Shown: positions 1-64,000 of the stretch, piece by piece
Numbering within the stretch: position 1 is the stretch's first letter
How the letters are laid out: each line of letters starts with the position of its first letter
DNA from: Cloeon dipterum
Taxonomy: Eukaryota; Arthropoda; Insecta; Ephemeroptera; Baetidae
Length of the DNA: 64,000 nucleotides
NCBI RefSeq assembly: GCF_949628265.1
Contig: NC_088787.1
Location: 36,072,844-36,136,843 of the forward strand
Reading direction: 5' to 3'
Position numbers and translations under genes: made by a program
Notes under the pieces: generated by a model
What the model was told of the DNA's origin: nothing
Database searches by the model: none
Seen by the model: the letters and a program-made list of their open reading frames with translations, nothing else

Positions 1-540
1 AGAATTATGCTGATAATTTCGTTAACATCCACTAGCGCGCTCAACAATTTATTTCAATTTTTTTTTACAAAATATTTTTCGATTAATCTTAATTTTCAAA
101 TTTGCAAATTTTTTTTCTTTGTTGGTTGGAGGGGTAGAAAGATTTCTACCATTTAAGTACATGTAACCTTTAACCTCAATTCTCCAAAGGTAATAGTAAG
201 AAACATAAGACACTCTCGTAGAAGATAAGAAAACACACTCGCGCAGACACATAACTACACCTATGTTACACCTGTACACATACACACATACACACTAACA
301 CTTATTCAATTAGATTAAATTAAAAGGAATTTGAGTACATAAACCACGCAAACACATGAATACATAATGTTGTCCGTTATATTAATGTAAACCGGGAAAT
401 AGATCACCTGTTAGAAGTTAAGGTTCAGAAAAAAAAAAGAAAAAAAAACCAAACCCCGATGAGATGTCAGGGGTTTCCTGACAATATTACGACCAATATT
501 ATTGTTACCGATATAACCGATGTTTTACTATTGGGCGCCA

Positions 541-770
541 AAAGGGGAGAGCTTAGGGGGAGGAGCGAATATCCTAAAACTGCCCTGCACGGGAGAAACT
601 AGTCCCACTCTCCAGCCTGGCTCCAGACGCAGACGACCTGGCTCGCTCTCCCCCTAGCTCAGCCCTCGAGGTAGCCGCTCTGTATCTCTTGCGACGACGT
701 CCCGCTTCAATAAACCACCCCAGGTATGGTGCTCAAAGCCACAACCCTTCTTTGCTTTATCGAAGCATTA
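541..770. repeat. LTR-like GC-rich fragment (doubtful)
   Basis: At 531-541 there is a GGCGCC-containing site of the kind used as a retroelement primer-binding site, read best on the minus strand. Beside it lies a purine-rich stretch at 541-575, then a GC-rich block with AATAAA near 709. This could be a solo LTR or LTR edge, but no second copy was found in the window, so orientation and extent are uncertain. Confidence 0.25.
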
Positions 771-788
771 CACCCTTTAGAGGTTAGG

Positions 789-2893
789 CTAAGAGGATAG
801 GCTCGCTCTACTCGTTAAGACACGGCGCTGCTGACATGCAATTAGATTTAAAGCAGAGACAGCTCGCTCTGATTCTGATGCTGTTGATGAGGCTGGAATC
901 AATAGAGCTCTCAAAGCTATTTGGCTTAGAAATGGAGAAAAGCCTTCGATCCTGTTTTGCCAATATTGAATTGGATTTGCATCAAAATCTTCAGTAGGAC
1001 AGTTCAGATAGTGTTTTAGCTCTCTATCATACGAAGTACTCCATGCTTCAATTTTCTCCTTAATCTGCTGCACCAAATAGGGCTGGAAAATACTCCCATC
1101 CTATAAAATCATAAATTATATTTGATAATATGTTTAATTATTCTAATTGTGGTACCAGCAGAGAAGCATCGAGCGAATCATCCGATTTTGATCTTTCTTC
1201 CTTCAACAATGAGTTCACGATTTCAACAGCTTTAGCGTTTGCTGAAACATCTAAATGGTCAGACCTATATCGGGGATCAAGAAGAGTAGCTTTGATATGG
1301 ATTCTGCTCAAATGCAATTCATTTAACAGAGCCTGGAGTTCTTTTATCAAACTATCTTTCATGGCTTTTCCATCTTGAGTTTTAGCAGCAAAATTACCCA
1401 TTTTGTACATGGCGTACTCAAGGCCTGGAATAACCAGGTTGACTGAAATGAATTAACAAAATTTAATAAGATATCAAATTAATCTTAATTTTACAAATTT
1501 ACCAGTCGGGTATTTTTCACCGGAATAAATCGAGGTCAACTCATACATCACAGCTGTGATGCCAATGTAGTCTTGCAAATAAGTTACTTCATCCTCGTTT
1601 AAGTTTTCGTGATCGGCGTCATCCTCAAGTGCTTTGTTTACATAGCATTCCATGTCAAGGTAAGATTTTGCCGAAAGGTACTCGCTATTCCAGCGAGGTT
1701 TGATAGCCCTTTTTAGGTAAGTTATGTTGCTGGGGAGGACTCCACATTCCTCTAGAGAATTGCGAAGTTTGTCCATAGCCAACGTGCTGTGCTTGAAGTA
1801 GGTCACTAACTTGTGTAGTTTTTCAAAAGTTGACGAAAGCTCTTTTGAATCTTTTAGAGATCTCTTAACAACGTTGTGGATTGTATGATTTATGAAGACG
1901 ATGATGTGTTGATCTTTGCCCACCAGCATCCTCATAGCTTTAACCATGTTGGCACCTCCATCAGTCACGGCACCAACTATTTGTTTTGTTTTCAGGCCAG
2001 TCTTCAATTATGAGGCACAACTGGCTGTAAATCTCATCAGCTGTGTGTCTGCAGTTCAATTGCCGTGCTGCGAGGGTGACAGAGTCAATCGTTGATTCAG
2101 CTTTTTTTAAATAAAGAATATTATAGTCACGATTTCACTTATTTAATGGCGTGATACACTTTATTACCAATATAATGTGCTGTCATCACAAGGTAGCCCA
2201 TTGTTGTGGTGGTTACTGTGGCTATATCTGCAGTTACGACCACTTCTTTATTCCTTAAAACTGTTCCTACTAATATCCGAGCCTTCAAGCCAAGATTGAG
2301 GATCATTCTAGTAAGCTATTGAGATAACGCGCTCGCTCCGTGTAACTTTACGGAGGGGCGCTTGTCCGAAGAGTATCGGGACGTCCGGTGAATACGGATG
2401 CCTTAGTAGTTACGGGAAATAGAAGGATTTTTCTATAAGGAGACACAGCCGTTGTGTGCTTCCTAACTCCATCTTTATTCTAACTGCTAATCACAACAAT
2501 GCTCACTAGGTGGCATAACAGTCCCTATATCCGCTATAAACATTGATTATTTTAAAATCAATAATTAAAAAATAAAAACAAACCGATTTAGAACTTGGAG
2601 GTAGGTACGCTGGGTCAATGACTTCTCGTAAGAAGGTTAACCAATCCCCATTTATTCACTTCGTGAAGCGAGTGACCCTCCGATGCTATGAAAACCGCAA
2701 GCTTTTCCGCAACTCTTCTATGTTTTAAGCTTCCTATATGTATGGGAGGATAAATATTAAAATCAGATTTTAACCAGTAATTCGTACCAATAGAGCCTCT
2801 AGTTTTATAGTACTTTCCTCTGATTCTTTTTACAGGTACACCAAGCCGCCGTTTATTTTTGCGGGTTTTCTTTTGGACAGAAACCCTGGACAT
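789..2893 (-). pseudogene. Decayed hAT-superfamily transposase with introns
   Basis: Read on the minus strand, the pieces follow hAT order. An N-terminal region at 2893-2615 continues after a one-base frame break as IDPAYLPPSSKS at about 2620-2585. A TADIATV..TAHYIG segment lies at about 2280-2150. The RNase-H-like core at 2007-1474 includes VTDGGANMVKAM, and ATLLDPRY and the dimerisation motif SSTASESERAVS lie near the C-terminus (1442-789). Two short introns fit the frame exactly: 1502-1443 and 1155-1101. Frame breaks near 2005 and 2620 and a stretch of unrelated sequence at 2300-2580 show it is not functional. It resembles ZBED-type hAT proteins. The call is inferred from motif order, without a database search. 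Confidence 0.8.
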
Positions 2894-3040
2894 CTTACTC
2901 CGTAAATTAAAACACGTTATGATAAGTGAGAACCGCGTGGAGTTAGTGTAGATATTTTATCTTATTCCGCTTGAAATGTGTGCTTCGTGTTCAGTCATTT
3001 GGTTTAGTGTTGGTTTACTTTTATGTGTTTTGTTATTGTT

Positions 3041-3730
3041 GTAACGAGTATTTGGATACTCGTTTAGTTGATTTGTTTCTGCCATCTGTTACGGCGTTTG
3101 AGAAAGAATTGTATTTGTGAATTTGTGTTATTTTGTAAGCCAGCAGGGGCTTTATGCTCAGCTCGGCAGAAGGAGAGTGTAGCTGGCCGAGTGCAGCACG
3201 ACTCGTCCGCCTAGGGTGGCTTGGCCACGATGGGCCAAGACCACGAGAACGGTTTCGCATTGAGTTGCGGATACAAACCATTTCAAGTTGATTGTTCAAT
3301 CTACCCAAATTTTTGTAAGTAATATTGTACTTCAAAAATAGTCTCTGTTGTGATTTTGTTTATTGGAATGTAATTTTGACGTTGGCATAAATGATTTGTT
3401 AAAAAGGATACCTGGCCAACTGGCTGTAGTGCGCCCATGTGACGACTACGAAACTGATATTGGATAATTCGGTGATGACGGCGGAAGATATGGTTTGTAT
3501 CCGCAACTCAATGCGAAACCGTTCTCGTGGTCTTGGCCCATCGTGGCCAAGCCACCCTAGGCGGACGAGTCGTGCTGCACTCGGCCAGCTACACTCTCCT
3601 TCTGCCGAGCTGAGCATAAAGCCCCTGCTGGCTTACAAAATAACACAAATTCACAAATACAATTCTTTCTCAAACGCCCTAACAGATGGCAGAAACAAAT
3701 CAACTAAACGAGTATCCAAATACTCGTTAC
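3041..3730. mobile_element. 690-bp DNA element with 241-bp terminal inverted repeats
   Basis: The arms 3041-3281 and 3490-3730 are reverse complements with almost no mismatches (one C/G difference seen). The element is flanked by the 6-bp duplication ATTGTT at 3035-3040 and 3731-3736. Each arm starts with its own small palindrome, AACGAGTAT TTGG ATACTCGTT, so each end can fold alone. A 208-bp unique spacer separates the arms. Open frames across the arms are mirror images of each other and are not genes. The superfamily is unclear. A 6-bp duplication with long arms occurs in a few DNA transposon groups, Polintons among them, but the ends are not the usual AG...CT. Confidence 0.85.
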
Positions 3731-3836
3731 ATTGTTATATGTCAAAACAGTTTTGCCACCTAAACCCTAGTAGGTGTTGGTTATTGATCATAGAGGAAAT
3801 ACAATAGCATGGTTGACGGCGATTGGTAATTCTGAC

Positions 3837-4135
3837 TTTAGGGATGGGCGGATCCGCGGATGGGCGATGGGCTGTTTGGCTGTTGGTAGTTCGTATCGTA
3901 ATTTGGTTGTACGGGAGTATGTTCGTTCTGGTTTTTAAATTATAATTTTATTTCTTATGGCCAGCAGCCTAGATCAACAAAAAACGCGGTACCAGCAATT
4001 GACATAGAATGCTAACACGGTTTAAAAAAATCGCACAAAAATCGCGAAAAATCATCGATAATTATCGTTTTTGTAAAGAAAATCGATAAAATCGAGCCGA
4101 AAAATATCGATTTTAAATATCGATTTTTTTTGGCC
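3837..4135. mobile_element. Possible hAT-like MITE rich in ATCGAT
   Basis: The stretch opens with TAGGGATGGGC, a common form of hAT terminal repeat. It ends in a run with several ATCGAT and AAATCGAT motifs at 4045-4130, followed by CCATGACTA. The two ends match only loosely, and no clear 8-bp duplication was found. Confidence 0.35.
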
Positions 4136-4143
4136 ATGACTAG

Positions 4144-4480
4144 GCTGATGCTTTCCAAATGACTGGCCTGAAGGAGAAGTGCGTGACATTCATGAAAAAC
4201 AACTTGACATTGGAAAATGTAGGTGACAATGTAAGTGAGTAATTTTAATTTTCCCTACTGAATTCCACAGTTGACTCACTTAAATTATTCAGGGTCTGAT
4301 GGCGTCGGCTTATCAATTTTGTTTTCATACTCCCCTAAGATTCCGGGAGAAATTTGTCGACGTGAGCGCGGCTGTCAAGAGAGATTACATCAGTCGCCAC
4401 AATAAAAGCAGCCATTCCGCATGTCGTGAAGAAGAAGTCGATGAAATTTTTCGTGGTTTGTTATTTACAAGCAATTGAAG
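4144..4480 (+). pseudogene. BTB/BACK-domain gene remnant, two exons
   Basis: An open exon at about 4144-4230 reads ADAFQMTGLKEKCVTFMKNN, which matches the helix linking a BTB domain to its BACK region (consensus A..Y.L..LK..CE.FL..NL). It ends in the donor GTAAGT. After a short intron ending at about 4292 a second exon, starting GLMASAYQF, continues in phase and stops near 4480, with AATAAA just after it. The BTB domain itself is not found upstream, where transposon-like sequence sits. I take it as the 3' end of a gene cut off from its start. Proteins of this kind are usually Cullin-3 adaptors or architectural factors; which type this was cannot be said. Confidence 0.5.
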
Positions 4481-5731
4481 CAATAAAAATTTGAATTTTC
4501 GTTATTTCGTCAGCAGGGAATAAAATTGTTTATTTTCTTTTGCATGCTATTATTCTCTTTGCGCGCTTCCCTCTTTCTTGTCAGTTAAAAAAAATAATAA
4601 GATTTCAATACCGACTAATTTTAACTTTTTTTCAACTGAGACTAGTACATGTTCTATGGACAAAATTTAACTGTCAGCAATGGCTATTCCCCGCCTACGT
4701 GTCAAAAGAGCAAGAAAAACACGTGTTGCTTTTTGCAGGTTGATTTTATTTAAATAAAAAAATATCCGCAACAAATTTACAAATTTCCAGACAAACGAAC
4801 TGGTAAATTAAAATTCTGGATAGATAAATATAATTTTTAATTAGCAGATCATTGAAAACAAAATGTTTTTATTAAATATTTTCAGCCAATAAATTACCGT
4901 CTGTCAGGAGAGGAGAGGACAGTGTAAACGAGCCACTGCATGGACCAGGACATGTAAGTCGAAATATCTTCCCAAGGATGGAAAAATAGGTGTTGTGTCA
5001 ACCCTGGCTCAAGGTGTAGTTCGTTTTCTGCTTCAAGGAGACTCAGGTGCACCGCTTTCTGGTTAGAGGCACGGATGAGAATAATCTGAACGCTACCCTG
5101 AGCCACGCTAAAGGACCAGGATTAACCGCTGACCCTGAGAGACCTGTAAGACATGTTCGCCTCGCAAAACTCGGCCGCAGCTGCTGCCGAATCAGAACCT
5201 GAGGGGTAAGACTAGCTCGCCTGAATTTCGAGTCGACCTGCTGCATTGAATTTTTTTCCAATCTTTGACAAGAGACTGTTGTGAAGTATTTTGAAATTTT
5301 AAAATGAACAAAAATATGTAAAAGTTATGGAAGTTTCCTTTTTAATTTATTTCAATCATTCCTTCTTGCAATGCCTTCCAATCTGGAAACATCGATTAAG
5401 CCAGGTAAAATTAAAAATGAGACTCATCTGATTATGAAGGTTTTAAAAATAAGATTTCTACTATTATTAAACTGTATTTATTTCTGTCTTAAGAGAAATC
5501 TGTTTTTGCTGCTTAATTATTTTGAAAATAAAAACAGAACATTATTATAACAATTTTATTTAATTTGTCACTACAAAATTAATGAAAGAACTAAAAGATA
5601 TACATTAATTCAACCTTCCCTACAGGGTAAACAGGAAAAAACAGGTATTTTAATTTATAATACAGTTCAACACAAAGCTATCTAATATTATTTTCCCTTT
5701 AAATTAAAGTTAATAAAAAATAATCACATCA
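4481..5731. other. Intergenic, no gene recognised
   Basis: AT-rich sequence. Short open frames at 4894-5261 on the minus strand show no recognisable domain. I see no repeats with a second copy in the window. Confidence 0.5.
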
Positions 5732-8700
5732 TTATTTAATATCGCTTAACACGCGCAGTTTTTCCACTAATTCAAAATGTCCTGATTCTTCAGCGTAGTT
5801 AAGAGCAGTTTTACCCGCTCGGTCTGGTTTGCTGATGTCCACGTTCTTGTACACCAAAAGCTCAACGACCTCCCACATATTTCTGCGGCATGCAAGAATA
5901 AGAGCGGTCAAACCAAGCTCATTACATTTGTCCAGCTCGACTTTGATTTCCTCATCGACTAGCCAACGAATCACTTCCGGTAAGCCGCGAATGATTGCCA
6001 GGTGCAAACAGGTACTTCCGTTTTCAGTTATTTCCTTTACAAGCCCATTGTTCAGCCTGTGGAGGAATTTGACCGTTTCGACGTCTTTCAGGGCATGGTG
6101 CAACACGTTCATTCCGTCGCTGTCCTTCAAAGTCAAGTCAGCGCCACGATCGATCAGCTTCCGCACTACATCCAAGTTTCCAGACGCTGCAGCCCAGTGC
6201 AAAGGAGATCTTCCTTTCTGATCTTTGGAACCGATGTCTGTGTCTTCTCTGAACAACAAAATATCGACGGCTTCCCATTTCTTGTGCTTGCAAGCAAGAA
6301 GAAGCGCTGATTCGCCTTTGCAGTTAACTGCATTCAAATCTAATTTGGCATTCAAATCTAATTTGATGTCCTCGAGAAGCCAACTAATCACATTCTCATC
6401 AACCTTCTTGCTACTTTTCATCGCCAAGATTAACAATGTGTTGTCCTCCTTGTCAACTTGTTTGACGAGCTCAACGAGAGTCTGTAGGATGATCGACGAG
6501 TCATCTTCAACCTTCTTCGAGGCTAAATGATAAAACAGCAGTTTAATTAAGTCTAAGTGTCCCGATCTTGCAGCATGGTGCAGAGCAGTTTGTCCTTTGT
6601 GATCCTGAGTGCTGACGTCTGCTTTTCTGTCCAGAAGAATTTGGATGACTTCAAATCTATTTTTTGAACAGGCTGTCATCAACGCAGTCTCGCCATTTTC
6701 ATTTTTAGCGTTTACGTCTACCTCAGCCTCATCCAAGAGCCAGCGAATCACTTCAATCGAATATTCAAACATCCCGATTGCAAGGTGCAAGGAAGTGCTT
6801 TTATCTTTGGTCACTTCCTTCACCAGCGCTCTGTCCAAACTTTTCACAATGTCCAAGTATTGCAGTGCGTAGTGCAATGTATTCTTTCCGAGATTGTCTT
6901 TCAAAGTCGGATCGACACCTCGTTCGACCAGCTTCTTCACCAAATCCAGATTTCCTGTTTCTGCAGCACAGTTGAGAAGGGTTTTTCCTTTTGTGTCTTT
7001 AACTCGGACATTCACATCCTTCGTCAACAGAGTTTCGACAAAATCCCACTTTCTCTTCTTGCAAGCAATAATAATAGCTGAATCGCCGTCTTTGTCCACG
7101 GCATTTAGATTGATTCCCGATTCCTCAATTAGCCAATGAACCACATCCTTTTCAACTCTAATATCTGTTTTAATCGCATACAGAAGTAAAGTGGTTTGTC
7201 TCCTATCCAATTCCTTAACGAATTCAACGTTTTTCCTATATAGATATAAAATCATTTCAATTTTTTTTAATCCATAGAACATGACATTTCTGTTGTAAGT
7301 GTCCTTCTTTGTCAAATCAGCGCCACGATCGAGCAGATTTCGCACTAAATCCACACATCCTGATCTGGCGGCGTGGTGCAGGGCAGTCCTCCCACCTGTA
7401 TCTTCTTTGCTTAAGTCGATGCCCTCATGTGACAAAAAATATTCGACGACGTCGCTTCGATTCTTTCTACATGCAATCATGAACGCCGTTTCACCGAGTT
7501 CATTAGTCACATTCACATCGATTGCAATTTCTTCGATGAGCCAACGGATCACTTCAAAGGGGCAGTCATCGTTTTCAGTGGCAATGTGCAGGTATGTATT
7601 GCCATTATTTGTCACTTGCTTCACTAATTCACCATTTTTCTCATGCAAGAATTTCACCATTTCAAAGTGCTTTAAAGCATGTCGTAAAATGTTTCTTCCG
7701 TTCTTATCTCGAACAGTCAAATCACCGCCATTATTAATAAGGTCTTCAGCAGCTTCCAAATTATTTGAACCGATGGCGAGTTGTAGTGCCGGAATTTCTG
7801 ACGTTTGCTTTGTACTATTACAAATACTTTGGTCGAGCAGCATTTCCTCAAGTGCTCCATAGTTCTGTGCTTTTGCAAATTCAAGGGCGCTGCATCCATT
7901 GACGTTTTGTACATTAATATCAGCACCCTTTTCGAGAAGCTTTTGCACTGATTCTGGGCAGTTCAAATCTATTGCCAGGTGCAGTGCAGTCCATCCATTT
8001 TGGAGTTGTGAATCCACATCAACGCCGTAGTCGAGCAGCTTTTGCAATAATTCAAAGTTATGTTGCGCAACAGCGATATATAGAGCGGTCATTCCATTTC
8101 CTTCTTTTGAATTCACATCAGCGCCGTGGTAGAGCAGCTTTCCACTAATTTTGGAGTATATCTTGCAGCTATGTGCAGAGTAGTCCATCCTTCAGTTTGT
8201 TTTAAATTCACATCGGCGCCGTGGTCCAACAGATTTTGACTTAGTTCTGGGTTAAATCTTGCAGCTAAGTGCAGAGATGTCCATCCATCTCTTTGTTTTA
8301 AATTCACATCGGCACCGTGGTATAGCAGCTTTTGGCACAGTTCTGGGTTAAACCTTGCAGCTATGTGTAGAGATGTCCATCCATCTTTATCTTTTAAATT
8401 CACAGCGGCACCGTGATTGACCAGCTTTTCCAAAATTTCTGGATAGTTCTCTAATGCTGCAAGGTGTAGAGCGGTACATCCTAGATACTGACTTTCATTG
8501 TTTACGTCAGCATTATTATTCAAGAGAACTTCCAACAATTTCTGATTTCTATTAATTGTGGCGAAGTTTAAACATGTTAAGCCATGATTGTTCTTCGAAT
8601 TTACATCCGCGCCACACTGAATCAATTTCTGCGTTAACTCTGTAAAGCCTTTGTAGGCTGTGAGGTGCAGAGCTGTCTCTCCTCTTTTAGTTTTCGTATT

Positions 8701-11700
8701 GATTTCAGCACCACTGTCGAGCAGCTTTTGAAACAAAACATGATTGTTCGTAAGAATGGCGTAATGTAACGCAGTCCATCCATTGTGATCCTTCAAATGC
8801 ACATCGGCTCTTTGGCTAAGCAACTGTTGAACCAAATCCAAGTTTCCTTCTTCTGCGGCATATTGCAGAGCTGTTCTTCCATCTTTGTCTTGCCTGTTAA
8901 TGCTCAAATTCTTGGTATTAAGCAAATTTTTAATCTTATCCCAATTCTTTTGTTTACAGGCAAGCAAGAGCGAGCCCTCACTCTTTCGTTCTTTGTACTG
9001 TTCATTGAGTCCAGGCTCGTTCTTCACATGTAACAATCTAAACTTCCCTTTCTCTTCTGTTAATTGTAATGCCGTACGTCCATATTCATCTCTCATTGAC
9101 AATTCTCCGCCTTGTTGAATCCACTGCTGCAGGGACAGTAAATCACCAGCTTCTTGTAAAGAAAAAGGTACCGGTGAATTCTTCAAGTCATTCTCGGTAG
9201 AGGGATCGATGTATTGTGCTCTTAGAAAAATGGTTAATGATTTGTCTAGTTCTCTGTCGGCAGCTATACTAGCAGCTTTGTTTGTTAGGCTATCCCTGAC
9301 ACTTAAATCGACTCCAGCGTCTTCAACCAAGAATTTCGCAATGCCCACAATACTTGAAATGGCTCTTCCACAATCGTTTTGGTTGCAATTTTCCACAATA
9401 ATATGCAAAGCTGTTTGTCCTCTTCTTGTCTTTGTTTTAACAAGGTGTTTGCTCCGTGAATGTAGCAGTTTAATTGTGTCAATATTTTTGTCTAAAAGAC
9501 AAGCATAGTGTAATGCGTTCCAGCCGTCAACATCCTTCGCATCGATGTCGGCTTCGGCCTCGAGGAACTTTGCAACAAGTTCTGTATAACCATATTTCGC
9601 AGCGTAATGAAGGACTGTTCTCCCCTGTTTATCCTTTTCTTTGACTTCACTTTTAAGCAGCAAGAAGTGCTCATAATTCTCAAGCTCATATTGCGTCCAA
9701 CATTTTCTATCTCTGTCCGGGATCAAAGATTTGACATCAGAGTTTGGTAAATGAGCTAGCCAATCTAGTACTTCCCACTTTCTCAAAAGAATTGCCAAGT
9801 GCATAGGGCTTTTTCCGTCCTTCGTTTTAATATCAATCAAAGCTGGGCACTTTGAGAGCAAATAAGCAGCTATTTCTTTGCGTCCGTACATGATAGCATA
9901 TTGGAAAGGATTCCAAATGTCTCGCAGCCCATCAAGAACCAATGTAGATTCGTTTCGCTTGAACGCGCTGGATTTTTCTTCCACAATGACCTTAACCAGG
10001 TCCAAGTGACCAAATTCGGTGGCCACATTCAATGGATCATAGCAAGTACTAGCGTAAAATACATTTTGGGCTCCGTGTTTGAGCAGAATTCTCAAGCACT
10101 TGACACTTCCATATCTGCAAGCCATAAAGAGACTGTTTTCTTCTTCTTCAAATGCATCAACAGCACGAATTCCATTCTGGATAAGCAAATCGAGGAGTAT
10201 GTCAAAATCTTTTCGAATTGCTGCAAATCCTACTTTCATCAGCCTTTTGCTCGCTTCAGATACGTTTGAGTAGCAGGCATCAATCATGTCAGGCAGATTC
10301 GAAAATTCCAATCTTAATTTGTCCAGGATGATAACCGCATTATTCTCTTCAATTTTCCGGAGCAAATCAGGCAAAATTTGTTCTAAGCCAAGTTCATCAA
10401 TAACTCCCATCTCCAGCAGTTGAACAGCGATTTCTTCTGTGCCGATTGCACTCATCAACAGTTCTGGGCTTGTTTCTATGCAAATGGAAGCATTTGATTC
10501 TGCGTGAAACGAAATTCTGGGCTTAACCATTGTGAAAACCTGTCTCAGATTATCTTCAACAATTTTTTTCAAGAAAATAACAGGTTCAATGGATTTTGCA
10601 ACAGCTAAAAGAGCTTCCACATGATCTTCTAAGTCTTCTGTTTCTTCTTCTTCTTCTTCCAGGGTGCGGTAGAATAGGTCCAAAAACTTCCTGCACTGCG
10701 CAGATGTGCTATCTTGGAACAGCGCCGAATCCAATGCTTGTGACGAATCAAAATCCTTCAAGAATTGCTTTGTGGCCAAGAATTCAGCAAACGTTTGATG
10801 CAAAAAAGTGACTCTTCCGTCTAGAACAGTCGCAACGCCGTAATCGTTCATCTTTTCCAAGTCTTCCTTAGTTATTCCGTGTCCAATCAGGCTCTCATTC
10901 CTCAGGAAGCGCAAAGCAATCAGTTGGAGATGACTCAAAGCCAAAGCCATCTTTAGGGGGAAATTTGCCTTGTCGTCAATATTTAATCCATCCTTCACAA
11001 GGCACAGCTCAAGTTTCTTTTCAACAACCTTTGCGTAAATTTGATACAAGTTTCCTTCGCTTTTGCTGGAGACTAGCAATGTGAGGTGCAAAGGATTTTC
11101 CAAAATATCCTTCTCCTCAAAATCACTAATGAACTGTTTGCATTCTTCTTCATTCTTTCCAGCTACAACCTTCAAGAACTCGATTTGCTTTTCTTCGTTC
11201 AGAGGTTCCACCCCTACAAGTACTTCGCTGTTAATTCGTTCCTTGATTATTTCAGCCTCGTGGGGTCTCGTGGCGATAAACATGGGAACTTGCCTTACTT
11301 TCAAAGTATGGAACAATGTGATAACGTTTTCTCTGAGAATAGGACAGATTTCATCGAATCCGTCAAAGAAAACAACGGCCCTTTTCTCTTCAATCCACCT
11401 TTTGATATCGTCTGTGGAGTGATGTGTTGCATGCGCGAGGAATTGGTTGAGTCTGGGCTTGTCCAAAATGGTAAACGAATGCTTCTTCAGCGAGATATAC
11501 AAAATTTTCAAGTCAGGGTCGGATTTCCCGAGTTGGTAAGTGATTTCTTTGAGAACTGTCGTCTTTCCGGCTCCAGCAATGGAACTCATGAGCAAAACTT
11601 GACCCTTTTCAAATGATTTTTTCGCTTCTCTAACCATTTCATCGAATTCAAAGATTTTTACCGTCGAGTTTTCATCATACCTCAAACTGAAACTTTGACT

Positions 11701-11900
11701 GACAAAAGTTCGTGGCCAGTCGGGGAAGTCGAGAAGGTATTGCAGCGTGGAGTTGATCAAAACAGTGTTCTTCTTTGATTCAGAAATTAGCAAAGGATAC
11801 AAAAGTTCTTGAAGACTTTTCCCTTTTTTGAGATCCTCGCTTTTGAAGATCCTGATCAGCTTTTTTAACAATTCTATTAAACACATCTTTAAGTTTCTTA
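5732..11900 (-). CDS. Exon 9: NACHT NTPase and long ankyrin array
   Basis: This is a single exon of over 6 kb. Counting from the Met at 11886, Walker A (GAGKTT) is at residues 105-110, Walker B (FFDGFDE) at about 173-179 and the TRPHE sensor motif near 207. Spacer helices follow, with an acidic run (EEEEEETEDLED). Ankyrin units such as DGWTALHYA and GADVNLK start around residue 570 and run to the stop at 5732. A one-base loss in an A-run near 8139-8143 shifts the frame in the middle of a repeat (…RYTPKL / KLLYHGADVN). Both sides stay open for 1,257 and about 800 codons, so the break is recent or an assembly error. Ankyrin repeats in place of leucine-rich repeats are known in invertebrate and fungal NLR-like proteins. 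Confidence 0.85.
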
Positions 11901-14900
11901 CTATATATTAAAAAAACAATGAAATTGAAAAATTCGAAGTCGAGTTAGCGACGGAGGATCGCCGGGGAGGTCCCCGCGAGCGTTTTCGCAAATGGGCGCC
12001 CGGGCGCCGGACGCCCCCGAGGGGGCGAAAACCGCCCCCGAAAAAACTTTCGTCTAACGATCGGGCCGAAATTCGGTGGGCGGCTCCGGGGCACACTCCG
12101 AAAACCGCCGCGCGGGCGCGTTCGCCCCGCAAAAGTCCGCGGGGCGCCCGGGAGCCCCGCGAAGGAGGCGCACCCGCGGGGCGGGTCGTCGGACCGGCGC
12201 GAGACTCGCGGGGGCGACGGAGGCGGCCGAGGCGAGCCGGACGAGCATAGGGACCCGGGGTCGCCGAGGGCGGGAAAGGGGCGCGGCGGGGCCCCGAAGT
12301 CGGCGCTCCCGGGGGCGGCCGCGGAACGGCCGCGCCGATCGGGCCGTGATTCGGCGGGCGGCACCGGCGGCGACCCGGGAGGCCGCCGCGCGGGCGCGTG
12401 CGCCCCGCGAAAGTCCGCGGGGCGCCTGGGAGCCCCGCGAACGAGGGGCACCTGCGGGGAGGGTCAGCGGATCGGCGCGAAATTTTCAGGGATGGAAGAG
12501 GCGGCCGAGGCGAGCCGGACGAGCACGGGGACCCGGGGTCGCAGAGCGCGGGAAGGGTGCGCGGCGGGGCCCCGAAGTCGCCGCTCCCGGGGGTGGCCGC
12601 GGAACGGCCGCGCCGATCGGGCCGAAGTTCGCGCGGGCCGCGGCGCGCGGGTCGCGGAGTCGGGCGCCGTCGTCGCGGGAGCCCGCGAAAGTCCGAGGGG
12701 CGCTCTGGAGCCCCGCGAACGAGGGGCACCCGCGGGGTTGGTCGTCGGATCGGCGCGAGATTCGCGAAGGCGCGGGAGGCGGACGAGGCGAGCCGGACAA
12801 GCACGGGGACCCTGGGTCGGATATCGCGGGAAAGGGGTCTGGCGGGGCCCCGAAATTGCCAACCCCCGGGGTTAGCTTCGTAACGGAAGCCCTGATCGGG
12901 CCGAAATTCGCGTCGGCATTAGCGTGGGGTCGTAGAAAATGACGCCGCAGGGCGGCCGCATCCTCGTAGCTACCCCCAACTGGAGTCAGCTGCCCCCCTA
13001 GGGTTGCCATATCGCCAGAGTTCGCGAATAAGTTTTGTCAGGCGCCCGAGTAGGGCGGCCGATACACGTAGCTACCCCCTACTGGAGTCAGCTGCCCCCC
13101 TAGGGTTGCCACTCTCCCATCAGACGCCTAGCACTAAATTCTACCACGCCTCCTAGGGTTGCCACATGTCGTAGAGATTGCCAAAACTCAATGTGGCCGC
13201 CAACCCTAGGGTTGCCGCACGCCGTAGAGACTGCCCGAACTCAAGGCGGCCGACCACTCTAGGGTTGCCAGTCACCACACGACCGGACCCAACTTAAGTC
13301 GGCCGCGCTCCCAAAGGTTGCCGCACGCCACGGGGACGGCCCAAACTTGAGGCGGTCTCGCTCCCTAGGGTTGCCACACGCCGTAGAGACTGCCCGAACT
13401 CAAGGCGGCCGACCACTATAGGGTTGCCACACGCTGTAGGGACACCCAAAAATCAAGGCGGCCGCCCACCCTAGGGTTGCCACTCTCCCATCAGACGCCT
13501 AACACTTAAGTCTTCCACGCCTCTTAGGGTTGCCAGACAACATCGGGACGACCAAAACTAAAGGCGGTCGGGCACTCTAGGGTTGCCAGACACCACAGGA
13601 CCGGCCACAACTTAAGTCGGCCGCGCTTCTAAGGGTTGCCACACGCCATAGGGACGGCCCAAATTCCAAGCAGCCGTGAACCCTAGGGTTGCCACACGCC
13701 ATAGAGACTGCCCTAACTAAAGGCGGCCGCGCACTCTAGGGTTGCCAGACACCACAGGACCGGCCACAACTTAAGTCGGCCGCGCTTCTAAGGGTTGCCA
13801 CACGCCATAGGGACGGCCCAAACTCCAAGAAGCCGTGAACCCTAGGGTTGCCACACGCCGTAGAGACTGCCCTAACTAAAAGCGGCCGCGCACTCTAGGG
13901 TTGCCAGACACCACACGACCGGACCCAACTTTAGTCAGCCGCGCTTCCTAGGGATGCCGCACGCCATAGTGACGGCAAAAACTCAAGGCGGCCGCGCACT
14001 CTAGGGTTGCCAGACACCACACGGCCGGACCCAACTTAAGTCGGCCGCGCTCCCAAAGGTTGCCGCATGCCACGGGGACGGCCCGAACTTATGGCGGTCT
14101 CGCTCCCTAGGGTTGCCACACGCAGTGGGGACCACTCGAAGTCGAGGCGGCCGCGCACCCTAGGGTTGCCACCTGTCACGGGGACGCCCCGAACTCGAGG
14201 TGGCCTCGCTCCCTAGGGTTGCCGCACGTCACGGGGACGCCCGCAACTCGAGGCGGCCGTGCACCCCGGAGTTGCCGGGGGGCGAATCCTCGGTCGCGCG
14301 GAAAAAGTCGAGACGTATAGGGGGGGGGGGTGAAATTACCATATTGTAGTCATAAACACATTATTTTATCAAATACTGTAGTTACCTTTATCCTTTAAAA
14401 TCAGAACCAGCCAGCCACTGTGATTCGTAGCCGATATTTCATACTTTCTCTCTTGTAAATGCTTAGAGAAGAGCTCAATTAAAACAAACTCTAACATTCA
14501 AAATTACGAGTAATGACTTACTGTGTCACTTTTCAAGGCATCATGATCAATTAGAATAAATATTTTCGGCTTCCCGATCCACTGGGCGTTTTTCGGGCCG
14601 ACAAATCTGTGCAGAATGTCTGTGATTGGTTTCTTCTCTTTGCCGACAAGTATGCAAACTTCCTTCTTATCGTTTTCACTCACTTCGCCGAACATACATG
14701 TCAAAATGCAGCCGACGTCATGCTCCAACTCGCTACCTGAGAAATTCGTATGTATCAAAGTCAGTTTCGATGTTGACCAAAAATGGGAGGCTTACATATT
14801 GTGAAATACGAGTTCAAAGAGAGTTTGTTTAATTGAAACGATCTTGTCTCAAAGTCCAAGTTACGAACTGCCTTAACCAGTTCTTGCACTTGTGCACCAT

Positions 14901-16262
14901 GTTGCGCAAACAAAATGAATGCGTTTCGACCTCTAACGTTCTGTCCTTCATCAGAGATCCTTGTGAATGTTTTGGAATACGTCGTTTTTGACCCTGGTTT
15001 CGCCATTTTTCCATCAGTTCTTGGATGCGTCACTGGAGCAATCAGTGTCCTGAAAGTGAACCAATAAATATTTAAATTAAAATAAACTGATAGTACTCCA
15101 CCTTGAAATGAAGAATTCTCGGTCTTGAGTAAACATCTTTATTTCTGGCGTCTGACCCAGGGATTCACTTGTTTTCAAATTAGTCATGGCACGCGACGCA
15201 AAGTGCACGTTGTTCTGCACAACCGAGAGGAATTCCAACAATGACTTTTCCTCAGTCTGATTCAAACAGTTGCAGTAATTTTGTACAAACCAAGACCCAC
15301 GTTCACTTGAGTTCGCTAGCGTTGCTTTGAAAGGGAAGAAATTTTAAAATTAAGTTTGATAAATAATTACGTCGAAGCATACTTTCGACAGTTGAATAGA
15401 ACACCACCAAGTTGTGGATTGCTGGAGTGAATGTGATCCTGCAGGAGTTACGGTTGTTGTACGACCCTTCACACACGTTCATATTCCTGTTGAACTTGGA
15501 GTCGGCCAATAACCCACGACAGGGCTGGAAATGCGAATACTCCCTTTAAATAACGGGTTTTCATGAAAATAAGTCTGGAACCTACGCCGAAATTGATCAG
15601 TTTGAGGCTTTTTTCGAACCTTGTCAACTTTTTCATCGAGTCAAAGATTTCATCCGTCGTGAAATGAGCGTGCGTTGTTTGATTGTCAAGCAAGTGGTCG
15701 GTATAAATGATGCCATCTTCATATCCATGAGAAAGTACGAAAAGAAGAAACACGTCTGGGGGATCTACAGATTAAACAAATTCAGTTTAAAATACTATTA
15801 TTTAAAGTCTGTGCTAACCCTTCGAGGAGAAAAATCGCAACAGCTTATCCTGATCACCAAGAAAATCGAGCAAATCCTTTTTTTCCGGCGACTTAAGATC
15901 ACGAAAGTTGCAGTTCCTGTTTTTTCCTAAAGATGTCTTCAGGTTCTGCACGTCAAGGGGATTCCCTGTTCGAGCAATTTCTTGGCTTTCAAAATCATAA
16001 TGGACGACAAGTACAAAGACGCTTTGAACAAAAGGACAGTCAGTTTCAAAGTTCTTAAGTTTTGAAGGTATATCATTACTCGTTTGCTTTATTTAGCTGG
16101 GCGTCCGTCTTAAAGAAACCTAGATTTGCCTGCCCGATGGGACGACCTTCTTCTTCACCTAAAAAAATTCATGTTTTTTTAATTTCTTTTCCCAACCACT
16201 TATATAGTATTTTGTTTTAAATATAAAAACATTGTTTTACCTTTTTTCAATATTTCTTCCAT
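5732..16262 (-). CDS. Caspase - pseudocaspase - NACHT - ankyrin repeat protein (NLR-like)
   Basis: Nine coding exons on the minus strand can be joined: 16262-16241, 16158-15819, 15764-15586, 15524-15371, 15324-15102, 15049-14796, 14736-14522, 14473-14386 and 11900-5732. Every junction from exon 2 on keeps phase. Domain 1 is a full caspase: LSHG carries the His (codon 15729-15727), PCRG carries the Cys (15521-15519, just after a splice junction), and GSWFVQ marks the p10 part. Domain 2 is caspase-like without catalytic residues. Then come a NACHT NTPase and ankyrin repeats to the end. The predicted length is about 2,500 residues, acting presumably in the cytosol as a sensor that oligomerises and activates a protease. 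The frame is broken by one base near 8140 and again near 16090 in exon 2. The fusion rests on phase and domain fit, not on a transcript. Confidence 0.75.
11945..12935. repeat. GC-rich satellite, 279-bp period, about 3.5 copies
   Basis: The marker GATCGGGCCG recurs at 12059, 12338, 12617 and 12895, giving spacings of 279, 279 and 278 bp. Units also share GCCGAGGCGAGCCGGACNAG and CGGGGCCCCGAA. Copies differ at many bases. The very high GC content creates long open frames on both strands, and these are artefacts. Confidence 0.9.
12940..14290. repeat. GC-rich minisatellite, 53-bp period, about 25 copies
   Basis: The motif CTAGGGTTGCC recurs about every 53 bp; for example it starts at 13206, 13259, 13312 (variant) and 13365. 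Between the motifs lie variable segments such as ACACGCCGTAGAGACTGCCC and GGCGGCCG. The array directly follows the 279-bp satellite. It is not a telomere repeat and not a CRISPR array, because the whole unit is repeated and no unique spacers occur. Confidence 0.9.
14386..15049 (-). CDS. Exons 6-8: second, catalytically dead caspase-like domain
   Basis: GRNAFILFAQHGAQVQELVKAV aligns in position with the start of a p20 subunit, and GKPKIFILIDHDA aligns with KPKlffiQACRG but has no Cys. ILTCMFGE stands where ILSHGE should be, so the His is gone too. The p10 part begins in exon 8 (SGWLVLIL) and runs on into the long NACHT exon (CLIELLKKL), where it parallels GSWFVQ...SLLEFLSVV of domain 1. That continuation is the best evidence that exon 8 and the long exon belong together. 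Dead caspase-like partners such as cFLIP regulate active caspases, and a similar role inside one chain is an inference. Confidence 0.7.
15371..16262 (-). CDS. Exons 1-4: first caspase domain, p20 part and start of p10
   Basis: The ATG at 16262 opens a 22-base exon, followed by an acidic stretch (GEEEGRPIGQ). From about 16080 the frame shifts by one base into the p20 fold. RTGNPLDVQNL matches the usual R.Gt..D..L helix, DPPDVFLLFVLSHG carries the catalytic His, and SLKLINFGPCRG takes the place of KPKlffiQACRG with the catalytic Cys kept. FYSTVESML begins the p10 part. No CARD or DED prodomain is visible, so an upstream exon may be missed. The residue before the Cys box is Gly-Pro instead of Gln-Ala, unlike most insect caspases. 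Confidence 0.75.
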
Positions 16263-16269
16263 TGTATTG

Positions 16270-16810
16270 TAACACCTGCATAGACTCCTGAAATACAAGA
16301 AACCTTCATTAGCTAAATGCTTAACTTACAACCCTAATAAATTGCTATGCGATCACGAAATATCGATAAACGGTATATCAAATTTAGTGTGACAGGTATA
16401 CATTTTTTGGTTATACAATAAGCGCTTGGCTCCGCAGCCAACCGGAGTGCCCAAGGTCCCTTACGCTCCCTGCACCCTCGAACCTTCGGGCAACTGTTCG
16501 TTGAGACAATTGCGCTGCACGTGATTGTGCGCTGCGTGAATATCATTGAAGAAGCCTGAAAAATCCCGAGCGGATGTAAACAGTGTCAAAATTGTCCGCG
16601 GCGTTGGAAAAATGGCCAAAAGTTGCCATAGGACAGATCCTAGGTTGTGGCACCTGCCAGGGCATAAGGCTAGCATTTTACAGTGTTTCAAGGTCGAGCT
16701 AAAAAACGGTGCCGTAATCAGCCTCATTGGTTATATAGGATGATATTTTACCATCGATGTTTTTTCAGACGATATATTACATCGATAAATATAGATAATT
16801 CAAAACCATT
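16270..16810. promoter_or_regulatory. Upstream region of the caspase-NACHT gene
   Basis: About 540 bp between the start codon at 16262 and the duplicated block. It holds a GC-rich stretch at 16430-16520 and CGAT-rich motifs near 16755-16790. No TATA box or initiator can be assigned with confidence. Confidence 0.3.
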
Positions 16811-16814
16811 ATTT

Positions 16815-17890
16815 GGTGTAGACTAGTCGAAGGTGCTCCAAATTCGACTATCTCCGCAAATCACAACATGAGACTTTCGTTCGAACAGCCACCACTCACT
16901 CACAATCAGGCTAAAAGTCTCACTGCTTCTCTCCGCATTGCTTCGGTCGCTCTCGATATAAAAAAACGGAAGAGATGACATCAGAGACCATACATCATGT
17001 CATGCTTACGCTGCCGTCGCGCTCAATCATCTGCCTCTGCCGCTCACCGCGTGAATCAATTGAATTGAATTGGCGTCTGGCGAACCGCGCGCTGGCTTTT
17101 AAATGGTAAATAATAAAACAAAGCACCGAGGCTAAGGGTCCTTTTAAATATTTACTGAAGCTTTCAGTTTATTCTCTTGGTGCTTCGAGTGAAATTGCAA
17201 TGTTGAGATTATTCATATAGAATTAAAATGCTGGAACATTTCAAACTAAAACATATAAGTTAATAATAATAGCGAAATTAAAGATATCAAATTTACAGCA
17301 AACGCTGGATGACGTCCGGCCGTGATTTTACATTTCATGAATTAAGTTGTACCAGATGACATAGGAACAAGATGCCAAATCCAGGAAAAATAATTTTTTT
17401 GAGATAAAAAAAGCGAAAATATGCTTTACATCAAATATGTGTGGACGCGTTGTAAATTTTATTTAAGACAAAAAATTCTGTCAGTTTTTTTAAATTCATT
17501 TATACCAAGTGAACATTCTTTTTATCGTCAATTTTAATTGATGCACTCACGATCGATTTAAGTAAATTTTAAAATCAAATGATCAATTGCTGTTTTTCAC
17601 CCTAAAATAAATAATTCCTGATTCTCATTCTAAATTATGCTTTATTTTAAGGAAATGACCCGGTGTATGGAAGCCGCTTGGGATCGAGTGCTCGCCGCGG
17701 CGCGCGCAGTGAAATTTATTCTCTCCCGACAGCCGAGTAAAAGCGTCTCTTGGGTGTGGTGGTGCGTGTGCGATGTGATTCACACTCACGGCGGCAGCGT
17801 AAATAATTTGTCTATCAAACACACCGCAGCTGCAGCAGAAGGCGAAAAATGGTTTAAAATACTTAAATCGTGCTCAATTAAATTTCTCTT
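16815..17890 (+). repeat. Direct duplication, copy 1 (noncoding, about 1.07 kb)
   Basis: This copy matches 18825-19895 at an offset of about 2,000-2,007 bp. Shared landmarks are GAGACTTTCG (16871 / 18878), TCGCTCTCGATAT, the block around TTTTAAATG.TAAATAATA and CTCGCCGCGGCGCGCGCAGT (17691 / 19692). The copies have diverged by substitutions and small indels. No open frame is conserved between them, so conservation points to a regulatory or RNA role, or to a simple old duplication. Confidence 0.85.
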
Positions 17891-18059
17891 CTAAATTTCA
17901 CAGCCTAGTGTGACGCGATGAACTAATAAAAAAATTAAGATCAGAGAAACCAAAAGAACTAAAATAGCTAAACATTTGCGGACGTCCTGGGATAAAATAT
18001 GTGGTAAAGGAGAGATCACAATAAAGTAAGGCTGTATGTATATATCTCACAAGATATAA

Positions 18060-18820
18060 TTAAAAATTAAAAATAAGTTCTGGCTAGCGCCCATTGGCGC
18101 TGCGCGCGCCCGACGGGTTGCTCCTGAAAAAGGTCGTCAGGGTGTGTCAGGTTCAAGGCCAGATCGGGACGCATCCAACGAGGGGTCGTGATCGACGAAA
18201 GGACAAGCGGTTGAATTTTGGCAAATAAAAACATCTTCGTGTCAAAAAATGGTCGGATTTTAAAAAAACCACACACGAGCGGACCCGCACCATTGAGGCG
18301 CATCGTCTGGCATAGAAAAACCCGTCTGCCGGTAAACGGGGCCCCGGCCAGGCCCCAAAAACCAAATTTTTGAAATGTCACAAACCACGTTTTTTCAACC
18401 TTAAAAAAATTCCTAGCTCGGTTCCTATGGGTCGCACGGGCAAAAACCGATGTCGGTCATACTCGCCGTAAAATTCTGCGTCCCCCTTTGCCCACTGCCA
18501 CCCCCGACCACCCTCCCCCGCGCCCAAACCCCTGAAAATCAACGCATAAAGTGCAACTTTTTCTGATTTGTTTTTAATTGTTCTATGGGACTGAGGGTGA
18601 TTCAGGCCTTCGACCACTTGATTCCGCACCCACACCCCCGAGTTCTGTGCCTGTCGGGGCCCATTTGGCGATTTTTAACCCAGAAGCGGTTTACTCTGTG
18701 TAAAAAAGTCTTACTTTTGCAAAAACATCACAATTATCTCAAAAATAATAAACGCTGCCCTCGTACAGCTCAATTTTCAATAAGAAATGCGCTTTTCCAG
18801 CTTCGTGTTTTCCAAACTCA
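18060..18820. other. Unique spacer between the duplicated blocks
   Basis: Relatively GC-rich sequence compared with its flanks, with C-runs at 18480-18530. It contains one GGTTCAAGGCC box-B-like string near 18150 but no matching box A, so it is not called a tRNA gene or SINE. No coding evidence was seen. Confidence 0.35.
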
Positions 18821-18824
18821 CCGC

Positions 18825-19895
18825 TCCAGCAGGTCGAAGGTGCGCCAAATTCGACTTTTCCTCCGAAAATCACGACATGAGACTTTCGCTCGCCGCTCGC
18901 ACAGCCACCGCCGGCTCACTCGAAAGTCACACTGCTGCTCTCCGCGCTCCGCGTTCAATGCTTTGGTCGCTCTCGATATCTAAAAACGAGAGGGATAGGA
19001 CGTCAGAGACCACGTGTTTTGTTTGCTGCCAAGAAAACCATCGCGCTCTCTCATCTGTCGCCCACCGCGTGAATCACACAAGAATTGGCGAACCGCGCGC
19101 GGACTTTTAAATGATAAATAATAATAAAATAAAGCACTGAGGCTTTTAAAAATGTACAGAAGTTTTCAGTTTTTTCTCTTGGTGCTTTGAGTGAAATGGC
19201 AATGTCGTGGGTTGTGGATATTTATATATTAATTCATAAATAATTAAAATGCTGGAACACATCAAACTAAACATATACACTCCTCTGATGCTGTGCGTTC
19301 CATTTGTGAATTTAATAAATTTAAAGCTGTGAAATCTATTGCAATGATTTTACATTTCACGAATTACATTGTACCAGACAAGACAGGGACGAGATGTCAA
19401 ATCCGCGAAAATTACTTATTTTGGGATATGGAAGCTAAAATGCATTAAATAAAGTTTTCTAAGACACATAAATTCTGTCAGTTTTATTAAATTCATTTAA
19501 AATACATGAAAATTCTTTTTTTTGTCAATTTTAATTGATGCACTCATAATCGAATTATGTAAATTTTAAAATCAAATTGTTTAATTGCTGATTTTTGCTC
19601 TTGAAAAAATGTCAATTCTTCATCTAAATTGGTTGGTGCTCTACATTTTTAGGAAAAGACCCAGTGTGTGGAGGCCGCTTGTGCTCGAGTGCTCGCCGCG
19701 GCGCGCGCAGTGAAATTTATTATCTCCCGACAGCCGGGTAAAAGCGTCGCTGGGTGTAGTGGTGTGTGCGTTGCGGGTTCACACTCACTCACGGTGGCAG
19801 CGTAAATAATTTGTTTATCAAAATCACCGCAGCTGCAGCTAACTGGCCAAAAATAATTTAAAATCCTTAAATCGTGTGCTCAATTGAAATAATTT
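18825..19895 (+). repeat. Direct duplication, copy 2 (noncoding, about 1.07 kb)
   Basis: Second copy of the block at 16815-17890, in the same orientation. It has slightly higher GC content at its start (CGCTCGCCGCTCGCACAGCC). Conserved parts are the first 250 bp and the last 230 bp; the middle is AT-rich and more divergent. Confidence 0.85.
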
Positions 19896-19899
19896 AATT

Positions 19900-20780
19900 C
19901 GTTATTTGCACCTAACATTACGAATTAATATTTCCCTATACTCACCAAGGACCAAATTATTAATTTGATTTTAGCATGCATGTTTTGATTTTTATAAAGC
20001 AATTATAATTATTGTCAAAGGGAATAACTGTTTTTTCGACAAAGTTCATTTTATCTAGTTCTTCTGTGTCGCCACGTACTCCTCAAAATGAAATTTCAGA
20101 TTTTCCCAATATATTTAAGGCCTGCTTTGAAATTTTTATTTTTTAGATAATGTGATGGTACAATCCTCATCAATTTCACGATGTAAGTAAATTAGTTATG
20201 ATGCATTGAAAAACACCTCCATCACGCCAAGCCAAAAGAGAAAAGGTCTCATCTGCTAATTGCCGTCGGTCGACCCGCGAACGCACCGTGCATTTTCTCT
20301 ACACTGCTTATTCTTAGCAAACATTTTCATTCCTCTTTTTAATAGAATAAGCCTCATGAAAATGTGGACTGGAACTTGATAAATATTGTTTCCAGGCGAG
20401 AAATCAATATTTTTCTATAAAGAAAAGTCCAACAAAGGCACTATGTTTCACATTTTTTAGTAGATTTATGTTTTTTCCTTCAAAAAGTAAATGCCGCGCG
20501 CTGAGCAAAAAGTAAGTCTCGTCCTCATTAAAGCCGCGATCATGAACATTCTGCTGCTAAAAATATATTTTTTTTTGAAATAAAGTGACAAGTGAGGAAG
20601 ATTGAGAGAATTTTTAATGAGAAAAAATTCATTCCTGGATTATAATCAGCAAATTCAGTAGCTGTCCACTTTGAGAAACACTATACAGTGAGTGGTTTTC
20701 TGATTACAAATAAAATATGAAATTGCAGGTATTTATCAGCAAGTGTTGTTATTTCTTTCCTTGTCCCATAAAATACATTC
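19900..20780. other. Intergenic, no gene recognised
   Basis: AT-rich sequence with no open frame of note. It lies just downstream of the minus-strand LRR-like gene. Confidence 0.5.
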
Positions 20781-20799
20781 AGAAACAGTTGGTTCTGGT

Positions 20800-22852
20800 T
20801 CAAAACAATTTTGGGAGATACGCAAAAGCGTTCTGAACCACATCTTGAAATGCTTGGATGAAACTAGAGCTAGCTTCTTCTCCATCAAGGAAGGGATTTC
20901 TATTTTGCAAGAATAACTCGAGATTTTGCAAGATCTTCTGCTGCGCTATTAGCGTTGGAACATTTTTCAAGTCCTCCAGGTCGAAGTTCACGCTTCCTAG
21001 ATCGACTGTTTCCAAATTCGGGGCAGCGAGGATGTTGCTCAATATACTATACCGTCCACTGAAACATTTATGTAATAATTTTGATGGTTAAAATATAAAA
21101 TATTACCTTTTGGGAGTCCAATCGAGTATGCTGATATTGGCAAAATGTTGCAAAGGGGTTGAATCGTCGAGCATGTCGACATCACTCAACGCCAGACGTT
21201 TCAGCTTCGGGCACACGTTGAAAATGGTTCCAAATCGGCAATGCAGATTGTAGTTGAAGTTCTTTATGGCAAGATTCGTCAAATTGGATCCGTACTGATC
21301 TAAGAAGCGGTTCAAAACTTCCACATGGGCAATCAAACAAAACTAGTGATATGATATTGGAGAAATGCAGCAGATTGGATAAGTGACGCTCAGCCAGGTC
21401 CCTTTCATCAAACCAAACGACCTGAAATTTAAGAATTAGTGCAATTTAGCTTTGCATGTTAAAGACCGTGATTGACGAAGTTTCTGAGCCCACCAATCGA
21501 TTCCTGAGGGTCGACTTAGGTAAAGTGGATGTTTTTCCGACCAAAAAAGTGCAGCGCGACGAGCGAACCTTTTTTACCGCCAAAACAATGTGAAAGCTAT
21601 ATGCGAGTAATGCGCATGTGTCAAAGCTTGATGGATCTTACAAAGAAGTCATTCGTACAGGCGATCTCTTTGCAAGTGCTCAAACCAGCTCTGACGCATG
21701 CGCACTTCTCGCATTTACGAACGTATTGTTTTGGCGGGAAAAAAAGTTCGCACGTCTCGCTGCACTTTTTGGTTGGAAAAAACATCCACTTTACCTAATT
21801 CGACCCTCAGGAATCGATTGGTGTGCTCAGAAACCTCATCAATGACGGTCTTTAATTAAAATTATACCTTCAAATGGGTGACGTTTGGAAAGAACCGGTT
21901 CAAATCCACGTTTTCCTTTGCCATCCGTGGCCGGAAACTCAAATGTTTCAACGAAAACGGATATTGCGACGGTTTGATTCTGATGTGGTGAATTGAGCGC
22001 AAGCGGTCGTTTGCGTAGCTCTGCACGATTTCCAGATGCGGGTTAGCCATCAAAGAATTCGCTGTGAGCCAATGGGTGAGAGCGACGTCAGGATGGCGAT
22101 TGTTTAACAAATACGCTTCAAATAAGAAAACCTTGTGTTTAACCAAGTTTCTAACTAAGTTAATCATTAAGTTAGAGATTCTGATAGGTTTATCAAAGAA
22201 TATTATTTTAACTTCGAGAAACGTCAATTTTTTCAGCTTCTTGCCAATTGCCGTGAGAGGTCTTGAAAGCTGATTAAATAGTCGACGATTTGCAGAACTT
22301 TTAGATTTTTCAAGCCGCTAAGATCTAGACTGATGGAGTGGTTGAGGACATAATAACCTTTGTCCTTCAGCAAGGTTTTTCTCGCGCTCAATGTCAGTAC
22401 TGACACGTAAGGAGCGTGAGTTGCAATCACTTGCAAAGCCTGTTCGTTTAAAAAAAACATTTATTGGATGTTAATTTATTTAGAAACATTCTTCACCTCT
22501 GTCAAGTGGCTATTCGTAGCTGATGCAGTATCAGGGCAAAAGGTCATCAAGTTCTCCAAATTGATCAAAAATTTTTTTACCGTAGTGAATGGGAGATATA
22601 AAGGAAGAACGTTCAAAATGAGATCAAACTCATCATCTCCTTTTTCTGACTCGCGCTTATTCACTCTTAATATTCTCTTCACGATGTGATTTTTCTCTGG
22701 ATTTGCTGAAAAAAAAAATAGTTTACTAATAATTATGCAAATGGTGGAGAAACTTACAAAGCTGCGAGATTTTCTCATGGTGCGTACAGAAATGTTTGAT
22801 GTTGTTTGCAATCGCATCAATGGTGAGATCGAATAAATTCTTACTCATCCGC
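20800..22852 (-). CDS. Leucine-rich-repeat-like protein, multi-exon
   Basis: The start codon lies near 22850 (MSKNLFDLTIDAIANNIKHF). Exons then run at about 22850-22758, 22703-22497, 22440-21868, 21420-21113 and 21063-20800, most with GT-AG introns in phase. Segments such as LSGLKNLKVLQIV, PLTAIGKKLKKLTFLEV, CPKLKRLALSD and APNLETVDL have the L..L..L spacing of irregular leucine-rich repeats, as in F-box/LRR proteins, but no clear F-box is seen at the N-terminus. Single-base frame breaks occur near 22275 and near 21340. The gene may therefore be decayed or carry sequencing errors. A TTAA-flanked MITE sits in the intron at 21421-21867. The function is unknown. Confidence 0.6.
21463..21851. mobile_element. 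389-bp MITE with long inverted repeats and TTAA duplication
   Basis: The ends AGACCGTGATTGACGAAG and, on the other strand, AGACCGTCATTGATGAGG begin inverted repeats of about 80 bp or more. Much of the element is palindromic around its centre. Flanking TTAA lies at 21459-21462 and 21852-21855, as left by piggyBac- or Kolobok-type transposases. It lies within an intron of the LRR-like gene. Confidence 0.85.
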
Positions 22853-23390
22853 CTGTGCTTGTTAAATTTCGTTTCTTCTAAACGCAAAAGTCTCACATGG
22901 TCCAAGTTGTCCGTGGTAGAATTTCTTAAACCGTTCAGTATTCAGAGGCAAAATCTCAATAGATGAGAGAATTATACTTACCAAAAGATCAAGAAGAGCG
23001 AGAGCACGATCTGATTCCAAAAGTCGGCAATAAACTAAACGAAAATCAAACTTAAAAGCAAATTTATACAATGAGAACGAAATGCGACAAAAGATGTTAG
23101 ATTGATTATTATCATTTATAGCATTATTATGACGATGAAATGAATGGTCAGATTTAATAAATTTTAAAATTTCTCAAATGAACGATGACAAATGTAATGA
23201 AACAAATTATAGTTTCATTGTTTAATAATAACCGAAAAGTTACATTTATTTGTTTTACAATTTCATGGTATCTTTTGTTACTTATTTTAAAACTTTACTC
23301 AATTGATAAACGATCACGCGACTCTTAATGCCGACAATAAATTATTTCATCATATAAACAAATCATTACTAAATTATCGCGTTGCATCAA

Positions 23391-23805
23391 TTATTCATGC
23401 CGTAATAATTCCAACTCAAACAGCATTGAATCATGATCATTCATTTCATAAAAAATCTCAAAGAATTGAGAAGTGCTGTCGGCGTGAATTGATCCCTGAA
23501 ATTGTGGAGGTAAAAAGCTGTGCGCTCTCAGTGTCATAAATTGCGTCAGTTTGGGCAAAAAGGCCGATGCGTTCTTCACAAACTCATTCATCGCTTCCAA
23601 ATGTCCAAAAACATTATTTGTTACATCTGATGGAAACATAACAAACCGGAAAGTTTTCACATTGTTCAAAATTTTCCGCTCGGTGATCAGGGTTGAGGCG
23701 TTTTTCAAGTCGTCGAGCCTCATTTCTGCATCCAACATCTCCAAACATTCCAGTTTTGGCGCCAACAAAACGTTTGAAAAGCAAAAATCAGTTGAACTGA
23801 AATTA
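23391..23805 (-). pseudogene. Partial paralogue of the LRR-like gene (last exon)
   Basis: The reading frame LLAPKLECLEMLDAEM, then DDLKNASTLITERKIL, parallels the last exon of the neighbouring gene (LAAPNLETVDL, then EDLKNVPTLIAQQKIL). A splice acceptor TTTCAG precedes it at about 23804. The exons that should lie upstream are absent; a MITE copy begins at 23827 instead. I take it as the 3' remnant of a duplicated gene. Confidence 0.6.
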
Positions 23806-23826
23806 TTTTTTCAGAATTTAATTGAA

Positions 23827-24010
23827 AGACCGTATTTGACGAAGTTTCTGAGCCCGCCAATTAATTCATGAGGGTCGAACTAAGCAAAGTGGGTATTTTT
23901 TCCGACTGTAAAGTGCAGCGCGACGTGCGAACTCTTTTCCCGCCAAAACGATATGAACGTATTTGTGAGAAGTGCGCATGCGTCAGAGCTGGTTTGAGCA
24001 CTTGCAGAGA
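23827..24010. mobile_element. Half copy of the TTAA MITE
   Basis: This sequence resembles the first half of the element at 21463-21851 (AGACCGTATTTGACGAAGTTTCTGAGCC, GTGCAGCGCGACGTGCGAAC, CGCCAAAACGATATGAACG). The second arm is missing. Confidence 0.75.
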
Positions 24011-24049
24011 GACCACATGTTCGAATAACTTCTTTGTCAGAACCAGCCA

Positions 24050-25420
24050 GCTTATGAGTATAATTGATGCCGCGACGGGCGAATGGATTTTAGCAGGGAC
24101 GTCTCAAAGAAAAAAGGCGATAGCTGCTCTCTCGAGGCACACAGGCAGACTGCTGAGTGTAAATGTAAAGTGTGAGGAGAGAGGAGAGCGTTTTCTTTAG
24201 CCGACTGCAGCGGTGGCGAGAGCGATGCATGAGGAGAGCAGCCGCACAACCAGCGCACCGCTGACTTCTCTGGTTTGTATGCCGTAAAATGAAGAGTCCT
24301 TGTATTCTATTCAGAGTCACGCGCGCATTCGCCCTGTACAGATCCACGTCTATCTTTTCCCGTGTTAAAAGACTTTTCGTTTTTGGCCCTGTAAAGGGCT
24401 CGTGAAAGGCAAATATTTGATCAGGGACAGGGAAAAGAAATAACAATTCGCTCTTTCCTCCAACAAGCCATATCTTAAAAAATCGACAAATTTAAATGCC
24501 AAATCAATGCAATTTAAGATATTTTTTCCCCGAGATATAAAATAAATAAATATTGTTTAAATTTAAAACTAAATTCGAATGAAAAAATTGTGTACATAAT
24601 ATTTCTAGTTGTTTAAAAAAGTTAAAAAATCTGGCCCGTCAGATTTAGATTGGCATAAATTTGTCGTTTTTATGCAGTAAAGTAGGTCAGTTAAAATGCG
24701 CAACCTTTATTATGAAAATAAAAATATATTTTCATGCGTTGCTGTTCATTCAAACTTCATGCTCGTGTCAAGGGAAATTTATTTTTCTGTTTCTTCTTCC
24801 CACGGTCAGACGGCCTTTTTTCTTTTTTTCTCTTGAATCGTGCTCAGTGGGGGTTCCTATTTAGCTCATTGTGAGAAGATCTATTGTCCAGTCGCTTCGT
24901 TCAAGCCCAAGGAAAAAGCGCGTCGCATCGGCACGCCTCGATCCTTATTAAAAATGTCTTCCAAGATAAATTTCCAACCGTGAGGCAAACAAAAATTTAT
25001 TTGTTCTTTTCAAGCCATTTCTTCTTGTACCTGCGTTGCTGTCATTGATATATTGTTGCTCAAGCAGCGGCCGCTTTGCAGTCGCCGCGCTTGCACCTCC
25101 TTTGTATTCAACCTGATATTCATTCCCCTGCTGACCTGCTTTAAGGAGAGTATTATATATTATTCTCCTTACACTGCTGCTTGCTGTTTAGGGATCAGGG
25201 CCGGGCTGCATAAACCGTAAGCTTGGTTTCTCGATAGCTGACAGTTCAAAGCGACACCCCTCTCGAATAAATCAAAATTAAATGCTAAAATAAAACCATC
25301 ATTATTTTTTAAGTACTGTAAAAACTTTTCCACCACGGCTGCAGCGACTTGAGCATCAAAGAGGTGTTTTTTGGCGCGAACAAACAGCTGGCCAGATGGC
25401 CGGGCGTATGAAATATAAAC
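24050..25420. other. Intergenic, no gene recognised
   Basis: Short open frames on both strands have no domain signature. A GA-rich stretch at 24170-24240 and AT-rich DNA make up most of it. Confidence 0.5.
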
Positions 25421-25499
25421 ATAAACTATCTATTACAACGTGGAAAGAACCTCGCAGCGATCCAACCGCCGTATTTTCTGCTGTACACGGCCACCTGAG

Positions 25500-26810
25500 C
25501 GGATCGATTGATTTGTGTTCCCACATTATACCACACATGGACTGGCTTGAGTATTGTGACGGTAAGCAAATATAATCATATTATTTATTCTTGAATTTAT
25601 ATTAACTGCTGGCTGCTGGCTACCAAAGTTAGAGGCTAATTATTTTTCTTATTTTCTCTGTACTCTAATATTTTTGTTCAGTGCCAATTTTCATTCAATT
25701 GTTTGCATTAAATATTAATTTCCAAATTGAAAAGGGGGCTGGATAATTTTAACCGCGTGGTTCGCTAATAACAATTTTCATCTCGACAGATTCGCCCATG
25801 GACCTTTCCATTAATTCCAAGTCTCTCCTTGACCTTGATGAGCGACCTTCTACTTCTTATGTAGGTATGTAATTTGAGGAATTGACCAGTTGCATAAATC
25901 CTTAGTGTTCGAAGCCACCAACAGATGGCGCAACCACAGACTTTCTTCAAAATTTTGTTTTAAGCGGTTCTAAGGAATTTCCGCTGCGATTTCAGACTCA
26001 ATCTAGCTATTTTGCATTCTTCAATTAATTTGCTTTTTCTGACGTGCTGAAAACCAAAATCGGTTCAGCCATTCGCCGTAGAAACGTTGGAAAAGATTTT
26101 TTTATTTCAAAAAATTGTTTTTCACGATTCTACGGCGATTGGCTGAACCGATGTTGGTTTTCAGCACGTCAAAAAAAGCAAATTAATTGAAGAATGCACA
26201 GTTGCTAGATTGAGTCTGAAATGGCAGCGGAAGTGTCTTAAAATCGAAAGTCTACGGTGGCGTCATCTGTTGGCGGCTTCGAACATTTAGGGTTTATGCA
26301 ACTGGTGGATTATCTTCTGGAACAGTCTCAAATCTCGTTTTATTAATTTTCAGTTTGCGAGCAACCCGTTGTCAAGACTGGACCTTCTCAATAAACGGCA
26401 GAGAGTGCCTGCGAAGGCATTCTGCATCGACGACCACAACGACGGCCTCGGCCACACCGCCCACGTTGGGTTACTCGCAATCTCGGATATACGTTCCTGG
26501 CATGCTGCTGCCCGAGGTGGGCGTGATCGGGGTCATGCCCGACGGAAAACCCTTCACCGAAAGTCGGCAGTACTTTGCTTTGACTGGAAAGGATTTCTTC
26601 TGGCGGCCGTACGTACCAAAGATGGAAGCACATTCCTCCTCAAGCGTCTGTCATCAGGAACAAAAAAGGCGCGGCTGCTATCAATTTGGCCGATGCGAGG
26701 TCCTATAGTCGGCATAATTATCGACGAGGTTCTCTACACTCGAAAAAACGATCAGGTGCTTAAAATCGACACGTATGAGATTTTATGCAAACAATTGAGG
26801 TTTTTGTGAG
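25500..26810 (+). CDS. Unrecognised spliced gene, partial
   Basis: Two exons join well: one ending at about 25560 (HMDWLEYCD, donor GTAAGC) and one from 25792 to about 25865 (DSPMDLSINSKSLLDLDERP). The third exon begins near 26353 after TTTTCAG, and two overlapping plus frames are open there (26355-26708 and 26369-26809). Which one is used depends on the donor chosen at 25863-25866. One frame contains PEVGVIGVMPDGKPF and the other VPAKAFCIDDHNDG. I recognise neither. The upstream start is not found. The intron between exons 2 and 3 carries the fold-back element. Confidence 0.4.
25886..26305. mobile_element. 420-bp fold-back element
   Basis: The left arm starts CCAGTTGCATAAA and the right arm ends with its reverse complement. 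The arms match over roughly 200 bp, including TTCAGACTCAATCTAG and CATTCTTCAATTAATTTGC. Only about 25 bp separate them. No convincing target duplication was found. Confidence 0.8.
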
Positions 26811-26819
26811 TTACAAACA

Positions 26820-27860
26820 CTGAGAACTGTTGACCAATCTGCACCACAAATTAATTTTAAATAAACAGCTCGAAATATTCTCGAGCATTATGTAAAAACC
26901 AAAAAATTAAAAATTATATCATCACGCATCCCTCAACTCTCCAGCTGTTTACCAACTGCCAAATGATTAAAAATGTTTAAACGTGGCCAATTAATTTTTT
27001 TATCGTAAATATACGTGCAAATATAAATAAATATTATAAATTTTTAAATAATATGGAAGAAAACAATGTATTCGTCATCAGAAGTGTCACAGCCACATAA
27101 TTTAAGGCCGGCAGCTGCAATTAAGAATTTACAAAGAACCTAGAAGTGAAGATTAGCGTCTGATTCATTTTCCTAATATTACCGTGATGAAATTCTGGCA
27201 ACTTCTAATTGCAGGATAACAGAAGTTCTGATAGAACTTTACAATAAAAATTAAACCACGTCTTTTATTATTTTAATTCTTGAAAAACCCGCGAAAAAAG
27301 CGCACAAAAGCCGCGGTTCCATCAAAGCGTCTCTTTCCTGCCAAACTTTGAATCCTCTCTATTGCTCCCCTCCCCTCCATGCCCGCTCAGCATTATCGAG
27401 GGTCATCAGTTTGTTTTTTGAGAGTAAAAAGGGTAAATGGTTCTAAAGCCACTCACAGGTTGCAGGTCAAGCGCTGCATCCAGCCCATCCAGGGCCGACA
27501 AGCTTGCTCCTCCTTCCTAGATTTTACGTTGGCGGCTTCTGATTGGCCGAGGCTAAAAACGGCGCTTGCCCTGCTCCCAGTGAGTGGTTACAGAACTACT
27601 TTGAGTACTTTGAGTTAACGCAGTGCAGTGAGTGGCGCGACATACGACATACGAGAGGGAGAGAGAGGAGAGAAAAGGGACCGGCCGTAACACTGAGCAG
27701 TTGAGCACACACTACTCACACGCTCACACTGCTCACAGCTGATCGAGAAAATCAAAACAGAACACGCGGTATTTTTGCCTCTTCAGTTTTTAAGTCATTT
27801 TAAACGGCATCTCAGTTCTCAAACTCACTAGTCGTGTATAATCGAGCAGATACTCATTCT
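26820..27860. promoter_or_regulatory. Intergenic, then upstream region of the cullin gene
   Basis: The first 500 bp are AT-rich without signals. From about 27300 GC content rises; a CCAAT box on the minus strand (ATTGG at 27542) and a GA-rich tract at 27650-27680 precede the first exon. This is probably the cullin promoter, by position only. Confidence 0.4.
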
Positions 27861-27868
27861 TAAACGGA

Positions 27869-27926
27869 ATGAAACTGGGTCATTTTGACTTGTTGCTGCC
27901 AAGAATTGATGAATTCTTCAACAGCG
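27869..27926 (+). other. 5' leader exon with an upstream ORF, cullin gene
   Basis: An ATG at 27869 opens MKLGHFDLLLPRIDEFFNS and runs into a donor GCG|GTGAGT at 27926. Splicing to the acceptor TTTCAG before 28578 gives Asp-Leu-stop. The TAA then lies one base before the cullin start codon (TAA A ATG G). Such an arrangement would let terminating ribosomes reinitiate. The exon link is inferred from splice signals. Confidence 0.5.
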
Positions 27927-28586
27927 GTGAGTTTAATGCAAGATATTTCCATTTTCCCCGTTGTTCAGTGAAACGTGAATTCGTTATTCCAAGAAAGAAA
28001 AACGTTAGAATGTAGCTTCTCGAGTAAGCAAGCAATAATCAATAATATTTTAAACTAGAAATAATCAATGCCAGCAATTTTGAAAATTTACACACATTTT
28101 TAAAAAAGTTGTGATTCGGCATATCGTTCAGTGGTTGATTGTAAACCAACAAAACAGGATCGAGTTAAGAAAAAATGGGCCCTTATGTCTTTGGTGGATT
28201 TTTGAGAGGTTTGGAGTGGAGGTGGCGGCGGCGGGGGCCTACAGTTGCATTGTTGGTTAGAATTTTTAGTGCAAATAGCACCCGAGATAATCGGGGTCAA
28301 AGGATGCGTCGCACGAATCTGGGCCCCGCTGGTTGTAGGTAACTTCAAAAGTAGTTTTTCAATATTTATGGACCTAGTGCGAAACTAGAAATATTGCTTT
28401 ACTATCATAACTTATCGACTGGTTTGTTTTGTTGACACCCTAACTGTAGGTCATGCCGATTTTTATCTAAACTTCTTCAAAACAGAGCTGTTCAATCGTA
28501 GTTTTTCTTCACTTTTCTCTCAATTAGTTGTCTAGTACATTTTACTAATCCTTGTCAACTCCCTGATGTAATTTCAGATCTGTAAA

Positions 28587-31517
28587 ATGGCAAGCACAAC
28601 AATTCAGTCGAACTATGAGAATATCTGGGCCCAAATAGAGCCAGATGTGTTTAAAATTTTACGAACACAAACATTCACGCGCTACAGTTATGAAGATTTA
28701 ACGAATTCATCCGAGTAAGTATGAATCTGCTTAAAGTGAGCAAAGACGTCGAGATGAAAATTACAAATCTAGACATCTCAATTGCGAAAATTATAATCAA
28801 GTTTTAAATTTCCAGCCAGATTATTCCGAGACGACACGACAGTGAGTTCGTAAAATATATTTACGCAAAAGGCGGGAAGCTTTTGGATGCACACGTCATA
28901 AATATTATGACATCTCTCTGCAGTCTGCCGAATGATAGTGGCTTGTGCGTTTCAAATTTCAACAAGCAATGGGCCCTTTACGACAATGCCTGCTACAACC
29001 TAGCGAAACTTTATGGGTAAAAAATATAATTTAAATTAATATTTCAAGCTTTGTTGTGTCCATTAGGTTCGCTGAAGAGCAAAATTCAATATGTACATGT
29101 TGTCCAAAAATTTGGTCCAGGAACATTGTTAAAATTGGTATGGTCAAAATTGTAATTTCTTTTAACAAGTAATCAATTATGTCCAATTAAAGGCATCAGT
29201 GCCTGGTACAAAGAAATGCTGAAGACTGGTTTCAAGGAGAAACTGATGAAATCTCTGGTAAATTTGGTTCAAGAATTTAGATGCGGCGTCCGGAAGGAAG
29301 AAATGTTTCCTGAAATGTCACAAGCTATTTATCACCTTGCTGTTATTTACCGACCAAACATATTGCACTACTCAGTAGAAATAAGAGTAAGAATGAGCTA
29401 GTGTGGTGTTCGATATTTTTCTGACAAGATTTATGCAGGCTTTCCAGGACCTGATGCTAATAGAGTTCTTTCAACCTGTGTACCAAATATACATTGAAGC
29501 ATTGAACTATCACTCGAAGATGGTCGAGCTGGATGATGAATTGCGCATCGTGGAGAATTTGGTCAAACATTTCAAATTGGATAAAGTGTGGATAAAGGCA
29601 GTTTTTACGGAAGAGTATTATTATAACCTTTCAAGCTTTGTCTCTCTAAAAACTTGATATTTTATTTCAGATATGGAAATTGTGTCGTCGGTGTTATTTT
29701 GGAAAATGTATTTGAGCCTTTCACACGTACAATACTGGGAAATTTGGACCGACTCTGTGAAGAAGATAGATATGAAGCGCTCTCAAGCTTGTATTTAATC
29801 TTCAAGGACGTTAGCGATGGATCTGTTATGACGAGATTGACCTCGAAATTTGATGCCATTGTCAAAAGAGAGGCAAAAGGAATTGCGTCTGAAACTGATG
29901 TAAGTACTATATATTAAAGAATAAATGAACGGATTAATTATTTAAACTGTACATAGCAGCAGGTAAAGGACCTCGCAAAACTGTACAGTAAAAGGTTTAA
30001 AATGATCAATACCATCTTCAGAGGTGACAGTAAATTCTTAGACCAGCTGAAAAGGACTGTTGCTCCCATATTAAATCAGAAGACTGGTCCGAACTCTCCT
30101 TGCAAGTCACCGGAGATGGTAATTTTATTTTATCCAATGCATCATGACTCTAAAACCAACCCTCTATGTACAGTTGGCCAAATTACTTGACAGCCTTATG
30201 CGCAACAAGGATCTTCCAGAGAGCGAAATTATGGAAGAATTGGATCGCATCGGCCTGATTTACCAAATACTCTTGGAAAAAGATGTTTTTAAAAGTTTTT
30301 ACCTTTTGCTGACCGCTAAAAGACTTCACCAGAAGGGTTTTAGGTCATTGAAACTCGAAGAAGGACTTTTGCAACGATTACCAGAGGTAATAATAATGAC
30401 AACCTAGTTCGTTTTTTGATAATTTTTTATTGTTTATTTTTGTTGCAGTGGGGGATCAGAGACGAAACCTTGAAAAGTATTATCGTGACCATGATCGAAG
30501 ATGTGCTAACTTCAAATAATGTGCTCGAATATTTCAACAAATTCAAAGGTGATTTTGGCTTTGTATTTACCACCCAAGTCATGAAAGTGAGTCTACTTCT
30601 ATACTTTAAAAGTAATATAATCTAATTAATTTTCTTCTAGATCCAAACTTGGCCAATCTGTAGCTCTGATAATGCTCAAATCGTACTCTCCAGCGAGTTA
30701 AAAGCTATATTGGAAATTTACGAAAACAATCATAGGCTATTCTTCAACAATCGGAAGCTGGTCTGGAATTATCTACACAGCACAAGTACGTTTCGAATCG
30801 TAAAAGAAAAGAATTATGCAATAATATCTATATTCCTACATCAGGTGAAATCCAAATCAACTATTCAAACAAGCCCTATCTGCTCTCCTTGAATACATAT
30901 CAAATGGCAATCATGCTTCTTTTCGAGAAAAATAACCACCTCGGCTTCATGAACATCAAAGAGACTCTCGCAATTCCTGAAGAAACACTCGTTGATCAGC
31001 TTGCTTGCCTGGTGGAAAGCAAACTCCTCATCGCTCACCCAATGGTAAAGATACTACCGACGATTTAGTAATTTCTAATTTTTTAAATGGCATATTTAAT
31101 TTCGTAGGTGTTTACTGCTACTTGCCAAATATCACTGAATTTTGAGTTCAGAAATGGAAAGACCAGAGTTGAAATTCCAAGCATTCCAGCACATCGCGAA
31201 GCGTTTTTAGAAAAGACTGAAGATTTGTGGAATGTCCACCGTCAGAGGCATTACATCGTGAAGGCTGCAATCGTTAGATTCGCGAAGCGTCACTCGCCAA
31301 TAAGCCACGATCATCTGCTCTCCGGGGTAATACTTTAAAAAATTATATCATGGTGTATTCTAATAAATTCCTATTTTCATAGGTGCGGAAAATGCTGGAG
31401 GATAAATTTGAGCTTGAAATTCCGTTGTTTGAAAATGCTATCGCCAAGCTAATTGATCTGGATTATTTACAAAACGGCCCTGGTGCTTCAAATGTGTACA
31501 GATACTTCGTTCCCTAA
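28587..31517 (+). CDS. Cullin-family E3 ligase scaffold
   Basis: Thirteen exons join without a single frame break and encode 734 residues: 28587-28714, 28816-29016, 29067-29137, 29193-29386, 29439-29614, 29671-29899, 29963-30118, 30174-30386, 30449-30586, 30641-30785, 30845-31044, 31108-31326 and 31383-31517. Cullins hold a RING protein and a substrate receptor to ubiquitylate targets. KDVFKSFYLLLTAKRL matches the start of the cullin homology domain, followed by WGIRDETLKSIIVTMIEDVL. The C-terminus (AAIVRFAKRHSPISHDHL, then KLIDLDYLQ and YRYF) is the winged-helix neddylation domain with the acceptor Lys kept in IVRFAK. The sequence is well diverged from the usual IVRIMK.RK form, so the subfamily is not assigned. 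Confidence 0.9.
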
Positions 31518-31559
31518 TTCGTTTCTCAAAAAGCCAGGAACACAACTGACACCCTTTAG

Positions 31560-32960
31560 AAGGGTATGAACTTATTCAAGATGACCGTCAAGAACTTAAA
31601 TTTTCGTTCAAATTTCGCTTTTAAGAAATTTCTAAATATTTGCAGCAGTACATATTTCAAGAGTTTAAGACAAAAACTATTGCAGATTTGTCAGAGTTTT
31701 TCATTGGTCGCCATTTTTGGTACTTGAAAGTTTACCAAAAACTCTTAATCAGAATAGTCGATAGATGAAATTTTGTAAGGAAAAATAACTAACATGCTTA
31801 GAATTGTCTGGTGTGGAGCATAATTATATCAAAAAGCTTCGCATCAATTTTCGTCACCAACTCAACATTATAAATCGTTCAATTTTATAGAAATCAGGGC
31901 CCCAGAGGCTGTGCACGAAAATAGTGTCAGCTCTTTGGTAATGGAGATCAGCCATAGTGCGAGAGCAAGGAATTTGCTCAGGAACTGAGGATCAGCAGCG
32001 TATCCAGAGGAAATTTCCCCTCAAAACCTGACCATGCCTGTCGATCCACAAGCTTTCCAACCCTACTCCGGTTTGTTCTCATAATTTCATTTGTATGTTC
32101 AGCCTACAAAAATAAAAATAATATCCAACAGCTGATAATAAATAATAGAAGGTGCATTTTATTTCCTTTGACGGAACTCTATAGATCTGATCTCTTGGAA
32201 CTGTTTGAGGAGACAATATTCAATATATAGAGAATATACATATAATACCTCTATATAAACTACAAAGAAATAGACTGAATGCTCGGCACCGCACTATTTG
32301 GACATTTATTGCATATTTAATTGGACGGTCCTACTGAGATAGCTCATCTTAATATTTGACCTATTTAAAAAAATGAGAAATAATCTTTCATATATTTTTC
32401 CCATCTTAAAACTACTAATAATGAATTTAATTTGTGTGGGAATTGTTCTTGGGTTCTTGGCGAGTTATTTTCAAACCATAAAAATGATGAATCTGAATCT
32501 GAATCTGAATCTGATACTTATGGCTATAATGATCTAAAACATAAGTCACAACCATGACCACAGATTTTATAGAGACCGAAAAATAATTCGCGATCTAAAA
32601 GTGTTGGAAAAGTTGCGACAGTGACAGTAGTGACATCTGCCATTAAACAGCAAGAGCAGAGAATTACAAGAAGTCGACGCAGTCGCGTGACTCAATTCTA
32701 CGATCTGATTGGCCAAGAGGATCCGCGCGTCTCTTGCTGCTCTCTTTGAATAGTGCGCGCCTAGTCTAAGCCAACCAGATGGCGGGATTGAGTCACGTGA
32801 CTGCTCCAACCTTTAACTGCGTGCTTTGCTTGAATAACTTCCTAACAGCTGGCTTCCATGCGTCACGCGTCACATACAGGACCATAAAAACCGCGTAAAG
32901 GAGGTCAATTTTGTTTAGATTTTACGTCTTCAAGGCTACAAGCCCAAAGCTGAACGGCTG
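31560..32960. other. Intergenic; hexanucleotide microsatellite
   Basis: No coding evidence. There are about four tandem GAATCT units at 32488-32514. From about 32640 GC content rises ahead of the zinc-finger gene. Confidence 0.5.
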
Positions 32961-32973
32961 AGAGCATTTAAAA

Positions 32974-34588
32974 TTGGCGAAAAACCCGTTTTTGGGAAAG
33001 ATTCTCTTGGATAATAGGGAATCGCTTGAGGAGTCAAGAGATGCAGCCGAGAGAAGGAAAAACACCCATTCAAAAGCCGCTGTGCAGAGCAGACTGTGCG
33101 AGTGTCCAACGTCGGACGGTCACGTCCTCGCGTCGCAGGTGGGCAGGATCAAGCTGAGGAAATGGGCCATGGAGGTCATGAACCTGACGGAAGAAGACGA
33201 AAACTTGCCGGAAGTGGTCGAAGAAGACGCTTTGATCTGCTATTTTTGCATCTGGCAGGCAGAGTATGTTATTTCACTATCTAAAACATTTATTTTTATT
33301 TTGATGCGTGTTTTTGTAGGTTTGGGGACGAGTCTGGAGACGAGTCTGTTGCTTGGTGGCCGAAAAATCTTGATTTGGAAGAAAACGCTACGATTCTTCG
33401 GGAGAATTATTCAGGTACTTGCGTAATTTTATTAAAAATATTAAATACCTTTTTTCTATCGTTTAAATTGTACAGTTGGAGAAGTAGAACAATGTTGGGT
33501 GCAGTTGGAAGAGATTGATCTGGCCAAATACGAAAAGGAAATCCCTAAGAAGAGGAATCGCAGTGGAGTGTGTTTTTACTGCGGAAACAGTTACAACCGA
33601 CTGATGCAGCACGTCAGACAGATGCACAAAGAAGCCATCAAATGTTGTGTTCGGGGCTGCGCGACTTTACTTTCACGCCAAGGAGGAAAAAGAGCAGCAC
33701 ATGCAGCAGGTTTTACACGAGAAACGTTCCAAACCACGCCGGGAAAGCAGGAAAATTCTTTGTAAATATTGTGAAAAAGGCAAATTGTACTCCACAGTGG
33801 AATTGTGGAGGCGGCATATGGATTGCAAGCATCCAGAACTTCCGGTGGCGTGCATGCGTGTAGGCTGCTAAGAGTGCAAAGAGTACTTCAAATCCAAGTC
33901 TGAAATGAGCCTCCACCTCAACTCAGCGCACCTTTCCAAGTGCAAGCAATGCGAATATTTCACCACGTGGAAGTCACTGTTTAAACGACACACAGGGATG
34001 AAGCACATGCCAAAGATCTTCAAATGTGACGATTGTGACGCAAAATTTGGCTCGAAACGACTGCTTGAAGAACACTCTATCAAATGTCACACGTTCGATA
34101 AGTGCGAATCTTGTGGCCAGGACGTGGCTCCCGCATGCAAGTCACGCCACGGAAAGCCATAGTTTTGCTCCAAATGCCAAATCTGTGATTTTTTACTTCG
34201 ACCATTGCGACCATTCTACATTTGACAAGAGAAAATTGTCGGTGCACATTCAACGCAAACATTACCAAAGACGGTTAGGTGTGAAGAGTGCAATAAATTG
34301 TTTGCCTCAGAATCAATTCTCAATGATCACAAGTACAAGTCGCACTCACTTCTTCGCTGCGCTGAGTGTGCTCAGGAATTAAGCCGTAGTAAGTTGTCAT
34401 ATCACCAGACCGTCAAGACTTGCCGCCGCTGCGAGTGCAAGTTCAAGTGCCAAGGACTTCTTGACAAGCATAAGAAGAGCTGTGTGCTGACCATTAGTAA
34501 TGATTACATTTGTGACAAGTGCCCGAAAACTTATAGTCACAAGATACGTTTGTTTTATCATATTGTATCGAAGCACATTGAAAAATAA
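32974..34588 (+). pseudogene. C2H2 zinc-finger gene, broken
   Basis: Exon 1 (to 33263) holds a Cys-rich N-terminal module (CECP, then ALICYFC) reminiscent of a ZAD-type domain, possibly with its start at an ATG further upstream. Exon 2 (33321-33415) and exon 3 (from 33476) join in phase. Several C2H2 fingers follow, for example CFYCGNSYNRLMQHVRQMH and CDDCDAKFGSKRLLEEHSIKCH, and the end CDKCPKTYSHKIRLFYHIVSKH. The frame is broken by one base near 33668, by an in-frame TAA at 33869-33871 inside a finger, and again near 34155-34290. AATAAA follows the stop at 34588. It was probably a DNA-binding regulator and is now likely a pseudogene. A partial copy of its last fingers lies at 45629-45880. 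Confidence 0.7.
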
Positions 34589-34735
34589 ATTTTGCCAAAC
34601 TGACAATAAACAGCTGTATTCTGAAAATTTGTTGCGAATTTTTTTTACGACCCTCTAGAATAAAGTTCTTTTTTCGAGTATTTTGCTTCACTTTCAGTTT
34701 AGGATGCTGTTTTATGTAATTTTAATTATAATTTC

Positions 34736-36009
34736 TAGGGTTGTGCAAAACCGATTATCGACTATTTTTTCTTTTGCCTCTATGATATCGGCCTTGTCGG
34801 GACTATCAAATGAGTACGAATCATCAATTTTTAAGCATTTTGACAGATTTTAAAAGTCAATTATTTTCGATTTTTTCGTCCAAACCGACTATTTTTCGTT
34901 CATCTCCGGTACAAAAGCGATTATTGTCTGATTCCTTAAAAAGGGGTTATTTTCCATTATGTTTTGCCGAGAACCGCGCAATACACGAACGTTCAACAAT
35001 GTTTTAAGCAGCAGAGAGGTTGCCAAAGCAAATTTTTTAAAGGAATCTTAGAAAACAGATAATTTTTAAACAATTAATTATTAAAATATAATTGCTTTTA
35101 TAGCTTAATTTTTAATATTAAAGGTTTTTATCTTTAAACAGGAATGTTACGTGAGCAATGATTGATTTAGAATGTATCCATTTGTAATGATTGCATGAGG
35201 TAAACAGGCACTGAAAGTTGTTGTTAGTTATAGAATAGCTCTACAGCAAAAGAGAGAAAATCCATTTTAACTTCACCTGAAATTTGTAAAAAGCTTGAAT
35301 TTCCCAGGTTGTCGTTTAAATTTGCGAGAAAATCAGCTATTAAGCTATCATTACACACCAGTAATTGGACAGATCACGACAAAAGGATCAAAATTGAGCG
35401 AAAATTTAATCTGATTTTTGGATAAATTTGGTAAAAATTGAACTTTAACTGTTTGACAGACCTGATTTTATTATTGCTCATTTTAGAATTTAACTGTTGC
35501 TTAGCTAAAAAAATAAACATAAAGAACAACTTGCTAAAGCCAACAATGCAAAAATATATTTAATCTTTGTCGGTCTTTTAAGTTCTACTTTTTAACTTTT
35601 CACTCAATCAATGCTTTTTATAATGTACATATTTGACCTATGACCGCGACTTGGATTAAATTTTAGCTGTCTAAAATTCCTAAACTAAACATGTTTCAAA
35701 CATTCCACAAGAGCTAAGATTGTTATACAAATTAAAATTGGTTTTTGGCAAAATTTTATAAATTTTGATATTCTTAACCAACCTGTTTTTATTAAAAAAA
35801 TTGTTTGTTTAAAGTAAAGAAGAGGATTAAACACTACACCGATTAAATATTGATTTTTTTGCCTATAGGAACAGGAAACCACATAAAAAACGATTATTTG
35901 ATAGACTATTTGCCTAGAAACCGATTATAAAACCGATTATCTGCCACTAAATATCCGACCATAATAATCGATTATTTCTTTGCCAAATCGACTATTTTTG
36001 CACATCCCT
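34736..36009. mobile_element. hAT-like nonautonomous element, 1.27 kb
   Basis: The ends are TAGGGTTGTGCAAAA and, reversed, AGGGATGTGCAAAA, typical of hAT terminal repeats. ATAATTT flanks both sides, consistent with an 8-bp duplication with one change. Motifs CCGATTAT and CGACTATTTTT cluster within 200 bp of both ends in inverted arrangement, and these could be transposase binding sites. No transposase frame is present. Confidence 0.75.
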
Positions 36010-36750
36010 TATAATTTTTTTCAATCTAATACATTTCAATATTAAATATTTCTAAATTTAAAGATTATTTGGATTATCTATATTTTAAATATGGAGCAAT
36101 TCACAAAAATGATTATAAAAATAAAAGGTCTCGCGATTCGCCAAAAGATTTTAACTCTCATATCCATCTGGGACCGGATTCACGCGAAGTGCAGAAACGA
36201 CGCAAATAATCGAAATATTGCAGAATAAACCCCGCAAAAAATGCGAGATATGCAGCGTTTTAAACCTAAATATGAGTTTTGAATTTGGGTTAAGCGCGGT
36301 CTTGAATAGCACTGCAAGCCAGCCGAGCCAAAATTTTGCTGGAAAGCCGTCGACGTCTGTATTCACGGCACGGAACTCCAAAACAAAAGCCTTCGATCAA
36401 AATGTGGGTGGAAAAGATATTATCTCCTTTTGACAGATTGATGTGGTACCAAAAATATTCCTGCTGTTGAATATATTACCACGTACCGGCGCCGGCGCAA
36501 AACGAAATATACATAAATCAGATAATTATTAAATTCTCAGGAGTACGCCAATCAGATTGCAGCAATCAAAGCGCGCTGAACGCTGATTGGTTGCCTCCAT
36601 AAACATGAGGGAGTAAAGATAAGGAGTTAATGACATAACTAAAACCTTTTCGTATTTAAGTATACGTCTAAAGCGTTTTGAGAACATTATCAAACTGAAG
36701 TAGCAAGAATTCAATTAAAAGGGTATGCAAACAGATCAATTAAAAAAGTG
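36010..36750. other. Intergenic, no gene recognised
   Basis: AT-rich sequence. Only short, unsupported open frames. Confidence 0.5.
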
Positions 36751-36850
36751 GGAGAGTATAAAATATTGACACCACCTCCAAGTTTCCTTCTCCTTGTCGC
36801 ACACCTCACTCCGAATCGGGGCGGAGTTGTTGATGTTGATAGCAGCTGTT

Positions 36851-36994
36851 TTGGTCGGATTATACTTACGTGGTTGCGGCCAGCTGTCGGAGCTTTTAGC
36901 CACGCCCACGCCTGCGCTGAAATCGTGGCAACATTGCAGTGTGAAACTTAACGTTCACCTAGTTGTGCAGTTGGTCGCGAGAGAGCAGGTCGCG
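36851..36994 (+). repeat. 144-bp block duplicated in inverse at 45279-45422
   Basis: The two blocks are nearly identical as reverse complements, including GGTCGGATTATACTTACGTG and GAAACTTAACGTTCACCTAG. The peptide read across it (SWQHCSVKLNVHLVVQ) is preserved, but no gene can be built around it. Confidence 0.85.
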
Positions 36995-37140
36995 CGCAAT
37001 AACGTGGGTCGCACGTGTGAATGAACAAAAAGGCGAAACAATCATCATGGCAGGATCCAGCACAGGTAATTTACTGAGCACTTGATTGTGAGCTGAAATA
37101 AAAAGTAATAAACATTGCAGGCGGGATCAGTCATAGTGAC

Positions 37141-38110
37141 ATGCAGGTGGTGCTAGTCGCCTCGTGGCTTTCGCGCCGACCGCTGGAAGATAGGCGTGGA
37201 GGCGAGCAATTCAATATCAGCCAATCGCAGAGCTGGGACGCCCGGCAGGTGCAAAGTGCGAGGAGCGTAGAGAGGCGAGCTGGGTTGCTGCTAAGGGGAG
37301 TACTCATTCCACCAATAGCAGGATGAAGTTCTTAGCTCCTTTGCGCACTCTACTCTCGCCGGCGTGCTTAACTCCGCTCAGCTGCAGCGATGACAACAAG
37401 CTTCCGCTGCGATTATTCTCAGTGTAGGGCCCCTTTTGGGCCGGGTTTTCTCTCAGAAAAGGGTCTCGACTGAAGGTAAGACATAGGAAAACGCACTGTT
37501 TCGCTAATAAGCCGTCTGGCAAGTTTATTTATCTCCATCTGACAGTATAGAAATTGTGTGGATTCGGATTGTATATGTGTTGTTTATGTTCTGCAGCGTG
37601 TTATGTGTGTCGACTCCGCTGCCATATTGCTTCGCTCTCCCACGTGGATCTCGCGCCACTCGCTGGAAAAGTGGAGCGGAGAGAGGCAACAAAAGACTAT
37701 AACCAATCGCCGGCCGGCTGAGAAGGCGTTCGAAGATGCGAGCTAGGGCGTATAGAAACGAGCTGTCTCGAAGCAAAGGCGAGTACTTATTCAGCCAATA
37801 GCCTCGCAGTAGTGTTAGCTCCTTTGCTCACACCACAGTTGCCTATGGCGTCGTTTCGTTCAGCTGGCCGGAGCACAACAATTGCAGAAGGTCTCTTTGG
37901 ATAGTTAGAAATTCTATAATTCGGGTGATTCGTGGTCAAGAGGTGAGTCGCTGGCGGCAGAGCCGCACTAAAACCCAATAATTCCGCTATTAGCCGTTAG
38001 GCGATTTTATTTGTTCGGTCTGTCTGACAAGTCGTGGTTTTCTCGTCGCGCTAATGTCTGTGTGTTTGTGTATGTTTCAGCGACAGTGTGTTTTGTGCTG
38101 ATTGCCGTTC
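37141..38110 (+). repeat. Two tandem promoter-like modules of about 480 bp
   Basis: Landmarks recur at about 478-484 bp: TCGCGCCGACCGCTGGAA (37171) against TCGCGCCACTCGCTGGAA (37649), and CTCCTTTGCGCAC (37336) against CTCCTTTGCTCAC (37820). Each unit has two CCAAT-type boxes (CCAATCGC and CCAATAGC) and ends in an AT-rich segment with GCTAATAAGCCGT or GCTATTAGCCGT. No shared open frame. Confidence 0.7.
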
Positions 38111-38309
38111 TTATCTGCTGGTGGATAGCGGCCGCGCGTCTGCTACTTGGGCCGAGGGGTGATCCTACAACAGACCGAAGAAATGAGGTGAGTGACGGAT
38201 TTATTGTGCCTTCAGATTGTGAGTCTATTAGGGATCAGCCGAGTACTAGGCTGGTCGTAAATAGAGTCGCTTACCTGAGTTAGGTGCTCTAATCTTTTCT
38301 CTCTGCTTT

Positions 38310-40440
38310 CCAGGTCGTAGGCTACGTCAAGGGTTGGTCCGTCCTCGAGCACTCCTGCGAACAAAATAAACTCGGGTGATCAGGCCGTTCTAAATTGCCG
38401 GGGAGGTTAACACTCACAGGTAAGGACTGACGTAGGGGTGTTCCCTCCTCACTGAAGCTAGTTTTCTTCCTAGGGCTGCCTGCCACAGTCGGTCGCCTTA
38501 CAGGTCACTCCCGGCTGGGGGGGGGGGGGGCTACACCGAAGGAAGGACTTCTCAACAGATCTCCTGTGGAAAGAGAGCAGAGAATCAACGAGGGGCCCAG
38601 CGCTACTCGAAGCGGTCGCACCTATTGCTGATGGAAGATCTGGCGGAGCCTGGCGATCAGGTAAGGGGTCCTATGCCAAGTGGTCCGTCTGGTGAAGGTC
38701 CAATTTCCTTTCCAGGTGGGCAGCTACCTCTTGAAGGAGATGACAGCTCGTTCTGCCTCGAGTGAAGTGCTGCTGGCCTTTATATACCCTTCGCTGACTG
38801 CCGCCCCTCAAGCGTCGTGCGGTCGCCCTGGCAGGGAGAAGTGGAGGGTGGAATCCTGCTGCAGTGGCGACCTTCTCCTTCATCAGGTGAGCACCTGAGT
38901 TAAGAGGGGCGGGAGCGGGGAGGTCTCGGCTGGCAGCCGTGTGACCACGTGCCTTCCCAGCCAGACCGAGCTAGCAAAATCGCGTTCCGACTAAGTGCGG
39001 TGAATTTATATCTGATTCTCTTTATATTTAAGTGCCTTAATTTTTTTTAAATATTTACGTTATTCTATTATTAATTTTTAAACTGGATGGGCTGGGATGA
39101 TTATCAGTGGACAATTATTTTGTCTCACTTGGGGAGTAAATATGTATTAAGTTCTAATAATAACCATTGAACTGAACTAATTAATAAAAAGGGGAGATAT
39201 AAAATTTGACTAAAATTATTCACAAGGGCACTGCGTTTATGGGCTTTATTAATATTAATGCCATCCAGCTAATACAATAAACTTTGCAGGTCTGGAAGGT
39301 CTGGAAGTTCTGCGTCTTGGTCATCCCTAGGTCTCCTCGTTGTTACCGGCAGCTCGTCGGGTATTATTTAAATTAACAAAATTTGTTAATCGGACTCGCC
39401 CCGGACCAATATGATGCTTGCGGGTCAGGGGCTCCTGGACGGCAGGTCTCCAACTCCACCTGCTCGAAGGCCGCGGTTCCCTAAAACAGGAGGAATTGGA
39501 GCGAATTAGCGGAAGAGCACGTTTTAGGTGAGTTTAGTCTATAGAAGGCCAGTCTCACTGGCCAAAAAATAGAAGATCTCTACCTAGTCTAATGCTGGTT
39601 TCCTCTGGTCTTCTTTGGGCGTAGGCTGCGCCGTTTCCGGTCTACCCGAGCGCCTCCTGTGAACAAAGGAAAGGGGGATCAGTCCTTTTCTTGGACTCCG
39701 GAGAAGGGATTTCCCTAGTACAGGTAAGATTTGGCACAGTAGTTGTCCCTCCTCGACTGAAGTTGCGAATCCTCTCTAGCAGCCGCGTGCTCCTGGTAGG
39801 CGCCTGCTGGCCTCCTGACCAAGATGGCCTGCTGCGAGGGGTTCGTCGTCTCCAGAGTTTCCTGAAAAGACGCAGAGTTTAGACGAGAACTGCCGGCTAC
39901 CCTTATCTACCTTACCTGGACAGGACTTGGAGACAGCTTGGCCTGGCGATCAGGAAGTGTCCTATGCCAAGTCAAGGATTAGGTGAGTGTCCTCTTCCTT
40001 GGGGCAAGGTAGCTCTGAGGTCTATGGTAGACAGCTCGCTTTCTGCCCCGAGTTGTAGGCTGCCTGCGCTTATATTAGGCTGCACCTCCTTCGGTCGCTG
40101 CTGGGAGAATGGAGGGTGGGTTTTCCTTCAGTGGCGACCCTCCCCTACTCAGGGAAAGCCCTGAGTTAGGTGAGGGTGAGTGGGGAGGGGGCGTGGTAAG
40201 CCAGGCAGGGTACAAAGTTAATCTCTAATCGTCAGACTTTAATAAGCAAATTTACGTTAGGCCTCAGCGCAAATAAATTGGATTTAAAGAGTTTAAATAA
40301 CAGAAACATTATGTATTTAATTACTGGAAATTTTCTGGATGGGCCAGTGGTTGGATTGTTTAATGATAAAATATATAATAAAATCCTGGCAATAAAAAAA
40401 ACTATCGTGCTATTTCCTTTTCCCATCCAGTCAATAATAT
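38310..40440 (+). repeat. Diverged direct repeat, about 1.27-kb period, two copies
   Basis: Copy 1 runs from about 38310 to 39130 and copy 2 from about 39610 to 40350. Shared order: CGTAGGCT.CG, CAGGTAAG, CTCCTC.CTGAAG, GGAGCCTGGCGATCAG or GCTTGGCCTGGCGATCAG, TCCTATGCCAAGT, TGACAGCTCG or AGACAGCTCG, AGTGGCGACC, then an AT-rich tail with CTGGATGGGC. Many CAGGTGAGT and CAGGTAAG strings look like splice donors. It could be a repeated noncoding RNA locus or an old mobile element; the sequence does not decide this. Confidence 0.6.
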
Positions 40441-40659
40441 TCTGATCAAATTTTAATTTGTGTTTTGAAGGTCTGAAGTTCTCTGCTGTTCCTGTCCCGC
40501 TCTCCGGTGACCTCCGACGGCTGGTTCATTGAGGACGTTTTTCTGGGCCGGAGTTGTGACCAGCTGGTCCCACCATCAGTGGAAAAGAAATTGAAGATTA
40601 GTGTTACATTAGCCAAACGTTGTTTTCTTGGGGGAATTGACGGAATCACACGTTGATTA

Positions 40660-42300
40660 ATAATGGCGATGAGACCGTAATGTATGAAGAACTTGCTAAA
40701 GGAGCCAATTTGTGCAAGGAAGATGTGAAAGGACTGTCCCTGGACGAAGCAGTTCATTCAGCAGTGAAATACATCCTCAGTAAGTACATAACCACATTAC
40801 TCAGAATTTTGTATATTATTTGCACTGCTAAAAGTCAAGATACTGGATACGAAAAAATGTAGACATAAGACTTTAGGTAGTATGTCAAGAAATTAGCAAA
40901 ATCAAAAAATTATGTAATTTATGATCTCGTTTTTCAATAACAATACTAGGATTGTAAAAAGTATTGAGAAACGCATATTTATATTATTAATCTGTTGCTT
41001 TTCTATCCCTCCTGAGAGGTTTCCTAAATCATCTGACTCTGTTAAGTACTTAAAATTCTATGTTCGCGATTTGCGATGTCATCAGGCAAATACAATTTTA
41101 TTGCAAAATGAGAGCAGCAAAGCAATATAATAGGAAAAATTTTCACTAGTAAAGAATATACTGCAAATTAGTTTGGGGAAGGAGATGAAATTTCAGCTAC
41201 GGCACTGGGTTGTCCTAATAAATAATGAATGATATTTTGAAAAAAATACTGGTTCTTTTCAAACTTGAATTCATTCATGAATTTTCGACATCTAGCTAAA
41301 CAATGGTTCGACGTGTTTAAGGATATTGAGGCAGTCCGCAGTTTCCAGCCTGGCCAAATGAATATGCTCTCTTTGAAGCAAGTTATCTTGCAGGCCAAGG
41401 CAAAGAGACCCAAGAAGAAGAAAAAAAGGAAACAGCTGTTGCAGGTATACTGAAAAATAAATGAAAATTCATAAAATAACACAAACGACTAGGAGTAACA
41501 GGTCAAAGCTGTGAAGAACTTTATAAAGAAGAACAATATCTTAAGCAATTCAAAATAGGAAGTATTCTTCGTTTGGATGCCTTGGACGAAGACGATAGAT
41601 CTCGACAGATGCTGAAAAATGGTAATGTTAATGGATGAAAATGTTCAAATTATAATAGTAAATCAAATTTTTTAGGACTGAGTGTCCATCAAGGATTGAA
41701 AGGTGTCAAAAGTAATATTTTTGTAGTCTAAACTACGGATATTCTAGAAAATTGAAACAAATTTCTTTCCATGTACACGTAGAATTCCCACCCCCATTGA
41801 CTGAGGTCGACTCTGAGGAAGACCTTCCTTCAAAAATGGACCACTCATTAGCCAGTACCAGCAAGGTCCACAACAAAGGTAAGCTAGATGGGCACGCGCG
41901 TCAAGCGCCCATACGCACCCGTCATGCACCCAATAGTACGCGTCATGCACCCAATAGTACACGTCATGCACCCAATAGTACGCGTCATGCACACTGAAGA
42001 CCGCGTCATACAGCAATCCTGCATGATGCACTAAGGTGGCTGCTGCATGACGCGTACTATTGGGTGCATGACGCGTGCATTTGAGCGCAATTGAGCTGTA
42101 CGCAGTTCTAGCATCGCTACTCTTACATTTGTGATATTATTTTTTAACAATTTTTTTTCATTTCAGCTTGTACGGAAGCCAAGAAGAAAGGCATCAAGGA
42201 CCTTGGGGAAGAGCAGGAAAAGGCGAATGCGTTGAAACCCAGCAAACCCATGGAATCAAGGGCCAGCACCAGCCAGGTGCAGAACAAAGGTAAGCCAGAT
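40660..42300 (+). CDS. Unrecognised multi-exon gene with repeat-bearing introns
   Basis: Apparent exons are 40663-40780 (YEELAKGANLCKEDVKGLSL), 41265-41444 (LNSFMNFRHLAKQWFDVF, then a Lys-rich run KKKKKRK), about 41503-41621, 41676-41711, about 41755-41878 (EFPPPLTEVDSEEDL) and 42167-42290 (ACTEAKKKGIKDLGEEQ). Most end in good GT donors. The junction into the exon at 41755 could not be brought into phase. The last two exons share the ending AST SxVxNKG and the same intron start, so an exon-intron unit has been duplicated. No domain is recognised; the Lys-rich stretch could be a nuclear signal. Confidence 0.45.
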
Positions 42301-42875
42301 GGGCACGCGCGTCATGCGCCCATACGTACTCGTCATGCACCCAATAGTACGCGTCATGCGCACTGAAGGCCGCGTCATGCAGCAATCCTGCATGATGCGC
42401 TAAGGTGGCTGCTGCATGACGCGTACTACTGGATGCATGACGCGGCCTTCAGTGTGCATGACGCATCAAATGAACGCGTCACGCACCCAAATGTACGCGT
42501 CATGCACCAAAAAAGTACGCGTCATGCGCCCAAATGCACTCGTCATGCATCCAGTAGTACGCGTCATGCACCCAACAGTACGCGTCATGCACACTTAAGG
42601 CCGCGACATGCAGCAGCCACCTACACGCATCATGCAGGACTGCTGCATGACGCCTTATTAAGTGTGCATGACGGGTACTGTTGGGTGCATGACGCGTACT
42701 ACTGGATGCATGGCGCATCAAATGAACGAGTCACGCACCCAAATGTACGCGTCATGCACCAAAAAGTACGCGTCATGCACCCAAATGTACGCGTCATGCA
42801 CCAGAATTTCGCGTCATGCACCCAAATGTACGCGTCATGCACCAGAATATCGCGTCATGCACCTGTGGGTGCTCG
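41885..42875. repeat. 21-bp minisatellite in both orientations
   Basis: The unit CGTCATGCACCCAATAGTACG recurs in plus orientation at 41930-41995, 42330-42360 and 42480-42860 (variants with AAATGTACG or AAAAAGTACG), and inverted at 42030-42080, 42410-42470 and 42640-42720. Because 21 is a multiple of three, open frames with heptads such as RHAPNST (plus) and YYWVHDA (minus) arise. These are most likely intronic artefacts. A small outlying copy lies at 43455-43545. Confidence 0.9.
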
Positions 42876-43049
42876 AATAAGCAGGCTGCGTTTTATAGTC
42901 AAACACCTCAACTATTCCTTGTATGTGTGCTTTTATTTGCCAAGTAGCAACGAAGTGGAGTCTGAACTGGAAAATAACATGCATACAATCAATTTTTGGA
43001 ATTCCACATTTTTCAGGCAAAGTAATTTTACAATAATTGAAATACATTA

Positions 43050-43900
43050 AAATGCAGTAAAGCACACGTTAAGAATAAAGTATCAATCAAAATAATCATC
43101 TTAAAACAAGAACAAATTATTCTGCTAACCCCTATACGGTTTCAATCGCAATTTTTATATCAGCAAACGCTTAACGTGCCCTCGGCCAACAGCTTTACAT
43201 ACACGAGTGGTGCAAGAGCTGGAAAGGGGCATTATGACTTATAAGAATTCATCACAACACTAATTTTTAGCACAGTCAAAAAACACTTTCACTAATGAAA
43301 TAAAATACTTCAAGCGTGAGATTGCTTAGCTGTCTAGCCTATACACTCGTGTCGCATCGGCTGCTGCAGGGCTTGTGAATACGATAGCCGCTGCAGCGGT
43401 GAGTGGGGGTCAAAAGTTACCTGTCGTACAGGTGACGTGCGCCGACAGGCAGTCCCCATACACCCAACAGTACCCGTCATGCACACCAAAAGCAACGTCA
43501 TGCAGGACACTGCTGCATGACGCTTATTAGAGGGTGCTCGACGAGTCGTGATTTTGGGCAAAGAAATTAAGTAATTCCGAAGAAACATGAAAATTTAAGA
43601 ACGATAAAAAATAAAACCATGAAGACTTCTAATTGGACATTTTCGGAAGGGATCTGTGAATTGTCTCATTAAAATTCATCTGTTTACAGTATCCTGTCAA
43701 TAAATAAATTTGACTTGAAGAATTTTTCACCACTTGTTTATTGCTCATTTGCAAACTTTTCATTTAAGTTTCTGTAGGTTTTTTTGTCATGTAAGTTTGT
43801 TTCTGACAACCAATTTGGCAGCAGAAGAAAGTCACCTTGAGTCCTGAACTAGCACTGACAGACCCGACACTATTGAGGTAGTATTCAACAAGCTTGAATC
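43050..43900. other. Intergenic, no gene recognised
   Basis: Sequence without coding signals apart from the outlying minisatellite copy at 43455-43545. Confidence 0.45.
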
Positions 43901-43931
43901 CTCCAAGCTTGAAATTCAAGCCATAGGTCAA

Positions 43932-44900
43932 CTAGAGACCTCCAACTAGCCTCTCTAGCAGCTGGCACCCATCGCCATCAAGTTTGTATTTTGGGTTGTA
44001 AAAGTGCAACGTTTGTTCACAAATATTGACCACCAACACGGAGTATGCGTCCTTATGAATTTTGAATGGTACAATGAGGTGGTTAATATCTTGTGGCAGT
44101 TCTGCATCTTGCTTCTCCTTGGGCCTAATCAAGAGTTTGGCTGCCAAGTCACTGTCGACTATGTAAGCTTCATCACTGACCTTCTCGATGAGCGGCTTCA
44201 CAAGTTTGGCAGGTACCTCATTCTCTATGTCCGAAGCAGAATATTTTTCAAACAGCTGCTCACTTGACTGTTCTTCATCAACTTGCTCCTCAAGTGCCTC
44301 AATATCAACCACATCTCCATACATTTGAACCCTGAAAAAAGTTATTTACTTCATTTATATTTGTACTAACCACAACTATCTTGCAATGGCAAATTTAAAC
44401 ATTTTACGTGACCAATAACAAATTGTATTTCTTCTACTAATTTTTTTTTTAAATTCAATTGAAATACTGAATTGCCCGTATATACACATTTGCCTAATAT
44501 GTATTTCAATTATAATATGTTATTACACTCACCATTCTTCTTTGTGCGACTCTTTGCAGTGTTTTACCATGTTGAGGCACCCATTCAACTTCATCTCACA
44601 GTGAGCGTGAGCACACTTCATCTTGTTGGTCAACTTGTGATCCTCCAGCTCGCTTTCGCTCCTTAGCTTTAGATTCGTGAGGCAATTGATGCAGTCAAAT
44701 CTTACATAATAATAAAATTGGAAATAGATTATAAGAGTTTTAATGAATATTATATTTTTGTTACCTATTCTGCGGCTGCAGATCCTTGCAGCGATATCTG
44801 TGCGCCCTGAGCCGAGCTCCAACACGCAGGGGATAGGGGATTCTCAGCCATGTCAGTGACATATGAGCATCCGTTGCAACCAACTTTCGTAGACAACATT
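43932..44900 (-). CDS. Zinc-finger / Ulp1-like protease-related protein
   Basis: The minus-strand exons appear to be about 44900-44770, 44695-44535 and 44335-43932. The first has CNGCSYVTDM and the second FDCINCLTNL then KCAHAHCEMK and MVKHCKESH, a Cys/His pattern suggesting zinc fingers. The last ends in HLIVPFKIHKDAYSVLVVN and LHFYNPKYK, which resembles the strand region of Ulp1/SENP (C48) peptidases (normally ...PI...HW.L.V...YDS). The catalytic HW and the Cys region are not seen, so it would be inactive or incomplete. Such proteins often derive from transposons. The exon links were not all checked for phase. Confidence 0.4.
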
Positions 44901-45278
44901 TTCACACAGGTAACTGAATAAGAAACACAACAATAAATTATTTACAAACAGTTTGATTGTTTACATTTATATTTGAGCTCAAGAATTGATCCTTTACATT
45001 CTGAATGTCGCATTTAATATGGCGCCTAATTACATAATTCTTGTATCGTGAATTATTCATATTGAATGACTGAAAATGATATTGAATTGACTTTGACATG
45101 ATCATTGAATGTTTGTTTAACAATTCATTAGGTTAATGATTCACTTACCCCTAAAGAGAGTTGAAATTATAATAAAAATTGTTGGAAGAGAAACAAACGC
45201 TTAGCGGTTTCGTTCTTTACATCGAATGCGCACGGCACGAATGTTATGCAGTTCTCACTGCATTAGTGACTGCAGCTG

Positions 45279-45422
45279 GCGCGACCTGCTCTCTCGCGAC
45301 CATCTGCACAACTAGGTGAACGTTAAGTTTCACACTGCAATGTTGCCACGATTTCAGCGCAGGCGTGGGCGTGGCTAAAAGCTCCACAGCTGGCCGCAAC
45401 CACGTAAGTATAATCCGACCAA
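45279..45422 (-). repeat. Inverted copy of the 144-bp block at 36851-36994
   Basis: See the block at 36851. The few differences include one base in GCTGTGGAGC / GCTGTCGGAGC and GCAGATGGTC / GCAGTTGGTC. Confidence 0.85.
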
Positions 45423-45628
45423 TCTTAGTTTCAAGCGCTCGGGTTTGTGTCAATTATTGCACAAGAAGTAGAGCTGTCAAGAATCCTTCCGTAGGTGCGT
45501 AGTGCGAAGAGTGTGAAAAACCGCTCACGAAGCCTTCGAGGTGTGATATGTATCCAGGTGAGAAGAGTTCACACCAAAACCGCGATTGTTTACTGCGCGC
45601 CCATTGATACTGTTCTGCATCCAGCAAG

Positions 45629-45880
45629 ATGTACTTGCAACAGCAACACCTTCCAGAGACGATTAGGTGCGAACAGTGCAACGAATTGTTTGCCACGGAA
45701 TCCCTTCTCGAGCGTCACCAACGCAATAGTCACGAATGCGTTAGCTGCACAGAGTGCGCGCTGCAAGTGCGGCGTCAAAACATACGTCTACACCAGCGCG
45801 TCAAGACTTGCAACCGCTGCGAGCGCCTGTTCAGGTGCTCAGGGTCATATCAGCAGCATATGGAGAGCTACTGCCAATAA
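45629..45880 (+). pseudogene. Zinc-finger gene fragment
   Basis: The frame reads IRCEQCNELFATESLLERHQ, then CTECALQVRRQNIRLHQRV and CNRCERLFRCSGSYQQHM. It parallels the last fingers of the broken gene at 32974-34588 (ECNKLFASES and the rest, CAECAQELSRSK, CRRCECKFKCQG). Upstream fingers are missing. Confidence 0.65.
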
Positions 45881-45929
45881 AAGCCAGCAGTATAGTTGTT
45901 GCTAAGTTCAAGGGCCGTGGACTTCTTGG

Positions 45930-47280
45930 AAAATATGGAAAATTTATAGTTCTCGCCGAGTTACAGTTCTCGCCTCTCAATGTTATTAGTATAAGGGAAC
46001 GAATCACGTGATTAAATTTTAATTTCGCGCGCATTTAGGCGACATCTTGTGGTTGAAAAGTGTAGCCGAGTGAAGTTTTTGTTTGTTTACGTCGGTCAGA
46101 TGAAAAGAAAAACACAAATCAGCTGTAATTCCAAACAGGTGGTATTAATCTAGCCTTCTGGCGGTCGTTGAAGGTGATGTATTCAATTAGTTCTTTCCAG
46201 TTAGTAATTAATTATAGTTACTGGCCAAAGGAAAGTGAGAATTAGTTAAAATTCTAGCCATTCACCTTTTTTCTACCGATATATCAATCACACAGAGAGT
46301 GTTAGGGTGCGATTGAATGCATGTGTAAGTGTTTTAAACAAGTCTGCGATTTTGAAACATTTTCCAAAGGCTCGTTTTAAAAATTACATATGTATACATA
46401 TCATTTGTTAATAAATTTTGCAATGTATCATCAGAACAGGCAAAAGTTATGTGAAGTTGTCTTTTTTTTTAATAATCACAAATTTGGTAATCACACATGA
46501 CATTTCAGACTGACGGCGGAGTGAATACATCGAAAAGTTTGTAAAATGAATCCTTGGAGAAGGACTGCAAAGACGAAAGGGCAAAAATCTGGACGGCAGC
46601 AGGGCAGCACTAGAGTGCCTAGTGACGTGACTAATTCCCCCATAGGCGATCGGTGGATTTTGATACACCTAAAGTGGCAGTGGCCAATATCGTGGAAAAA
46701 ACCGGAAAACTCATATCTACCGTAAATGGAATACATCAACCTCCCGACCAAATTTTAAAGCAAAAGTACATAGTATATAACAATTTAACTATTTTAGTTT
46801 TGTTTATATTTTATAAGGTAAAAGTGATTTCTTTATTAAAGATCCAAAACAAGGTTGTATATAAGAGCTCACAAATTGTATTATTGGAGATCTTTTTGAC
46901 TAAAATAGTAAAATATTCACTTTGTAACTCACTCACTTTTATAAAATAATAGCTTAGCAAATAAAATCAAATTTAATTTTTGTCACAATTAATTAATCAA
47001 TTGGAGAGTAAACATTTGATTGTTTGTCGAGCGCGGTGCGCATTTTAAACTTGACGACCACGACAATTTCCCTAACCAAAATGTCTTTGTGCACCATATT
47101 TTTATAATATTCAATTCAGCATTTTGACAGACGTGCTTGTTTTTGTTTATTCTCAATCAGCAATCATCTTTTCCAATCAATCACCAAAACAAGTAAAAAA
47201 TTGAAGTCGCTGTCACATTCACGTGCTCTCCCACCACTTTTAAGTGACTTTGGCTACCACTTGCTGCTGATGGGATTTTA
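45930..47280. other. Intergenic, no gene recognised
   Basis: AT-rich sequence with only short unsupported open frames. Confidence 0.45.
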
Positions 47281-47284
47281 CGTG

Positions 47285-47668
47285 TTAAATTTGGAGGTCG
47301 CTGATTGATCCCAATTTCCCATTTGATTTAACCCGTGGAATATTGGGAGACGTAAATGTGTGCTTGACCCCCAGTAAACCGCAGACCTCGCTAAACAAGT
47401 CAGACTTAAAGTTAGAGCCATTATCCGTTATAATTTCTTGAATTGCACCATACCGACAAACTACTTGCTCGATCAACGACTGAACCACAGTCTTTGCTTT
47501 CTGATCTGGGATTGCCGCGGCCTCAACGAATTTTGTAAACGCCTCCAGCATTGTGAGGATATATTTGTTGCCGGTCTCTGACTCTGGGAAAGGGCCCACC
47601 ACGTCTATGTACCAGCGCTTGCCTACCGAGCCTGGTGCGAATGACATTTGCTGTTGAACCTGAGACAA
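47285..47668 (-). pseudogene. Gypsy-type integrase fragment
   Basis: The frame contains WYIDVVGPFPESETGNKYIL and EIITDNGSNFKSDLF, the first two acidic residues of the DDE integrase core, then breaks off before the Glu. It has no LTR or other Gypsy domain beside it. It belongs to a different Gypsy lineage from the element at 50-58 kb, where the same places read DAIGPLPRSSSG and LSDNASQF. Confidence 0.8.
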
Positions 47669-47678
47669 CCTACACCGG

Positions 47679-48563
47679 TTGTCTGCTGATATGCTTCAAG
47701 ATTTCTGTGAAGCAAATTATTTAACACTCAACGCGTCAAAGTCGGTTCTCGTGCAGTTCCGGGGACAAAAACATAATGAATCCCCTCAAATAGACCTCGC
47801 CGGCAAAATAATTCCGTGTGCAGAACAATCCAAATTTTTGGGGCTTCACGTGCGACAAGACTGCAAGTGGAACGACCACGCGCAGTACGTAAGTGGCCGC
47901 CTGCACACAACGGTGACAATGTTTAATAGCCTGAAGGGGAATGTTGATGAAAAAGTTTGTTAAATTTTTATAATGCTCATGCGAATTCGATAATGTCATA
48001 TGGTATTGTGATCTGGGGAGCAAGCGATGGGGCGCTGCGGACTGTTTTCGTGGCCCAGAAGCGGCTGATTCGTGCCCTGGCGGGCGAAAGGTACTGGAAG
48101 GGGTTGACGCCGCTGTGTTCTGCGAGACCACTTTTTGAGCGGTACAACCTGCTTCCAGTGTTTTCAATATATTTATTCGAGGCATGTAAATTTGTAAAAA
48201 AAAATACCCCGCCCACTTTAAAAAGACCAGGGACGTGCATGGGCATGGAACGCGCCGCGCGCCTGAATTGTATATTGCTCCTCAGAAATTGATGATTTCG
48301 CAGCAAAGTCCATTATCTAGAGCTGCAATTTTGTACAATGCCTTGCCAGTTTCGTTACGGCTTGAGCCGCGATACGATAAGTTTGTCGTTGCTGTGAATG
48401 AATTTCTTCACTTAAAGAAATGTTACGATACTGATGAATTCTTTGCATATGTAACAAACCTTTGATTTTTATTTGTATTATTGTGTGTGCATTGCAATTG
48501 GGGGGCACATTATTAGAATGTAACATATCTGATGTATATGGCCTCGCCAAAAGTCAATAAAGA
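47679..48563 (+). mobile_element. 3' end of a Jockey-like non-LTR retrotransposon
   Basis: The 5'-truncated reverse transcriptase tail reads LTLNASKSVLVQFRG and SKFLGLHVRQDCKWNDHAQY in one frame. From about 47957 a second frame reads IMSYGIVIWGAS, VAQKRLIRALAG and LLPVFSIYLFEACKFV, the usual C-terminal helices of Jockey-type ORF2. A third frame carries the last residues to 48465. The 3' end has AATAAAG and a short (ATT)n tail. The protein ends are shifted by frame breaks. Confidence 0.75.
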
Positions 48564-48564
48564 T

Positions 48565-50460
48565 TATTATTATCTTGGATTTATTCTGGATGTTATTATT
48601 ATTATCTTAGATTTATTCTGGTTCAACAGTTATACACATAACCCGGCGGGCCTACAAGAAGAGGCCAAACCGGGAAATGGCGAGCAAACAAACAGCGTGG
48701 AAATTAAAGTGCGAGAGTCTTCCTGACGATGTTGGCAGTTCCAAGTACTGCAGCTTTCTGCATCAGCTTGAGGTGGTTTGTTGTCAGCGGCAATGTCTCC
48801 ATCAGCTTCTTCCAGTCTTTGAGCACAACTCCATTGGTAGAAATGACAACAGGAACCACGTTGATTTTCCCCAGGTTGTAGATTTCCTTCAACTCCACTG
48901 CGAGCGGCTGATACTTTCTCTTTTTTTCGACGACGGTTCTCTCCACATTGGCATCCAAAGGCACGGCGATATCGATGATCAGGCCTTCTTTCTTCCGTTG
49001 GTCAATGACGACGATGTCCGGTCTGTTGGCCTCGACTGCTCGGTCAGTCACCATCTCCGAGTCCCAAAGAAGGCGCACTCCTCCAGCTTCCATGACCTGC
49101 GGTGGCTTGCATCTGTCATAGGGCTGCTCTTCCTCCTGTAATTTGAGGCTTTTAGCGAGCGCTTGATGCACCACCTTCGCGACATTGTTATGCCGCTCAA
49201 GATACTCCCTGGGAGCCAGGACACTGCATCCTCCGCAAACATGTTGAATCGATTCGTTCTGTACCCTACATAATCGACACCTATCAGAGACATCCTGGCG
49301 CATGACATGCCTCTGGTAACCTCGAGTGCTAATCACCTCATCTTGAATGCTAAGAATAAAACCTTCAGTCTCACCAAAAATACCCGAAGTTCTAAGCCAC
49401 TCAGTTGACCATTCCTTGTCTACATTCTGAGATTCCAGCACCCGAAGAAAACGACCATGCAACTCCTTTCCTCGCCATTCCTGCTTCCTGTCTTCCAAAC
49501 TCATCAGGGGAAACTCAACGGGATCCACCGAGATGAGATCAAGCGCACCAAATGCCAAGTTCTTTTCTTGAATCACTTCGACAAACTCTGACCTGTTCTG
49601 CATGAAATAGTGCCTCAACTGTTCACATTGCCTAGCACACATGACCTCTAAACATAGAAGACCTCGTCCTCCTTCTTTCCTCGGGATGTACAATCGCTGG
49701 ATTGAACTTCGTGGATGATGAAGCCTAAACTTGGTTAAGGTGACTCGAATCTTCCTATCTAATGCCTGCAATGAAGACTTCGACCATTTCAAGACTCCAA
49801 AACTGTACACAGCAACTGGAATCGCCCATGAATTAATCGCTGCGATCTTGCTCCTCCCTGACAAATATGTCTTGCAGACCTTTCGAACTCTAGCCAATAC
49901 CCTCTTTTCCACCAACTTTCTGACGTCACTGCTATTGATCTGCAAAAGCTGCTGCATACCCAAATACTTGTAGCTGCCCCCTTCTTCCAAAGAATCAATG
50001 ACCTCTCCATTCAGCAACTCTAAAACTTCTGCTCCTTCAACCACTTTCCCTTTCCTTACATGAACAGCAGCGCACTTCTCTAAACCAAATTCCATCTTGA
50101 TCGTGTCACTAAACTTTTCTACCACTTCCAACATCTTTTTCAGCTGCCTTTTATTGCTTGCGTAGAGCTTCAAATCATCTAAATATAACTGGTGGGATAT
50201 TAGACCTGCTGGCACTTCAGACATTTTATAACCGCACTTCAGATCGTTGATCAGCATGCTCAGTGGATTCATCGCTAATATAAACCAAAGAGGGCTAAGA
50301 CTATCTCCCTGAAAAATTCCTCGTCGAATCTGGATCTCGTCAGTTCTTGTAGCATTTGGTCCTCTTCCTACAATCAGCTTTGTTCTCCAACTCTGCATAC
50401 AAGTCTGTAAAAGGGTAATAACAGCGCCATCTACCTTATATAGTCGAAGTTATTATTATT
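48565..50460 (-). mobile_element. R2-group non-LTR retrotransposon, 5'-truncated
   Basis: A 564-residue open frame (50398-48704) runs from the middle of the reverse transcriptase to the end. GIFQGDSLSP is RT block 4, YLDD (residues 72-75) the catalytic site and KYLGMQQ block 7. After the RT comes a CCHC knuckle (CRLCRVQNESIQHVC) and RPDIVVID..IIDIAVP, the PD-(D/E)XK endonuclease typical of R2, R4 and related clades. The frame can be read about ten codons further upstream, then stops. The 3' side ends in (TAATAA) repeats at 48560-48610. Such elements often have a fixed target; none can be read here. Confidence 0.85.
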
Positions 50461-50470
50461 ATTATTATTA
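50448..50470. repeat. (ATT)n microsatellite
   Basis: About seven ATT units lie between the truncated R2-like element and the Gypsy LTR. Confidence 0.9.
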
Positions 50471-50810
50471 TGCGAGATACAACCTGTCATAATATGTTTG
50501 TATGTAAATGATTAGTAGGGGAGAAACATATAAATAAAGCGCGCCTGCTATGGTTTTCATCATTCTGATTCTGAGTTTGCTACCTGGCCACTCTTGTTAG
50601 TTGGCCAGAGCAGGAGCTATACAGCTCAGCCAAGTTAGTTTTATTCCTGACCCAAAACCTAACTTGCAATCGGCAAGGGGAAACTGACCTGCGGTTTCCT
50701 CTGTACAGCCCGGCTGTTCGTCAAACTGTTTATCCGGTTGACGCCGATTGCAAGAGTCCCTCTATTTAATCCGCGCGACCGGTCGACTTTCTCAAGTAGA
50801 GATTTTTGCA
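50471..50810 (+). repeat. Gypsy LTR, first copy
   Basis: It starts TGCGAGATACAACCTGTC, has ATAAATAAAGCGCGCCTGC as a poly(A) region and CTACCTGGCCACTC further on; the same string starts again at 63870. The 3' limit is uncertain because the second copy is cut by the window. A 12-bp perfect inverted repeat (CTTGCAATCGGC at 50665-50676, GCCGATTGCAAG at 50743-50754) could form a stem. Confidence 0.75.
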
Positions 50811-53800
50811 ATCACCATTTCCAGCTCCAAAGAATTAGGTGCCATTTTCGGTCAACCTAATCCAGAACCAGAAACGCTTGAGAAAGAAATGGCAGAAGAA
50901 CTGCAAGACTCCGCTATCGTCAAATTTCAAATTCCCAGCCTTCGCGGAATGTGCGAGAACGCGTTGATGACGGACGCGCTGTCCGAAGAAAATCCAAACG
51001 ATTTTATCCTGCAACTAGTACACCATTTCGAACGCGATAGAAACCAGCAAGTAGGCGATGCTGCGTACAGTACGCGATCCTGCAATTCAATCACGCGAGA
51101 GCCCAGTCCAAAATCGCGGGAAGAACAAGAGGATTAATTGCGAAACAGCTCGAAATGATGAATAAATCGTTCTACACAGCCCCATCTCACCGTGATCGAA
51201 TCACAGAAAATACCGCGAAGTTAGTAGAGTTCGAAAATTTTGACGAGTCCAGAGAAGTTCAATTTGCAGCAAACAAATCGGCACTGCCGAATCCCTCAAG
51301 CAGTTTGCACCGCGAAAGCGAATACGCTGAAGCAAGTCGTAATGACATGCACAGACGTACACTCCATGAGACGAGGGAAAAATCATTTCATCCCTCGCCA
51401 GGGCAAATCGGACACCCATTACCGTCCGAAAGTCCCCAGAATTTGTTCGGCAGAAATTCATTCGGCCCTCAGACAGCTAATAATTTAGCAGCAAATTCTA
51501 AATTCTATCGTGCCAGCAATTCGTACCAGAAGGGCACTTGGGGGTCTACGCAAATCTATAGGGATGTCGGTTGTCTAGGGGGGATCTTGATCGCTTGGGG
51601 GAATAATCTAGTCGCGGTACGAACAACTACAGAGAACGTAGGTAGAAAAATGACAAATCAAACACACAAGATTAATCTGAGAAAAAATGAATTAATATTT
51701 AATCAATTTATTTGAACACTTAATTGAGATCTCACTGCTTTACTCTTAAAACTCTAACTCTACTTGACAAACTTTGAACTATATCTCAGACTTTCAGGTT
51801 TCTTATTTCACAATTGACTCTCTCTAATCACAATCTGAATTACTTTCCGCGAATTCACACTCCGCTCTGCCCTTACATACCCGCCTTATCACGTTTTCTC
51901 AGGGAAAAACCACCGCTAGCCGCGAGAAGGAACACACACGTCCGTCTCCTTTCGCAGCCAGAAGCCAAGAGAGAGACGCGGCGGAAGCGTCATGACGCTA
52001 TCTCGCAACGGTTATTTCAAACCGCGCGCCGCGCTCTCATTGGCTATTCGGTGGGGCGCGCACTGAGCGCCCCCACCTCTCCCGACCAGCCACGATGTGG
52101 TTGAGGGCATCGGGAGAAGTGGGGAGGTAAGGGGCAGAGTCGGACGGAATTACATAAATTAACATCAATTAACCGAAATTATGCCGACAAAATAAACATA
52201 AATGTTAATTACATCATAAATCAACCGCCGGCCCACGCCGGCGAGCGGGCCGCGGGGCTGGGGGGCCGTCAGATGGCGCCCTGCCTAACCATTTCGCGCC
52301 ATTTTGGACGCTTTGTACTTAGGGCTGAAAATACGAGTTCTGGGCTCTTTTGGGGAGCCCAGACTCGCATCACACGGTTATTTGCTCGATATTTAATCAA
52401 AACTCAAATAATATGTCAGCGATTTGCCGCTGAGTCTCAAAAAATAAACAAATTTCACGCGGGCTTGGCCGCACCGCGCGCCATGTGGCCGACGCCGCCG
52501 CACTTTGGGGCCGTTTTGGGGGGTTTTTGGGTGATGACAGGGGGTGCGCGGGGTGTCTTGTCACGATTTGAATCCCTACCTGTAGCTGAGATTTCATCTG
52601 CGGCGTCAAATCACTCATTTCGGGATCTAATCGGCACTTTTATTGACAACACGATGCACTTGGCCGGCTAGCGTCGCTGCTTGGTTTGCACACGGTGCGT
52701 TTCCCACGTCTGGCTCGCTAGATGGCGTTGGAGCCAGCCAGGCGCAGGAAACGCGGGCCACGCTTGCCGGCAGTCACCTTATAAATTCATCAAGAAATGC
52801 AGGTGACGAAAACATTCCTGACCTACGCAATACCCAAGACACCATGACCACACTCAACAATTCATTTATGAATGCAGGACAAAATTCCACGCTGCATTCT
52901 GCTCCAGATTACACAAATTCCACGTTACATTTTCCCGTAAATGACTCAAATTCCTTGTTCGGATCGTATGGCATGCGCCAGCCACAACCAAATCCTACAA
53001 ACGATAGGAATGTGCAAGGCCAGCTGCACAATGACCCAATTTCACACATTACTCAAGCATTTCTGCAAGCCATGCAAATGACGCTAAACAACAGCAATCG
53101 TGATGACTCACAAAAAATCCACAAAATCAGAATTCCCCAGTACAAAGGCAAGCTCGACTCAAAAACCCCGCTGGAATATTTGAAACTAATTTCAAACCAG
53201 GCAAAAATTTACCAAGTAGACGAGTTGAAATTGATTCACATCAAGATGCCCGCACGCTTGGAGGGGGATGCGAGTTACTGGTATGATTGCGTGGGGAAAA
53301 ATTGCGCGACTTTACAAGAATTCAAAAACTTGTTCATGACTGAATTTGCAGCCGTGTATTACCTCCGCAGTTTGAAATGTGAATTAGAGCACCGGACCCA
53401 ACATGTTAATGAACCACTCACGACTTATATTCATAACATCAAGGTGTATTACGATATCATCGACAAAAAGCCAACGGCAGCGAGATCATTGAGCGGGGAC
53501 TTGACCAAATGAATCCCCAATATTTTCCGTTCATGCAGAAACACAATTTCAGCACGTTAATGGATTTATTGGAGGAAGCCGCGCGCGCTCAGAGTTTCAT
53601 GTACAAAACAAAGACGTATATTCCACCGCCTTCTGCCGCTGAGAGTTTCGAGACATCTTTAGCGTATACCGGACGCCCTGTTGACAATACCCTTGCGCCA
53701 CAAGAAATTCCGCTCGAGACGCTGAATCCGCAGCTCTCACGTTCACGATCGCGCCGCAAAAAAAGGCATGAGAAGAGAGGCAATTCGCGAACAAGTTCCT

Positions 53801-54033
53801 ATTCACGTGATACTTCGCGCCACAGGTCAAGTGAGCGTAACGCGCAATTCAACAAAAATCAGGACAGGCGCCGAGATTCGCAAAGATCCTATTCACGCGA
53901 ATCACGTGACCACTCTGCTCACAGAAGCGACAGTCGTAGCGACTATCGCCATTCATCTGGCGATAGGAAAGACAAATACGCGCATAAGTACAAAAGAGAC
54001 TATTCCGATTCCAGCAAGCAAAAGCCGAAATAG
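50748..54033 (+). pseudogene. Gypsy gag region, interrupted
   Basis: Open pieces 50748-51137, 51155-51540, 52643-53512 and 53509-54033 lie in different frames. The third holds a Retrotrans_gag-type core (IPQYKGKLDSKTPLEYLKLI, MPARLEGDASYWYDC). The fourth is rich in Arg, Ser and Asp (SRSRRKKRHEKRG), a nucleic-acid-binding tail without a CCHC knuckle. A 1.1-kb insertion splits the second and third pieces. Confidence 0.75.
51540..52632 (+). mobile_element. Insertion within gag, possibly LTR plus leader
   Basis: It is flanked by the direct repeat GGCACTT (51533-51539 and 52633-52639). It starts TGGGGGTC. At 52270 there is ...GTCA, then at 52274 TGGCGCCCTGCCTAAC, a good primer-binding-site form, which would make 51540-52270 an LTR of about 730 bp. 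The rest of such an element is missing. Coding frames in it are not meaningful. Confidence 0.5.
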
Positions 54034-54131
54034 GACAATAAAACCAACAGCTCAAGCCGCGAGCACAGCCGCGAGAAAAAACGAGACTTAACTCCACACA
54101 ACAAAAAGTCGGGAAACTAAAAAAGAAACCT

Positions 54132-57100
54132 GTGAATCAGGCCTCGGAGAGGCACAGGCGACAAAAAATGAAGGAGAAAAACTTGAAAGCAATGCTTGAC
54201 CAGTCAGTTCCACAAATAAAGAGAATGAAAAACACAAACAGCGTAAATAACGATCGGCCGTATATTCCTTTAACCATTTTCGGACGCCATTACAAAGGTT
54301 TAGTCGACAGTGGCAGCGACGTTACTTTGATTGGATTCAAACTATTCCAAACCATTAGAGAAAGGAAGCAAAAAATTCGCTATGCAGCAAAAACGATTAG
54401 CACGTTGGGTGGAAAAACAATCGTAGAAGCATTAGTATAATTGAAAATTGAGTGGAAAGCAGGAAAAGTCACAATTCCTTGTTACGTTCTCTAAGACAAC
54501 GGAAATTCTATCCTATTAGGCAGAAATTTCATGCGAGCAGCAAAAATTGGAATGACATCAAATGGTTATTTTCACGCTAGCCAGCCAGAAAAAGTTTTCA
54601 GATTCACGCGCAAACGCGAAGCGGACTTGAAATTGTTCCACGCGAAAGTAGATGAGCAGCGAATTTTGCGTGAGCTGCTGAAGGAGAAAATTGAAAACGA
54701 CCAGAGCGACCAATTCCTCGTCATGCTCAAGAAATACAACAAATTCGGAATATTCAGCGAAAGCCCCGGATTAGCAAAAAACTTTGCCGTTAATGTGGAA
54801 ATAAAAGATGCACTTTCATTTAAAACATCACTACGACCATTGAATAAAGAGATGCGGACGATATTGGATGCTGAACTCGACAAAATGCTCGAATATGACG
54901 TTATCGAGGAAGCTGATAATATTGTATTTGCTTCCCCTATTCATTTGGTTAAGAAGAAATTTCCACCTGGAGAAAAACAAAAGTACCTCTTAGTAAGCGA
55001 TATGCGTTTTCTAAACGGTAGGACTATTGCAAGGCCACACTTGATTGCTCAAAACCTCGACACCATATTTAGTCAAATCAAGGCGATATATTACACAAAA
55101 ATCGACTTGAGTGGTGCATATTGGCAAATGCAAATAAAATCTGACGATCGAAAGTATTTTGGAATTAACACGCATCGCGGATTATTCCAATACAAACGAG
55201 CCCCGTTCGGATGGAACGCGTCAGGTTTCGAATTTCAGAGATTGATGGATAGAACATTAAAAGGATTGATTGGAGATTTTGTTGTTAATTTCTTTGACGA
55301 CATTGTTATTTACAGCCATTCCTTTGAAGAGCACGTATTGCACGTGGAAAAAAGTTCTAAAACGCCAACACTCTGCAAATTTGACAAGAAACCCCAAAAA
55401 GCTACAAGTAGCAGCGACAGATATTGAATTGCTTGGACACAAAATTTCACAGGGAAAAATGATTCCTATGGAGGAAAAAATAAAAAGTATAAAAAATACA
55501 AAGCTCCAGAAAACAAGAAAGAAGTCATGCAGTTACTAGGTGTAACCGGATTTCTTCGCCGTTTTGTTCCAAATTACCAGATCGTGGTAGCACCAATTAC
55601 TCAACTTCTCCGTAAAAATTCAAAATTCAACTAGAGTAAAACGCAGTGAAAAGCATTAGATCAAGTGATTCACCATTTGACGTCCGACCAGTGCGTATTA
55701 CATTTGCCAGATATGAACAAAACATTTGAAATTTACGTGGACAGCTGCAAAAATGGAATTGGCGCGATACTGATGCAAGACGTTGACGGAGAAGGCCCAA
55801 GACCAATTTTCTACATCAGTAGACAGACAACAGATACTGAGAGAACCTTTTGCGTTTCAGAATTAGAAGCAGTCGGTTTAGTCTGGGCTATTTCTAAGTT
55901 CCAGGACTATATTCAGTATTCCCGTTTTGTCGTCTACTGTGATCATCAGGCAATAACTTCTGCACTAAACAAACCCTTCCGGCCGTTTAAAACGGTACGC
56001 ACTTTACTTAAGTTTCAATTGTGAATTAAAATATCGCCCAGGTGACTCAATGGGAGCACCAGATGCATTTTCGCGCAATGCTGTTTACACAATCGACGAT
56101 TTCAAAAAGCCGAACACAGCACGTGACTGCACAATCCCTCTGGACGAGATCAAACGAGATGGACAAATTACGTTCAATGATGAAAATTGCCCAACTGTAG
56201 AACACAATTGCAACAGATGCGAAGACAAACCAGTCAAGCTTGTGCACTCAAAAGGACCACGAAAAAAGAAAAATAAAGTTGCTGAAAAGGAGAAGAAAAA
56301 TGAACCAAGCAAGAAGAAAAAATTGCCAAAAGCAAGATATTCAAGTAAATTAGTAAACCCATCGCCGCAAGAACTGAAAATGGGAAAAAGATTAAAAGTT
56401 CTGATTGCGCAACTCCAAGATTTACCAGATTTTCCAACCAATGACGAGCAGTGGAAAATTGAGCAAGACAAAGACGTAGAAATTTTGGCACTGAAACAAG
56501 CAGTAAAATTAGGCCATAAACGGAAATACGGTTTAATAAATGATGTGTTGCAATATACCGCCAAAAACAAAAACTTAATTGTTTTGCCAGCGCACTTGAG
56601 AACTGCCGTATTAAAATATGGCCATTCTGATGTGTTGTCAGGCCATCCAGGCAAGTTTATAATACAAAAGAAAGATGCAAATTATTTTATTTGGCGCAAC
56701 ATGAATAACGACTAACGACATCAACGAGTTTGTCGCAGGATGCGAAATCTGTCAACGAGTTAAGTCAAAAAACCAAACAAAATTTGGCTTATATAACAGA
56801 AAACTCGAATCTCACGTCGGAAATTTACTTAGCGTGGATGCCATCGGACCTTTGCCGCGCAGTTCAAGTGGAAATGTACATGCCATTGTTTTTACTGACG
56901 TATTCAGTGGCTATACAAAAATTTTTCCAACTCGCACGTTGATCAGTAAAGTTGTAGTTGATCGTTTAGTGTCGTACTGTACCACTTTCGGAATACCAAA
57001 ACGCATACTCTCAGACAATGCTTCCCAATTTGTATCAAAATTGTGGAAAGACACTTGCAAACGTTTAGGTATTGAGTACACAGTGATCAACCCATACAGG

Positions 57101-57390
57101 CCATGCGAAAATAGAACTGAAACAAAGAGTTAAAAAAGAAGATTCGGTGTTACGCGCAAAGCAACAACAAATTGTGGGACGTTAATTTGGACGCGATCGC
57201 CTTTGGTATAAATTCCGCGGTGTCTTCAAAAACAAAATTTACACCAAATATGCTAATGTTAGCGCGCGAACTTCACCACCAACAAATGCCACGCGAACCA
57301 GCTGACGAGATTGAATATCACGAGTATGCCAATGAGTTGATTAAACGATTAAAGACAGCAAACGAAAATATGAAGGGCCGTATCGCATAA
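54132..57390 (+). pseudogene. Gypsy pol: protease, RT, RNase H, integrase (broken)
   Basis: The domains are in Ty3/Gypsy order. Protease at 54132-54440 has the active triad in LVDSGSDVTLIG. RT at 54531-55427 has FASPIHLVKKK, KIDLSGAYWQMQI and FFDDIVIYS. RNase H at 55665-56024 has FEIYVDSCKNGIGA and SELEAVGLVWA. Integrase starts with a HHCC region near 56600-56760 (GHSDVLSGHPGK, then CEICQR in another frame) and continues at 56834-57133 with DAIGPLPR and LSDNASQF; the Glu region is broken at about 57120. Frames change at least at 55427, 55540-55665, 56024, 56715 and 57133. The element cannot move by itself. Confidence 0.9.
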
Positions 57391-57576
57391 AAGAATTAGT
57401 AGGGACAAATTTATTCCTATTAGAGACACTAGATGGATGACAAGTAGGCAAAAGACACGCAGACCAGCTCAAACTATTCACACCTTCCCCACCCTGGTTA
57501 TCTTAGATGCAGATTCCCATTCTCCTTAACTTGCTAAATTCCACGACAGATTAACCCAATATGTTTCTCCAGTAGG

Positions 57577-57780
57577 ATGCCACCAGCAAAGCTCATTTTC
57601 GTCAAAAAGCAACCCGCTATGGATCTTTCCATTACAGTCCAAACCGACATTGGACAAAAATCAGGTTCGTTCAAACACACCGATTTAAAAAAAAAACACA
57701 AAACTATTTCACTTTATAGCAGCCTCCACAACCAGACAAAGCGCACACGCTACGTTCAAGATACCAAAAAAACACCGTAA
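57577..57780 (+). CDS. Short ORF downstream of Gypsy pol
   Basis: A 67-codon frame rich in Lys and Thr follows the integrase. It may be the end of pol or part of a third ORF. No signal peptide or membrane segment, so an env gene is not supported. Confidence 0.25.
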   Translation: MPPAKLIFVKKQPAMDLSITVQTDIGQKSGSFKHTDLKKKHKTISLYSSLHNQTKRTRYVQDTKKTP

Positions 57781-57835
57781 TCAACAACATGGTATTAAAA
57801 ATTTATTGTAACATAAAGTATAAACTAAATCGAAA

Positions 57836-58452
57836 TTAAATAACAGCGCCTCCGCAAAATACGCAAGTCTTGGGCGACCTCAGAGACGTGCTACCGTTGC
57901 GGAACCGAGACGGTTCGAGCCGGCAGCAAACACCAAGCATGCAGCGACCACAACGCTCACATAGCTCCCATACCTGGCAGCGTGCACAGGTACAATTGAG
58001 GCAGTCCCACACATTCCCATCACGTACAACAACTGCAAACGCTACACAAGAAGTAACGCCTTCAGAACAAAAACTTGATGCCCGCCACCAAATCGCTGCG
58101 CTCAAGTCAGCAAACACTTATCAATTAAATCCACCCAAAGATTACCATTCCATGTCATTCGTACAACAAAAAAACTTGAATATTTTCCACAAAGAATATC
58201 GCCAAATTGGCGTTTTCTTTGGGAAACAAGGCTGCCACTGCTTTACACAACGCAAATGCGTCAAAAGAATTAAACAACACAAACAACATCGTGAAATCAC
58301 ATCTTGTGCCACCCATCATATACAACGCTTGGACAAGCACACAAAAACGAAATGTCAACCGCAAGCTTGGCAAGCTCTACAGACAGTATGAGAAATTACA
58401 GACGCAAAAAAATACTCTTGTCCACACACGCAGCCAACATCATCAACTTTAA
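57836..58452 (+). CDS. Downstream ORF region of the Gypsy element, ambiguous strand
   Basis: Plus strand: one frame is open 57870-58391 (for example QLNPPKDYHSMSFVQQKN) and a second, 58207-58452, continues naturally (NASKELNNTNNIVKSH, RKLGKLYRQYEKLQ) with AATAAA near 58451. Minus strand: 58117-57836 is open and Cys-rich (CLNCTCARC, CERCGRC, CVFCGG), with AATAAA on that strand at about 57800-57805. One of them is probably real; the plus reading looks more protein-like at its 3' end and the minus reading looks like a zinc-binding protein. Confidence 0.35.
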
Positions 58453-58799
58453 TAAAATTCATAATATAGGAAAATACTGCGCATCATAATTCCTTCCTAT
58501 ATATTTGGTGAATTTGTGTGTTGAAGAATGGTCATTGTTTGACGGAATGTAGGTACCCTACAGAATAATATAACTTTCGTGTCGAATTCTGTGTATATTT
58601 CCACACACACAAAATTACAGAAAAAAGTTTATTTGGCACAAAGTTGGTACTAGTGTACGCCTAGTGTTGTTTAGAACCCAACAGCTGGGAGTTCCTACTC
58701 AATAATTTTGTTTTTGAGCGATTTAGAAGTAATCGAAATTTCGACGCGAAAGACTCTCCGTTGTGTGGAATGTTCGATGCGATTCGACGTCGATTCGAT

Positions 58800-59135
58800 G
58801 GGTAATGGCACATGGGGTGAGTCATGGATGACAGTGTTTGTAACAATATATTTGATTTTACTTCAATATTAGGCCATTTTTGATCTGGCTGACTGTCGAG
58901 TAGCCAAAAAGAGTTGTGTAAGAACCAAGTTTAGTCACTGAGCAGTTGAGGCTACAGGATTTGCATGGAATGGTGCGTGCCTGTCAGGTGAGTCAGCGAT
59001 GAGAGTGGTTGTAACAATTTATTTGATTTTACTTTTATTTTAGGCACTTTTTGATTCCGCTGACTCTTGTTCGACTGGCCAAAATGAGTTGCGTAAGGAC
59101 CAAATTTATTCAATGAGCAGTTGAGGTCAACAACT
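58800..59135 (+). repeat. Two direct repeats, about 170-bp period
   Basis: GTGAGTCATGGATGACAGTG at 58816 and GTGAGTCAGCGATGAGAGTG at 58988 open two copies that both contain GTAACAAT.TATTTGATTTTACTT and end TGAGCAGTTGAGG. Confidence 0.85.
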
Positions 59136-59144
59136 TAGATTATT

Positions 59145-59830
59145 TCGTCCTCAGGTGGACTTAGTCAAAACGTCCTAAACTGGAATCGACGTGACTCGAT
59201 TCGTCCTTTGGTCCAATTAGAAACCACTTTTAAATTAAAAGATATCCACCTTTTCAATAGTTGAAAATATAACTGCTCCTTAAAAGGACCACTTTGCTGC
59301 CATCTAAAAAAAAAATAAAAATAAAAAATTAGTCATAATTTTTTTCAAATGTCCGAAACCAGTCTCGACTCGATCCGTCTTAAAGAGGACACAGTAGTAA
59401 TGTCCAAAACTGGAATTGACGTGACTCGATTCGTCCTTTGGTCCAATAAAAAACCACTTTTAAATTAGAGAAAAAATCGCCATTTCAATGGTTGAAATTA
59501 TAACTGCTTCTCACATGGACCATTTTGCAACCCTGAAATTAAAAAAATAGAATTTAAGACATTATTGTTTTCAAATGTCCGAAACCAGTCTCGACTCGAT
59601 CCGTCTTAAAGCGGACACAAGCGAAAATGTCCTAAACTGGAATTGACGTGACTCGATTCGTCCTTGGTCAGGTTTGAAACTTCTAAATAAAAGGAAATTC
59701 ACAGTTTTAATTGTTGAAATTATAACTACTTCTCACAACGACCATTTTGCCACCCTCAAATTAAAAAAAAATATAATTTAAATCATTATTTTTTTCATAT
59801 GTCCTTAATTCGACCAATCCGTTACGGGGC
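59145..59830 (+). repeat. Satellite, about 228-bp period, three copies
   Basis: TGGAAT.GACGTGACTCGATTCGTCC recurs at 59181, 59411 and 59638 (spacing 230 and 227). Each unit also contains CAAATGTCCGAAACCAGTCTCGACTCGATCCGTC and a poly(A)-rich spacer. Confidence 0.9.
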
Positions 59831-59834
59831 AGGA

Positions 59835-62370
59835 CAAAGAGGATGAGTTTAAGCACTGGATTTAGACCGTCCAAATTCGGTCCACCCTTGTCCGTCTCGT
59901 ATCTACTCGTCTCAACCATCCAATTTCTTGGTGGGTTAATACTATAAGCATTTTAATTACTACTATATTATCATTTTCGGGAGGATAGGATTTATATCAT
60001 CTAACTGCGAGGATGCTCATATCACACGACGTGATGCAACACAAAACATTTTATGCCAAAACGCACATGCCAGTTGTGAGAGGTAATTAAAATTTATGGA
60101 TCGCCATTGAAGCACACTGCTATACACTACACTTTAAAGAAACTACACACTTTAAGATAATCATACCACATAAAATGTTTTTGAAACTGCCAAAGTATAT
60201 TTTTTAAATGGGAGCTTACCGACGAAAAGTATGTAACCCATAAATTTAAAAGATGGCCGCGCGGAATATGTATTTTTGATGTTTATTAATAGATTTAGAA
60301 TGACGAAGATCAATTAAGGTTACTTACATGTGTAATTACAATTAAGAGAACAAATAATAGTAATAATTTCAACATTTACATACCGAGAAGTTAAAAAATT
60401 GGTGATATCAATCGACGACTACGATGAAAAAACACCGGGCGGGCTTCCACAAAATACAAAACAATGTCATCATGATATTTCCGCTGTGCATCCAGCCCTT
60501 CGGCTCCGTTCAAATGATGAATCGTATATTCACGTACTGAAAATATTATGGTTTTAGCCGAAACAGACCATTGACGAAGCGAAAGTTTCGGTTTTAAGGT
60601 CGAGCGTCGGTTTCGTTGTGCTCTCGCTGCTCGCGTCAAAGATGTGGTCACGAATTAGGCGTGCTGGACACGTGACGTCTGCCGATGCTCGCCTCTGTAC
60701 TGGCCAATCTGCACGCTCATTGGCCAACTCTGATATTCAAACTCTCGCAAGCGGGAGTGACACGCGTGTCGGCCGCCACTTGCATAATATAGTTTTAAGT
60801 TCACAATATAGTGCTGCGAGAGTGAGTTTTTGGATGCAGCTTTTTTGACTGGAAAATTGATCAAAATTTAAATGCTAATGTATAATTAAAACTTTCATGG
60901 TCATGACCGAGTGTTTTCAGATAAATTTTGGGAATTTAAAAATACATTAAAAGACATATATCAAATAAAAAATTATTTCTTGATAAAATAAGACGTGAGT
61001 GATATCACAGTGATGTCCCAGTGACGTCATTGAAGGGATGGGAAAATTTTCCAAATTTGCTCAAAATTCAATGGAAACCCCAAAAAAACTTGTTTTAAGT
61101 TGTTAAAATTCAAAATTTAACGCCTTTTGAAAATGTAAAATTTTACATCATTTTCACGTCACTGACATCATTTTTCTTGCAGGGAATCAATTTTAGAAAT
61201 TTTTTGGAGAATGACAAAAAATATACTACGTGAGATTCGTGAGAAAAGCAATCTGTGCAGAGCATAATATCGAGCAGCTTATGCAACCCGCAACTAAAGT
61301 TGCAGATGACTTGAGTTACGTCAGCTGAAACGAATGGCTTGGAGGAGGGGGAGGTGGGAGAATGCCGACAGCGCCACCAATGAATGGGTGAATGAATGGC
61401 ATTCTCAGTCAGACAGTTAGAAAAAGGAGACTGTTTGTGAGAGGAAATATTCAACACCTTTTTTCAATAAAAATTGATGTTTACCAACCAATGAACAAGA
61501 CAAACCAATTTTCTTTTATACCAAAATATCAATTTAAGGTAAAATATATTTTTTTTCCATAGAACTAGGAATTTCATTCTTATTAATCGATTGCCTTTAC
61601 TGAAGTATCATCCGGTTTCCTTCTCCTTTTTGTGTACCCTGTAATCCACCTGACGGACCTGACTAACTGCAGCTGTTTCGGTCTCATTCGCGCCTTTTCG
61701 AGTTGTGATGCCGTTGGAGAAGCCACTCTGCCGTGTTTTTTGTTCGAGGAAATTTGACGAAATATAATTCATTGTTTTTATTATTACATTAAACAACTAA
61801 ATTAATTTACAATTCTTGGTCACTAACGTTCCACGTTACTATTCAAAAATTATGAGCCGATACGACTGGTTACAAAGTTCATCAATCTACGAATCGAAAC
61901 GAGGCAAAAGAGCCATTATCAGGCCGCAATTAAATTCACAACTCCATAATACGAGCAAGCGCTAATTCCAGTTGTTTATTCAGGTCCCTTTTAAAGGCAT
62001 ATCAACGAGGCGGCCTTTTGAAATAAACCATTTGTATAGGTTCTCACCTTTTCGGAATGCATGGCTGATTAGATCGAGCGTTGCACGTGGTGGTTGGCGC
62101 GTAGCACCACAATCACCATTAGGTTAATGCACATCCACTACCCCAAGGACATGGCGCGAAATTAAGATGCAGACGGCAACACTGGCCATACAACACCACG
62201 CAGAGTGTTCGCGCGTTTTATATTTTACACGCCATTCCCACCTGCTCTACGCCACGTGTAACTCTTGTTAAGGACAGCGGACACTGCACTGATACCAAAG
62301 AGGACTAGACGCTGCCGGATGCACGCATTGTCTGCAGAAACCTTCCGAGTTGTGAATTTGCTCACCAAAC
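59835..62370. other. Mostly intergenic; one possible minus-strand exon
   Basis: No strong gene. On the minus strand an acceptor TTTTCAG at about 60541 leads into an open stretch to 60391 (YTIHHLNGAEGLDAQRKYHD) ending in a stop, which could be a last exon. CCAAT-type boxes occur at 60700-60730. The rest is AT-rich. Confidence 0.35.
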
Positions 62371-62439
62371 AACGACGACATGGAGCCAAACACGATGACC
62401 AGTTCGTCATTGCACTCCCTCGCGGCGGGATCAATCAGT

Positions 62440-63384
62440 CTGTGGGATATATACAAGGCCAAAACGAGGATTGAAGTGAATGAGCTGAGGAAAGTGCGAC
62501 AACTAGAGGCTTGGATGTGTAACGCTACTGTTAAACAGAAGACCAACTGCAAATCTGAACTGGCGAAACTACGTGAAGAAAGTACGGACACAGTATCCAT
62601 CATCCCGGTCTCAATGTACAGATGAATGTTTTTTAATTTGCAGAGGATCGAGAGCATCAGTTCTTTGAGTCCCAACTGGAATTCAAAAGACCCAGCGACA
62701 TCAGCACGGATGGAGAACAGGTTAGTTTCCATATTTCTGAGTCCAACTCTTACGACTGTTATATGCTCTAAAAGGAATGAACCTGTAAATCACGCCGCGT
62801 TTTTTATGTCTTTTTTGTTCAATTCAGTCTGGAATGAATGAAACTATCCCAAAATTGAAATTGAAATTTCATGGTCTGCGACGCGTCGCAACTATCCAAA
62901 TATCCATGTGCCAATTAAAAACGTTCATCTAAGACGCAAGATTTAACAGGTATTACTCATCGAGGGTAACGGGGGCTATGCTTAACTGAACCGAGCGTTT
63001 GTCGAGCACGTCTCCTCATACGCCAGATCACCTAAAGAACTGTTCTGGCGCCTCACCCATCATCACTTAACCCTGGACGCCATCATGAACGGCAACCTGG
63101 AAGGCGGATACGGCTTCTAGAAACTGAATCCTTTAATGATCAACGCCTTTTCCCGTGGGCTTAAAAAATCACTTAATTTTCCAGGCCAAATAGTTCATAT
63201 GAATGAAATATTCAGGCGTGATCAATTCCGTGTCAAGCTCCATCCGCGATGGCGATGCCAGGAAAGTCCCTTTCACAAGCGAGTCCAACAGCAGGCACTC
63301 TCTCAAGGACGCCTTCAGGAGACTCAGGCAGCGCATCAGGGAGAGGCAGAGGGTGAAGCAGCGCGAATCACGCAATTAGCAATT
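62440..63384 (+). CDS. Unrecognised gene, 3' exons
   Basis: Pieces that read as protein and meet splice signals: about 62440-62625 (SLWDIYKAKTRIEVNELRKV), 62644-62719 (DREHQFFESQLEFKRPSDIS, donor GTTAGT), an exon from 62828 (SGMNETIPKLKLKFHGLRR), one at about 63008-63119 (SPKELFWRLTHHHLTLDAIM) and the last at about 63216-63384 (SVSSSIRDGDARKVPFTSES, then RRLRQRIRERQRVKQRESRN and stop). AATAAA follows at 63445. The basic C-terminus may bind nucleic acid. An in-frame stop at 63118 was not resolved. No family recognised. Confidence 0.5.
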
Positions 63385-63869
63385 TTCATCAGCTCATCAC
63401 TCGTTCCGTGTGCAGTAATCAATATTTTCCCTCCATCAATCCTACAATAAAAAGTTGTTATGATTTTCAATAAATTTTGAATGCTTCAAAAGTTAAAAAT
63501 CCGGCTTTTATGTTCCTATTGGAACAAATTATTTAAATTCATGTCAGGCACCATTGGGCACAATGAGGAATGACAACAAGCAAGCAAAGGACTTGCCGCG
63601 AAATTGGACTATAGGCGGCAGCACTCACATAGCGGCAAAGCAGATCACCACTATTCTGGAGAAAAGGATAAGCGTGATAAGCTAAGCACTGCACTGAGAG
63701 CGCCAAAATTTTTGCTCCTGCATCTCGCGATATTTTCAAACCTTTATCGTCCTTCTGGTTAAAAAGGTGAGTTCAGTTATGTACGTTTGTGTCATGCTTC
63801 AAGTTTTGATGGCAATTTTCCCCTTTGTTCATCTCTTTTTATCGGATCGCACTGAGACGACCTACACCA

Positions 63870-64000
63870 TGCAAGATATAACCTGTCAATATATGTCTGT
63901 ATGTAAATGAGGAGTAGGGGACAAGCGTATAAATAAAGCGCGCCTGCTCATATTCTTTATCATTCTGATTCTGAGTTTGCTACCTGGCCGCTCTAGTTAG
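63870..64000 (+). repeat. Gypsy LTR, second copy, cut by window end
   Basis: It starts TGCAAGATATAACCTGTC and follows the LTR at 50471 over its first 130 bp with scattered differences, to CTACCTGGCCGCTCTAGTTAG at the edge. Same orientation. It may be the 3' LTR of a very large, interrupted element or a separate copy. Confidence 0.8.

Follow-up and report, generated by a model that had tools for sequence, protein, structure and literature searches.

Does a single mayfly gene encode an active-type caspase, a dead caspase, a NACHT domain and ankyrin repeats, and what could such a protein do? This question was raised by a first-pass annotation of a 64,000-nucleotide stretch of DNA from Cloeon dipterum, which is referred to here as the window.

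Gene structure and the caspase/NACHT junction

The gene model within the window comprises 10 exons on the minus strand, extending from the ATG at 16262 to position 5732, and encodes in this order an active-type caspase, a caspase-like fold without catalytic Cys, a NACHT domain and ankyrin repeats (Table 1). The ATG is linked to the NACHT-ankyrin exon by nine introns, all of which have GT-AG borders and consistent phases; the caspase exons and the NACHT-ankyrin exon are located on one strand, as had been noticed before. An N-terminal start at residue QTSN was dropped, because comparison with the protein P0003 revealed an ordinary intron there, and comparison with P0002 led to two acceptors being reset, to 14461 and 11873. 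Pieces of the early model, which differs from the final one at the N-terminus and in a few residues at two junctions, served as queries for the Pfam scan of the first caspase, the PDB match to caspase-8, the 86% paralog match and the genome searches.

Table 1. Features of the predicted gene, with positions counted within the window
Feature	Position	Strand	Basis or remark
Exon 1, start codon ATG at 16262 (MEEILKK)	16241..16262	minus	alignment to P0003 (MEEILKTGEEEGRP) from residue 1
Exon 2, N-terminal leader	16080..16158	minus	GT-AG; phase 1 in, phase 2 out
58-bp intron near the N-terminus	16079-16022	minus	comparison with P0003
Exons 3-6, first caspase	15102..16021 (16021-15819, 15764-15586, 15524-15383, 15324-15102)	minus	Pfam C14, 7.7e-17
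Catalytic residues of first caspase	His114 codon 15729-15727; Cys163 codon 15521-15519	minus	motifs SHG / GPCRG
Exons 7-9, linker and most of the predicted dead caspase fold	14386..15049 (15049-14796, 14736-14522, 14461-14386)	minus	PDB profile search
Begin of second caspase fold	about 14955	minus	inside exons 7-9
2512-bp phase-1 intron	11874..14385	minus	two GC-rich satellite arrays, 12058-12910 and 13147-14264
Start of exon 10, final elements of the predicted dead caspase (ELLKKL ... STLQYLLDFPDWPRTF)	11704..11873	minus	family alignment and secondary structure of paralog model
NACHT domain (Pfam span)	11173..11577	minus	Walker A AGAGKT, Walker B VVFFDGFDE; Pfam 1.4e-10
Ankyrin array, first part, NACHT frame	8113..10146 (upper boundary approximate)	minus	Pfam Ank families
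Single frame slip	8113..8191	minus	within 8093-8429, where the ankyrin array carries a 96-bp internal tandem repeat
Ankyrin array, second part, shifted frame, stop at 5732	5732..8191	minus	819-aa frame, Ank_2 1.7e-130

The available comparisons support the proposal that the caspase exons and the NACHT-ankyrin exon belong to a single gene. In Cloeon, the annotated paralogs each form one collinear protein (79% over 1327 amino acids; 76% over 1743 amino acids), and they share the domain order with the genomic paralogs. The two genomic paralogs that were checked to the base, L021 and L022, have the junction intron at the identical place and in the identical phase, with lengths of 62 and 64 bp, respectively; judged against these, the intron of the window copy has expanded around satellite DNA and measures 2512 bp. 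The first-pass annotation had described a phase-1 join across one intron with the acceptor at 11900, of which phase and intron hold, whereas the acceptor probably does not. It is most likely located at 11873, because LKDK/DLLEKL of P0002 aligns with LKDK/ELLKKL of the window copy (the slash marks the junction), and the Met codon at 11886 would therefore be intronic.

The Met codon could otherwise be taken as the start of a separate NACHT-ankyrin gene, which only seems to be joined to an adjacent caspase gene with satellite DNA in between; the 2.5 kb, satellite included, that separate the caspase and NACHT exons and the annotated proteins P0040 and P0041, which begin at the NACHT domain, would be in line with this. 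Nevertheless, we regard two genes as very improbable: the codon falls within the intron as defined by homology, L021 and L022 keep this intron at the same place and in the same phase, the dead caspase fold ends with a small-subunit part encoded in the NACHT exon, and the junction is spanned in 80 of the 94 homologous proteins.

The two caspase folds

When its exons are joined, the first caspase matches Pfam Peptidase_C14 with E=7.7e-17, and no match to this family was found in five short frames of the caspase region that were each scanned alone. Counts of catalytic and Walker residues were taken over 58 aligned family rows, in which the first caspase keeps the catalytic His in all 58 and the Cys in 57 (SHG and xxCRG motifs). 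The earlier description as active-type is supported as a prediction from this catalytic pair. The S1 pocket deviates at positions (two Arg and one Gln) that we presume from caspase motifs: the Gln before Pro-Cys is replaced by Gly in 55/58 rows, and the first Arg is present in 57/58 rows and the second in 38/58, with Ser in the window copy. The Asp specificity of the first caspase is therefore uncertain. The Gly substitution and the absence of the second Arg from 20/58 rows, including the window copy, would suit a protease of other specificity or a mere scaffold for oligomerisation or binding, but a domain that no longer cleaves after Asp, although it has an appreciable chance, appears the less likely case in view of the almost complete retention of His, Cys and the first Arg.

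The second fold is weak as a single sequence, with caspase-8 as top PDB match (E=0.54). A profile of 20 family rows reached a best E-value of 2.6e-8 against PDB for the large-subunit part only, and the best 60 of 128 matches were all caspases. Furthermore, 6 of 20 family members match Pfam C14 at E-values up to 1 (best 8e-6), and in the structure model of a paralog the strands and helices of the second domain follow one another as they do in the first. Aligning the second with the first fold by hhalign gave a probability of about 0.5%, the same as for column-shuffled controls, and four further parameter settings gave a like result; the VIA-align rows of the paralog model were confined to residues 25-284, which correspond to the first caspase domain. 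The small-subunit part (amino acids 465-521) is encoded in the NACHT exon and lies outside the PDB profile match; its assignment is based on the family alignment and the paralog model, which bear out the suggestion that the NACHT exon completes the p10 part of this fold. At the matching columns, which were derived from the PDB profile alignment and in the case of Cys by ungapped extension, Cys is absent in 58/58 rows and His in 56/58, the exceptions being P0004 and P0076. These data support the view that the second domain, labelled dead from the outset, is a pseudocaspase, i.e. a caspase fold that lost its catalytic pair.

The NACHT-ankyrin part, the mayfly family and the state of this copy

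The expected NACHT domain and many ankyrin repeats are recognized by Pfam (NACHT E=1.4e-10). GK[ST] is present in 58/58 rows, Walker B ends in DE in 55/58, and Foldseek gives matches to NLRC4, NOD2 and NLRP3. The N-terminal effector position is filled by a caspase domain instead of CARD, PYD or DD, and the C-terminal repeats are ankyrin and not the LRRs that the strict metazoan NLR definition includes, as given in a survey (PMC11508797). The protein would therefore be NLR-like in the broad sense only.

The sequence comparisons place the locus in a large mayfly (Baetidae) family. The search for the same domain order among relatives, which had been proposed as a check, retrieved the order caspase, pseudocaspase, NACHT in 80 of 94 homologous proteins, 54 from Cloeon, 26 from Neocloeon and none from another genus, and the clades of the family tree are specific for one genus or the other. 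Caspase-bearing NLRs may exist in corals. No description of mayfly caspase-NACHT-ankyrin proteins was found, by title or start of abstract, among the literature matches listed. The assumption that insects largely lack NLRs agrees only partially with the survey, which in its passages on Arthropoda reports NLRs (shrimp), in these cases without an N-terminal effector domain (PMC11508797).

A single frame slip, which the first-pass annotation had not mentioned, breaks the ankyrin reading frame of the window copy in the interval from 8191 to 8113; the initial frame meets a stop at 8113, and the rest of the tail is read in another frame as far as 5732. The paralog P0005 is uninterrupted across this site, and the second ankyrin part shares 73-75% identity with P0002, P0005 and P0041 over about 810 amino acids. 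None of the 94 homologous matches is an annotated protein of the window copy, the nearest showing 79% over 1327 amino acids and 86% over 40% of the query. The slip and the lack of an annotated protein among these matches suggest that this copy, with its satellite-swollen intron, may encode a shortened receptor or may be recently broken.

That the family is real and the window copy a decaying pseudogene has an appreciable chance, but we consider it the lesser one. Decay would explain the slip and the 94 matches without a protein from this locus, together with the large satellite insertion in the intron and the result that the 60 kb flanking the window on each side yielded no further family copy. 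On the other hand, 1717+819 codons are free of stops, whereas simulated random substitution introduced a mean of 7.0 stops at 2% (stop-free in 0/300 trials) and 3.9 at 1% (7/300), and the open frames are therefore not attributable to chance. In addition, GT-AG is kept at all nine introns, the slip is located within a tandem repeat, a plausible site for slippage or a sequence error, and even when truncated the product would be similar to P0003 (1344 amino acids).

Proposed function and comparison with known systems

We consider it fairly probable that the family encodes a protease-armed NLR, in which an active caspase, a c-FLIP-like pseudocaspase partner in cis, a NACHT domain and ankyrin repeats are combined on one chain. 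The observed basis is the order of the domains and the conservation of this order in two genera, together with a first caspase that retains His and Cys and a second fold that lacks Cys and nearly always His. The ankyrin tail would sense a ligand or keep the protein off, and nucleotide exchange by NACHT would drive oligomerisation, which would bring the caspase units together. By analogy to FLIP(L)/procaspase-8, the dead caspase would most likely dimerise in cis with the active caspase and thereby keep it in a competent conformation. The active caspase could then cleave itself or downstream targets and elicit cell death or an immune response, and the sensor protein may thus have the role of a death or inflammation switch that was initially envisaged.

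More tentatively, and with a chance that we place somewhat below even, the family could represent a self-contained mayfly inflammasome, with sensor, switch and an intramolecular heterodimer of active and dead caspase in one polypeptide, that radiated into dozens of receptors. A developmental role, or one in the defence against selfish DNA, instead of pathogen sensing seems quite improbable, because genus-specific clades and an NLR-like layout would better suit the recognition of changing ligands. If the proposed reading is true, an early-branching insect order holds a large set of NLR-like receptors with a built-in output enzyme, which challenges the view of insects as devoid of effector-bearing NLRs. 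The natural caspase-pseudocaspase pair on one chain would also allow the control of a live caspase by a dead one to be addressed directly, and animals would have a counterpart of the fungal protease NLRs.

In the fungal proteins, as described in a study on them, CHAT or S8 proteases likewise form an N-terminal module of NLRs; these proteases are also fused to WD40, TPR or ANK repeats and are tied to gasdermin-type death (PMC12881547). CHAT is a caspase-like protease similar to separase (PMC12881547), whereas the mayfly protein has an animal-type C14 caspase and a dead second copy, and the likeness is therefore one of layout. Metazoan NLRs, such as NLRC4, NOD2 and NLRP3, share the central NACHT domain with Walker motifs and the three-part layout of effector, NACHT and repeats, but their effectors are CARD or PYD in place of a caspase pair and their repeats LRR in place of ankyrin.

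One active and one dead caspase domain, the latter without the critical Cys, are also combined in the c-FLIP(L)/procaspase-8 heterodimer, which consists of two proteins recruited by DEDs (PMC7586951); in contrast, the mayfly pair resides on the sensor's own chain. Pfam matches included neither DED nor CARD in the parts scanned, all of them downstream of exons 1-2 (33 residues), and the mayfly pseudocaspase would accordingly work like c-FLIP without being a member of the c-FLIP family. As in the caspase-1 inflammasome, NLR oligomerisation would gather caspases, but in contrast to its CARD/PYD recruitment, the mayfly protein would need neither an adaptor nor a separate procaspase. Arthropod NACHT-ankyrin proteins from a spider (P0092) and a cockroach (P0093) also combine NACHT with a long ankyrin tail, but the caspase and pseudocaspase profiles find no match in them; P0092 instead has a weak lipase-like match ahead of NACHT (Lipase_3, E 8.2e-5).

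Gene architecture and the junction intron

The window maps to C2:36072844-36136843 of a 190-Mb assembly with 10 contigs. The minus-strand locus comprises ten exons that are joined by GT-AG introns with consistent phases throughout. Eight introns are 52-82 bp long with a G+C content of 0.18-0.39. The ninth, the phase-1 junction intron between the dead-caspase exon and the NACHT-ankyrin exon, measures 2512 bp at a G+C content of 0.66, because two satellite arrays with unit sizes of 278 bp and 53/159 bp lie inside it. The first frame encodes 1717 residues up to the stop at 8113; the remaining ankyrin array, at 8191-5732, lies in a different frame. Alignment of the model with its homologue P0003 starts at residue 1 (79% over 1327 aa), and alignment with P0002 starts at residue 25 of P0002 (76% over 1743 aa). 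The latter alignment places the acceptor of the NACHT exon at 11873; the acceptor at 11900, favored in the first-pass annotation, would insert nine residues absent from P0002, and the Met at 11886, named there as a start that would speak against the join, falls inside the intron. In the genomic sequence, a short upstream reading frame (16281-16237, minus strand) overlaps the start codon; its own ATG lies 19 bases upstream of that codon, in a different frame.

Exons and intronic satellite arrays of the gene
Feature	Position	Strand	Basis
Exon 1	16262-16241	-	gene model
Exon 2	16158-16080	-	gene model
Exon 3	16021-15819	-	gene model
Exon 4	15764-15586	-	gene model
Exon 5	15524-15383	-	gene model
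Exon 6	15324-15102	-	gene model
Exon 7	15049-14796	-	gene model
Exon 8	14736-14522	-	gene model
Exon 9	14461-14386	-	gene model
Exon 10	11873-8113	-	gene model, up to stop of first frame
GC-rich satellite array within junction intron	12058-12910		tandem-repeat content
GC-rich satellite array within junction intron	13147-14264		tandem-repeat content

Three stretches of contig C4 of the same genome each carry caspase, second fold and NACHT in full order on one strand within approximately 5 kb. In two of these stretches, the paralogs L021 and L022, the junction intron has GT-AG borders and interrupts the same codon in the same phase as in the window. The earlier proposal of a single gene uniting the caspase exons with the NACHT-ankyrin exon is thus corroborated, and the domain join is real in the family. 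Judged from these sequences, the satellite-filled intron is a swollen form of an ordinary short intron, because its counterparts in L021 and L022 measure only 62 bp and 64 bp, respectively.

Two caspase folds in front of a putative NACHT-ankyrin sensor

The joined caspase exons match Pfam Peptidase_C14 (7.7e-17); in the PDB, 65 distinct sequences reach E <=0.001, and the best 60 of them are all caspases. Residue conservation refers to a 58-row alignment of the window model and those 57 of 87 proteins that cover the two caspase folds together with NACHT; 30 incomplete rows and seven proteins found later were left out. In the first caspase, the catalytic His is present in 58/58 rows, and the catalytic Cys and the first S1 Arg in 57/58 rows each. 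By alignment, the catalytic pair is therefore conserved, in line with the active-type label assigned previously. Within the GPCRG-like motif, the usual Gln is replaced by Gly in 55/58 rows, and the second S1 Arg is retained in 38/58 rows and is Ser in the window.

The second fold of the window, used alone, gave weak PDB matches to caspase-8 and caspase-6 (5 sequences, E 0.54-0.64); six of 20 second-fold slices matched Pfam C14 with E up to 1. By contrast, hhalign comparison of the second with the first fold was negative. A family profile of the 20 slices matched PDB caspases from E 2.6e-8 in the large-subunit part, and the best 60 of its 128 distinct sequences at E <=10 are all caspases. In an AlphaFold2 model of the homologue P0035, strands and helices follow the same order in the second domain as in the first. 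The PDB profile alignment sets the catalytic columns at window residues 385 (His) and 432 (Cys). The matching Cys occurs in 0/58 rows and the His in 2/58, which agrees with the designation of this fold as dead; P0004 and P0076 carry the His of an otherwise dead fold, without the Cys. The suggestion that the NACHT exon encodes the small-subunit (p10) end is borne out by the family alignment and the P0035 model, on which this part rests; the PDB profile match covers the large subunit only.

The gene further matches Pfam NACHT (1.4e-10) and, in both frames, Pfam Ank families, and Foldseek with the P0035 model retrieved NLRC4, NOD2 and NLRP3. By layout, the product is an effector-switch-sensor protein, which favors a self-contained death or immune switch in which the dead caspase would be the built-in partner. 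A sensor ligand, oligomerisation, protease activity and this partner role are all putative. A 96-bp (32-codon) tandem repeat with 81% matches, located at 8093-8429 inside the ankyrin array, holds the frame slip and is reminiscent of the strongly conserved repeat units in fungal NLRs.

Distribution and history of the family

Three protein searches, each scoring about 8000 candidates, yielded 94 distinct homologous proteins (72, followed by 15 and 7 new ones), whose domain order was read with profiles derived from the 58 aligned rows. The order first caspase, second fold, NACHT is present in 80/94 proteins, 57 of which served to make the profiles and 23 of which did not. The three domains follow each other directly in 78 of these carriers, and P0042 and P0053 show a split second-fold match. 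The first caspase alone is missing in 7/94 proteins, and another 7/94 show NACHT alone. C14, NACHT and ankyrin are listed together for 54 of the 72 first-search proteins (database Pfam columns, counted by eye).

By genus name, the 80 carriers divide into 54 from Cloeon and 26 from Neocloeon, both Baetidae (Ephemeroptera). The Cloeon entries seem to derive from two assemblies and proteins therefore outnumber genes. Outside mayflies, the candidates scored in these searches gave only NACHT proteins without a caspase part, namely P0092 (spider) and P0093 (cockroach) with NACHT and ankyrins, and P0094 (rotifer) with NACHT; the metagenome protein P0091 contains NACHT and ankyrins. In P0092, from Parasteatoda tepidariorum, a lipase-like match precedes two NACHT matches and ankyrin repeats; this may be a further case of an arthropod NACHT-ankyrin protein armed with an enzyme. 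The annotated Cloeon proteins P0001 and P0004 contain two or three caspase-pseudocaspase units and are possibly fused models of tandem genes.

In a midpoint-rooted tree, calculated with a quick method, 38 Cloeon rows group in one clade and 12 Neocloeon rows in another; a mixed group of seven rows includes two cross-genus pairs, and P0071 is long-branched. By this topology, the fusion most likely arose before Cloeon and Neocloeon diverged and afterwards multiplied separately in each.

State and surroundings of the window copy

The 1717+819 codons of the window copy are free of stops, whereas simulated random substitution introduced on average 7.0 stops at 2% (0/300 stop-free) and 3.9 at 1% (7/300 stop-free). 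It is therefore probable that selection acted on the copy at least into the recent past. The single frame slip could stem from an assembly error or from slippage, or could mark the first lesion. An annotated protein from this locus was not found among the protein-search matches.

Elsewhere in the window, LTR retrotransposon pieces occupy several frames of 52631-57130 (plus strand), with gag, a weak protease match, reverse transcriptase and integrase. A retroelement reverse transcriptase frame lies at 48707-50449 (minus strand), near a separate integrase core fragment at 47288-47695 (minus strand). Arrays of a 21-bp unit (CGCGTCATGCACC...) run in both orientations at 41897-42863, and a 226-bp tandem repeat is present in 2.8 copies at 59167-59804. 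Strong Peptidase_C14 match clusters of the genome at C5:27147932-27160033 and C4:1033374-1039141 are probably ordinary caspases.
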